NCBI GenBank assembly: GCA_903813345.2
Contig: CAIIXF020000012.1
Location: 21,342,184 to 21,406,183, forward strand
Reading direction: 5' to 3'
Source: Owenia fusiformis
Lineage: Eukaryota > Annelida > Polychaeta > Sabellida > Oweniidae
Length of the DNA: 64,000 nucleotides
Of this stretch, positions 1 through 64,000 are shown one piece after another. Position numbers and translations under genes: made by a program. The notes beneath the pieces are model-generated. The model had not been told where the DNA came from. It did no database searches and saw nothing but the letters and a program-made list of their open reading frames with translations. Numbering within the stretch: the stretch's first letter is position 1; every line of letters begins with the position of its first letter.

Positions 1-185
1 TTGACCTATTGTATCTGAGAATAGAAATTGAAAAATTGGAGGTATATAAAATAAAGTCAGATTATATCTTCGCCTTCATTATCGGTTTTTCATTGCAGGT
101 TATGAAACTAAAAATACAAACATAGAGGGGCATTAAAACGTAAGCCTATGGGGAAATAAGGTTGCCAAACTTATGAAGGGGAGTA
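1..185. mobile_element. Degenerate terminal half of a palindromic MITE (family I)
   Basis: This stretch matches, with many substitutions, the terminal half of the family I element seen better preserved at 61445-62239: the block after the central palindrome, the 'ggttgccaaacttatg' motif and a terminal 'aaggggagta' followed by TA. The copy is cut by the window edge and is more diverged than the others, so it is probably an older insertion. It carries no coding sequence. Confidence 0.75.
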
Positions 186-3100
186 TAATATGATTAATGT
201 AACATCGAGTCTCTGACCCACCACACACTTTAACCGTTTTTATCTCATACAATTTTTATGAGATAAATATTGACCCCACCTTTCCATTCTTAGTCGATGC
301 CATTTCCCATGTGCATAAGAAAATGGAAAAACGTAGCTCGGATGAGACCGTGTTTGAATATCAACTTGAAACAGAAAAGGTTATAGAGTCAGTCTATCAT
401 ACTACGATCTATCTAAGAGCTGGGACACGCGAGGTGTCATGTCGGGGTGATTGATGACCTCCAATCAGGCTCTGTCAACCTTGTATGTCTCTCCCATCTC
501 ATCACACTTTGGAGTTTTACATACGATATCCATTTTAGAAATAGTATCTTTTTCAACATAGTAGCAATAATCGCGATAAGAAATCAAAAATCACAATATT
601 GACACTGTGTTTGTCAGTGATATATGGAAGGATGTGATCATTTATAACTGATGTTGAAACCATAAAACATACACGTGGTGAAGGAAATGATCATGAATTC
701 GAGATATCATGGAAATATTGGCATACCCAAGAAACAAATGATTGTCAAGACGTCGTATACTTTATTATTTTGTCTTTATTCTGATGTAGTACTGAACATA
801 GATTTAAATAACTGGGAGGAATTGGAACAACGCTGGCTTTGCCGAGGATATGATCAATTTAACAGTTATCTGTAAATGATCACCGTTTCAATTTAACTTT
901 TGTCATTTTGGATGTGTGGTCCATCATAACATGCATGCTTGCTGCAGCGATACAGACACACTAAGGACAAACACATCATGTTAACTGGTCATATCAATAC
1001 ACGAAATGTGCTCAAATAATGTTCAAAAAACATTTTTGGCTGTTCAAACCCCTATAATATATATATAAATCCAATTCTGTGAAATATTATTTCTTGCATC
1101 AATAGCAGACAAAAATTAACTTGAAATAATAGACAAATGAAATGATAAAGTGACAATCACAATAAAACTGCACAATAATCTCCTTACTATTTTTTGTGTA
1201 TGATATTTTCAATATTTCACCGGTCAGTATTTCTTCTTATTGATATCAAACATTCTTCATAAATTAAACTAGAACTATCCACACGAGCATCCTTATTATA
1301 CAATATCGATGTCAATATAGCTTGCTTATGCCACAATGATTTGTCACCGTTTGTGAAAATATGTTGGGGGAAATTAACATGCAAATACTATGCACACTGG
1401 CATCTGTTGTTTCTGGTGACTTCGCTGACACATCTCCCGAACACAAACTTTGTCATTTGATACCATGACAACAAGTAAATCGTATGCGTAGAGATTTTTG
1501 CCCGAAATATGGCCCGTATTGCCAATAATGAAATTGATACGTTTACGGACACAGCTGAAGTTCCCGAAGATGTATCCGTTATCACACGCAAATGTGTATG
1601 GACAAGTTTATGATCTACTAAACGCGCAATGCACACAGATATGTAAATCAAATCACACATGAAAATGAAAAACTACACAAAGTAAAAGAGATAAAATGAA
1701 ATATACAGCACTTCTCTCCTTTCTGGTTTCCCCATATTCAGGTCATACAGAGTATGCAGAAACAACTATGAACTAGACTGAAGAGCAAAGTCTAGATGTG
1801 CTGAAGTTTTCTTTTAATCAATCATGCGTTTATTTAAAACAGAATTCAAATCTAGGATCTCCCATTAATGGCTTTAAAATTCTCTATGACCTTTGTGGGT
1901 TAACAGGACCTGAATCCAGGTCAATAATGAAACAGGGACATCAATTATCATCATTACAAGAGCTAAGTAATCAAACGCACATAAATGGAAATTGAAAAGT
2001 ATGTAACTGATTACCAATTGCTACAGAAAGCGTTAGTCTGACGGTGTTTTCCCGCAAGTAGATTATGAGTTTAAACAGTATTTCCAACTCTAAAATCACC
2101 ATTAATTTAGCCCAATGATATTTGATAGCTGTTGAAGAATAGATTAAATGTTTTCAATGAGAGTTTTATCGCCAGATATGATGAGGTTTCTTTATTATTG
2201 AATGCAATTAATACGGACGTTAGCATACAGACTTTTTGCTTGCATTATTTCTCATCATATTGCCGGGTTGATAGATTGATGGATGGGTCTCATCATTTTT
2301 CCACTTAATGACATAGGAATGAGCAAACATTCTATGTTTGAAGATCAGGTTGAATAAGAGGCAACGTTCGTAAATGGAAAGCATACCAAGACAAATTAGC
2401 AATACCAGCCAAGCTAACCAAAACTATTATGTAATTTTATTTAAAATAGAGGTTGAACACGAGTCCACGAATAAAGTAAAACAAAGTTTCTGAAACATTA
2501 AATACAACGTCGAGGGCATAATATAACAAACACGCTATGTTTTCATTATTTGACAATGCATCCAAAATACGAACATATGCCCAACAACAATGCCGTGTCA
2601 TAATATGACCATGCGGTGATATAGATGATGGTTAAGAAAAGTTTCACTGACTAGAAACCTGTGACTAAAGTTTGTTCCTAGCCACTCTTATTTGAGGAAT
2701 TTTCTCTGAAATGAATGAACTGGAAAATAATCCGGTATGAAATTTTGAGTACTAACTAAGTGATGGTGTACTCTGTGGCTATTCATCAATATTCACCATA
2801 TTTGTATTTCAAAGCATCATTATCAGATTATTTTTCGCAAGAGAAATGTAGTAGAACAACAGATTCTGTTAAACAATAGGCCACAATGCGCTGTGGTGGG
2901 TAGATTCTGGTCCTGGAATCTGTGATGGATACACTACCGTGAGTTCCAAAACATTTATGACGTCCATTTATCAATTCTTTTTAAATCGGTAGACGACTCC
3001 GTAGTTGCTAAAGGAACTTCCACTGCCAGAACCCATCGACCCGAACCTGTAAAACCGTCCGGCTGCATTCCTTGGAACAATCACTTAAACTATTAAATCG

Positions 3101-3455
3101 ATCATTTCTCTCATCATAATAAATGTTCTGAACATTAAGTTCACTTTACTGTGAAAGTTCGCTGTTTTCTATTGTAGCGTATGGGGGCATTTAGTCATAA
3201 TTACATTGAATGATAGTCTATAAAACGGGGAATAAATTTAGAAAGTAGACCATAAAAGGTTCTGACAAATGTACTTGAAATGATGGTTTTTTGATGAGGG
3301 GTGCTCTGTAATTACGGCTTTCTACTTCACTGTCCTTGTAAACCTTTGGTAGTATAAACATACACTTAACTCAGTAGAAACTTTCTCTAAAACCACTCTT
3401 CCCATATCCTCTGAATATGATGGGATTTCTTATGTGTTAAATTACTATTATTATT
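186..3455. other. AT-rich stretch with no recognised gene
   Basis: I see only short open frames (under about 90 codons), several starting with non-ATG codons, and no domain motif, RNA gene or tandem array. If the LIM exon at 9495-9679 is the first coding exon of a minus-strand gene, this stretch is intron or downstream DNA of that gene. Confidence 0.5.
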
Positions 3456-3840
3456 AGACTTGATGCGAGTAGAAATAATCTTGATTTACGTCATTAAATG
3501 TTCAAAATTCAGTCAAAGTGATGTCGTATTTGAAATCTACATGTAAAAGTACGTCTAGAAATATAGTTTCGAAAATTGTTTTTCAAATTTGAAAATTTAT
3601 TTTTTGAAAGAGTGACTTCTAGTTCGGGTTGATTCCCCATAGACCAAATGTTACAAATATCTTTTCTTTTATTGGACAGATAACATTTTCTTTTACTTGG
3701 CATATTTTTATTTGCATAACTATTAGATACATAAGGGTTATATGAAAGGTTAAAGGGTACTTTCTTCTATACCCGCCATGCTATCTGACCCGAACGAGCC
3801 ACCTGGTGGTGAAACTGGTAACTACTTACTCGCATCTGCG
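3456..3840. repeat. Interspersed repeat, copy 1 (second copy at 32571-32988)
   Basis: The sequence from 'agacttgatgcgag' to 'ggtgaaactggtaac' recurs in the same orientation at 32571-32988 with scattered substitutions and small indels. The most conserved part is the 3' end, including 'cccgccatgctatctgac' and 'gagccacctggtggtg'. I see no terminal inverted repeats or open frame, so the class (SINE, MITE or fragment of a larger element) is unknown. Confidence 0.75.
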
Positions 3841-6589
3841 TCGAAACATTCTTTTTAAGTATTAAACCTTTCTTGATATTAAACCTATAAGATATAACAT
3901 TTACTTTAAATTTGAAAATGCACGGATGCTTGTGTGTGACGGTCATTCTGTATGGCGTACGCACTTATTGATGTTTTATATATTTTTTAATACTATGCGT
4001 CTTCATTCATCGCCAGAAATCTCACAGGAAATGCTAAAAATAATACAGCGGTGTTGTGTATACATTTTATTCAACGTTATATTTGAATAAAACCACTTCA
4101 TCATAATATCATAAATATAGTGTATGGTATGTTTTATTAAAATTAGTCAAAATATGCCACATTCAGAACGTGTCAACGATCAGAGTTTTGTCGTTTTTGT
4201 TCTATACACTGAAGGAGGCAGACCCTATATGCTGCAGCTTCATAATAACTGGTTAGTTTTTTATAAACATTATCGTCTTTGTGTGACCTGTCAAGCCGCA
4301 TGCCATTTTGACACGACTAATAAAACATATCTATCTGCCCCAGAAATAGAGTCTATAATCATTCCAACATTAAAAACAACGATTATCTTCCACTTCCGTT
4401 TCACTATTTCATCGATATTTTAACTAGAAGTTACAGCTTGGATGGATAATTCCCAGCATACCCAAAGTATGAATAAAAAGCAAACACATATAATCGAATG
4501 GATGTTAAGATCATTATAAAATCAGAGAAGTTCGTTTAAAATAAAATTCAAAATTTGATATTTCATGAGAGCGATTGACTTTGACATTTAGTGTAATTTC
4601 GCTTTCATTAGCTGGATCTGAAGCTCACGTGGAGTGTGCCAAATGAAACATTGAATATTATTTAAATTTTGTCACACGGACACCTGTGCGTAAATCTGTC
4701 CTCTCGTGCATTAATATCTCCCTTACAATTCTATTCACAATATCCCTCTATATTTAAAATGACCTGACGTTTCTCGGTTAGATTAATGGAATTTAGATAT
4801 GTTTGTTTTTTTATTCCTTGCGAATTTACAATATGTTCTTTCTATTTTCCATTTTAGCATGACACTCATACTTTTTTATAATGGGTATCAAAGGTATTAC
4901 AGTCTAAAGGAATGGGAGTGGTATGCAATTATACAAATGATATCCAGGAAATTTTATTGTGATTTGATTATGAAACAAATACAGCTACATAATTGATTGT
5001 TATTTGGGAGTTCATTTTCTAAAATTTTGTTCAAAACAAAAATTGTATGCTTAACCGTAAGATTGTTTACGTGATTACAACATAATGGTGATTAGGCAGG
5101 GTACTTACGTAAAATGTACACTTTTTATAATTTACATTGGATTGAGGTGGATCTGTCTCGAGACAAACTAGGAACAATCCTATGTGGTTATATTTAAATG
5201 ACACGTTCAATATCAGAGACAGACGTAGTAGGGAACCTAAACGACCCATTCATGAGTTGTGGCTCTGAAAAATATTTTGAAATCCCTCTGTCAAAACTCT
5301 ATGAGAGGTGTGAATACAAACAAAGCCTCGGGTAGTATCAAGCTGAGGTCGACATAAGGCATTAAAGTGGGCGGTTTAAGAAATAGGGATCCATACGGAG
5401 TCGAACGCTCACACTTGACATCACTTTCAGTTGAAATTTAAACTCTCTTAATTTTATATATATTTGTTAGAGTTTTATAGTGTGGGGCTTGAGATTATAT
5501 GTGACTCAAATATATGTGTATTTCCGTATCCATATGAAAACAAATCACAATTCCAGCCCTGCACATAAAGGAATATTAAAAGTAAACAATAATATAGGAT
5601 GTTTACATAACTGTAAGGGCATTGTTATGATTCCTTGAAGAATCCGTAGGTATTATTAAAGCATCAGAGCACATTGAAACAGATTCCATGTTATTGTCTA
5701 TACCTGGTGGCAGCTCTGAGAGAGGTGAACTGGTCAAGTTTAACATTTTCTCTACAATACTTCTCATTGATGCCATTGTCTATGGATACAAGGGGATTTT
5801 CTAGCACTTCAACTCTAAAGGGTCCATGTCAGTGAGGCTTTTGTGTGTCGATGTACTTTCGGAAATGTTAAAATGAATAAACTAAGACGGCTAGTTTGGG
5901 GATCATGCAGGGATGGGGTTTTGAGGGTCCTCAAAACTAGCTTTTCAAACCTAAACGTGTGAAAAATTATCTGCAACGATGCCCATTCCACGCTGTCCTC
6001 ACACAAATTGAATGAATTGCATAGTGTCTTGACGTTTTCAAACAGTTTAGAGTTCTCAATAGATGCCTGTTTTACTTATTCCTTGTCAGTTCCACACGTT
6101 TTCACACTAAGTTCAATTGTAAAACATTGACACTTTGACATTTTCCTCTTGGGTTATTAAACACAGACGTCTGAGAAGGAAAGTATATCGTGTTGGTTGA
6201 TTTTATGGAATGTTTTACAAGAACTACTTTGGTTCTGGATAAGTGTATTTAAATAAATATTGGCTGTATGATAAGTGGAATAAGTCAATCACATTATTAG
6301 GTGTTGTGATAAGACAGGTCCCCGTCATGATAACCAGCTAAACACTGCTTCCGAATTCCAATTTCTTCGCAAATATAACCTGAGCACGCCTTTTTCGATT
6401 TTTCTTCTTTAAAAGAGAGCTTCGTCTCCCTGCCTCTCGTCCCTGGTGTAGCCTGAGAGAGAAAGCATGGCCAATCTGTTCTAGGACTGTTGATATGGCA
6501 TTTCACTTCAAATGGAGACGTTAAGAGTAGTATAAATGGCTGGACATATGAAGTTTGCCTTACATGCTTTTTTGAATTTGATATTGATC
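3841..6589. other. AT-rich stretch with no recognised gene
   Basis: Scattered short open frames only, none with a recognisable domain. There is no second LIM domain or homeobox on the minus strand that I could identify by eye. Confidence 0.45.
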
Positions 6590-6646
6590 AGTCTTGCTTC
6601 AAGACTTTTCAACTTCACTAACACAGCACAGTCTTGAAGCAAGACT
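6590..6646. repeat. Perfect 17-bp inverted repeat with 23-bp loop
   Basis: The arm AGTCTTGCTTCAAGACT (6590-6606) is exactly reverse-complemented at 6630-6646. Each arm is itself nearly palindromic (7-bp half arms around CTT or AAG), so the site could form a cruciform, or two small hairpins in RNA. No terminal repeats or target duplication point to a transposon. Confidence 0.85.
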
Positions 6647-9494
6647 AGTCGTTGAGTTCTATTTTATGTTGTTTGACTAAAAATCAAGGCGTAGTACTAC
6701 TTCCCCCTTTTCTACTGTTTCTTTATTTTGTTGGATGTTGTTTTTGTTTTTCTAGTTTCCCCCATAGTGTTTTCTGATGATTTAACCGAACGTAGCTAAT
6801 AAACCATTTGCTTGTGCTTTCTCATTCTTGATTATTTCATATGGCGAATTATACAACTCAAACTACCAAAAACACAAAATCCTATTTACTATATTTTTTT
6901 CTGTAGCAAACTTGTGCACGTGTCCAATGTTATCTTTATCAGACTATGCTTTGTGGCATGAACTAACAAATAGTGAACTATTTCTAGCAATTGTGAAGCC
7001 GGTTGTTGTTGTTTCACATATCTGTATGGAGAGTTTTGCTGAAATATTCTCAACTGCTATGCTTTCCATGTCTAACTGAGCCCACCTGTCCACGTGGCTC
7101 ATCTAGCTGATTGTGCACAGCTTTGGAAGCTAAATCACTGAGATCATCTGCGTTATTTTCAGTGAGCTTCATGAATAGGCCAAACATTATCAAATTATCT
7201 GTTGAGAAAATGTTTGGTAAGTTATTATATATTCGTGATTGCTATGTGTTGTTTTATTGCCATTTTCTTATTTTTCTATTTTGTGATTTGTAACGCAATA
7301 TTGCAATTTGATATATTTGATATATTTTGTGATTTGATATATTTGCAATTTGATATATTTGTTATGTTGCAAAGTGCTGCATTGTATTCTAGTCTGTTGG
7401 AACGAATACATAACACACATGCTAATTTTTTTTGAACTCCTATAAACAATATACACATGCGTTCACCAATAATTTGACACCATTGATCAGCTGAATCATG
7501 TGGAAATATATTAAATTATACAATGAGCAATATGTAGTTATACAATAATTGATTATAATAGAAGACAGTAATATTCATAAATGGCCTTTGAAAATGATGT
7601 TCTTTAATGTTTTATGACAGACCCATAACTCTACATTGCCAGTAATTTTTGCTCATATGGGAATGAAACTTCATTATGCTAACCTGATTACTAGTCCGTT
7701 TATTAGATTGTCTAATATATTATATTAGCCTTTGCACCTACAGCCGTTCTAGTTAAGAATTCTATTAATTTTGTTTGATAATATTTTGGCATAAGAAAAT
7801 TCAAGACAATTAGATTAGCGTTAGGTTATTTAATTATGACTAATTCTATAGCATTGAACATATTGTTCGTTTATAATATCAATGTGATTTATAATTGTAA
7901 CTATTATTTCAACAGATTTGAGGCTATGAGCGTTGAAATTGGAAAAAAGATTCCGAGCTGACAGTTTTTAAGTTTTTAGACAGGAATAGCATGGTTATAG
8001 AAAGTGGTCCTTTTGGACAAATAAATTAAAATGTTGCATACAGAGCTCACTTCATTTTGTTGAAAATCATTAGAATTGATCAAAGATATGTAAGGAGTGT
8101 AAGGAACGAAGATGTATCTCAATCTTAGAATACGTCTCATATCTGCTGAGAGCGTGTTAAGAACACCCTTCATAATGTGCTAAGAGAAACGTTTCATCGG
8201 GACGAGTCTGAGAAAATGACGTTATCTCTCAACACCCGGTAAGACGATCAAAAAGCAATTTCTGAGAATTTCTGAAACTAAAGTGGGAAGTTACTTGAGA
8301 AATTGAGATGAAGCTGAACACGAGTGAAACATTGAGGAGGATACAAATGATGAAAGATCTCTTATCTTGAGGTTAATCTGCTAAAGTGTTAACGGGATTA
8401 TCACCGTTTGTTAATCTAGGTACATTCTTACACTAGATCACACCAATTCAGTGAATTTTCGCTCCAATATCAAAGCATCTTAAAGTTTATCTTATCAATA
8501 ATTGATACGAGTAGAAACATAGCTTTAATCGTTTCATATCACAGTAATATTTATATAAATGAGATTATATGTAGGACGGATTAGCCAAACTTTCTCACAA
8601 CAAGTGGTCCATCTTGTGAGCCTTTCTGGTGCTTTACAAAGACTACAATAATAAATATTATCAGTTGGAATTGTTTCCATGGTGATCTGAGGGTTCGTTG
8701 AACATGTTTAAGAAAAAAGTGAAGTCTAATTTTCAGAAATAATTCGAAAATGATAAAAATTGAAATTATCAGGAGAGAGTTGTATCTAATTTTCCATCCG
8801 TTGTTCTCCATAAATGATACAGAAGAATTTAAGAACTATGTTATTTATTTAAAATTGCACTGGCCTCGCAAGCTATCGAAACATTATTCTGTTTTGCTTC
8901 CTTTAGTTTGTTTAGAATGAATATAATTATTTGATAATCATATTGTTTATTAAACTGTTATCATGTTAAATAATCTGAGAAGCTATGTAAAAAAGAAAGT
9001 ATCAAGTATATTTTAGCATCGATGAAAAATGCTATATCACTTGAGAAAACTATGAATGTGAATGCTTGTCTCATGCATATATTACAGCATATCAGCTTCA
9101 TTCATGGATGACATGGTTATTTATATATGTTCTAAATATTAAAATATGCATGGCTATTAAATAACTGATAAACTGAATAGATAGAACTATATAATAAATA
9201 GAACAATATAAAAAGGATGGATTGATCTCAGGTTGATCACATGTAAAAAAGTTGTAGATACCAAGTAAGAGGTTAATATCACTGATCAAATATTAACCTG
9301 ATAATAATTTACTATATTGATAGTTTATGATACATTGTTATTTAACATTATATTTGATATGGGGTTACGTTAGAGGAGAAACTTGATGCTAAGAAGACAT
9401 TGGTCATGTTTGTGAGTATACTGACCAATTCCCATTAATAAAATCCATTGGTTAGTCCCAGAGCCCCCGAGCTAATGCAAAGTCGTATACTTAC
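6647..9494. other. Probable first intron of the LIM gene; AT-rich, one AT microsatellite
   Basis: The 5' splice site of the LIM exon reads GTAAGT from 9494 down to 9489 on the minus strand, so this DNA should be the start of the following intron. It contains a degenerate 'atttgatatatttg' repeat around 7295-7365. I could not find the exon coding for the second LIM domain anywhere between here and position 1, which implies an intron of more than 9 kb or a broken gene. Confidence 0.5.
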
Positions 9495-9679
9495 CGGAAA
9501 AAGTCGTCTTTACAATACAGCTGTCCGGACCTTGAGAAACATTTGTCCGCTAGTGTGGAGTGGCAGTCCGAACATTTTACACAATGGGAGTGCCAGGTGG
9601 CGTCCAGTACATTAAAAATAAACCTGTCTGTAATAGGATTGTCACAACCGGCACATAGCACTATTTTCTTTTTCTGCAT
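9495..9679 (-). CDS. First coding exon of a LIM-homeobox transcription factor (first LIM domain; Lhx1/5- or Lhx3/4-like)
   Basis: The exon encodes about 61 residues. After a short start (MQKKKIVL) it has a complete LIM zinc-finger ligand set on the pattern C-x2-C-x17-H-x2-C-x2-C-x2-C-x16-C-x2-D, with W before the histidine and a CFSR motif. It ends in YCKDDFFR at a consensus donor (GTAAGT), so codon R is split by a phase 2 intron; LIM-homeobox genes commonly have an intron at this place. LIM-homeobox proteins are nuclear regulators in which two LIM domains bind cofactors such as LDB and a homeodomain binds DNA. CAGCD, WHS and KCSDCH resemble Lhx3/4, while NVLD and LYCK resemble Lhx1/5, so the subfamily is not settled. 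I chose the ATG at 9677-9679 because it has A at -3; the open frame continues upstream to 9751, but only to a GTG. The second LIM domain and homeodomain exons are not visible in the window. Confidence 0.9.
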
Positions 9680-10050
9680 TTTATTGTTTTTGTTCGCCAA
9701 CCCTAATAATAAGTTATTTTTGAGGTGGATATGTTTGTCAATACATGCCACTGATATCCTCTGAAGTTTTGTTTAGGTTGTTTATAAAAGTTTCAAAGGT
9801 TTTCAAGACACTACCTGCAATTAAACTATATACATTTTAGTGGCTGGTTATGGCTCATTTCAAATATTGATTTCTCTGGCTTCTCAGTAAAAATCCAATG
9901 TTAAAAGTTCATTCTTCTTGTCCGATGGAATTATGTCTCAAACACTATCAGCGTTCACCAAACACGAGTTGTTGTTATTCAGTAAATCTGCTGACGAATA
10001 TTGTAAATTGTATTTTTGTTTTCTTTAGTTTCCGGTATTGAACTCCTCCT

Positions 10051-10230
10051 TATAAATTGTGACGGATATTACAACTCAGAACATCGACTTATTCATTGAT
10101 AGTTAGAATTGTATACCTAACTGTCAAAAGCAGCCTGTATTCTCGTGTTTATTTTATCGTTCCCAAGAAGGCGTGGCACTTCACGCCAATCAATCTATCG
10201 CCATGGCAACTACAAGCTCGGGTAGCCAAT
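10051..10230 (-). promoter_or_regulatory. Candidate promoter-proximal cluster upstream of the LIM exon
   Basis: About 370-550 bp upstream of the LIM start codon there is a TATA-like motif (TTTATAAGG on the minus strand near 10050). Two CCAATCA boxes lie 40 bp apart (10186-10192 and 10226-10232), and a 6-bp palindrome GGCGTG-N6-CACGCC sits at 10170-10187. At 10197-10210 (TCGCCATGGCAAC) is a site resembling the RFX X-box with one perfect half (GGCAAC). The stretch is locally more GC-rich than its surroundings. Each motif is short enough to occur by chance; the clustering at the expected side of the only real exon is the argument. Confidence 0.35.
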
Positions 10231-10239
10231 CAGGAAGCG

Positions 10240-11770
10240 GCTTATTGATATCAAGTACTATTGCTTTCCGAAGAAAGGCCAGGAATAATACGCGAAGCCT
10301 TGTATTTACTTGTGTAGCTCTTGCTTGTATACATGGCTGGAACTACACAATTACAAGCAGTCACTGACGCTGATTACATTTTACTACAATATTTGTCTTT
10401 AATGATTCTGACGACACAAATATCAGAGTCGAATCCCAGGCCTATATATTTACCTACTCATTCCCAACGTTTATCCATTGTAGATGGTGGCAACAACATT
10501 TTAACGCAATTTGCTCCACATAACCTACAACCCTGTGCAAAACAAAGATGCGTGTGGTTTTATTTTGACCGTGTTTTCCATACAAAAACGATACAAAGTG
10601 AATATTGCCGACATTTGAGACTAACACTCCGTTTGTTTCCCTATTCAGACTAACACGAAAGCAAACTTCTGCTTTTATTCTCCATTTCAATGGCTATGTG
10701 GAAACTTTGGCTTAGACTGCTTACTTTGGCCCGGAGAGAACGGGTGGCTTTGTTTTGCGAGTGTAGTGTTGTTTTAATGCCCTTTAATCCTTGCGTCTAT
10801 TCAAAATACAGAAACACACCCGCTTATTGAATATAAGTCTCATAAAGGAATACGTGAAAAACATAAAATAAAAACATTTTACAGAACTTACACATACGCC
10901 ATATAATACTAAAATATATTCTTGTTTAACAGCACTGAAATCAAAACGAAATTGTGCGACATCTTTTTATATGCGATTAAAATGCACATTAATTAAAAAA
11001 GTTTACTGATCGATCATCAGACGACCTCCAGTAGCCAAATCATAGGATACATTGCGGTATGTGTGTTCTAATCATGACTACGACATGCTCATTTGTTTCA
11101 ATAACTCGAACAGTCTCAGTAATTCGAAATGTCCCAAGCGGTAACCGGATAATTATTTAACCATTTCGCGTCCAATTCATTCTCTCATACACAGTTTATT
11201 TAAATATTCTTGAAGGGTTAATTGATGTAAATTTGAAGAAACAGTAATTTAATTCAAAAGTGGCCTTTCCCAGGAAAACAGTAATTAAATCATTATTCCT
11301 AGCTTAGCTGTCATTGGGCCAAGGCTTTCAATTGCGAAAGAAAAACTGGCAAATGCAGCCAGCGTAGCGTCAACATTTTAACCCCAATATTATTCATTTG
11401 TAAGCCATTACAAAATAATATTTTGACAGATTAAGAGATTTTTACCCTTTCGGTTTCAACGTTATAATTGTTAATCTTGGCGTGGAGTTGTAATCCTATA
11501 GACTATCCACACCTTGTATGTGACATAACCGGGATTGCAATTGTGTTGAGTATGTAATAGCTCTGCTATTGATGTATATTGACAGACCAGATCAATTTGA
11601 AAAGGAAAGTTTCATTCATGACATCACGACACGAGGATCCAACTCTGACAGGGGTTGGAGGTACAGTTATTGTGTTGAAATTAGTATTATAATCCTAATG
11701 TAATTTTCTGTTCCTACCCCTTATATCTCACCTTGGTCAGATTAACGGTTTATCATACTCCGAACTTGTT
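10240..11770. other. Upstream intergenic DNA with no recognised gene
   Basis: There are short open frames on both strands (up to 110 codons at 10321-10653 on the plus strand), but no domain, splice-consistent exon or repeat I recognise. A 5' untranslated exon of the LIM gene could be here but cannot be identified from sequence alone. Confidence 0.4.
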
Positions 11771-11902
11771 TACAGTAAAACCGTCTCTCTAGGGAACACC
11801 GTCTCTAGTGGACACCCTCCGCCGCAAACTACTGGCTTCTATACAAATTACTGAAACATTTTTTCTCGGCAAAAATGTTTAATATACTCAGGTTTTACTG
11901 TA
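11771..11902. mobile_element. 132-bp MITE with TACAGTAAAACC-type ends
   Basis: The element starts TA-CAGTAAAACC and ends GGTTTTACTG-TA. This gives 10-bp perfect inverted ends flanked by the TA dinucleotide expected for Tc1/mariner-type insertion. The interior is short and has no open frame. It is a non-autonomous element. Confidence 0.65.
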
Positions 11903-12217
11903 TTTTCAAACAATGTTTTGTCGGGTTTCACATGATGACGTAAAGAAGTGAAAGGCCGAGTGTCAGGCTAAATTATTACTTTTATCTCGGTTTTTGTAAA
12001 TATATGAAGCTTTGAAGAATATGGCCCATTCTAATTGTCCGTTGCTTGCTCTTATCAAGGGGCTATACAACATGCACACTCTCCTCCAAAAGCTCCGCAA
12101 CACCAACCAAATGATAGCCTACTGTCTATCTAAACATCATTAACTTAACTTATGCCTTAGCTTCTACGTTCTAATGTCACGATTATGTAAAAAGAATGCA
12201 TACAAAAATATTACAAC

Positions 12218-12545
12218 CACCTTGCCGGGCCTGTTCTAGGGGTATTAGTGCTAGTTTAGAAGGCATTTAATTAAGAAATATAGACCGAAAAGCGGGGGTT
12301 ATATCGTCGAATACACCCCAGTCGAATACACCCTGAGTTTTCATGTTCGAATCGTAATATAAACCTCAGAGCAGGTGTAATATCGTCGAATACACCCCTC
12401 AGGGCTAGGCACAAAAGCTTTCGAAACGCTCACTCCCTTCGGTCGTTCGGGGTACAGAAAACGTTTGTGCCAAGCCCTGCGGGGTGTATTCGACAATATA
12501 ACCCCTCCTCTTCGGTCCATATTTCTTAATTCGAACATGAAAACT
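12218..12545. repeat. Palindromic element with 'gtgtattcgac' ends; contains one 69-bp-family unit
   Basis: The left part (12218-12275) is a single diverged copy of the unit tandemly repeated at 14541-14820. After it come repeated 'gtcgaatacaccc' motifs and an inverted structure: 'cagggctaggcacaaa' near 12401 is mirrored by 'tttgtgccaagccctg' near 12464-12480, with the loop 'cactcccttcggtcgttcgg' between. A diverged copy of the right half is at 62376-62545. It looks like a foldback or MITE-type element, with no coding capacity seen. Confidence 0.6.
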
Positions 12546-13101
12546 CACCAAAATGTTTCGAATATTCATTATGGTCCGCCATTACTACGGTCCGCCGTTA
12601 TGACGTCACACATTACACGTATTATCAGGGGCAATGTTCGCGAATATACCCCGGGTGAAATGTTGACTTTGTCTACAGTTTATAGAAGGCGTGAATACAG
12701 TCATGTTCGAATACGCCATACATCATAAAATATCGGTCTTTATTCCTTAAATATATAGCCGACCTTCGGCTCCATTGACTTCCGTAAATGCTTCGCTAGG
12801 TATGTAATACTATCTGATATATAGTCTTTGTCTGATCATATATTAGACTTGATGACAATACAAATATCGTATATGCATTACCTAAATAACTGTAAAATCG
12901 GCACTAAATGGCCGCCATTTTTAAATGAGTTTGAAAATCGGTTTTCGAGCAGAACTTCTACCCCATTGGGTATATGTGTACAAAATCGGGCCAACGGTAT
13001 TTGAGTTATTGCCCGGACGGACGGACGGAGGCGTTCCCTATATCCCTCCGAACTTCGTTCGATGGGATAATAACCGGGAAACCAAAATAGGTTAATACTT
13101 T
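12546..13101. other. Repeat-like DNA with CRE and (GGAC)n motifs
   Basis: This includes 'ggtccgccattactacggtc', a TGACGTCA palindrome (12601-12608), a 'ggccgccatttttaa' segment and a short (GGAC)n run at 13014-13027. The composition is locally GC-richer, as in interspersed repeats. No open frame of note was seen. Confidence 0.4.
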
Positions 13102-13264
13102 CCGATACGATTTTTTTCCCGGGGACAATACGATTTTTTCATGTAATACGCTCCAATACGATTTTTCCCGGGAACAATACGATTTTTCATGTAATACGCT
13201 CTAATACGATTTTTTTGCGGGGACAATACGATTTTTTCATGTAATACGATTCAATACGATTTTT
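13102..13264. repeat. 50-bp tandem repeat, just over three copies
   Basis: Units start near 13102, 13152, 13201 and 13251, each beginning with an AATACGAT-type octamer followed by a T-run, 'cccggggacaatacgat', and 'catgtaatacg'. Within each unit the AATACGATTTTT motif appears twice, so the array has a sub-period of about 25 bp. It is a noncoding minisatellite. Confidence 0.85.
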
Positions 13265-14540
13265 AATCCTTCATATTTCCCTGGGAAAACAGTAGTATTA
13301 TGGAATAAATATGAATAGATAAAACAAAGTATAAAAAATCCCAATCAGGATTAATTTTATTTAAAATGCACTTTCTGGTACCGATTTGCTCAGGATGTCA
13401 TAAGTATAGAATTGAATACTTGTTTACGACCACAACATTACATGATGTTAGATTGCGAGCAAATTTTGAACGTACTTGAGAATAGTATACAAAACAAATT
13501 GAAAAATGTATCTTGACTTAAATATAATTTATTCCACTTAAAAACCAAAATGCCTCCAAGGTGGGAAGTCAATAATATTTCTGTCCGGAACCCACGAACA
13601 ATGGGAAGTAAGTTTATAATTTGTCAATCTTGACTTCCAACCACAAACAACGCTATGAATCATAAACTTCTTTAATCCTATGACAAGTTCTGCATGAGCG
13701 AAACCTCCGAATCGTATCACCGATGACACCAAATGACTTTTGGGATCCCCATTGGATTCGCCTCATTTGGTGTTCTAGGGCATCGGTAGTTTTGAATCGG
13801 AGTGGTGGTCAGTGTATCTAAAGTAGTGACCAACGTGGTTTATTCAATCTGTTAAGATTGATTCCATTCCGAGACAAAATAAACCTCAAATCACCCTAAC
13901 CAGACGTGGATTAATTACACTTTGTTCAATACTTTTGGTTCTGATGGAAGTCTCACTCCGAGAGAGTCTCAGAAGATATATTTCGGATGATTCTGAACCT
14001 ATTATGGTCATTAAATCTTGCTCTCATATGCATGGTATCTTTTACCAAGCCAGCTAATTCAAAAAAATCAAATGGTTGTTATAGAAATTGTAGGAAGAGG
14101 AGCATATGCTTTTATATTGGATCTTTCACATTAAAACAAATGAACATACTGTAGTTCTAAGGTAACTTTACTAGTTTTACATCATGCGATGATCATAGAA
14201 CAGTATAATGCTTTCATATGGTCTATGATCTGCCCCGAGGACCAGGAATAAGATATAGAATGTTTAAAATGTCGCTGTAGTGAACGAATTTTTTTATATG
14301 TGGTGTACATTTATTATCTGCTTATAATTACTGAACTATAACATGCTCAGCCTGTAGACATGATTAAAGCAGAAAACCACGGACACAACAAAACCACGGA
14401 CTCTAACAAAAGAATATTATAAAAATGTATTATTTTTGCAACTATATTTTATATCAACTTTATCTGGTTCTAACCATTCAGAGTAAGTATACTTTTCTAA
14501 TTATTACTCAGTCCTTTTTAAAACACACTGTTTAATACTT
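13265..14540. other. Intergenic DNA with no recognised feature
   Basis: Short open frames only. I found no repeat family shared with the rest of the window, no RNA gene and no domain signature. Confidence 0.4.
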
Positions 14541-14987
14541 TATATTATTACCACCTTGCAGGGCCTGTTCTAGGGGTTTTAGTACTAGTTGAGAAGGCAT
14601 TTAAATTGCTATATTATTACCACCTTGCAGGGCCTGTTCTAGGGGTTTTAGTACTAGTTGAGAAGGCATTTAAATTGCTATATTATTACCACCTTGCAGG
14701 GCCTGTTCTAGGGGTTTTAGTACTAGTTGAGAAGGCATTTAAATTGCTATATTATTACCACCTTGCAGGGCCTGTTCTAGGGGCTTTAGTACTAGTTGAG
14801 AAGGCATTTAAATTGCTATATTGACGTGAGCAATATTGTGTCGGGCGTTAATGACTTTAGTCGGGCAATAATGACATTATCCGCCCGGCTATGTTTCCCG
14901 GGAAAAGTGATATCGTTCAGTGCGTAAGATTTTCTATTTCAAATTTGCTATTTCAGCCCTGGGCATTAACGGTGGTAATAATAGTAA
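14541..14987. mobile_element. Putative TIR element whose left end is a 69-bp tandem repeat of four copies
   Basis: Four 69-bp units start with 'ccaccttgcagggcctgttc' at 14551, 14620, 14689 and 14758. They differ at only a few positions. Because 69 is a multiple of three, the array reads as an open frame of 23-residue repeats, but it opens with TTG and has no gene context. The 13-mer TATTATTACCACC at the left (14543-14555) is exactly inverted at 14971-14983, so the tandem unit appears to include a transposon terminal repeat. A single diverged unit occurs at 12218-12275. Confidence 0.65.
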
Positions 14988-15011
14988 TAACGTCATTTCT
15001 GCGGGCAAAAT

Positions 15012-15060
15012 AGTGAAATATTGGACCTTGGGCCTGCGGCCCTTGGTCCAATATTTCACT
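15012..15060. repeat. 49-bp hairpin, perfect 16-bp arms
   Basis: AGTGAAATATTGGACC (15012-15027) is exactly inverted at 15045-15060, and inside it GGGCC and GGCCC pair around TGC with TT mismatches. It lies just after the putative TIR element and may belong to a neighbouring MITE. Confidence 0.85.
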
Positions 15061-15549
15061 TTATCCCACGATTAATGTGTTATCTGTACAATAACTGCTA
15101 TTGATATTTCTGATATTATTGAAATCCGTGTGATATTTTCCAGAAAATCGTTTATCAAACTCATATGCGTGTGATATCGTTTATCTCACGCATATCCGTG
15201 TGATATCACATTTGCATTTCGCGTCACAATATTGTTGGAAATTAGGTCAGATAATTTATTCTCTTTTGAGAAAATAGGTCCGTTAATTTAGTCTCTTTAA
15301 GTTTCATTGGTGTATTGAATTACGATTGTGTATATAATTTGATTAGAAGGCTGCTAACTAACGATTAAAAATGGTATTTATGACGAACTATATCATGTTA
15401 TTTACTTTTAATTGTTAAAAAAGTGTTTCAAATATTCAATTGATATTCTAATTTCTAGTTTATATTGTCTGCCAATGTCCTGGAAATTGGATCAGAACAT
15501 CACAAGGTGATTGTAATCATGGGATAAACCCAATATCACATAATTTCTC

Positions 15550-15653
15550 GTGATATCATTTTATCGCCTCGTAGATATCAAATATCAACACTCATTCGCT
15601 TCGCTCACTCGTGTTGATATTTGCTATCAACTCGGCGATAAAAATGATATCAC
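15550..15653. repeat. Foldback sequence with GTGATATC ends and a CTTCGCTCACTC-type loop
   Basis: The ends GTGATATCATTTTATCG and CGATAAAAATGATATCAC are inverted, as are the inner arms AAATATCAACAC and GTGTTGATATTT; the loop is 'tcattcgcttcgctcactc'. Nearby 'gtgtgatatcg' and 'catatccgtgtgatatcac' motifs (15120-15210) are related. It is a noncoding hairpin element similar in design to 24555-24653. Confidence 0.75.
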
Positions 15654-16146
15654 TCAAAATGATGTGATATTCGGTATATATTGCCCTTTGAAATTACGTT
15701 ACTGTACTATTATAAAGATCAGAAAATTTGAAATTGAGAATGCCAATATGTTTAAGTGTCATTTAGGACGCAAGTTCATGAATCATACGTTTTTACGCTC
15801 TGCTATCTATTACATTTTGTTTTCAATCAACTTTCACAGCAATAAATCTCAGTGCATGCCATAAGGAACACAAATTCCAGTATCTGTTATGATCCATTCA
15901 AATGATAGGTTGAATACAAGAACTATTATCATACACGATACTTTAACCGGCTTGTTAATGGACGATTCTCCGTTCATCTTCCACGACACTTTATCGGACA
16001 ACGTGTTTCCCTTTGGCCATGCACTAGACTGCTTCCTGACTTTTGCTGTAGACACCAAATTTCAAAGTCGTATTTATCTTTCAGATCATACCGTATTTTT
16101 CCAATACGTAGACTTAGAAAATGGTGTCTTAGATAGTCGTACACCA

Positions 16147-16405
16147 ATGGGACAATGTCCGACTTGTCCGCTCTTGTCCCCCGGACATCATTGGACAATC
16201 GTTGTCCCATTTTGTCCGATGATGTCTGGAATATAGCGCCATTTTGTCAGAAAATGGTCATATAATCATCCCGTGATGAAATGACACTTATTTGTCCGGT
16301 AATGTCCCTAGAAAAGAATCAACATGTTCATTCTTTCTTGGGACATAAAGGAACAAAATCGGACAATTTGGGACAATGTTCCGGGGACAATTTGGGACAC
16401 CAAGG
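16147..16405. repeat. GTCC/GGAC-rich degenerate repeat block
   Basis: TTGTCC, TGTCCG and their complements GGACAA and CGGACA recur many times in about 260 bp (for example 'gggacaatgtccgacttg' and 'ggacaatcgttgtccc'). The mix of orientations gives several overlapping small palindromes. No fixed period is obvious. Confidence 0.55.
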
Positions 16406-16654
16406 CACAGGGTGAACAATATCGTACCTAAAACATAGCAGTGTGGAATCGCGATGACAAGATTTATCTAAAAACGTCCAAGATGGCCACCAGAATCCAA
16501 GATGGCCGCTGAGAAGTTAATCAGCTCTAGAACTTCTTACCATGTAACATGTGAAAAATTTGAAGTAAATCTGTTAAGTGGTTTTCCTGGAATCGAATGA
16601 CAAGAAAGTGAGACGCCGCCCGCCCGTCAATGGCTAATAAACTAAAAAATTAGT

Positions 16655-17173
16655 TTCGGCTTAAAATTACTTAATGCAAAAAAGCTTGAAATATGTTAAG
16701 ATTTTACGTATTTTTCAGTTTTTTTCTCATTTTCATGCACATTATATGAGAATGAGATGCATAATGCACACCAAAATAAGCAGGAGACAGTATTCCGTGA
16801 TTCCCAGTTGCTAGATTGTCCCTAAATAGCGTGTGTTAAATCGAGCTAGCTGATTTGGAGCTAGTTTTGAAAAATGAACGATGCGTTTTTATTAAACAGA
16901 AATTCAATGCATAATCTGTTGTGAATTGATGAACGTGATCAAATTCATCCGTTTTTTTCTAAATAATACTATTAACACGTATAGTTTTGGCATAAAATGA
17001 CTTCTTGCAGAAAATCTTGAAATATCTCAAGAATTTACGTATTTTTCAGTTTGTTCTCATTTTCATGCAAATTATACGAGAATAATATGCATAATGCACA
17101 ACAAAATGATTGGGAGACAGTATTCCTTGATTCCCAGTTGCTAGATTGTCCCTGACTAGCCCGTGTTAGATGA
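16655..17173. repeat. Diverged direct duplication of about 190 bp
   Basis: A segment at about 16655-16845 recurs at about 16980-17173. Shared landmarks are 'tacgtatttttcagttt', 'ctcattttcatgca', 'atgcataatgcaca' and 'gattcccagttgctagattg'. The two copies differ at many sites, so the duplication is old. Upstream (16470-16515) 'ccaagatggcc' also occurs twice. Confidence 0.75.
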
Positions 17174-17487
17174 AGATTTGTACTGACATGTACTTGGAAG
17201 CTTGAACTATTGTTCTCAGTCTTACCACTCCTATCTCTACTGCTCTTCTCCCCATGTTTCCTTCTCTTACATTATACTGTAGTACCATGAAGTCTTCTTT
17301 GTGCCACATAGAAGGTACAGATCAGTCAAATGTTTCAGTCATGGGAGACGATGTATGGCGTGAACCTCTTTTCCCTACTCACATTACTATATCTTTGTTT
17401 CTAGGACCCTATAGGCAGAGGCAGCAGCCCCAACACTCCAATTAAAATTAAAATGCAGATACTTTCTTTTTATTTTCTTCTAATATA

Positions 17488-17640
17488 CACTCCCCTCCAT
17501 AAGTTTGGCAACCTTAGCTCCCCCATTGAACTACGTGTTAAAGCCTCTTTACGTTTGAATTTTTATTTACTTAACCTGCTATTGATGGAAACGTAACTTG
17601 ACTTTATTTCCAATACCTCCAAATTTTCTAAATGTTTTTC
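17488..17640. mobile_element. Left end of a family I palindromic MITE
   Basis: TA (17486-17487) is followed by CACTCCCCTCCATAAGTTTG, the terminal inverted repeat shared by all family I copies, then the subterminal block up to 'cctccaaattttct'. The copy then stops; about 24 bp present in other copies between 'cttaacc' and 'attgatgg' are missing. It is non-autonomous. Confidence 0.8.
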
Positions 17641-18578
17641 CTAAAACTTCCTTTCCTAAGACTCGGTCTTATACATGAACCACGAAGTATAGTCCCGTTT
17701 AAGAGATCAGTGTGCAAGACTCAGACAACAATAGCATTCTTAAATACGCATTAATAGGTAAGGACAAGGAGAAACATTAAGAAAACATATAAAAGGCCAC
17801 CACCTTCATGATTATCTAAACAAATCATTCAAAAATTGATCATCGATCGATCGTTGAATCCATGTGGATCATCGGCAATGATTCCATGTAGATATGGTTT
17901 GGCTGGATATACATGTAATTACATTCTGACCAACCCGAGGTTTTATGTATGTGATGTATGCTATCACCATATGTGATTTGATAATGTGATGATCTTGTTC
18001 AAGTGTACCAACAATGATAAGTTGAACATAGTCATGATAGACAAGGTTTCAATTGACGGAAGTAATAACTCTAGGATCGATGCTCCACTTGCTTTCAATC
18101 TCGCGCATGTGCATTAGTCCAAAGAAAACATTAGCAATGTCATTTTGCTCGGGTTAAATCATGAAACGATCAGCTCTATTTGAAGCATTTCAATATACTC
18201 TACCCAAGACTTTCAATGATAAGTTAATGCATCGTGATGCTCTGAAATAACACCCAGGTTTTCCTGATGCTTATATCAATCAGTACGCAAAGGATGGGTA
18301 AAAAGATAAAATCAGAAAATGTCATTTATGGTGTAGGTTACTGAAACCCTCAGAGCGGTTCCCCTCATGTCTTTCAACACAACTTTGAGAATTTCATGAC
18401 ACGTATTTGAACTAATTTTGTACCAACTTAATATGCATATTTGATTTTTGTTGACGCCTAATATTTGACATATACTTCCTTGTGGACAATCGAGTGATCC
18501 ATATGTGTGTATGTATACTTTATTTGCCTCTTAATATAAGAGATTTAAGTTATTACATAACAAAACCAACGTCATATA
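17641..18578. other. Intergenic DNA with no recognised feature
   Basis: No open frame with a domain, no tandem repeat. It contains a short 'atcatcgatcgatcgttgaa' palindrome near 17838. Confidence 0.4.
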
Positions 18579-21127
18579 CAGGACGTTCATAAAGTTCTTG
18601 CAAAAGTGCTCTAAAATGTTTGTATCTCTGTCAATCTGGCTGTAATTTTCACTCAGTATACCTACACTATTTATACATTGAGACTTAAAGTTATAATCAA
18701 TAGGTTCTTGAGGAAAAAAAGTTATGGTTCCTACAGTCACATGCGTCGGGGGTAGGCGGAGCAGGCAAAAAGTGTTTTGTTTGAATGTTCAAAATGTTTT
18801 TAACTTGTCTTATTTACTTTAATAACAGTAATTCAAGAGTGTAATGTGTTCAAAATAGTGTCCATCATGGTCTATACACCTCTGCTGTCTTACTTACCAT
18901 TCCTCAAACAGATGAAGGAACTCATCTGAAAAATTTCTTGCGATTGATCTTTGTATGGATGGCTTCCATCAACATCATCTCATTCTCATTGGATTTCATT
19001 CTTGGACGGCATGGTCTAGCATTTTCCTTAAAGGGGACCACCACCATGGTCACATGATCAGTCGTGTGAAGGTAAGCTCCCAGTTGAAATAAAAGCACTG
19101 TCCTCCTTTGGTTTATGTGAAAAGTAGCTAATACCCTCATGTATTGGTCAGTTTGTGTGTCACATGACTAATCCATACCATATGCTTCATTCAACATATT
19201 TTATGCTATTAAGCTGCATATAAAAACACTACTTTGCAGTAAAAACGTACTACTGGATGAACTAAGGTTAGGGTAATTAAATTAGTTGTTTCTCATTCTT
19301 GCCCGCGTGTGGCCCAATCCCCCTCCACCTTTTTTCTGCCATTTCTGAGAAAAAAACACCATACCTCGCGCGCATCCATGGCGTGTGAAACACTTTTTTT
19401 TTTACATTTTATGGATCAGGATAATTGACAATATCGTGGTACTGATATATGATCAAATATACCAGTAAAGTAGGCTAAATTCAACATATAAATTCAACAT
19501 AAACTCAGTTTATTTCCTTCAAAATTAGTTATTTGTTTTTACAGTTATTTTAAAGAAAATAAAAATCATCCCGTCCCTTATCAGCATTTTAGATAGACAA
19601 ACAAAAAAGGTAATATAAAAACCGTCATTCCCGTATCAATTTTGAAAAATAGAAGAGAAACAACTAATTTAATTTCCCTGGCCTAACATAAAATACAAAG
19701 CCACTAGCTAGCTCATACAGTATACTTACCTCTTGCAAATTGTAATTTATTGAATTCACAGTAAACCCATCAATTAAAAAAAAAAGAATATTGTTCTCAT
19801 GGATCTATTATTCATGTTAAACTAACTATGAAAATATAAATATGAAATAATATGTTAGCTTGAAGTCATATATAAGATGAAAATATATGTTCATGCATTT
19901 GCATTTTTCCAAAGGGAATATATTCCCATGTAAGTAAATACAATATATAATTTATATGTATATCTATGTCATCTGTCTATACATGCGCGTATATATAGTG
20001 ATACATTTGAACAAGATAGTTCTGGAAAGAAATGAGCGTGGCAGATTTGCTAAAAAGCCACATACACCACAAAAGCAAGACCAATTTGAAAGTAAATTCA
20101 TTATTCTCAAGGGTACACATCAAGTGAAAGCTACATTGCTACAGGGTGGCCTATCACTCTGAGACAAATGTATTATCCAACGATTGTGATTTTCGAAGCT
20201 AAAATATGATATCTTGAGCAGATGGAAATATATTTCCATGAGATATGTATATATAGTCAAAAGTGATAACTATTTATTGAGTGTAATGAAACGTATCCTT
20301 CGCTAACTGCTTTTGTTTGAGATAATTATCATGAAATATTTTTTAATTAATTTTTATGTGTGTCATTGATCCTAATCCACCCTGTAGTCTGGTGTTTGTA
20401 GAGCATTGCACCTCGTACAACTTATTCTCACAAATATCAAACCTCATTTACTAACTAATTTTTTGTGTGAATATGAAGAGTCCAAGCATTGCTTTTTTAT
20501 GTTTACTGTATAGCTATATTTAGCCTTGATATCCATGATTTTTTAAAACAAAATCTCACCGTTAGATTTCGAGCTATTCATGTTTACTCATTTTTCTAAT
20601 TGGAAAACAATGCAAATCTCATTTTTTCAAAGGAAAAAAATTGAAATTCTAAGACGGTGAAAAATCATTAAAAAATACACAGATTCAGAATCCGGCAAGC
20701 ATTTTCCCTTATTCCTCTCCGTTAAGAAGTTTTGTAAGGTGTTGGATCCCTTTAACTTTGTTTGACCATCAGTAAATGTCTTAGTCTGTTTTGTAAATGG
20801 TTCTTTTGGCCACAGCCTCCTTCCCATACACCTTATGAATATATTCAAGTGTTTGTATTCTTGAATTTCTCAGCAAAACATACATCCCGATGCTACTGAA
20901 TATTTGTAATTGCAAATCATCATCTTTTGCTGATTTTTACCTCTAACCTCTAATTTTTTTTAATTTTTTTTCAATGCTGCTCCGTCTACCCCTGACTACC
21001 CCTGTTCATTATAACTCAGGATTCAAATGTATGAATAGTGTAGGTATACTGAGTGAAGATTTCAGCCAGGTTGATTTAAAAACAAAAAAAATTAAAGTAC
21101 TTTTGCAAGAACTTTATGATCGCCCTG
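18579..21127. mobile_element. Mariner-like element, 2.55 kb, with long terminal inverted repeats
   Basis: The left end is TA-CAGGACGTTCATAAAGTTC and the right end, inverted, is TA-CAGGGCGATCATAAAGTTC. Similarity continues inward for roughly 160-190 bp, including 'ttcactcagtatacctacac' on both sides and a 'gggggtaggcggagcag' block. TA flanks both ends. The interior holds a decayed transposase piece (18819-18930, minus) and AT-rich filler, so the element is not autonomous as it stands. Confidence 0.85.
18819..18930 (-). pseudogene. Transposase C-terminal remnant, mariner/IS630 type
   Basis: The minus strand reads FLHLFEEW, then a stop codon, then VRQQRCIDHDGHYFEHI, ending at a TAA at 18819-18821. 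The 'RCI...G.YFE' ending is typical of the C-terminus of mariner-type transposases, which cut and paste DNA at TA sites with a DDE/D active site. No catalytic residues could be traced upstream. An adjacent minus-strand frame at 18922-19140 contains ENARP, which resembles the DNARP block of such transposases, but in a different frame. The in-frame stop and frame change show the gene is dead. Confidence 0.6.
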
Positions 21128-21611
21128 TATAATGTTTAATTACAAGATATATTTGCCTTATGCCAACTGATCAGAACGAAGTACATATTTTCACCTCATA
21201 TTTATGTATAAAACAATGTCAATATACATCTAAATAGTAATAATAAAATGCACTAAACTGAGTGAATATTTACGACACAATGTTGTAAAATGAAAGTGAA
21301 AGTACTTTCCCGGGAATTATATGACTACGGGTTACATTCACATTATTAATTACACAAAATAAAAAAATTAATAAAGAGTAGGTAATGTACAGTAATTAGA
21401 TATTTTTAACAGCAATTGTCTCTGCTTATGCATTATGTACACTTTCTGTGACATATACATATACATTATATAGAGGTTATTTTATGAGTGTACAAGATCG
21501 TCCATTCTTGATGACTTTGATAATTCTTCTTTATCGAAGCGAGTCAAGAATGGACGATATTGCAAAGGTACGAGTACAAGACGTTTTTCTCATATGGCCC
21601 TGTATCATGCC
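21128..21611. other. Short spacer between mobile elements
   Basis: AT-rich. It contains an inverted repeat: 'atcgtccattcttgatgact' (21498-) is mirrored by 'cgagtcaagaatggacgat' (21540-), giving a hairpin of roughly 60 bp. No gene recognised. Confidence 0.5.
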
Positions 21612-22398
21612 AACCTGCGATGAAATAACTTATAATATTGATGGAAACGTAACTTGACTTTATTTCCAATACCTCCAAATTTTCTCAATTTTTTTCCTCT
21701 ATTACAATGGGTCGAAAATTTATGATAAATTTGATGAACTTTTGAAAATCGTCATTCCCATGTAATCCAATGGGAAATGGAGGGTTCGGGGCAAATCAGA
21801 AATCAGGATATATTTTCAGTAAAAAAATATTTTTATATAAAAAATTGAATTGTCTAACTTTTTTGTACACTAAGTAGTTAGTTTATTTGATGAATATTAA
21901 AGTTTCAGTTTAAAGCGCTTCAAAGTCATTTTTGAAAATAATTTTTCGCCTCCTGTCTTATTTCAATGGGAGAGTTTTTTTGAAAAATAATTTTGACTTA
22001 AAAGCCCTATAATTTTGTTGAACCTGAAGAAACATAGCAATTTTTTGTTAAATAAAGTTAGCAAATTCAATCGCCTGCCTAACTCGTATTTTTTGCAAGG
22101 ACTCGGATGGATGGATATTCTGTCATACGACTTGCGGCAAACCTACCATTTCCCATTGGTTAACATGGGAATGTCGATTTTCAAAAATTCATCAAATTTA
22201 TAATCAATTTTCGACTTATTGTAATTGAGGGAAAAATTGAGAAAATTTGGAGGTATTGGAAATAAAGTCAAATTACGTTTGCATTAAAAGTATAAATATT
22301 TTCATCGCAGGTTAAGCAAATAAAAATTCAAAGGAAAAGAGGCTTTAACACGTAGTTCAATGGGGGAGCTAAGGTTGCCAAACTTATGGAGGGGAGTG
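21612..22398. mobile_element. Family I palindromic MITE, nearly complete (lacks the left terminus)
   Basis: The order is left arm, central segment and right arm, ending GGGGAGTG with TA at 22399-22400. The left arm (from 'gcgatgaaataacttataat') is an imperfect inverted copy of the right arm, and both carry the 'cccatgtaatccaatggg'-type core. The 62-codon open frame at 22015-22203 is just the central segment. It is followed immediately by the 70-bp satellite. Confidence 0.85.
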
Positions 22399-22400
22399 TA

Positions 22401-24125
22401 CGTTGCATGCTGTGATATATGAACAGAGAATATCTTGCCTAGAGTCACAGTGCAATATGGCCGACACATACGTTGCATGCTGAGATATATGAACAGAGAA
22501 TATCTTGCCTAGAGTCACGGTGCAATATGGCCGACAGATACGTTGCTTGCTGTGATATATGAACAGAGAATATCTTGCCTAGAGTCACAGTGCAATATGG
22601 CCGACACATACGTTGCATGCTGAGATATATGAACAGAGAATATCTTGCCTAGAGTCACGGTGCAATATGGCCGACACATACGTTGCATGCTGAGATATAT
22701 GAACAGAGAATATCTTGCCTAGAGTAACGGTGCAATATGGCCGACACATACGTTGCTTGCTGTGATATATGAACAGAGAATATCTTGCCTAGAGTCACGG
22801 TGCAATATGGCCGACACATACGTTGTATGCTGAGATATATGAACAGAGAATGTCTTGCCTTGAGTCATGGTGCAATATGGCCGACAGATACGTTGCTTGC
22901 TGTGATATATGAACAGAGAATATCTTGCCTAGAGTCACGGTGCAATATGGCCGACACATACGTTGCATGCTGAGATATATGAACAGAGAATGTCTTGCCT
23001 TGAGTAACGGTGCAATATGGCCGACACATACGTTGCTTGCTGTGATATATGAACAGAGAATATCTTGCCTAGAGTCACAGTGCAATATGGCCGACACATA
23101 CGTTGTATGCTGAGATATATGAACAGAGAATATCTTGCCTAGAGTCACGGTGCAATATGGCCGACACATACGTTGCATGCTGAGATATATGAACAGAGAA
23201 TATCTTGCCTAGAGTCACGGTGCAATATGGCCGACACATACGTTGCATGACGAGATATATGAACAGGGAATATCTTGCCTAGAGTCACAGTGCAATATGG
23301 CCGACACATACGTTGTATGCTGAGATACATGTATATGAACAGAGAATGTCTTGCCTAGAGTAACGGTGCAATATGGCCGACACATACGTTGCATGCTGAG
23401 ATATATGAACAGAGAATATCTTGCCTAGAGTCACGGTGCAATATGGCCGACACATACGTTGCATGCTGAGATATATGAACAGAGAATATCTTGCCTAGAG
23501 TCACGGTGCAATATGGCCGACACATACGTTGCATGACGAGATATATGAACAGAGAATATCTTGCCTAGAGTAACGGTGCAATATGGCCGACACATACGTT
23601 GCATGCTGAGATATATGAACAGAGAATATCTTGCCTAGAGTCACGGTGCAATATGGCCGACACATACGTTGCATGCTGAGATATATGAACAGAGAATATC
23701 TTGCCTAGAGTCACGGTGCAATATGGCCGACACATACGTTGCATGCTGAGATATATGAACAGAGAATATCTTGCCTAGAGTAACGGTGCAATATGGCCGA
23801 CACATACGTTGCATGCTGAGATATATGAACAGAGAATATCTTGCCTAGAGTAACGGTGCAATATGGCCGACACATACGTTGCATGACGAGATATATGAAC
23901 AGAGAATATCTTGCCTAGAGTAACGGTGCAATATGGCCGACACATACGTTGCATGCTGAGATATATGAACAGAGAATATCTTGCCTAGAGTAACGGTGCA
24001 ATATGGCCGACACATACGTTGCATGACGAGATATATGAACAGAGAATATCTTGCCTAGAGTAACGGTGCAATATGGCCGACACATACGTTGCATGACGAG
24101 ATATATGAACAGAGAATATCTTGCC
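22401..24125. repeat. 70-bp satellite, about 24.5 tandem copies
   Basis: Units begin CGTTGCATGC every 70 bp from 22401; one unit (from 23311) carries a 6-bp insertion ('acatgt'-like), after which the register resumes at 23387. Each unit includes TATATGAACAGAGAATATC, CTTGCCTAGAGT and GGTGCAATATGGCCGACA. Variant sites (GCTGTG, GCTGAG or GACGAG after the start; CACGG or AACGG) are not randomly spread: GCTTGCTGTG occurs only in the first half and GACGAG only in the second. There is no spacer variation, so it is not CRISPR-like. Open frames through it are by-products. Confidence 0.97.
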
Positions 24126-24180
24126 CCATTTAAATACGTGTTAAAGCCTCTTTACCTTTGAATTTATATTTACTTAACTT
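24126..24180. mobile_element. Fragment of a family I MITE left arm
   Basis: 'atacgtgttaaagcctcttt' through 'tatttacttaac' matches the subterminal left arm of family I. Its outer terminus has been replaced by the end of the 70-bp satellite, so the satellite is bordered by family I sequence on both sides. Confidence 0.75.
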
Positions 24181-24554
24181 TTTTTTTTATAATTTTTTTT
24201 ATTTCAAAGAATAAGCATGTTAAAGCAATTGCAAAAAACAATTACAGTACAGTTACATGATAAACCTACATTTAACAATTTTACAATACAGCACAGTGGT
24301 TAAATATTTCGTCTTAAGAGACGTTATACCATTGGCATTTTTTTTATTTAAAGGAAAAAATCATCAGTTTCATTTGTTTAATTTTGTTTCCATGATTTTC
24401 CACTTATCGCCTCTGCCAACCCGTTTGTCCATAATAAAATATTCCTTCACATTACTTATAAAACCTTTAAGTGTTGGTTTTACTCCCATGTTAACCAATG
24501 GGAAATGGTAGGTTGCCGCAAGTAATATATAGAGGATATCCTATGATATATGAG

Positions 24555-24653
24555 TGATATGATTTTTATCCACGAATGGATATGATATCTGCACGAGCGA
24601 GCGTAGCGAGAGAGTGCAGATGTCAATATCCATGAGTGGATTAACATCATATC
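24555..24653. repeat. Foldback sequence with GCGAGCGTAGCGAG loop
   Basis: Inverted arms TGATATGATTTTTATCCAC and GTGGATTAACATCATATCA, inner arms GATATCTGCAC and GTGCAGATGTC, with the loop 'gagcgagcgtagcgagaga'. The design (ATATC-rich arms and a small self-complementary GC-rich loop) matches 15550-15653. Confidence 0.75.
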
Positions 24654-24889
24654 ACGAGTAAATCATCGGATGTTCTTTTTATTCCACAGTTAAAGTTATC
24701 ATCAGAATTGTCGGAAATTAAGTGATTTAATTCGAATTTTCCAAACGATCCGGCGATGTTGACACTTAGCCTCGTTTTGAATCTGAAGTAGCAAAAATCC
24801 ATAATTCAAAGCATACGGCGCCGTATGTCATGGCTTAAACACCGTATGCTATGGTTAAGTGAAAATTTGCTAAAAAATAGAAAATTTGC

Positions 24890-25035
24890 TATCATGCTAA
24901 CTATGGAATAAGACAGAATATCCATCCATCCGAGTCCTTGTAAAAAATACGAGTTAGGCAGGCAAAAAATGGAAAATGGAATCCAGTTAGTCCTTGCAAA
25001 AAATACGAGTTAGGCAGGCAGGCAGTTATACCAAT
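24890..25035. repeat. Family I MITE fragment with a local duplication
   Basis: 'gtccttgcaaaaaatacgag' plus 'ttaggcaggc' occurs twice (near 24936 and 24990), in inverted orientation relative to 22080. It is a broken, partly duplicated piece of the family I centre. Confidence 0.6.
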
Positions 25036-25577
25036 ACGCGATAACGTTTAATTTCGTTCAGCTTAGCTGCCTCCCGTTTGAAGAGCTCTCATGTATGGTA
25101 CAACTTCGTCTACATCCGGGTTCTTTCCCATTGGATTACACAGTGGTGCTATTTTCAATGCCGCACTGCGCCTCTATTAAACATTTATCTATAGAGTTTC
25201 ATTTGCACAAACGATAGGTACGTATGTAATTAAGATATATGACAAAGCTTTTTGAATTATAATCCCAAAATCCGAAGAAATCTGTAGATGAAAATGCCGT
25301 CCAATTCCAGTGACGTCATTGATATCCCAGAAAGTGCTCAGACGCCATCGAAGATCGAAAAATATAAATAATATTACTTTGAATCTCCGAATATCTTTCT
25401 GATTATTGAATAGATTGGATTATATAACTGTGCTTGAGGGCTGATGGAAGATTAGAAGCTGAGAAACGTTCAGAGTAATCGACTCGTTCGGTGGGCCAAT
25501 GAAAATTTGTCCCTTCCAAAGCGATGCATCATGGGAGATATTTATGTAAATTACCACCTGAACTCTTATCGCGAATA
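25036..25577. other. Spacer with no recognised gene
   Basis: No long open frame, no tandem repeat, nothing recognised. Confidence 0.4.
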
Positions 25578-26105
25578 GGAGTATTGAATTTGCTAACTTT
25601 ATTTAACAAAAAATTGATATGTTTCTTCAGGTTCAACAAAGTTATAGGGCTTTAAAGTCAAAATTGTTTTTTAAAAAACCCTCCCATTGAAATTACACAG
25701 GAGACGAAAAATTATTTTCAAAAATGACTTTGAAGCGCTGTAGCTTTAGTATTCATCTAATAAACTAAACACTTAGTGTACAAAAAAGTAAGAAAATTCA
25801 ATTTTCTATATATTTTTTGCTGAGTAAAAGATATCCTGATTTCTGATTTGCCCCGAACCCTCCATTTCCCAATGGATTACATGGGACTGACGATTTTCAA
25901 AAATTCATCAAATTTATCATAAATTTTCGACCTATAAGAAAAAATTGAGAAAATTTGGAGGTATTGGAAATAAAGTCAAGTTACGTTTCCATCAATATTA
26001 TAAGTTATTTCATAGCAGGTTAAGTAAATAAAGATTCAAACGTAAAGAGGCTTTAAACGTAGTTCAATGGGGGAGCTAAGGTTGCCAAACTTATGGAGGG
26101 GAGTG
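25578..26105. mobile_element. Family I MITE, partial copy with intact end
   Basis: Starts in the centre of the element in inverted order ('gaatttgctaactttattta') and runs to the terminal GGGGAGTG followed by TA at 26106-26107. Because the element is palindromic, this is consistent with one half plus the centre. Confidence 0.8.
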
Positions 26106-26107
26106 TA

Positions 26108-26976
26108 CTGTAGTATGCTGTTGCTGATTTTCATCCGAACAGAAAATGTATGAAGTTAACATGTACACCATTTTGTAGCTTTTCTGACTTAGATATTCGA
26201 TTGATCATCGTGCTTATTTAGTGTGTATTTAAACGCAGCCACTGTGCTTCGTCATTACCAGATCTGGTGTTGATAAGGAAACGGATAAGGTCCATTATGA
26301 TATATGTCAAGATAAACGTATCTTAACAGGATCAAGACATACATATGTGCAAAATTAAGTAGTGTAGAAGTCTAAATTGTTTCATCCTTCAGATTCACAA
26401 ACCTAGATTTTTTATCGGTAATTAAAAATACCATGATTTCTCAAAATGGACAACTCTTTTTCTGCAAATCTCACAGGGGTCTATGTAATCGAAATTCATT
26501 TTTATCCCAGGGTTACTTGATTCTTGACACATATCTAAATTCCGCTTGAAATCCCCATAGATCATTTCAAACCTCGTCCTCCCATCTAACGTGACACTTT
26601 AATCCCAAAGAAAAATTAAATGAGTCTTCCAATTATGCCCCATGCATGGTTTGAGATGAAAAAGTCATTTATATTTAATACGATTCTCATTGAATCGGGA
26701 GTTTTTTCGAGTCGGCCCATTTCAGTGATTGATGGGTTTAAGGATTTAACACAGAATGATGAATCTGAAATCCCTTTTAAATTACTGGGCTTTGATAGCA
26801 TTATATACAGAACTCTACAATATGAGATGATTCTAGCTGGTTATCAGATGATAATGTTTTTACTTCAATTGCTGTTCCTGATTACATCGTAGTTGAATGT
26901 CCTTAAACTAAACTATCAAAGTCTATTTACCAGTGCCCTGGTGAGAATGCGCATAGTGAAATAAGTTTTCGACTTA
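26108..26976. other. Spacer with a 90-codon open frame of unknown meaning
   Basis: A plus-strand frame at 26620-26892 and an overlapping minus-strand frame at 26616-26801 are open, but neither shows a domain or a splice context. I do not call a gene. Confidence 0.35.
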
Positions 26977-27030
26977 CGAGGGTTGTCCCAGAAGTATCCT
27001 GCGCGCAGAGTCTAGTTATAAAGCTCTCTT
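26977..27030. mobile_element. Mariner-type terminal repeat (solo end)
   Basis: TA followed by CGAGGGTTGTCCCAGAAGTA, a typical mariner terminus that also appears at 33399. I found no matching inverted end in the window. Confidence 0.55.
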
Positions 27031-27776
27031 TTGAGAAGCGAAGTCGAACGTATGCAAAGGGTAGATACCTCTCTTTATATTTTTGCTTACACATACAATT
27101 TCAATATATACGCACACAACTTGAGATGGACCAATGAAACGACTTGAAGACACTTCCCTATAACTATATAAAGTTTTTTTGATGGTGGTATATGATAATA
27201 AAACTTACATAAAACAAAACTTACATTCCCCTCCATAAGTTTGGCAACCTTATCTCCCTCATTGAACTACGTGTTAAAGCCTTGTTAAGTTGGAATTTTT
27301 ATTTACATAACCAGTGAAGAAAATATACTCCTCACAAAAGTGAAGGACCAGTGGTTTTCCTCATAGGTTTACATGTTAACCCCCATATTTGTTTGAACGA
27401 CTATTTTCTAAGCGGGGAACAAAATAAATCCCAATAAAGTAAATAAATCTGTATCTTGATTCTATTCCCTATAAAGTCCGCAACGTTTCAATGTTATATC
27501 TCCATTACATTGGGTCAAAATGTGATGTCAAAATTGATGAATTTCATGAAATTTAACAAAATGGCAGATCCTATGTTAAACAAATGGGGAATGGTGGCTT
27601 AGGGGCAACTCAGATTTTGGAATATCTATTCAGTAAAACATTTATTAAAAATACTTTCTAAGTAGAAAATTGAATGATTTTACATTTTACATGCTAAATG
27701 TCTCGCTTATGTTGTTAAAATTAGCCATACGGAGCGTTAAAGTAATTTTGACCACCTTACTGAACCACCTGTGTTA

Positions 27777-27950
27777 CACTCCCCTCCATAAGTTTGGCAA
27801 CCTTTTTTCTCCATTGAACTACGTGTTAAAGCCTCTTTACGTTTGAATTTTTATTGACTTAACCGGCGATGAAATAACTTATGATATTGATGGAAACGTA
27901 ACTTGACTTTATTTCCAATACCTCCAAATTTTCTCAATTTTTTCATCTTG
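27777..27950. mobile_element. Family I MITE left end inside the family II element
   Basis: TA (27775-27776) then CACTCCCCTCCATAAGTTTG and the subterminal arm to 'cctccaaattttctcaattt'. The rest is missing; unrelated DNA follows. It is younger than the family II copy it lies in. Confidence 0.8.
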
Positions 27951-28690
27951 TAGCTTTGAAACAGCCCTTTCATAAGTGTGCCATACGTTTTTTGATTACT
28001 CTCACCGATTTTGAAATATGGCGTCCGGAAAGTAGGTCACACCAAAATGTGCTCCAAATTCGATGTATGAGTTATGAATTAGGGGTAGAATTTTGTCAGG
28101 ATTCTGAATCTGCAAACCAAATTTTGATCCGACTTTCGGTTCGGAAGTTATGTCGTTTTAAAAGCTAAACTTGGTGCCCATGTTAAGTCAATGGGAAAAA
28201 TGATTTTTCTTGAAGTGAAAAATACGAAATATAGACTGAGTTCAGCTTAATTTAATGAAAGCTTTTAAAAGAAGGGGACCTAAAATGCCATCTAGCTTCA
28301 AAATTTGGACACCAAAATGCCTAGGTCAAAATCTAGGTCAAATTCAAAGGTTTCCCTTATTTTTGCGATTCTGACACTACACTTTAATGGTATTCTTCGA
28401 AATTGTGTATACATGTAGCCAAGAGTGTGCTCATAGTGTTAACCTTTTGCCGTCAGAAAGTATTTTGACCCACTTTTGAGATATGGTGTCCGAAAAGTAG
28501 GTCAAAATAAAAAGTTCTCCAAATTTAACGTATGAGTTATGAATTAGGGGTAGAATTTTGTCAGGAATCCAAATCTGCAAACCAAATTTCGATCTGACTT
28601 CCGGTCCGGAAATTATGGCGTTTTGAAATTTCGAGAAAAATCGATCTGATGATATCCTGATAGAAAGTCAAGAATAGCGAAGAAAATATT
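27951..28690. repeat. Interspersed repeat with internal near-duplicate
   Basis: Two segments (about 27990-28150 and 28465-28625) share 'atatggcgtccggaaagtag', 'gtatgagttatgaattaggg' and 'agaattttgtcagga' and are clearly related. The frame at 27956-28168 lies in the first copy. AGGTCA motifs begin here. Confidence 0.6.
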
Positions 28691-28699
28691 GAAAAATCC

Positions 28700-28875
28700 A
28701 TCCATCGTTCCATCCATCATTCCTATCCTATCTGATCCTATCCTATCCTATCCTTCCTATCTATCCTTCTTTCTATTTTTTTCTTCCTATCCTCCATATC
28801 CTATCCTTTCTTCCTATTCTATCCTATCCTTCTTTTCTATTCTATCCTATCGTTCCTTCCTATTCTATCCTTTTC
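28700..28875. repeat. Degenerate (TATCC)n microsatellite
   Basis: Pyrimidine-rich with CCTAT, TATCC and TTCCT units repeated irregularly. The plus-strand open frame rich in S, P, Y and L is an artefact of this composition. Confidence 0.9.
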
Positions 28876-28948
28876 TGGATGACTCAGCTTATTTTTGATG
28901 ACTCAGCTTATTCTGGATGACTCGGCTTATTCTGGATGACTGGGCTTA
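28875..28948. repeat. 20-bp tandem repeat containing TGACTCA
   Basis: Four copies of a unit 'tggatgactcagcttattc' with small changes; two contain a perfect TGACTCA, the others TGACTCG or TGACTGG. TGACTCA is the AP-1 consensus, but in a tandem repeat it may mean nothing. Confidence 0.8.
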
Positions 28949-29890
28949 AAAAAGTCTAGATCTGGAGTCTGAAATTGAACTCGTTCAATTTCAAAAGTCT
29001 AGTTATTGTTCTTTCAAAGCATTTTTCTCCTACTTCCAACTAGCTTTCAACTACCTACTATATGCTCCTACTAGAAACCTTGGCTGGAATAGGGGGGGGG
29101 ATATTTTTTTTATGTAGGTCAAGGTCAAATGTCAAAATCTAGGTCAAATCTAAGTTTTTTTTCAAGTTTCTCAAGTTTGTCCTTATACTTCATTATTTCT
29201 TGCGATGAATTAAACTGAAACTACATTTAAATATTCTCTACAAATTGTTCACTATATGTCAGCATTAAATTTTTACCGTTTTTGAGATATTTGACGTCAA
29301 AAAACGGTCAAAAAAGGTCATTGTTCAACTTGCTTCAATCTGACCAAATCTGACCTCAGATTTGACCTTTGAGCTTTAGTTGACCTTCAGTGACCTTCGA
29401 AAGGTCAGAAAAGTTGATTTTTAAAATTGAGTCTTTGGATTCAAATCTAGGTCAGTCTAATTACATAAGACCTACTGAGGTCTAAAAAGTAAAATTTTCA
29501 AGGTCAAAGGTCAAGGTCATCAAATTAGGTCACAAACTGTGCTATCTAAGTTTCTCATAGTTCGAGACTACAAATCAATACTTTTAATTGAAAGTCAAGA
29601 TAAACATTCCTCTAGGGGTTCTTCACATATTAGTAATGAATTATCTATTTAAATTTTGTCCCTGTTTTGAGATATAACAGCTCAAAAACTGAAAAAGGTC
29701 AATTTTTCAAACTTTATAAGGTCAAATTTTAACTTGCTTCAAATTGACCCAACTTTTTTAAAAATCATCTACAACTTCTCAGGAGTTCACTTTTCACCTC
29801 AGATTTGACATTTGACCTTCAAATTGTCAAAAATGCCTCAGAGGGCCTCCGTGAGATTGCTTGCAATCTTAAAAGTCTAGTTATCTCTTA
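28949..29890. repeat. AGGTCA-rich interspersed repeat
   Basis: AGGTCA or its complement recurs many times, including AGGTCA-A-AGGTCA-AGGTCA at 29501-29519. The flanks share 'aaaagtctagtta' at both ends (about 28994 and 29873). Similar DNA occurs at 61270-61340 and 62560-62840. It has the look of a family of interspersed repeats rather than an enhancer. Confidence 0.6.
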
Positions 29891-30119
29891 CAATTTCAAT
29901 TTTGAGAGCAATCGGATGGATGGATCGTTCCTCATATGACTTATGGCAACCCAACCATTCCCCATTTGTTTAACATGGGATCTGCCATTTTTTGTTAAAT
30001 TTCATGAGATTCATCAATTTTGACATCGAATTTTGACCCAATGTAATGGAGATATAAAGTTGATATGTTGCAAAATTTATAGGGAAATGAATCAAAATAC
30101 AGATTTATTTTCTTTATGG

Positions 30120-30560
30120 TATGAGGTTCCATATCCATCCGCCAAAAGGTATGACCCCTATATAGTCCATTTAAAAACTTGTGGTTTTGTTCTAAATAAC
30201 GCCATAGTTGGCTTCTAGGGTACCTAGTATGTCACTATTGGGTATCAAAATAAAGAAGAGGAGTTCAGCTTTCATTTGAATTACGAAAATAGCGATGTAG
30301 GTCCAAACTAGTTCTGACATGAGCATGTTTACTACGCGTTTGCCCGTCATGTCAGAATTGAGGAAATGGTAGCAAACGCGAGTTACAATAAATGGACGCT
30401 GATATCTCAAAATGTAACCTGACTCATTATAATTTGATGTAGATCAATCGAACCCCTATATGAACAGGTATATTTTGATATATAACACTATGGGGGGGGG
30501 GGCAAAGTATTGTTCTGAATTTTCGAATTTGGTGTCGGATTACGTTACTCATACCTTATT
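30120..30560. other. Extra segment inside the family II element
   Basis: Between the inner and outer right arms of family II there are about 440 bp without a counterpart on the left. They include a G-run (30493-30502) and the inverted pair 'tctgacatgag' and 'catgtcagaat' near 30314-30360. No gene recognised. Confidence 0.4.
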
Positions 30561-31219
30561 GGGATTTATTTTGTTCCACGCTTAGAAAATAGTCGTTTAA
30601 ACAAATATGGGGGTTAACATGTGAACCTATGAGGAAAACCACTGTCCTTAACTTTTTTTGAGGAGTATACTTATACTATTGGTGAGAATGTAACTTGTAA
30701 CAAGTTTTCCCATTTTTTCCCTTAATTACAATAGGTCGGTAATTGAAGATAAATTTGATGAATTTTTGAATATCAACATTCCCATGTAAACCAATGGGAA
30801 ATGGTGGGTTCGGGGCAAATCTAATTTCAGGATATCTCTCCAGTATAAAAGAGTCACTAAAAATATTTTTGTATTGAAAATCGAAGTGTCTAACGTTTTC
30901 GTTCAGTTTACTTTTATGAATACTAAAGTTACAGAGCTTCGAAGTCATTTTTGAAAATCATTTTTCGCCTCTTGTGTAATTTCAATGGGAGGAGTTTTTT
31001 TGAAAAATAACTTTGACTTTGAAGACCTATAATATTTTAGACCTGAAGAAATGTATCAATATTTTATTAGAGAAGAACTCGGATAGATGAATGTTCTTCA
31101 TGTTCCTCATATATATTCATATGACTTGCGGCAAATCTAAAATGTCCCATTGGTTTACATGGGAATGTCGATTTTCAAAAAGTCATCAGATTCATCATCA
31201 ATTTTCGACCTATTGTAAT

Positions 31220-31682
31220 AGGATAGTTTATAAATAGCAGAAAAATCAATGAAATCTCGTGCTGCCATCTTTTATTCAGCTTTTAACTTGGGCTAGAGCT
31301 CCATTTATTTACATGCTAAAATCTTGGAAAAGTGGCTTAATTTCATGATTTATCAAAGTGTGTTTGTTGAATCTGTATAAAACTTGAATGATATACCACA
31401 TGATGACCATGTTTATGTACATGATGTGATTAAACATGCAAATGTTGATTGACATACAAATAATCCACGGATTTTAAGAATTTTAGCATTGCATCTATGG
31501 ACATTTGGCCCAAGTTTTTTTAAATTGTTATAGAAAATTATTCAAATTACATAAATGTGTAAATCAAAGCTATTAGAGGAGAAAACATTTCATTGAATTC
31601 AAATATGCCATTTAAAAGAAGGTAATGTAAGTCATTAGAGGTCTAATATGCAAGTCTCTTAAAACTATATGGAAACTATACT
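31220..31682. mobile_element. 463-bp insertion with short inverted ends
   Basis: The ends read AGGATAGTTT and, inverted, AGTATAGTTT, with AT on both sides. Removing it restores the expected family I sequence exactly at 'attgtaattgagg'. The interior is AT-rich with no open frame of note. Family unknown. Confidence 0.65.
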
Positions 31683-31867
31683 ATTGAGGAAAAAATTGGG
31701 AAAATTTGGAGGCATTGGAAATGAAATCAAGTTACATTCCCATCAATATTATAAGTATTTAATTTCTTCATAGGTTATGTAAATAAGAATTCAAACATAT
31801 TTATAGATGCTTTAACACATTGCTCAACGAGGGAGCTAAGGTTGCCAAACTTATGGCAGGGAGTGTA

Positions 31868-32570
31868 CATGTCTGTGAACAGATCTATGAAAAAATTGGA
31901 AAATCTTCCTATTGTTAGAAAATGCTACGCAATAAAAATGTAAATTACTTTTTGGACCATATAATAACAGTTTTACCCGGGTCACCACGTAAATGTATAC
32001 AAAATGTAACGATGCTATAAATACAGTTTCTTCTCCGAATGAAAGCCAGTTAATTATAACAATCTCGCGTGTATGATACCAAAAATCCAGTTTTGTAGTC
32101 AACATTATGAGAAACATCAAAACATCTCTTTCCATGTTTCAATCTTGACTTCGAGTTGGAAAATCAAACGTCAAAGACTTTCCCACAGCTACTTCATACT
32201 CCTCTTCATACACATACTTAAAAATAATATGATTTCGTTTAGGCTTTGCCTAATGTTGAAATAGTTGCTCATTTTACAATTGTATAATGAGTTGGTGCGA
32301 AGTATGTTGGAGGGATGTAAACTAGCACGACATCTATTCACTCGAATTAAAGTTTTTGGAGTAAACCCATCGGTGACTTGACTCCTAATTGACATACTGT
32401 AATTAGGGGTGTTTTCAGATAACACACGGGGATCCCTTAAACACGGGGTTACTCATGGTGCTGGTAGTTCACTAGTTTTTTTCAAGAAAATCGGCTAACA
32501 TTTAAACTGGTCCGTCGGCCATTCTTTTTGTCCCATTGGATTACATTGTGAGGGACGCCCACTTTTCAAT
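31868..32570. other. Spacer with no recognised gene
   Basis: A 94-codon minus-strand frame (31851-32135) and shorter ones overlap; none has a recognisable domain. Confidence 0.4.
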
Positions 32571-32988
32571 AGACTAGATGCGAGTAGAAATGATCTTGAT
32601 TTGCGTCATTAAATATTCAAAATTCAGTTAAAGTGATGTCATATTTGAAATATTCATAGTAGTACATCTAGAAATATGGTTTCGAAAATTGTTTATCAAC
32701 TTTGAAAATTTAATTTTTTTAAAAACTTGACTTGTAGTTCGGGTTGATTCCCCATTACAAAATCACAAAAAGTGAAATATCTTTTCTTGTATTGGACATA
32801 TAACATTTTCTTTTACTGGACATATCTTAATTTGCACAGCTATTCGATACATACAGGTTATATGGGAATTGAACCACCAAAACAGATGTAATTTAAGTTA
32901 AAGGGAACTTTCTACCATACCCGCCATGCTATCTGACCCGAACGAGCCACCTGGTGGTGAAACTGGTAACTAACTCCTCGCATTTGCG
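32571..32988. repeat. Interspersed repeat, copy 2
   Basis: Same orientation and order as 3456-3840, with an added segment near 32858-32905 ('gggaattgaaccaccaaa'). The conserved 3' end 'gagccacctggtggtgaaac' is shared. Confidence 0.75.
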
Positions 32989-33057
32989 TTATTGAAAATA
33001 TTGTTTCGCACGCCTTTGCTGCTCATTTACCGGGAATGGTTGGAACCAATTTTCCTA

Positions 33058-33396
33058 TTATAAGCATTCGGGAATACATCAAAACACTCTCAATTGATGC
33101 AAACTAGACAGTTCTATATCACTTTTTCAGTATCGCCGAGATATTGCAGATCTACTGGCCCGGGGGTCGAAAAATTGAAAATGCATATCGGGCAGTTAAA
33201 TTAAGGAACGTTTTTTATCTGTCAATTTGAAAATATTCCATGGTAAATCTAATAAAACATGTTTTAAGAATTAAAGTGGCTGAAATCAATTTTTATTTTT
33301 GACCTCCCCCCGGGTTAGTAGACAAGCAATATCTCAGCTAGAACAATTTAGTTTGCATCAAATGAGAATGTTTTGATGTACTCTCAAATGCTTATA
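33058..33396. mobile_element. Foldback/MITE element, about 340 bp
   Basis: The left arm 'ttataagcattcgggaatac' is inverted on the right as 'gtactctcaaatgcttata'. Similarity continues through 'atcaaaaca', 'gatgcaaacta', 'gagatattg' and a central 'cccggggg' or 'ccccccggg'. The arms cover almost the entire element. It ends exactly where the next mariner terminus begins. Confidence 0.75.
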
Positions 33397-33398
33397 TA

Positions 33399-34110
33399 CG
33401 AGGGTTGTCCCAGAAGTAATGCACTATATGCTCTAACTTTCTTTAATATTCTTCAATTCAGCTGGAATTTTGTGTATATAACAATTGAAGTTTAATCTCT
33501 TATATCCTGAAGTTTCAGCATCAAACATTAATATTAAGTCTTAATATGGTTGCTATAGCAACATGGGGGTAGGGGTGGGCGGGGCAGGTACCAATTTTTC
33601 TAATTATGAAAAGATCCAAAGTTTTATTTTATTAATATTTGTTTCTATTAAATGATCAAAATGTTTGAGAATTTATTAAATTTACTCAGCATGATGTTAA
33701 CCAAGTGCAAATAATGACATTTAGCACCGTGATGTCATAATACCATAGTTCAATAGTCACAAATTCAAATTCAGTCACAGTCAAGAAATTGCAAAAATAG
33801 CTGCAATTTTCACCTGATAACATAAGGCATCGCGTTTGGTAGCCTAATTTCATACTTCACTTGGACCTACAGCCACACAAACTTATGCTATCATGAAGAA
33901 AGTATAAAAGGAGTACATACCAGATAGAACTACAATTATGAGGTGGCAGGAGAAATTTAAAAGTGATGACTGGACCCTGGATGACTTGTTTAAATGCAGA
34001 TGTTTCCTCTGATTTATATCAACCGTTTTTGACATTGCAGATGGGCAGACTGGGGGAGCAAGGTCGTGTAAATTAAAGGATGGAAAAGGGCGCACTGACC
34101 TTTAGAAATG
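33399..34110 (+). mobile_element. Mariner-like element remnant
   Basis: TA followed by CGAGGGTTGTCCCAGAAGTA at 33399 is a mariner-type terminus; a 'gggggtaggggtgggcgggg' block like that inside 18579-21127 follows at 33565. A transposase N-terminal remnant begins at 33917. No right terminus was found, so the extent is a minimum. Confidence 0.6.
33917..34012 (+). pseudogene. Mariner transposase N-terminal remnant
   Basis: Reads IPDRTTIMRWQEKFKSDD, then WTLDDLFKCRCFL and a stop. The 'T.I.RW..KF..' pattern followed by a short acidic segment matches the DNA-binding helix-turn-helix region of mariner transposases. Downstream a different frame has KGRTD, resembling the GRPR-type linker. Stops and frame changes show it is dead; no catalytic triad was found. 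Confidence 0.5.
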
Positions 34111-35982
34111 ATGTAGTGTATTGTGTAAACCATTTCTAACATGTCATTGTATTTCATGTCCATGGATCATCAAACGGCGCATGCACTGTTTTCATAAGGG
34201 GACACACAACCAATTGATCCTTCTGTATGGAGTGGGCAAATATATGGCATTTTAAAAGCAAGAAAATACATGTATGGTAGTCCATTTATTGTTATTATAC
34301 CAGCATCACAAGTGATTTGATTTTGGTAAGTCCATTTATGAAGAAAGTCAGTATGTATGGGTCAACTCTAACACTTGATTTGATATGATTAAGGTGCAAT
34401 TTCTAGGAAAATGTTTTACCTTTTTGTCCTCACTCCACGGTCAAAATCAGAATGACAAATTTAGACATTTTCTATAGATGGCGTATGCAACATGTGAGAC
34501 ATTTTGATTTTTCGTGGGGAGTTTTGATTCAATCTTTGTTCACTGACAGATGACATACTTGGGTATGATGGTATGATAGTAAAACATATACATGGCCACA
34601 AATCTTACATTAATTTTCTATAAAAGACACATCATTTGAAAGGGAAAATGCATGTTATACATGTATTATTTGGTTGTGTTATCCATCCCTAAGTTTTTTT
34701 AAAAATTACTTTTATATGAATAGATGACGTGTTAGGTTGACAAATAGACTAACTATGGCAAGAGAAGGATGCCCCAGAGCTTTAGAGATGACAGACATAC
34801 ATGTAATTACGTCTCTTACTGGCCATATTCGTTTGTTAGAATTTTCACAAGCAAGTTTACGAAATAATTGTTCAATTCATTGTCATGTTTTAATCGATGT
34901 TAGTAAATTCTTGGAAAACATCTTTATGTAACATAACAAGCCGTGATATTAATTAACATGCCAGATATTAACATGATGTTAATTGAAGATGTTTAGAAAA
35001 TTTTGAAACCACCATTTGTCTGTTGATTTGGCCAATCAGCGACGACGTCGTCTCAAAACAGATTTTATAACCACTTGGAAATCGAAGATGCCATGGGAAA
35101 CAATTTACAATTTTTTCACTTATTATCACGGATTTGATATAGTTAAAAATAGTTAAAAGTGGCTAATAATAAACTGTAATAATATCATATGTTGTTTGTT
35201 GATGGTTTTCAAAGAATAAACCATATCGCTTTATAGTGTTAATTTGTGATCGCCACATATTGTTATATTATCGAAGATTTTGTGGATTTTGTTTGGTGGA
35301 TGGTGCTTGGCAGTTGGTGAGGTGGCATTCCACGGTCAGCGTATGAAACTTGAATGACAGATGGAGTTTAGGGCATAAATTATTTTCACACATTGCTAAT
35401 TGTTTGGTCAATCTATAAGTGTGCTATTGAATAGTTTCCAACAAACTTCAAATTCAGACTCTGAAATAAAGAAATTTGCTAAATCAGCATTTTCTAGCCT
35501 GAGCCATCATCCGTTAGATTAAATTACAATGTAACATGAGGATTTCATGAAACTGATACTAATGAGCAAAATATAATTGATATTACCTGTGCTTTAAATT
35601 TGCCATAGAGTTCTTCTCACCCAAAATATTTCTAGAACTTCTTACAGGGGGTTAAAAATGTTTTAAAGGTTCCACAGATCTGCCAAAAAGATGATCTGTT
35701 CCATCCAAAATCTTAGGGACAATTTTTGTAATGAATTTGCCATGTTATATTTGTCCCTATGTATCAATTTATAATATTTGAACCAAATCCGTCCACTGGT
35801 GTTTAGGTTGTTCTATCGCATTCGGTCAATAGGATCATTTCCATGGCCGATATCATATTTTCCCTCGGAATAAAATTCATATTCTGTCCCTCCCATTACA
35901 TCCAGTGCATTAAAAATTGTTTTAAGCAATATTGTCAAACTTTTTTTAACCAGTTTTAATATTCCATCAAGGATGCTACATC
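34111..35982. other. Intergenic DNA with no recognised gene
   Basis: AT-rich, only short open frames; nothing shared with the repeat families described. Confidence 0.4.
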
Positions 35983-36204
35983 TACAGGGTGTCAAATAAA
36001 TATGTTCCCCTTGATTTCAAGAGTATAGACGTCTGTGCATAAACGTGCCCAACATTGAACTAGTTATCTGAAACTTCTTGCTCCATGGAGCCAAGTTTTA
36101 AGTTGGTAAAGAACAATTCAGACATCATACAGACAAAAAGTTAAACAACATTTTGTCCGATGTCAAAGTTGAGGGGGAAGAACATATTTATTGGACACTC
36201 TGTA
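35983..36204. mobile_element. 222-bp MITE with TACAGRGTGTC ends
   Basis: Left TACAGGGTGTCAAATAAATA and right (inverted) TACAGAGTGTCCAATAAATA extend to about 28 bp of inverted similarity with few mismatches. TA bounds each end. No coding capacity; a mariner-type non-autonomous element. Confidence 0.8.
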
Positions 36205-37390
36205 CATTGTACATGGTATAGGCCAGTGTACATAATTGATAAAAATTGATAACAGAATGGATTTTTGGCATTTTTAAAGTTTTAAGGCTGCTGGTGTTTT
36301 GTTGCAGAACATATTTTAAAAAAATACTTGGATTCCAAGCAAGCGTTGGTATGACTGATTACTCATTTTGTTCTAACATCTGTTCAATTTTTGAAGAAAA
36401 TATAAAAACTTCTAGAGTACACAATAATATAATTGATCATTCATGTCATTTTCAAATACCATCGGATTGTGGGTTCGGCATGTGATTTATTTCTCATTTA
36501 ATTGATTTTAAATAAACACGCTAGATTTAAAATTACTCATTTTATTCATCTATGATTTAAGGAATACATCTACAGTATTATAGTGTCCATTTTGATTCAA
36601 TAATCAATATAGATTTTGCACATATTCATAAATTTTTGCTTTTGTATATTCACATCGAAACATTAAGGAAGAACAGCACAGAAGAAGGCTATAGCATTAA
36701 ATAAAATCTTTAACATAGTAATACACATATGGTTCTACATTTTAATTCCAAAACAAGCATGAATATGATGTAACAAGTCCTATGTATCAAGTCCTATGTA
36801 CCAAGCCACATGGATGATTTATGCTGTCTGCTACAGAGGTCAATGTGTAAGATATATTGACCGGATATATTGATTGGATGTAGCATGTCGAATATTGATA
36901 CAAATTAAATTCTATAGAATTGATAGTCTGCATGCACACGATCATCTTTTTGTCAATTGAACCAGTGCATGGCAAGATCGTATATAATATAGATGCTGCA
37001 GACATGTATCACTTATGTTCTCAAGTCCAAGGTAAGAGGATTGAACCTGAAAATAAAAGGAAAACAATCAGGATTGATTTAACTTTTGAATGCTCCATCT
37101 TTTATGAGTACCAGTATCTACAACTGTTTTTGATCTAATGAGATATTTTCAATTCGTTCTTCTATATGTAAAATGACTTTTGTTTAAATGAACATGAAAT
37201 GCCCCTTGGTGTTTTGGTACTGGATTGTGAAGTTGGTTCTCGATTGATGGGGTGAGGGAGAAGGGATGTTAGACATTATTTATTGTCGCGATAGATCATG
37301 TTTTTACGATTTATAACATGTATAGGGTTAACTTATCCTATAACACCAACATAACTAAAGAAGCAAGCCCAATGTCCTGTTTAAGAACCA
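36205..37390. other. Intergenic DNA with no recognised gene
   Basis: Short open frames only (up to 79 codons). No repeat found; the tandem array starts at 37391. Confidence 0.4.
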
Positions 37391-38388
37391 TAGTTGTACC
37401 TCAATGATACAAGATAAGAAAATGAAAAATACAAGGATACAACTTGGTCGAGTCACTTCCAATACAAGCGGAGGTGGGGATGCCGAGGCATTCCTTTCAT
37501 TGACTCTAGTAAATCTGTCATAGCCTTGCACCCCTCCTGGCTCCAGATTTATATCATCAAGTCAACTAACTGCGTGGGCAGATGTAATTCTGTAGGAAGA
37601 ATGGAATAGTGGAGTATATGTATATTCTTTAAGAATAAATTGAAATGTGGTGTTTCATTTTTCAAAGCAGTTGCCATCTTGACTTGGCCCAATGTGAAGT
37701 AGGAATGATTCAGGCAACTATCACAGACCACATGTGAAAATAATGAAACATGGCTTCATGGTACATTTGTACATTAAGTGAAATCAAGGCAGTCATCATT
37801 TAGTGTATTTCTTAGAAAAATGTTTGCCAAACATACATGTGCCAACAATGGGATTAGAATCCCAACTATTGAAAAATGTGTCATTGTGGAATAACCGTAC
37901 TGAACCAGAGAGCAAAATCATCAAATGATAGAAACGATTATGTGTTACAGTACCTTTAACAAGATGGTATGTAGATATAAATGCTGCAGATTGGTAGCAC
38001 AAATTGTAGATTCTCTGTGGTTTTCCTTTTGTGTTTCTTTTTGTTCTCTCCAAGGCAAGAGGTATGTAGATACAAATGCTGCAGATAGGTAGCACAAATT
38101 GTAGATTCTCTGTGGTTTTCCCTTTGTGGTTCTTTTTATTCTCTCCAAGGCAAGAAGACTGCACCTGAAAGTACATTTAAGGAAAAGATCAGCGATGGTT
38201 CAATTAAAAAGAAAGAAAACCCCGAAACTAAGCCCACAATTTTAACATGAAAACCCAAAAGAAAAGACCCTTCAATCTACAACTGTAGCTAAAATGAACA
38301 CAAGACTTCAGACCTTCAAAATTTAGATCTGGAGTAGTACTTGAAGTGAACTTTAAAATTGAATCATTGCTGAGTAAGTATTGGTCAA

Positions 38389-38458
38389 CGAAATACAATA
38401 CAATACAATACAAAACAATACAAAACTATACAATACAATACAATACAATACAATACTA
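38389..38458. repeat. (AATAC)n microsatellite, unit 1
   Basis: Runs of 'atacaatacaatac' with a few interruptions ('aaaac', 'ctata'). The equivalent tracts in the other units are near 40179-40258, 43452-43525, 46558-46637, 49853-49927, 52944-53018 and 55394-55443; their lengths differ, as expected for slippage. Confidence 0.95.
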
Positions 38459-38479
38459 AGCACTACATCCATGATCTTG

Positions 38480-38712
38480 GTCATCTGGTTCGTTGGTTGT
38501 CTGGTTCATTGGTTGTCTGGTTCGTTGGGTGAAGTGTTGGTTAGATGGTTGATTAATTAGTTAATTGGTTGGTTAGTTTTAACCTATTGGGTGGTCTGGT
38601 GGTTGTCTGGTTGGTTAGTTGGTTGGTTAGTATGTAAGTTGGTTGGTTAGATTAAGCCTATCGGGTCATTGGTTGGTCGGTTGGATGTCCGGTTGGTTGG
38701 TTGGTTGGTTGT
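38480..38712. repeat. GGTT-rich tract, unit 1
   Basis: Degenerate 'ttggttggttag' and 'gtctggttcgttg' repeats. The same tract is present in each array unit (for example 40285-40565 and 46670-46970). The W-, L- and G-rich open frames reported here come from this repeat. Confidence 0.9.
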
Positions 38713-39534
38713 TTGACACCCCCAAGAAAAAATAACTGGAGTGATGACTTCCCAAAAACTTGAATTAAACAACCACATCTACAATCAAAAGATCCCCATT
38801 GCTCCATCAAATCCAACTCAATAAAAAGGTGAGTTGAGACCCCCCCATGAAATTAAACTGAAACGGTATTGGAAGTAGCCCCCCCCCCAACCCACACACT
38901 ATGGAGTCAATACCTTCCCCAAAACTTGAATTAAGCAACCCAAGCTCAAATCTAAAAGACCACCGCTCAAACAAACTAAAAAGTGAAGTGACTTGAAGCC
39001 CCCCCCCACTAAAAGTAGAACTGGAATATTACTGGGAGTAGCCCCCTGCTAATGGGATGCAACTGATTGCAAGAGATAAAACTGGGCAAAAATGCGACAT
39101 CTATGGTAAGTTCTGGAAACTCGACCTAGTCCCCTCGTGAAGAAAAATGTGATTTCAACAGGATCGTCGTTTCGCAGGGACTTCACCATCTGTGCTACAA
39201 ATAGATAAAAACATGTTGTAGTAGTTGTTATTTTACATAAAACTTTGCATTATACTTTACAGTACTTAAATTTACACTACTAAAAATTTACAGAATTTTA
39301 CAAAAAATAAAAAATTTATTTCTCCCAATTTGATATAAACCGGTAGACTTCCATATCTCTGATTTTGAAACATGAACTCTATCCCCCCAGAAACCCAACC
39401 ACCCCCCTCCCACTTTACCTTAGAGTCCAAGTTTCTCCACCAAAGAATATGGGTCGGCCAACAAAAGTCCACCAGTAAATATCAAACTGGGAGGCGCCCC
39501 TATCCCTATGCAAAACCAGGAAGGAATACTTAAC

Positions 39535-39827
39535 TTAGGTAGCAGGAACGTCGGTTGTAGTCCTAGTTGGCATGCAGCTGTTGTCTCCGTTGTGTCGTTG
39601 GTCATCGGGCTCCTCATCTCCAAGCTGAAAGTGAACCTGAAAACAGAGGAACTAAACTGATGTAATAATTGAATAAAAAAAAATGTACTTACGTTGGTGC
39701 TTTGGTGACAGGAACACGAACACATCTCGCCCATGATACTGTTTACGTGGACTGGACCTGATGGCTCAAAGTTGTCGAAAGACTGATCCAGCTGCCACCC
39801 TAACTTAGTGTGTTCGCTGCATCTCTC
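39535..39827 (-). other. Candidate decayed exon pair in array unit 1
   Basis: On the minus strand, 39693-39827 is open for 45 codons (including FDNFEPSGPVHVNS and MGEMCSCSCHQSTN) and ends at GTAAGTAC. Across a 56-bp gap ending TTTTCAG, 39636-39535 continues in the same frame for 33 codons (VHFQLGDEEPDDQRHN, then NGDNSCMPTRTTTDVPAT) to a TAA. An AATAAA on the same strand follows at about 39310. Other units disrupt this: a TAG in units 3-6, an early TAA in unit 7, and a deletion shifting the second frame in type B. The unspliced frame is also open. I recognise no family; this may be a dead gene end or chance. Confidence 0.25.
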
Positions 39828-40589
39828 TCACAGTACCTTTAACAAGATGGCATGTAGATATAAATGCTGCAGATAGGTAGCACAAATTGTAGATTCTCTG
39901 TGGTTTTCCCTTTGTGGTTCTTTCTGTTCTCTCCAAGGCAAGAGGACTGCACCTGAAAGTACATTTAAGGAAAAGGTCAGCGATGGTTCAATTAAAAAGA
40001 AAGAAACCCCGAAACTAAGCCCACAATTTTAACATGAAAACCCAAAAGAAAAGACCCTTCAATCTACAACTGTAGCTAAAATGAACACAAGACTTCAGAC
40101 CTTCAAAATTTAGATCTGGAGTAGTACTTGAAGTCAACTTTAAAATTGAATCATTACTGAGTAAGTACTGGTCAACGAAATACAATACAATACAAAACAA
40201 AACAATACAAAACTATACAATACAATACAATACAATACAATACAATACAATACAATACTAAGCACTAGATCCATGATCTTGGTCATCTGGTTCGTTGCTT
40301 GTCTGGTTCATTGCTTGTCTGGTTCGTTGCTTGTCTGGTTCGTTGGTTGTTTGGTTCGTTGGATGGAGTGTTGATTAGTTTGTTGATTAATTAGTTAGTT
40401 GGTTGGTTAGTTTTAACTTATTGGGTGGTCTGGTGGTTGTCTGGTTGGTTAGTTGGTTGGTTAGTTGGTTGGTTAGTAAGTAAGTTAGTTAATAGATTAA
40501 GCCTATTGGGTCATTGGTTGGTCGGTTGGATGTTCGGTAAGTTGGTTGGTTGGTTGTCTGGTTGTTTGACTTCCCCCCAAGAAAAACTA

Positions 40590-41880
40590 GAATAGTACTG
40601 GGAGCAGCCCCCTGCTTAAGGGATGCCACTGATTGCAAGAGATAAAAACTGGTCAAAAGCGACATCTACAGTAAGTCCTTGAAACTCAACCTAGTCTCCT
40701 AATGGAGACAAATGTGATTTCAACAGGACTGTCTTTCTGCAGGAAAACTGAAAAACTACTGGGAGTTCCCCCCCCCCTGCTAATGGGATGCAACTGATTG
40801 CAAGAGATAATACTGGTCAAAATGCGACATCTACTGTAAGTCCTTGAAACTCAACCTAGTCCCCTAATGGAGACAAATGTGATTTCAACAGGACTGTCTT
40901 TCCGCAGGAAAACTGGAAGAGTACTGGGAGTCCCCCCCCCTGCTAATGGGATGCAATTGATTGAAAGAGATAAAAACTGGTCAGAGCGACATGTACGGTA
41001 GGTCCTTGAAACTCAACCTAGTCCCCTAATGGAGACAAATGTGATTTCAACAGGACTGTCCTTCCGCACGAAAACTGGAATAGTACTGGGAGTTCCCCCC
41101 CCCCTGCTAATGGGATGCAACTGATTGCAAGAGATGAAAACTGGTCAAAAGCGACATCTACGGTAAGTCCTTGAAACTCAACCTAGTCCCCTAATGGAGA
41201 CAAATGTGATTTCAACAGGACTGTCTTTCCGCAGGAAAACTGGAAGAGTACTGGGAGTCCCCCCCCCTGCTAATGGGATGCAATTGATTGCAAGAGATAA
41301 AAACTGGTCAGAGCGACATGTACGGTAGGTCCTTGAAACTCAACCTAGTCCCCTAATGGAGACAAATGTGATTTCAACAGGACCGTCCTTCCGCACGAAA
41401 ACTGGAATAGTACTGGGAGTTCCCCCCCCCTGCTAATGGGATGCAACTGATTGCAAGAGATGAAAACTGGTCAAAAGCGACATCTACGGTAAGTCCTTGA
41501 AACTCAACCTAGTCCCCTAATGAAGACAAATGTGATTTCAACAGGACTGTCTTTCCGCAGGAAAACTGGAAGAGTACTGGGAGTCCCCCCCCTGCTAATG
41601 GGATGCAATTGATTGCAAGAGATAAAAACTGGTCAGAGCGACATGTACGGTAGGTCCTTGAAACTCAACCTAGTCCCCTAATGGAGACAAATGTGATTTC
41701 AACAGGACTGTCATTCCGCAGGAAAACTGGAATAGTACTGGGAGTTCCCTCCCCCCCTTCTAATGGGATGCAACTGATTGCAAGAGATAAAACTGGTCAA
41801 AATGCGACATCTACTGTAAGTCCTGGAAACTTGACCTAGTCCCCTCGTGGAAAAAATGTGATTCCAACAGGACCGTCTTT
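40590..41880. repeat. 162-bp minisatellite in unit 2, two-unit higher-order repeat
   Basis: 'tactgggag' occurs at 40596, 40758, 40922, 41083, 41249, 41411, 41575 and 41736, giving a period of 161-166 bp. Two versions alternate: one has GAAGAG, CAATTGATTG and CATGTACGGTAGGT; the other has GAATAG, CAACTGATTG and CATCTACGGTAAGT. Every unit has 'ctttccgcag' or a close variant before GAAAACTGG, and a GTRRGT after ACG. The C-tract in each copy varies from about 5 to 10. Equivalent arrays are at about 43850-44985, 46985-48285 and 50240-51375. Confidence 0.93.
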
Positions 41881-41968
41881 TCGCAGGGACTTCACCATCT
41901 GTGCTACAAATAGATAAAACATGTTGTAGTAGTTGTTATTTTACATAAAACTTTACATGAAAACTTTA

Positions 41969-42041
41969 AATAAAACTTTACACTATACTTTACACTACAC
42001 TACTAAAAATTTACAGAATATTACAAAAGATAAAATTTATT
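41969..42041. promoter_or_regulatory. Possible convergent polyadenylation signals (unit 2; repeated in other B units)
   Basis: AATAAA on the plus strand at 41969-41974 and AATAAA on the minus strand at 42036-42041 face each other about 60 bp apart, just beyond the last splice-like motif of the minisatellite (plus) and beyond the candidate exons (minus). Both are in AT-rich DNA where AATAAA is common by chance. Confidence 0.25.
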
Positions 42042-42535
42042 TCTCCCAATTTGATATAAACCAGTAGACTTCCATATTTTTGATTTTGAAACATGAACTC
42101 TATCCCCCCGGAAACCCAACCACCCCCCTCCCACTTTACCTTAGAGTCCAAGTTTCTCCAGCAAAAATATGGGTCGGCCAACAAAAGTCCACAAGTAAAT
42201 ATCAAACTGGGAGGCGCCCCCATCCCTATGCAAAACCAGGAAGGAATACTTAACTTAGGTAGCAGGAACGCAGGAACGCAGCTGTTGTCTCGGTTGTGTC
42301 GTTGGTCATCGGGCTCCTCATCTCCAAGCTGAAAGGGAACCTGAAAACAGAGGAACTAACCTGTTGTAATAATTGAATAGAAAAAAAATGTACTTACTTT
42401 GGTGCTTTGGTGACAGGAACACGAACACCTCTCGCCCATGATACTGTTTACGTGGACCGGACCTGATGGCTCAAAGTTGTCGAAAGACTGATCCAGCTAT
42501 CGCCCTAACTTGGTGTGTTTGCTGCATCTCTCTCA

Positions 42536-45500
42536 TAGTTGTACCTGAAAGATACAAGATAAGAAAATGAAAAATACAAGGATGCAACTTGGTCGAGTCA
42601 CTTCCAATACAAGCGGAGGAGGGAATGCAAAGACATTCCTTTCATTGACTCTAGTAAATCTGTCATAGCCTTATACCCCTCCTGGCTCAAGATGTATATC
42701 ATCAAGTCAACTTACTGCTTAGGCAGATGTAACTCTGTAGGAAGAATGGAATAGTTGAGCATATGTATATTCTTTAAGAACACAGACCACATGTGAAAAT
42801 AATGAAACATGGCTTCATGGTACATCTGTACATTAAGTGAAATCAAGGCAGTCCTCTTTTAGTGTATTTCTAAGAAAAAATGTTTGCCAAACATACATGT
42901 GCCAACAATGGGATTAGAATCCCAACAATTGAAAAATGTGTCGTTGTGAAATAACTGTACTGAACCAGAGAGCAAAATCATCAAATGGTAGAACTGATTA
43001 TGTGTTACAGTACCTTTAACAAGATGGTATGTAGATATAAATGCTGCAGATAGGTAGCACAAATTGCACATTCTCTGTGGTTTTCCTTTTGTGTTTCTTT
43101 TTGTTCTCTCCAAGGCAAGAGGTATGTAGATCACAAATGCTGCAGGTAGGTAGCACAAATTGTAGATTCTCTGTGGTTTTCCCTTTGTGGTTCTTTCTGT
43201 TCTCTCCAAGGCAAGAGGACTGCACCTGAAAGTACATTTAAGGAAAAGATCAGCGATGGTTCAATTAAAAAGAAAGAAACCCCGAAACTAAGCCCACGAT
43301 TTTAATATGAAAACCCAAAAGAAAAGACCCTTCAATCTACAACTGTAGCTAAAATGAACACAAGACTTCAGACCTTCAAAATTTAGATCTGGAGTAGTAC
43401 TTGAAGTCAACTTTAAAATTGAATCATTACTGAGTAAGTACTGGTCAACGAAATACAATACAATACAAAACAAAACAATACAAAACTATACAATACAATA
43501 CAATACAATACAATACAATACAATACTAAGCACTAGATCCATGATCTTGGTCATCTGGTTCGTTGCTTGTCTGGTTCGTTGCTTGTCTGGTTCGTTGCTT
43601 GTCTGGTTCGTTGGTTGTTTGGTTCGTTGGATGGAGTGTTGATTAGTTTGTTGATTAATTAGTTAGTTGGTTGGTTAGTTTTAACCTATTGGGTGGTCTG
43701 GTGGTTGTCTGGTTGGTTAGTTGGTTGGTTAGTAAGTAAGTTAGTTAATAGATTAAGCCTATTGGGTCATTGGTTGGTCGGTTGGATGTTCGGTAAGTTG
43801 GTTGGTTGGTTGTCTGGTTGGTTGTCTGGTTGTTTGACTTCCCCCCAAGAAAAACTAGAATAGTACTGGGAGCAGCCCCCTGCTAATGGGATGCAACTGA
43901 TTGCAAAAGATAAAAACTGGTCAAAAGCGACATCTACAGTAAGTCCTTGAAACTCAACCTAGTCTCCTAATGGAGACAAATGTGATTTCAACAGGACTGT
44001 CTTTCTGCAGAAAAACTGAAAAACTACTGGGAGTTCCCCCCCCCTGCTAATGGGATGCAACTGATTGCAAGAGATAATACTGGTCAAAATGCGACATCTA
44101 CTGTAAGTCCTTGAAACTCAACCTAGTCCCCTAATGGAGACAAATGTGATTTCAACAGGACTGTCTTTCCGCAGGAAAACTGGAAGAGTACTGGGAGTCC
44201 CCCCCCTGCTAATGGGATGCAACTGATTGCAAGAGATGAAAACTGGTCAAAAGCGACATCTACGGTAAGTCCTTGAAACTCAACCTAGTCCCCTAATGGA
44301 GACAAATGTGATTTCAACAGGACTATCTTTCCGCAGGAAAACTGGAAGAGTACTGGGAGTCCCCTCCCCCCTGCTAATGGGATGCAATTGATTGCAAGAG
44401 ATAAAAACTGGTCAGAGCGACATGTACGGTAGGTCCTTGAAACTCAACCTAGTCCCCTAATGGAGACAAATGTGATTTCAACAGGACCGTCCTTCCGCAC
44501 GAAAACTGGAATAGTACTGGGAGTTCCCCCCCCCTGCTAATGGGATGCAACTGATTGCAAGAGATGAAAACTGGTCAAAAGCGACATCTACGGTAAGTCC
44601 TTGAAACTCAACCTAGTCCCCTAATGGAGACAAATGTGATTTCAACAGGACTGTCTTTCCGCAGGAAAACTGGAAGAGTACTGGGAGTCCCCCCCCCCCT
44701 GCTAATAGGATGCAATTGATTGCAAGAGATAAAAACTGGTCAGAGCGACATGTACGGTAGGTCCTTGAAACTCAACCTAGTCCCCTAATGGAGACAAATG
44801 TGATTTCAACAGGACTGTCATTCCGCAGGAAAACTAGAATAGTACTGGGAGTTCCCCCCCCCTTCTAATGGGATGCAACTGATTGCAAGAGATAAAACTG
44901 GTCAAAATGCGACATCTACTGTAAGTCCTGGAAACTTGACCTAGTCCCCTCGTGGAAAAAATGTGATTCCAACAGGACCGTCTTTTCGCAGGGACTTCAC
45001 CATCTGTGCTACAAATAGATAAAACATGTTGTAGTAGTTGTTATTTTACATAAAACTTTACATAAAAACTTTAAATAAAACTTTACACTATACTTTACAC
45101 TACACTACTAAAAATTTACAGAATATTACAAAAGATGAAATTTATTTCTCCCAATTTGATATAAACCAGTAGACTTCCATATTTTTGATTTTGAAACATG
45201 AACTCTATCCCCCCGGAAACCCAACCACCCCCCTCCCATTTTACCTTAGAGTCCAAGTTTCTCCACCAAAAATATGGGTCGGCCAACAAAAGTCCACAAG
45301 TAAATATCAAACTGGGAGGCGCCCCCCATCCCTATGCAAAACCAGAAAGGAATACTTAACTTAGGTAGCAGGAACGCAGGAACGCAGCTGTTGTCTCGGT
45401 TGTGTCGTTGGTCATCGGGCTCCTCATCTCCAAGCTGAAAGGGAACCTGAAAACAGAGGAACTAACCTGTTGTAATAATTGAATAGAAAAAAAATGTACT

Positions 45501-45641
45501 TACTTTGGTGCTTTGGTGACAGGAACACGAACACCTCTCGCCCATGATACTGTTTACGTGGACCGGACCTGATGGCTCAAAGTTGTCGAAAGACTGATCC
45601 AGCTATCGCCCTAACTTGGTGTGTTTGCTGCATCTCTCTCA
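42536..45641. repeat. Array unit 3 (type B)
   Basis: Leader with the 95-bp deletion ('ctttaagaacacagacc'), doubled 'ctctgtggttttcc' block, AATAC tract, GGTT tract, about seven 162-bp motifs (43850-44985). Confidence 0.93.
43850..44985. repeat. 162-bp minisatellite in unit 3
   Basis: About seven copies of the motif described at 40590-41880, with the same alternation in most of the array; one place has two consecutive copies of similar type, which accounts for part of the length difference from unit 4. Confidence 0.9.
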
Positions 45642-48600
45642 TAGTTGTACCTGAAAGATACAAGATAAGAAAATGAAAAATACAAGGATGCAACTTGGTC
45701 GAGTCACTTCCAATACAAGCGGAGGAGGGAATGCAAAGACATTCCTTTCATTGACTCTAGTAAATCTGTCATAGCCTTATACCCCTCCTGGCTCAAGATT
45801 TATATCATCAAGTCAACTAACTGCTTGGGCAGATGTAACTCTGTAGGAAGAATGGAATAGTTGAGCATATGTATATTCTTTAAGAACACAGACCACATGT
45901 GAAAATAATGAAACATGGCTTCATGGTACATCTGTACATTAAGTGAAATAAAGGCAGTCCTCTTTTAGTGTATTTCTAAGAAAAAATGTTTGCCAAACAT
46001 ACATGTGCCAACAAAGGGATTAGAATCCCAACAATTGAAAAATGTGTCGTTGTGGAATAACTGTACTGAACCAGAGAGCAAAATCATCAAATGATAGAAC
46101 TGATTATGTGTTACAGTACCTTTAACAAGATGGTATGTAGATATATATGCTGCAGATAGGTAGCACAAATTGCACATTCTCTGTGGTTTTCCTTTTGTGT
46201 TTCTTTTTGTTCTCTCCAAGGCAAGAGGTATGTAGATCACAAATGCTGCAGGTAGGTAGCACAAATTGTAGATTCTCTGTGGTTTTCCCTTTGTGGTTCT
46301 TTCTGTTCTCTCCAAGGCAAGAGGACTGCACCTGAAAGTACATTTAAGGAAAAGGTCAGCGATGGTTCAATTAAAAAGAAAGAAACCCCGAAACTAAGCC
46401 CACAATTTTAACATGAAAACCCAAAAGAAAAGACCCTTCAATCTACAACTGTAGCTAAAATGAACACAAGACTTCAGACCTTCAAAATTTAGATCTGGAG
46501 TAGTACTTGAAGTCAACTTTAAAATTGAATCATTACTGAGTAAGTACTGGTCAACGAAATACAATACAATACAAAACAAAACAATACAAAACTATACAAT
46601 ACAATACAATATAATACAATACAATACAATACAATACTAAGCACTAGATCCATGATCTTGGTCATCTGGTTCGTTGCTTGTCTGGTTCATTGCTTGTCTG
46701 GTTCGTTGCTTGTCTGGTTCGTTGGTTGTTTGGTTCGTTGGATGGAGTGTTGATTAGTTTGTTGATTAATTAGTTAGTTGGTTGGTTAGTTTTAACCTAT
46801 TGGGTGGTCTGGTGGTTGTCTGGTTGGTTAGTTGGTTGGTTAGTTGGTTGGTTAGTAAGTAAGTTAGTTAATAGATTAAGCCTATTGGGTCATTGGTTGG
46901 TCGGTTGGATGTTCGGTAAGTTGGTTGGTTGGATGTCTGGTTGGTTGTCTGGTTGGTTGTCTGGTTGTTTGACTTCCCCCCAAGAAAAACTAGAATAGTA
47001 CTGGGAGCAGCCCCCTGCTAATGGGATGCAACTGATTGCAAAAGATAAAAACTGGTCAAAAGCGACATCTACAGTAAGTCCTTGAAACTCAACCTAGTCT
47101 CCTAATGGAGACAAATGTGATTTCAACAGGACTGTCTTTCTGCAGAAAAACTGAAAAACTACTGGGAGTTCCCCCCCTGCTAATGGGATGCAACTGATTG
47201 CAAGAGATAATACTGGTCAAAATGCGACATCTACTGTAAGTCCTTGAAACTCAACCTAGTCCCCTAATGGAGACAAATGTGATTTCAACAGGACTGTCTT
47301 TCCGCAGGAAAACTGGAAGAGTACTGGGAGTCCCCCCCCTGCTAATGGGATGCAATTGATTGCAAGAGATAAAAACTGGTCAGAGCGACATGTACGGTAG
47401 GTCCTTGAAACTCAACCTAGTCCCCTAATGGAGACAAATGTGATTTCAACAGGACCGTCCTTCCGCACGAAAACTGGAATAGTACTGGGAGTTCCCCCCC
47501 CCCTGCTAATGGGATGCAACTGATTGCAAGAGATGAAAACTGGTCAAAAGCGACATCTACGGTAAGTCCTTGAAACTCAACCTAGTCCCCTAATGGAGAC
47601 AAATGTGATTTCAACAGGACTATCTTTCCGCAGGAAAACTGGAAGAGTACTGGGAGTCCCCCCCCTGCTAATGGGATGCAATTGATTGCAAGAGATAAAA
47701 ACTGGTCAGAGCGACATGTACGGTAGGTCCTTGAAACTCAACCCAGTCCCCTAATGGAGACAAATGTGATTTCAACAGGACCGTCCTTCCGCACGAAAAC
47801 TGGAATAGTACTGGGAGTTCCCCCCCCCCTGCTAATGGGATGCAACTGATTGCAAGAGATGAAAACTGGTCAAAAGCGACATCTACGGTAAGTCCTTGAA
47901 ACTCAACCTAGTCCCCTAATGGAGACAAATGTGATTTCAACAGGACTGTCTTTCCGCAGGAAAACTGGAAGAGTACTGGGAGTCCCCCCCCCTGCTAATG
48001 GGATGCAATTGATTGCAAGAGATAAAAACTGGTCAGAGCGACATGTACGGTAGGTCCTTGAAACTCAACCTAGTCCCCTAATGGAGACAAATGTGATTTC
48101 AACAGGACTGTCATTCCGCAGGAAAACTGGAATAGTACTGGGAGTTCCCCCCCCCCCTTCTAATGGGATGCAACTGATTGCAAGAGATAAAACTGGTCAA
48201 AATGCGACATCTACTGTAAGTCCTGGAAACTTGACCTAGTCCCCTCGTGGAAAAAATGTGATTCCAACAGGACCGTCTTTTCGCAGGGACTTCACCATCT
48301 GTGCTACAAATAGATAAAACATGTTGTAGTAGTTGTTATTTTACATAAAACTTTACATAAAAACTTTAAATAAAACTTTACACTATACTTTACACTACAC
48401 TACTAAAAATTTACAGAATATTACAAAAGATAAAATTTATTTCTCCCAATTTGATATAAACCAGTAGACTTCCATATTTTTGATTTTGAAACATGAACTC
48501 TATCCCCCCGGAAACCCAACCACCCCCCTCCCATTTTACCTTAGAGTCCAAGTTTCTCCACCAAAAATATGGGTCGGCCAACAAAAGTCCACAAGTAAAT

Positions 48601-48936
48601 ATCAAACTGGGAGGCGCCCCCCATCCCTATGCAAAACCAGAAAGGAATACTTAACTTAGGTAGCAGGAACGCAGGAACGCAGCTGTTGTCTCGGTTGTGT
48701 CGTTGGTCATCGGGCTCCTCATCTCCAAGCTGAAAGGGAACCTGAAAACAGAGGAACTAACCTGTTGTAATAATTGAATAGAAAAAAAATGTACTTACTT
48801 TGGTGCTTTGGTGACAGGAACACGAACACCTCTCGCCCATGATACTGTTTACGTGGACCGGACCTGATGGCTCAAAGTTGTCGAAAGACTGATCCAGCTA
48901 TCGCCCTAACTTGGTGTGTTTGCTGCATCTCTCTCA
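45642..48936. repeat. Array unit 4 (type B)
   Basis: Same plan as unit 3 with about eight 162-bp motifs (46985-48285), which accounts for most of its extra length. Confidence 0.93.
46985..48285. repeat. 162-bp minisatellite in unit 4
   Basis: About eight copies with the same alternation of the GTAGGT and GTAAGT versions. Confidence 0.9.
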
Positions 48937-51900
48937 TAGTTGTACCTGAAAGATACAAGATAAGAAAATGAAAAATACAAGGATGCAACTTGGTCGAGTC
49001 ACTTCCAATACAAGCGGAGGAGGGAATGCAAAGACATTCCTTTCATTGACTCTAGTAAATCTGTCATAGCCTTATACCCCTCCTGGCTCAAGATTTATAT
49101 CATCAAGTCAACTAACTGCTTGGGCAGATGTAACTCTGTAGGAAGAATGGAATAGTTGAGCATATGTATATTCTTTAAGAACACAGACCACATGTGAAAA
49201 TAATGAAACATGGCTTCATGGTACATCTGTACATTAAGTGAAATCAAGGCAGTCCTCTTTTAGTGTATTTCTAAGAAAAAATGTTTGCCAAACATACATG
49301 TGCCAACAATGGGATTAGAATCCCAACAATTGAAAAATGTGTCGTTGTGGAATAACTGTACTGAACCAGAGAGCAAAATCATCAAATGATAGAACTGATT
49401 ATGTGTTACAGTACCTTTAACAAGATGGTATGTAGATATAAATGCTGCAGATAGGTAGCACAAATTGCACATTCTCTGTGGTTTTCCTTTTGTGTTTCTT
49501 TTTGTTCTCTCCAAGGCAAGAGGTATGTAGATCACAAATGCTGCAGGTAGGTAGCACAGATTGTAGATTCTCTGTGGTTTTCCCTTTGTGGTTCTTTCTG
49601 TTCTCTCCAAGGCAAGAGGACTGCACCTGAAAGTACATTTAAGGAAAAGGTCAGCGATGGTTCAATTAAAAAGAAAGAAACCCCGAAACTAAGCCCACAA
49701 TTTTAACATGAAAACCCAAAAGAAAAGACCCTTCAATCTACAACTGTAGCTAAAATGAACACAAGACTTCAGACCTTCAAAATTTAGATCTGGAGTAGTA
49801 CTTGAAGTCAACTTTAAAATTGAATCATTACTGAGTAAGTACTGGTCAACGAAATACAATACAATACAAAACAAAACAATACAAAACTATACAATACAAT
49901 ACAATACAATACAATACAATACAATACTAAGCACTAGATCCATGATCTTGGTCATCTGGTTCGTTGCTTGTCTGGTTCATTGCTTGTCTGGTTCGTTGCT
50001 TGTCTGGTTCGTTGGTTGTTTGGTTCGTTGGATGGAGTGTTGATTAGTTTGTTGATTAATTAGTTAGTTGGTTGGTTAGTTTTAACCTATTGGGTGGTCT
50101 GGTGGTTGTCTGGTTGGTTAGTTGGTTGGTTAGTAAGTAAGTTAGTTAATAGATTAAGCCTATTGGGTCATTGGTTGGTCGGTTGGATGTTCGGTAAGTT
50201 GGTTGGTTGGTTGTCTGGTTGTTTGACTTCCCCCCAAGAAAAACTAGAATAGTACTGGGAGCAGGCCCCTGCTTAAGTGATGCAACTGATTGCAAGAGAT
50301 AAAAACTGGTCAAAAGCGACATCTACAGTAAGTCCTTGAAACTCAACCTAGTCTCCTAATGGAGACAAATGTGATTTCAACAGGACTGTCTTTCTGCAGG
50401 AAAACTGAAAAACTACTGGGAGTTCCAACCCCCCCCCTGCTAATGGGATGCAACTGATTGCAAGAGATAATACTGGTCAAAATGCGACATCTACTGTAAG
50501 TCCTTGAAACTCAACCTAGTCCCCTAATGGAGACAAATGTGATTTCAACAGGACTGTCTTTCCGCAGGAAAACTGGAAGAGTACTGGGAGCCCCCCCCCT
50601 GCTAATGGGATGCAATTGATTGAAAGAGATAAAAACTGGTCAGAGCGACATGTACGGTAGGTCCTTGAAACTCAACCTAGTCCCCCAATGGAGACAAATG
50701 TGATTTCAACAGGACCGTCCTTCCGCACGAAAACTGGAATAGTACTGGGAGTTCCCCCCCCCTGCTAATGGGATGCAATTGATTGCAAGAGATAAAAACT
50801 GGTCAGAGCGACATGTACGGTAGGTCCTTGAAACTCAACCTAGTCCCCTAATGGAGACAAATGTGATTTCAACAGGACCGTCCTTCCGCACGAAAACTGG
50901 AAGAGTACTGGGAGTTCCCCCTCCTGCTAATGGGATGCAACTGATTGCAAGAGATGAAAACTGGTCAAAAGCGACATCTACGGTAAGTCCTTGAAACTCA
51001 ACCTAGTCCCCTAATGGAGACAAATGTGATTTCAACAGGACTGTCTTTCCGCAGGAAAACTGGAAGAGTACTGGGAGTCCCCCCCCTGCTAATGGGATGC
51101 AATTGATTGCAAGAGATAAAAACTGGTCAGAGCGACATGTACGGTAGGTCCTTGAAACTCAACCTAGTCCCCTAATGGAGACAAATGTGATTTCAACAGG
51201 ACTGTCATTCCGCAGGAAAACTGGAATAGTACTGGGAGTCCCCCCCCCCTTCTAATGGGATGCAACTGATTGCAAGAGATAAAACTGGTCAAAATGCGAC
51301 ATCTACTGTAAGTCCTGGAAACTTGACCTAGTCCCCTCGTGGAAAAAATGTGATTCCAACAGGACCGTCTTTTTGCAGGGACTTCACCATCTGTGCTACA
51401 AATAGATAAAACATGTTGTAGTAGTTGTTATTTTACATAAAACTTTACATGAAAACTTTAAATAAAACTTTACACTATACTTTACACTACACTACTAAAA
51501 ATTTACAGAATATTACAAAAGATAAAATTTATTTCTCCCAATTTGATATAAACCAGTAGACTTCCATATTTTTGATTTTGAAACATGAACTCTATCCCCC
51601 CGGAAACCCAACCACCCCCCTCCCACTTTACCTTAGAGTCCAAGTTTCTCCAGCAAAAATATGGGTCGGCCAACAAAAGTCCACAAGTAAATATCAAACT
51701 GGGAGGCGCCCCCATCCCTATGCAAAACCAGGAAGGAATACTTAACTTAGGTAGCAGGAACGCAGGAACGCAGCTGTTGTCTCGGTTGTGTCGTTGGTCA
51801 TCGGGCTCCTCATCTCCAAGCTGAAAGGGAACCTGAAAACAGAGGAACTAACCTGTTGTAATAATTGAATAGAAAAAAAATGTACTTACTTTGGTGCTTT

Positions 51901-52027
51901 GGTGACAGGAACACGAACACCTCTCGCCCATGATACTGTTTACGTGGACCGGACCTGATGGCTCAAAGTTGTCGAAAGACTGATCCAGCTATCGCCCTAA
52001 CTTGGTGTGTTTGCTGCATCTCTCTCA
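48937..52027. repeat. Array unit 5 (type B)
   Basis: Same plan as unit 3 with about seven 162-bp motifs (50240-51375). Confidence 0.93.
50240..51375. repeat. 162-bp minisatellite in unit 5
   Basis: About seven copies; here two GTAGGT-type copies are adjacent (near 50640-50830), breaking the strict alternation, as expected from unequal exchange out of register. Confidence 0.9.
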
Positions 52028-54391
52028 TAGTTGTACCTGAAAGATACAAGATAAGAAAATGAAAAATACAAGGATGCAACTTGGTCGAGTCACTTCCAAT
52101 ACAAGCGGAGGAGGGAATGCAAAGACATTCCTTTCATTGACTCTAGTAAATCTGTCATAGCCTTATACCCCTCCTGGCTCAAGATTTATATCATCAAGTC
52201 AACTTACTGCTTAGGCAGCTGTAACTCTGTAGGAAGAATGGAATAGTTGAGCATATGTATATTCTTTAAGAACACAGACCACATGTGAAAATAATGAAAC
52301 ATGGCTTCATGGTACATCTGTACATTAAGTGAAATCAAGGCAGTCCTCTTTTAGTGTATTTCTAAGAAAAAATGTTTGCCAAACATACATGTGCCAACAA
52401 TGGGATTAGAATCCCAACAATTGAAAAATGTGTCGTTGTGAAATAACTGTACTGAACCAGAGAGCAAAATCATCAAATGATAGAACTGATTATGTCTTAC
52501 AGTACCTTTGACAAGATGGTATGTAGATATAAATGCTGCAGATAGGTAGCACAAATTGCACATTCTCTGTGGTTTTCCTTTTGTGTTTCTTTTTGTTCTC
52601 TCCAAGGCAAGAGGTATGTAGATCACAAATGCTGCAGGTAGGTAGCACAAATTGTAGATTCTCTGTGGTTTTCCCTTTGTGGTTCTTTCTGTTCTCTCCA
52701 AGGCAAGAGGACTGCACCTGAAAGTACATTTAAGGAAAAGATCAGCGATGGTTCAATTAAAAAGAAAGAAACCCCGAAACTAAGCCCACGATTTTAACAT
52801 GAAAACCCAAAAGAAAAGACCCTTCAATCTACAACTGTAGCTAAAATGAACACAAGACTTCAGACCTTCAAAATTTAGATCTGGAGTAGTACTTGAAGTC
52901 AACTTTAAAATTGAATCATTACTGAGTAAGTACTGGTCAACGAAATACAATACAATACAAAACAAAACAATACAAAACTATACAATACAACACAATACAA
53001 TACAATACAATACAATACTAAGCACTAGATCCATGATCTTGGTCATCTGGTTCTTGGTTGTCTGGTTCGTTGGTTGTTTGGTTCGTTGGGTGGAGTGTTG
53101 GTTAGATGGTTGATTAATTAGTTAATTGGTTGGTTAGTTTTAACCTATTGGGTTGTCTGGTGGTTGTCTAGTTGGTTAGTTGGTTGGTTAGTATGTAAGT
53201 TGGTTGGTTAGATTAAGCCTATCGGGTCATTGTTTGGTCGGTTGGATGTCCGGTTGGTTGGTTGTCTGGTTGTTTGACACCCCCAAGAAAAAAAAACTGG
53301 AGTGATGACTTCCCAAAAACTTGAATTAAACAACCACATCTACAATCAAAAGATCCCCATTGCTCCATCAAATCCAACTCAATAAAAAGGTGACTTGAGA
53401 CCCCCCCCATGAAATTAAACTGAAACGATACTGGAAGTAGCCCCCCCCCAACACACACACTTTGGAGTGAATACCTTCCCAAAAACTTGAATTAAGCAAC
53501 CCAAGCTCAAATCTAAAAGATCAGCGCTCAAACAAACTAAAAAGTGAAGTGACTTGAGGCCTCCCCCACTAAAAGTAGAACTGGAATAGTACTGGGAGTA
53601 GCCCCCTGCTAATGGGATGCAACTGATTGCAAGAGATAAAACTGGGCAAAAATGCGACATCAATGGTAAGTTCTGGAAACTCGACCTAGTCCCCTCGTGA
53701 AGAAAAATGTGATTTCAACAGGATCGTTGTTTCGCAGGGACTTCACCATCTGTGCTACAAATAGATAAAAACATGTTGTAGTAGTTGTTATTTTAAATAA
53801 AACTTAAAATAAAACTTTGCATTATACTTAACAGTACTTAAATTTACACTACTAAAAATTTACAGAATATTACAAAAGTTAAAATTTATTTCTCCCAATT
53901 TGATATACACCGGTAGACTTCCATATCTCTGATATTGAAACATGAACTCTATCCCCCCAGAAACCCAACCACCCCCTCCCACTTTACCTTAGAGTCCAAG
54001 TTTCTCCACCAAAGATATGGGTCGGCCAACAAAAGTCCACCAGTAAATATCAAACTGGGAGGCGCCCCTATCCCTATGCAAAACCAGGAAGGAATACTTA
54101 ACTTAGGTAGCAGGAACGTCGGTTGTAGTCCTAGTTGGCACGCAGCTGTTGTCTCCATTGTGTCGTTGGTCATCGGGCTCCTCATCTCCAAGCTGAAAGT
54201 GAACCTGAAAACAGAGGAACTAAACTGATGTAATAATTGAATAAAAGAAATGTACTTACTTTGGTGCTTTAGTGACAGGAACACCTCTCGCCCATGATAC
54301 TGTTTACGTGGACTGGACCTGATGGCTCAAAGTTGTCGAAAGACTGATCCAGCTGTCGCCCTAACTTCGTGTGTTCGCTGCATCTCTCTCA
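52028..54391. repeat. Array unit 6 (B-to-A chimera)
   Basis: The first kilobase is type B (95-bp leader deletion present), but from about 53040 ('ggagtgttggttagatgg') it is type A, with 'gacacccccaagaaaaa' and a single 162-bp motif. The switch lies in the GGTT tract. Confidence 0.9.
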
Positions 54392-56789
54392 TAGTTGTAC
54401 CTGAAAGATACAAGATAAGAAAATGAAAAATACAAGGATGCAACTTGGTCGAGTCACTTCCAATACAAGCGGAGGAGGGAATGCCAAGACATTCCTTTCA
54501 TTGACTCTCGTAAATTTGTCATAGCCTTGTACCCTTCCCGCTCAAGATTTATATCATCAAGTCAACTAACTGCTTGGGCAGATGTAACTCTGTAGGAAGA
54601 ATGGAATAGAGGAGTATATGTATATTTTTTAAGACTAAATTGAAATGTGGTGTTTCATATTTCAAAGCAGTTGCCATCTTGACTTGGCCCAATGTGAAGT
54701 AGGAAAGATTCAGGCAACTATCACAGACCACATGTGAAAATAATGAAACATGGCTTCATGGTACATTTGTACATTAAGTGAAATCAAGGCAGTCATCATT
54801 TAGTGTATTTCTTAGAAAAATGTTTGCCAAACATACATGTGCCAACAATGGGATTAGAATCCCAACTATTGAAAAATGTGTCATTGTGGAATAACCGTAC
54901 TGAACCAGAGAGCAAAATCATCAAATGATAGAACTGATTATGTGTTACAGTACCTTTAACAAGATGGTATGTAGATATAAATGCTGCAGATAGGTAGCAC
55001 AAATTGTAGATTCTCTGTGGTTTTACTTTTGTGTTTCTTTTTGTTCTCTCCAAGGCAAGAGGTATGTAGATACAAATGCTGCAGACAGGTAGCACAAATT
55101 GTAGATTCTCTGTGGTTTTCCCTTTGTGGTTCTTTTTATTCTCTCCAAGGCAAGAAGACTGCACCTGAAAGTACATTTAAAGGAAAAGATCAGCGATGGT
55201 TCAATTAAAAAGAAAGAAAACCCCGAAACTAAGCCCACAATTTTAACATGAAAACCCAAAAGAAAAGACCCTTCAATCTACAACTGTAGCTAAAATGAAC
55301 ACAAGACTTCAGACCTTCAAAATTTAGATCTGGAGTAGTACTTGCAGTGAACTTTAAAATTGAATCATTGCTGAGTAAGTATTGGTCAACGAAATACAAT
55401 ACAATACAAAACAATACAAAAATATACAATACAATACAATACTAAGCACTAGATCCATGATCTTGGTCATCTGGTTCGTTGGTTGTCTGGTTCGTTGGTT
55501 GTTTGGTTCGTTGGGTGGAGTGTTGGTTAGATGGTTGATTAATTAGTTAATTGGTTGGTTAGTTTTAACCTATTGGGTGGTCTGGTGGTTGTCTGGTTGG
55601 TTAGTTGGTTGGTTAGTATGTAAGTTGGTTGGTTAGATTAAGCCTATCGGGTCATTGGTTGGTCGGTTGGATGTCCGGTTGGTTGGTTGTCTGGTTGTTT
55701 GACACCCCCAAGAAAAAATAACTGGAGTGAACCACATCTACAATCACAAGATCCCCATTGCTCCATCAAATCCAACTCAATAAAAAGGTGACGTGAGACC
55801 CCCCCATGAAATTAAACTGAAACGATACTGGAAGTAGCCCCCCCCCAACACACACACTTTGGAGTGAATACCTTCCCAAAAACTTGAATTAAGCAACCCA
55901 AGCTCAAATCTAAAAGATCAGCGCTCAAACAAACTAAAAAGTGAAGCGACTTGAGGCCTCCCCCACTAAAAGTAGAACTGGAATAGTACTGGGAGTAGCC
56001 CCCTGCTAATGGGATGCAACTGATTGCAAGAGATAAAACTGGGCAAAAATGCGACATCTATGGTAAGTTCTGGAAACTCGACCTAGTCCCCTCGTGAAGA
56101 AAAATGTGATTTCAACAGGATCGTTGTTTCGCAGGGACTTCACCATCTGTGCTACAAATAGATAAAAACATGTTGTAGTAGTTGTTATTTTACATAAAAC
56201 TTAAAATAAAACTTTGCATTATACTTTACAGTACTTAAATTTACACTACTAAAAATTTACAGAATATTACAAAAGTTAAAATTTATTTCTCCCAATTTGA
56301 TATAAACCGGTAGACTTCCATATCTCTGATTTTGAAACATGAACTCTATCCCCCCAGAAACCCAACCACCCCCTCCCACTTTACCTCAGAGTCCAAGTTT
56401 CTCCACCAAAGATATGGGTCGGCCAACAAAAGTCCACCAGTAAATATCTAAACTGGAAGGCGCCCCTATCCCTATGCAAAACCAGGAAGGAATACTTAAC
56501 TTAGGTAGCAGGAACGTCGGTTGTAGTCCTAGTTGGCACCCAGCTGTTGTCTCCATTGTGTCGTTGGTCATCGGGCTCCTCATCTCCAAGCTGAAAGTGA
56601 ACCTGAAAACAGAGGAACTAAACTGATGTAATAATTGAATAAAAAAAATGTACTTACTTTGGTGCTTTAGTGACAGAAACACCTCTCGCCCATGATACTG
56701 TTTACGTGGACTGGACCTGATGGCTCAAAGTTGTCGAAAGACTGATCCAGCTGTCGCCCTAACTTAGTGTGTTCGCTGCATCTCTCTCA
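54392..56789. repeat. Array unit 7 (type A)
   Basis: Leader with the 95-bp segment, short AATAC tract (55394-55443), a small deletion near 55731 ('ggagtgaaccacatc') and one 162-bp motif. Confidence 0.9.
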
Positions 56790-57097
56790 TAGTTGTACCT
56801 GAAAGATACAAGATAAGAAAATGAAAAATACAAGGATGCAACTTGGTCGAGTCACTTCCAATACAAGCGGAGGAGGGAATGCCAAGACATTCCTTTCATT
56901 GACTCTCGTAAATTTGTCATAGCCTTGTACCCCTCCCGGCTCAAGATTTATATCATCAAGTCAACTAACTGCTTGGGCAGATGTAACTCTGTAGGAAGAA
57001 TGGAATAGTGGAGTATATGTATAAAAAGGTGACTTGAGACCCCCCCCCCATGAAATTAAACTGAAACGATACTGGAAGTAGCCCCCCCCCCAACACT
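56790..57097. repeat. Array unit 8 (truncated, internally deleted)
   Basis: The leader runs to 'gagtatatgtat' (57023), then jumps to 'aaaaaggtgacttgagac', which in unit 7 lies about 1.2 kb later, and stops at a C-run near 57097. This marks the right edge of the array. Confidence 0.85.
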
Positions 57098-57749
57098 AGT
57101 ATGTATCCAACAGACTGACTAGAAGTCAGTCTGTTATGATGTACTACTTTCCTGTGGAAATTGCAGTGAAATTTTTTGCACAAAATTATCAATTAGAGGA
57201 ACCATTTATTCAATAAAATAAACATAACAAAATGTCAATTAAATAGTAAGGTACAACTAAATGCAATAAAAAGCAACACAGCATATTGTCAAGTGGAAAT
57301 AAAGCTAGTTGAAGTAACAAATGTGCAAATTAATTTTACCCAATCAGCCATTTTGAATAGCACTTCCTATGTAAACAAATACTTTTAATTGCCAAACTTT
57401 AACATAGGTGCCTTATAGTCTGAATATAATTCAGACTAAATAGGATATAGTCTACCCCCAACACACACACTAATCTAATACCCATACAAATTAAGGCTAT
57501 TCTTTCAAAACAACATTTTTGCCCATGCTATTTTCTAGAACAAAATAAAGTATGAAGACATGTGTGTATGTCCTTGCTTTTTTTCAAGAAAGTTTCATGA
57601 CATCGTCTCCTCTAAGTAAACCTAGTAAGTGGACAATGGAAATCCAGTTTCATTGAGAGACTTGGAAAATTGAAAATGTGGCCATTTTGATTGATTTTTC
57701 TTAGATTTCAGCATTTCATGGAGTTGCCAATTACCTGCTAGAAAAAAAA
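57098..57749. other. Single-copy spacer with no recognised gene
   Basis: Includes a short inverted repeat ('acagactgactag' and 'agtcagtctgtt' near 57110-57135) next to the array edge. Otherwise AT-rich with no open frame of note. Confidence 0.45.
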
Positions 57750-58136
57750 GTCCATTTCACTGCTTCAGTGCGTCAGTAGAACGGCAAAAATAAGAAATTC
57801 GGAGACTATTGTGCAATAATATATGGAAAAGTATATTCATAATGTACATGAATGACATTTGTATATTTCAGATTTTTTAGTTTTTTGTGCAATAAGCCTG
57901 TGCCGTCTTGTAATTTGAAGAATTTCAGCCATGTTAATCTTATTGAAAATAACATGGCAGAGAAGCATCCAAATATAAGAGGCCACACACTTTATAAGCC
58001 AAACTAGAAGCAATCCAAGATATACAAATGTCATTCATGTACATTATGAATATACTTTTCCATATATTATTGCACAATAGTCTCCGAATTTCTTATTTTT
58101 GCCGTTCTACTGACGCACTGAAGCAGTGAAATGGAC
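57750..58136. repeat. Perfect 117-bp inverted repeat with 153-bp spacer
   Basis: The left arm (57750-57866) and right arm (58020-58136) are exact reverse complements over all 117 positions when compared base by base; the match stops abruptly on both sides. No target-site duplication or known terminus is visible: the flanks are an A-run on the left and 'tctacttgg' on the right. Open frames in the arms and spacer show no domain. Confidence 0.95.
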
Positions 58137-58760
58137 TCTACTTGGTTTACTAAAAAATACATTGCAAGGATACTTTTTTAGTTTGTGCTTTTACCTATTC
58201 CTTAGTTTTCTTCGTCCGGTGGATCGGAGCAAATGTGACCCAGGCATTATAGTTTATAACTTTTGTTTAGTCCCATACTGGTACTTTTCCCTCATACTTT
58301 GTGTTTCCACTTCTTACAATGTTGCTATGGTTGTTCACTTAGGAAATCATCCAGATCGAGCATATGCTGGCATAATAATCCGGGCTCTGCGTATTCATTT
58401 TGTCTACAACAACGGCAAATAACAGCAATTTTTATGATATACTGTGTTATTTTCGTGTTTCCGTATCGGCATTTTTCAACTTCTTATTTGTATAATGAAT
58501 GCTCATAGGGATCTAACCACGTGATCATACGTAAGGTGGTCTGTTGAGATTGACCAATGAACACCGTCGAGAAATTGCTGTAAGCTAATCGAATGCTAGT
58601 ACACAAGAGTTTTAAGCGTCTGGTGTCAGTTCCGAATCTTATTTCCCAAATGGTTTCTTAATCACGTTCGAATTTCACGACGCTAGACAGTAAATGCATG
58701 CTAGTGTGAATATTGCGTTCTATTTATACAACGTTTCAATCGCATAAACATGAACATTAA
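58137..58760. other. Spacer with a 98-codon open frame of unknown meaning
   Basis: The plus-strand frame at 58126-58422 begins inside the right arm of the inverted repeat and has a hydrophobic N-terminal third, but no recognised domain. A CACGTG E-box (about 58518) and a CCAAT (about 58552) lie downstream. I do not call a gene. Confidence 0.35.
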
Positions 58761-58769
58761 AATAGCATG

Positions 58770-59905
58770 AACATAAAAATGCTTACATAAAAACTCATCC
58801 ATTCTTCGAGGATAATGTTAAAGTCCAATAAAAATACGTTTGAAAGCAGAGTAACGTGTTTTGAAAATGCCTACATAAAATTGCATTCAATCTTGGTTGA
58901 GAAAAGTTAAAGTCCAATAAAGTTAAGTTTTCAAGGTAAAGTAACGTGTTTTTAAAATGCCTTCATAAAAATCCCTTCATTCTTCGTGGAGAAAACTTAA
59001 AGTCCAATAAAGCTACGTTTTAAGGCAAAGTAACGTGTTTCGAAAATGTCTACATAAAAATTCATCCATTTTTCTTGGAGAAAGTTAAAGTCCAATAAAG
59101 TTACGTTTTTAAGGCAAAGTAACGTGTTTTGAAAATGCCTACATAAAAATTCATCCACTCTTCGTGGAGAACGTGGATAAAGTTACGTTTTTAAAGCAAA
59201 GTAACGTATTTTGAAAATGCTACATGAAGATTAATCCATTATTCGTTGAGAAAAGTTAAAGTCCAATAAAGCTACGTTTTAAAGGCAAAGTAACGTGTTT
59301 TGAAAATGCCTCCATAAAATTTCATTCATTCTTCGTGGAGAAAAGTTCAAGTCCAATAAAGTTACGTTTTAGGCAAAGTAGCGTGTTTTGGAAATACATA
59401 CATAAAAATTCATTCATTCTTCGTGTGGAAAAGTTAAAGTCCAATACAGTTACGTGTTTAAGGCAAAGTAACGTGTTTTGAAAATGCCTACATAAAAATT
59501 CATCCATTCTTCGTGAATAAAGTTAAAGTCGAATAATGTTACGTTTTAAAGCAATGTAACGTGTTTTGAAAATGCTTACATAAAAATTCATGCATTCCTC
59601 GTGGAGAAAAGTTATAGTACAATAAAGTTGCGCTTTTATGGCAAAGTAACGTGTTTTGGAAATACCTACATACAAATTCATTCATTTTTTGTGGAGAAAA
59701 GTTAAAGTCCAATTAAAGTTACGTTTTAATGGCAAAGTAACGTGTTTTGAATATGCATACATAAAAAAGCATTCATTCTGAATGGAGACAAGTCAAAGGC
59801 CAATATAAAATAACGTGTTAAATGCAAAGTAACGTGATTTAAAAATGCAAACGTATAAAAGTAGATCACTCTTCACGAAAAATGACTTAGTCCAAGTAGC
59901 GCTTT
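58770..59905. repeat. 88-bp diverged tandem repeat, about 12 copies
   Basis: 'taacgtgttttgaaaatgcc' or a variant recurs near 58852, 58943, 59031, 59120, 59206, 59291, 59380, 59470, 59556, 59648, 59736 and 59825. Each unit also carries 'aaagtccaataaagttacg' and 'cattcattcttcgtggag'. Two ACGT sites (TTACGTTTT and AACGTGTTT) occur in most units. Copies differ by substitutions and 1-4 bp indels, so it is older than the 70-bp satellite. Confidence 0.95.
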
Positions 59906-60600
59906 TTCGAAAAGATTATCTGACCATTTTTAACAAGTCGACTTCCTCACATAAATTGTCTTCGAATTGTAACTTGTAAAAGAGACGAAAAAGCGTTACT
60001 TTTGAAATGTCAATATTTTCTCTCCCTAAATCATGACACGTCGCATATACATACATCTGTATCAAATTCCAAGTAAGAATGATAATGAATCTTTTCTCAT
60101 GAGAAGCTTTAATTCGTGCAAAACTTTTCGAAATAAGACGCAACTCAGGAGTCGATTCGCAAATGCAAAGCAGACGCAAACGCAAATTTTGCGACGAGCT
60201 CGTGATAAGGCCTCAGATTCTTTATAACACTTTATACAAATCTATATTGATATTCAAAATCAAAGTCAATCACTTATTTTGAAGAACCAACTATCTATCA
60301 TATTACTTAGATTGGATTAATCAATATTCTCATACTCTCTCTAGTTTGTTAGATTTTTCAGTATGTATGGATCAAACATCACAGACGTTGAACTCATATT
60401 CTCTCCATTCTTCAGGTTGTTAAACTAACATATTGTACTTTCTCCAATGTGGGTTAAGGTAGTAGTTATCAGAAATTTACACAAAACAGGAAATGAAAAA
60501 ACATGTGGATGTTCGATTTTTTAAAAACTGAACAGAGTTCTGTTTTGCCCATCAATCAGTTTCCACGGGTTATATCTCGAGCCCCGTTATGATTGAGAGA
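59906..60600. other. Spacer with no recognised gene
   Basis: An 89-codon minus-strand frame (59916-60185) and a 64-codon plus-strand frame overlap; neither is recognisable. Confidence 0.4.
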
Positions 60601-60609
60601 TCGCGAGCA

Positions 60610-61060
60610 AGTTCCCGCTGAAATCACGAACAAAGTCATTTTTATTTGTTTCACCTTGAAATACGGACCAAAAAGCTAAGAATACTTATAACAGTTCTTT
60701 GATACTTTGGGAATAGTTTGTGAACAGGTATATCTTCACAAACAATGAAAGGAAATGTATATTTTTTCACTGGCATGGAAGAAACGGGCGTCAATATGCA
60801 CGTTTGCATAATTTACTGTTAAAATATTACTTTATCGTTAAAATAGAGACAAGAACCTCATAATAAATATTGGATCAACATTGTATGTATTGATAAGTTA
60901 GTCTACAATAACATCTACTGTGGGGGTGAAATACACCATTGAAGGTGTTTCAGTGGCCCCGCTGAAATTACCTGGAAGCCCCGCTGAAAACATGAGGAGG
61001 TCCCGCTGAAATCAGGAGCAGATTTCACGAGTACCCGCTTCGATCACGAGGAAAGCTTCA
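60610..61060. repeat. Dispersed 'cccgctgaaat' motif cluster
   Basis: CCCGCTGAAA recurs near 60616, 60958, 60980 and 61003, with a related CCCGCTTCGATCACGAG at 61034. The longer form 'cccgctgaaatcacgaac' resembles that last instance. Irregular spacing; noncoding. Confidence 0.6.
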
Positions 61061-61134
61061 TTACTATTCCATGAAATTTTGGGGTTCTTCAAATAAACGT
61101 AAACGAAAGACCAGGTTAAGTATTTCTAATAATT

Positions 61135-61210
61135 AGACTCCAGATGAAATCTGGAGTCTATTGTTTTCGTCAGTTTTCTTCTTCTTCTTCTTCTTCTTCT
61201 TCTTCTTTTT
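61135..61210. repeat. 27-bp palindrome followed by (TTC)n
   Basis: TAGACTCCAGAT-gaa-ATCTGGAGTCTA is a perfect 12-bp inverted repeat, followed by about ten TTC units (61180-61209). Related 'tctagatctggagtctgaa' occurs at 28956. Confidence 0.9.
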
Positions 61211-61269
61211 CTAAACCAGTTTTCTCAATAACCATAAGGTCTTCAGTAAAGTCAATCATTTAGTCAATT

Positions 61270-61440
61270 TAGGTCCAGTATCTAGTTCCTCGGAAATTGG
61301 GTCAAATTTTTATCTAGGTCAAAGGTCAAGAACTAGGTCAAATCCAGTACTTTGTCACTTTTTTCAATTTTCTCGGTCGTCCTTCAATATTTTCGATCCG
61401 GGTTTTTTTCATTGTGTTCCTCATAAAAAAGTAGGAAATT
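61270..61440. repeat. AGGTCA-rich repeat fragment
   Basis: Contains AGGTCA-A-AGGTCA at 61316-61328 and another AGGTCA at 61335-61340. Related to 28949-29890. Confidence 0.55.
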
Positions 61441-61444
61441 CAGG

Positions 61445-62239
61445 AATTTTTATTTACTTAACCGGCGATGAAATAACTTATAATATTGATGGAAACGTAA
61501 CTTGACTTTATTTCCAATACCTTCAATTTTTCTCAATTTTTTTCCTCAATTACAATAGGTCGAAAATTGATGATAAATTTAATGAATTTTTGAAAATCGT
61601 CATTCCCATGTAATCCAATGGAAAATGGAGGGTTCGGGGCAAATCAGAAATCAGGATATCTTTTCAGTAAAAGATTCAGCAAAAAAATATTTTTATATAG
61701 AAAATTGAATTGAACACTAAGTGTTTAGTTTATTTGATGAATATTAAAGTTACAGCGCTTCAAAGTCATTTTTGAAAATAATTTTCCGCCTCCTGTGTTA
61801 TTTCAATGGGAGGGTTTTTTTGAAAAACAATTTTGACTTTAAAGCCCTATAACTTTGTTGAACCTGAAGAAACATATCAATATTTTGTTAAATAAAGTTA
61901 GCAAATTCAATTGCCTGCCTAACTCGTATTTTTTGCAAGGACTCGGATGGATGGATATTCTGTCATATGACTTGCGGCAAACCTACCATTTCCCATTGGT
62001 TAACATGGGAATCTCGATTTTCAAAAATTCATCAAATTTATCATCAATTTTCGACCTATTGTAATTGAGGAAAAAAATTGAGAAAATTTGGAGGTATTGG
62101 AATTAAAGTCAAATTACGTTTCAATCAACATTATAAGTATTTTCCTCGCAGGTTAAGTAAATAAAAATTCAAAGGTAAAGAGGCTTTAACACGTAGTTCA
62201 ATGGGGGAAAAAAGGTTGCCAAACTTATGGAGGGGAGTG
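61445..62239. mobile_element. Family I palindromic MITE, best preserved copy
   Basis: Lacks only about 75 bp of the left terminus. From 'tttatttacttaaccggcg' it runs through the left arm, the centre and the right arm to GGGGAGTG followed by TA at 62240-62241. The two arms (about 350 bp each) are imperfect inverted copies; the centre has no long open frame. It serves as the reference for the other copies. Confidence 0.9.
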
Positions 62240-62375
62240 TAGATTCTACTTTTATAATTCAAACAATAACATTTAACAAGAGCAATTGAAAAATGTAAGA
62301 TGTCAGGAAGATTTCGATGGTCATTTTGATGTTTCTCCAAGTAAATAATGTCGTATATAAGTATTCGATACCTGG

Positions 62376-62545
62376 CTACAGAGGTTCTAGGCACATAACG
62401 AGCGGGAATACAATCAATTTCGAACTTTTATGTGCCTAGCCCGAAGGGGTGTATTCGACAATAGTGTACCTGCTCTGAGGTCTATTTTACAATTCGAACA
62501 TGAAAACTCACCAAAATGTTTCAAATATTTATTCTGGTCCGCAAT
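62376..62545. repeat. Second copy of the 'gtgtattcgac' palindromic element
   Basis: 'ttctaggcacataa' and 'ttatgtgcctagcccg' are inverted, followed by 'ggggtgtattcgacaata' and 'cgaacatgaaaactcaccaa', which match 12478-12551 in order. Confidence 0.7.
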
Positions 62546-62935
62546 CACTACCAGGTCAAATCTCAAATCTATTTTGAACTTCTGAGAACTCGTAAATGAT
62601 TTTGAAAGAAAATTAATCAATTTGAAGCAAGTAGAAAAAAAATACCTTTTGACCTTTTTCAACCCTTTTGACCTTCTAATGGTCATCGAAGGCCAAATCT
62701 AAAATCAGCTTTGAACTTCTAAACAGTATTTGTTAAGTTATTGGAAGTTGTAAGAATTTGTTACAGCCAATCATCAACCTTTTTTTACCTTGAAAAGGTC
62801 ATTGAAGGTCAAATCTTAAATCTAAAGTCAGATTTGTACTTCTGAAAACGTATAGATGATTTTGAAAAAAATTAAAATCAGTCTAAACAGTACTTGTTAA
62901 GTTATTGGAAGTTAAGAATTTCTTGCAGACGCCAA
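62546..62935. repeat. AGGTCA-rich repeat with internal duplication
   Basis: 'cttgttaagttattggaagt' type sequence occurs twice (near 62729 and 62888), and TGACCTT or GGTCAAAT motifs recur. Related to 29300-29860 in inverted orientation. Confidence 0.6.
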
Positions 62936-62970
62936 CCACCAACCACCAACCACCAACCACCAACCGCCAT
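62930..62970. repeat. (CCAACCA)n 7-bp microsatellite
   Basis: Five copies of a CCAACCA-type heptamer, the last with one change (CCAACCG). Confidence 0.9.
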
Positions 62971-64000
62971 CATAAAAAACCGGAGACCATAACAATGATG
63001 ACATAGAAAAACGCTGTGTCAAAAAATCCATTTTACGAAGTTCAAAAACCAATAACAAAGAAATAAAATATAAATTCACTTTTTGAAGTCAATTTTCTGT
63101 TTCAAATATTAACTTGCTTGCGTAATTGACCCTTTTTCATATAAATGGAAAAATAGATGGCATCGTGGGTGTTGGTAGGACGAGATAACATGGCAACCTA
63201 TGGTAAGAGTCACTTAATTTCTTGATTTAAGAAGCAATTCCATTTGGATTAAGTTAAAACATCATTGGAATTTAACTGTATGATCTTATTGACACGTGGA
63301 TTGTGATTTTTAAAATTGAGATCCATTTAAAGTAAATGAACTTTTAAAGGTTTTTAACATGATGTCAATAATTGTAAGTGAAAGTACAAGTTCTCTTAAA
63401 AACGTGTAGCTTGACCTCCCAAGTATGTGTCGCTTTAAAATCTCCACGGTGTCAATACATTAATTTTAACCCAAAAATTAAACTCTTAAGCTTCTCTACA
63501 ACAAAACTCTGTTATCTACCCCGAAGTCTTATTAAGATGTAAAACATAACTCCATTTGGAAAGAAGCTGAACATAATAAATGGACCTTCCATTAATTCCA
63601 TCAGTGTGTTTCGGAGAGTGTGTTTGGTACTTTTTATGGTTAGTACGTCTTCTATGTTTGCTTATAACACAAATTGGAGAAACTGATCAACCTTGTGAAT
63701 CAAGATGATTGCTGAGTAAAAAAATATGACAAAAATTACTAAGTAATATAAGACTGATGTACAAGTATCATGAGAGTTTTAAATGTACACGTTTACAAAT
63801 AGCCTAGTTCAGAAGACGACATAATCATCAATATAATACCTCACTATTGTTACGTAAACTGACCAGGGTTAAAAGTGCAGAGGTTCTGTTTTCCGGGTTC
63901 TGTTTTCGTTACTGTTCTGTTCTGTTCTTTTCTCTATCATATCCAAGATTCTATCATCTCCTGAGCTATTTTTCACAAAGACCTCGTCATATAAAGTGTT
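62971..64000. other. Single-copy DNA with no recognised gene
   Basis: AT-rich, no open frame with a domain. A short 'ggttctgttttc' duplication occurs near 63882-63905. Confidence 0.4.

Follow-up and report, generated by a model that had tools for sequence, protein, structure and literature searches.

A 64-kb stretch of Owenia fusiformis DNA (the window) carries a real and well-preserved tandem array of the macrosatellite type, recently re-amplified at its centre and, as such, an ordinary example of repeat growth. We consider it probable that this is a small array of a noncoding unit, for whose growth we propose duplication followed by unequal exchange.

Layout of the array

Comparison of the window with itself revealed kilobase-long direct matches of approximately 88-97% identity spanning positions 37389-57096, the longest of which pairs 39843-46939 with 46222-53276 (97.2% over 7129 columns). 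This bears out the original prediction of a tandem array of repeated units. Outside its own limits, the array had no match anywhere in the window (E<=1e-3, low-complexity filter on). Unit limits were derived from the self-matches and an alignment, and define the following head-to-tail succession:

37389-39834, U1, 2446 bp: complete unit of type A; a diverged spacer precedes its one well-matched subrepeat of 163 bp
39835-42533, U2, 2699 bp: start deleted; left edge of the B tract; 8 subrepeats
40583-41887, subrepeat block of U2, 8 copies
42534-45639, U3, 3106 bp: type B; 7 subrepeats
43851-44992, subrepeat block of U3
45640-48934, U4, 3295 bp: type B; 8 subrepeats
46986-48287, subrepeat block of U4
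48935-52025, U5, 3091 bp: type B; 7 subrepeats
50240-51379, subrepeat block of U5
52026-54389, U6, 2364 bp: holds the right edge of the B tract, changing from B (up to 52933) to A (53057 onwards)
54390-56787, U7, 2398 bp: type A, complete
56788-57096, end fragment: 236 bp from the start of a unit, fused to A-type spacer of about 73 bp

Seven complete units and a fragment had been predicted. The head-to-tail order stands and so does the presence of a fragment, but complete units number six, U2 lacking its first 0.58-0.67 kb (relative to B and A units) together with one of two 96-bp repeats. Nor is the fragment a simple truncation, as its unit start is joined to spacer sequence; three bases at the join can be assigned to either side. 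Complete units measure 2364-3295 bp, the kilobase head-to-tail organization of a macrosatellite. The 15-base end of the unit tail is present seven times in the array and is followed by the same 20 bases in six instances; the seventh tail end runs into the deleted start of U2. A unit proceeds from a start of about 247 bp through a middle portion of about 1 kb and the subrepeat region to a tail of about 650 bp. The middle comprises the 96-bp duplication (single in U2), an (AATAC)n run, a 16-bp repeat and TTGG-rich sequence. U1 and U7 have an extra 86 bp after the unit start.

A and B units and their subrepeats

The two unit types differ mainly by a multiplied 161-168-bp subrepeat, which makes up the extra length of the B type (approximately 3.1-3.3 kb, compared with 2.4 kb for the A type). 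To locate the borders between types, we used the 178 diagnostic sites at which U1 and U7 agree with each other and differ from a base shared by U3, U4 and U5; 107 of these fall in the unreliably aligned subrepeat block and were excluded, leaving 71. Of these 71 sites, 58 are present in U2, the first being of A type (39873) and the following 57 of B type (from 39924). U6 shows 20 B sites (to 52933), then 50 A sites (from 53057), plus a single site with a third base. Thus, there is one switch in U2 and one in U6 at the sites kept outside the subrepeat block, and B sequence therefore runs uninterrupted for about 13 kb (about 39.9-53.0 kb), with type A on either side of it in the array. The assignment of outer units to A (U1 and U7) and inner units to B (U3 to U5) was correctly anticipated. 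The two units previously described as chimeric, U2 and U6, are indeed mixed, but they are best described as the two edges of a single B tract.

Divergence in the unique tail followed the order B-B < A-A < A-B, with 1-6 differences per 648-649 bp among U2 to U5, 10-16 per 641-653 bp among U1, U6 and U7, and 35-40 per 632-636 bp between types. This ranking indicates that the B type was amplified more recently than the A/B split. Together with the continuity of the tract and its one edge on each side, it supports the earlier proposal that a B variant was amplified inside an older A array. Between types, divergence is approximately 2-8% depending on the segment. The first 236 bp of the unit depart from the simple picture: there, U1 differs from U7 at 16 positions and from the B units at 15-18, so that the A type is not uniformly nearer to itself.

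The subrepeat region holds 7-8 copies of 161-168 bp in U2 to U5 and one well-matched copy behind a spacer in U1, U6 and U7. Clustering of 33 copies at a 5% cut placed the first, the second and the last subrepeats each in a position-specific cluster in all four B-type blocks. The inner subrepeats alternate between two further clusters, with one immediate cluster repeat in U5, and are thus mostly ordered as a dimer of about 327 bp. Higher-order organization is therefore present in that copies at the same position are more alike, which applies to the first, second and last copies, the inner ones merely alternating. Tandem Repeats Finder reported periods of 162-165 and 324-327 bp, and of 487-490 bp in three of the four blocks. 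Successive stretches of the A spacer match each other at 73% (124/170), and the spacer aligned to the subrepeat with a local score of 35, the maximum in 300 mononucleotide shuffles being 31. This score is weak evidence for an origin of the A spacer from the subrepeat.

The motif GTAAGT occurs on the plus strand in 22 of the 33 subrepeat copies (40671, 40836 and homologues); the array as a whole has 44 of these motifs on its plus strand, compared with 9 on its minus strand. A search of the plus strand for paired short introns found none.

CpG content, gene content and surroundings

Observed/expected ratios for CpG ranged from 0.28 to 0.42 in all nine 2-kb bins inside the array and from 0.56 to 1.27 in 21 bins outside, two bins straddling the edges (0.41 and 0.40) being in neither count. 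With C/G runs collapsed, the ratio was 0.42 in U7 and 0.43 in U3, compared with 0.82 in 30 kb on the left and 0.90 on the right. The poor stretch passes the array on both sides, to about 33.25 and 57.75 kb:

33251-57750, CpG-poor stretch around and including the array (750-bp bins; array interior measured at 2 kb)

One 750-bp bin in its left part, 34751-35500, is not CpG-poor; four bins of this size between 28.7 and 34.0 kb, outside the array, have ratios of 0.33-0.41, which tempers the contrast. Since GpC is also low in the array, the CpG deficit is partly compositional. Transitions were more frequent at CpG than at other C/G sites in each of four A-A and A-B pairs (0.116 vs 0.023, 0.149 vs 0.067, 0.173 vs 0.066 and 0.063 vs 0.032), which share sequences and rest on small counts (4-13 transitions). 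The same four pairs showed no consistent transition excess at GpC, and three repeat pairs outside the array no consistent excess at CpG (0.056 vs 0.076, 0.083 vs 0.173 and 0.259 vs 0.219). Among B units, U3 and U5 differ by 3 transitions at 60 CpG positions, U2 and U4 by none at 50. The pattern suggests that the array may be CpG-methylated in the germline, which would be its simplest reading. In the oyster, as one source puts it, gene bodies are enriched in CpG methylation while repeats, tandem repeats included, have about twice the background level (PMC4378273).

Searches of the six frames of U7 and the three minus frames of U3 yielded no Pfam family above the curated cut-off. Below it, the PT repeat was listed in the TTGG-rich stretch (best E 2.9e-4), on three minus frames for U7 and a single one for U3, alongside Orf78 (best 0.0093), MATalpha_HMGbox, Consortin_C and DUF6548. 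The separate Pfam search that recognized a LIM exon also listed DREV, Adeno_E1A (0.0065) and Zn_ribbon_FGT1_1, likewise below cut-off. The window contains no Rfam match at the gathering score and no tRNA gene, which rules out an array of rRNA, tRNA or small-RNA genes. Outside the subrepeat block, indels of a multiple of three bases account for 2 of 21 between U7 and U3, 0 of 9 between U6 and U7 and 4 of 11 between U1 and U7. A coding gene is rejected on frame-breaking indels, stop codons and the lack of a Pfam family in the frames searched, and the units show no conserved open reading frame such as a tandem gene family would have. The earlier statement that no known gene or transposon is recognizable in the unit holds against Pfam and Rfam within the frames searched. 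That first account mentioned neither the subrepeat that mainly sets B apart, with its dimeric order, nor the CpG depletion, nor the intron-like segment described next.

The alternative that survives best, albeit as an unlikely one, is that the unit arose by duplication of part of a transcribed gene, so that the array would be a tandem gene family or a segment of repeated exons in a transcription unit. Most likely, the minus strand would then carry either a decayed gene or a noncoding RNA subject to splicing. The evidence centres on an intron-like segment, located in U1 as follows:

39637-39692, minus strand, intron-like segment GTAAGTA...TTTTCAG of U1, 56 bp

A segment of this kind (GTAAGTA...CTCTGTTTTCAG, 55-57 bp) is found on the minus strand once in each of the seven units, and the short-intron pattern is absent from both strands of the 44.3 kb of flanks. 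In six of the seven, the segment is preceded at a distance of 141 or 147 bp by an acceptor-like site, within the start of the next unit; the unit without it is U1, whose neighbour U2 has no unit start. However, when both strands are counted, a segment of this kind arose in 60 of 1000 dinucleotide shuffles of U7 (in 38 when only the minus strand is counted), and the seven occurrences amount to one observation by descent. Joining the candidate exons produced stops in all three frames in the four unit pairs matched, and most indels between A and B disregard the frame. The CpG-poor DNA does resemble the transcribed, methylated gene bodies described for several invertebrates in one source (PMC4378273), and the poor stretch ends abruptly on the right near 57.75 kb. 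Against a transcribed gene, the flanks at 28001-37600 and 57000-64000 gave no Pfam match on either strand, and positions 30001-37400 no PDB match on the minus strand.

The one protein domain recognized in the surroundings lies to the left of the array:

9494-9772, minus strand, LIM-domain exon (Pfam LIM, E 1.7e-15)

Its best matches are to the first LIM domain of Lhx4 and Lhx3 (E 6e-25 to 3e-24). Judged from these matches, which also mark the window as animal DNA, the exon belongs to a LIM-homeodomain gene of the Lhx3/4 type, with a plausible starting methionine. No second LIM exon was found on the minus strand of 1-9900. No other Pfam family rose above cut-off in the stretches searched, which comprised the window except the plus strand of 1-10000, both strands of 19901-28000 and most of the array. 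A more specific and still less probable version of the transcribed-gene reading would make the array the CpG-methylated body of a minus-strand noncoding gene about 28 kb upstream of this exon, with a multiplied exon-intron block. Each unit would then contribute a subrepeat block as well as two noncoding exons joined by splicing.

Several further repeats were noted in the window:

14541-14822, 69-bp repeat, 4.1 copies, 99% matches, with one plus frame open
22399-24125, 70-bp tandem repeat, 24.6 copies, 95% matches
57749-58137, self-complementary element 0.65 kb beyond the right end of the array (inverted match of 85% in 393 columns)
58776-59848, tandem repeat of 90 bp in 12 copies (81% matches), a short way beyond the right end of the array in the CpG-rich stretch

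The 70-bp repeat begins at most 2 bases from the end of a dispersed element (...AAACTTATGGAGGGGAGTGTA or close variants). This end recurs near 187, 17486 (minus strand), 26107, 27775 (minus strand), 31868 and 62241, and a truncated inverted copy of it was seen by eye after the 70-bp repeat.

That the array unit is itself a non-autonomous transposable element, or part of one, with internal tandem repeats and multiplied in place, appears very unlikely. A transposon-like element does adjoin a tandem repeat elsewhere in the window, namely the 70-bp repeat at 22399-24125; however, outside the array the 64 kb contain neither a further copy of the unit nor a fragment of it. The array ends at different unit phases, leaving no constant element end. 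Terminal inverted repeats of a DNA transposon or MITE were not found at the unit ends in the U7 region, the sole inverted repeat in 54390-57150 being 14 nt long at 86% and away from those ends. A transposon with defined termini is thus not supported.

Equally improbable is that all or part of the array is an artefact of assembly, produced by wrongly chained haplotypes or repeats: the aligned bases of complete B units show 98.7-99.5% identity, a range prone to assembly error, but all can be told apart (16 mismatches and 203 gap columns for U3-U4, 21 and 216 for U4-U5, 41 and 23 for U3-U5), the types diverge as given above and the borders of the B tract are orderly. The number of units in the assembly could nevertheless be wrong.

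Growth of the array and related repeat systems

We return to the reading of a small macrosatellite-type array of a noncoding unit. A segment would have been duplicated in tandem, an initial event that we infer rather than see. The subrepeat would then have increased in number within one unit lineage, through unequal exchange or slippage. Exchange between misaligned units could have multiplied this B lineage centrally, so that older A units persist at either end and mixed units mark the two borders. With somewhat less support, the array may live on as a passively evolving repeat with no coded product.

On two nested scales, those of the units and of the subrepeats, copies in the centre resemble one another and copies at the edges have diverged. 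Unequal exchange leaves the copies at the edges of an array to diverge, and this two-scale pattern is what it would be expected to produce. Unequal exchange accounts for the unit level and the subrepeat level, for the single borders, for the varying number of subrepeats and for the deleted units near the edges. When the blocks of the B tract are taken in tail-start-middle phase, they show an X-Y-Y-X relatedness, with 7/1478 and 4/1479 differences within types and 12-17 between. An exchange involving several units could lie behind this order; since the numbers are small, the succession of exchanges is only suggested. Unequal exchange of misaligned copies is presented as a standard account of satellite growth and homogenization in two sources (PMC8122249, PMC3694981).

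Among known systems, the human macrosatellites DXZ4 (3 kb) and D4Z4 (3.3 kb) resemble the array in having kilobase units arranged head to tail at one place. Macrosatellites generally occupy one or two chromosomal sites and differ in copy number among individuals; within the window, the array unit was found at this one site. As described for DXZ4, internal short tandem repeats cause much of the variation between units, as they do here; DXZ4 is credited with 12-100 units in the same account (PMC3081327), compared with seven in the array, few for a macrosatellite. DXZ4 is called CpG-rich in one source (PMC8122249), whereas the array is CpG-poor. The units of D4Z4 and RS447 are described as holding an ORF (PMC3018141), in contrast to the array unit, which has no conserved one. 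The human 3.5-kb LTR array, with its shifted higher-order units, likewise has kilobase units and shows higher-order deletions ascribed to unequal crossing over (PMC2588610), similar to the situation here. Its unit is built from retrotransposon LTRs, whereas none were recognized in the array unit, for which no repeat library was compared. Two CTCF-like patterns gave no site in the array, which speaks against a DXZ4-type insulator; in the whole window only the first pattern was matched, twice, on the minus strand at 32957 and 3809.

The higher-order repeat organization of the alpha-satellite type (PMC3694981) offers a further comparison. The mostly dimeric order of the inner 161-168-bp subrepeats is comparable to it; however, the subrepeat block of the array is short (7-8 copies) and lies inside a larger complex unit with its own sequence. 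A multi-copy centre with diverged edges is a further feature that the array shares with such repeats.

If the methylation reading is true, the repeat would apparently be methylated more than most of the surrounding window. Beyond its growth and possible methylation the array is ordinary. It nonetheless displays repeat growth at two nested scales within 20 kb, with both borders of the younger tract preserved, and thus provides a compact case for the dating and modelling of array growth.
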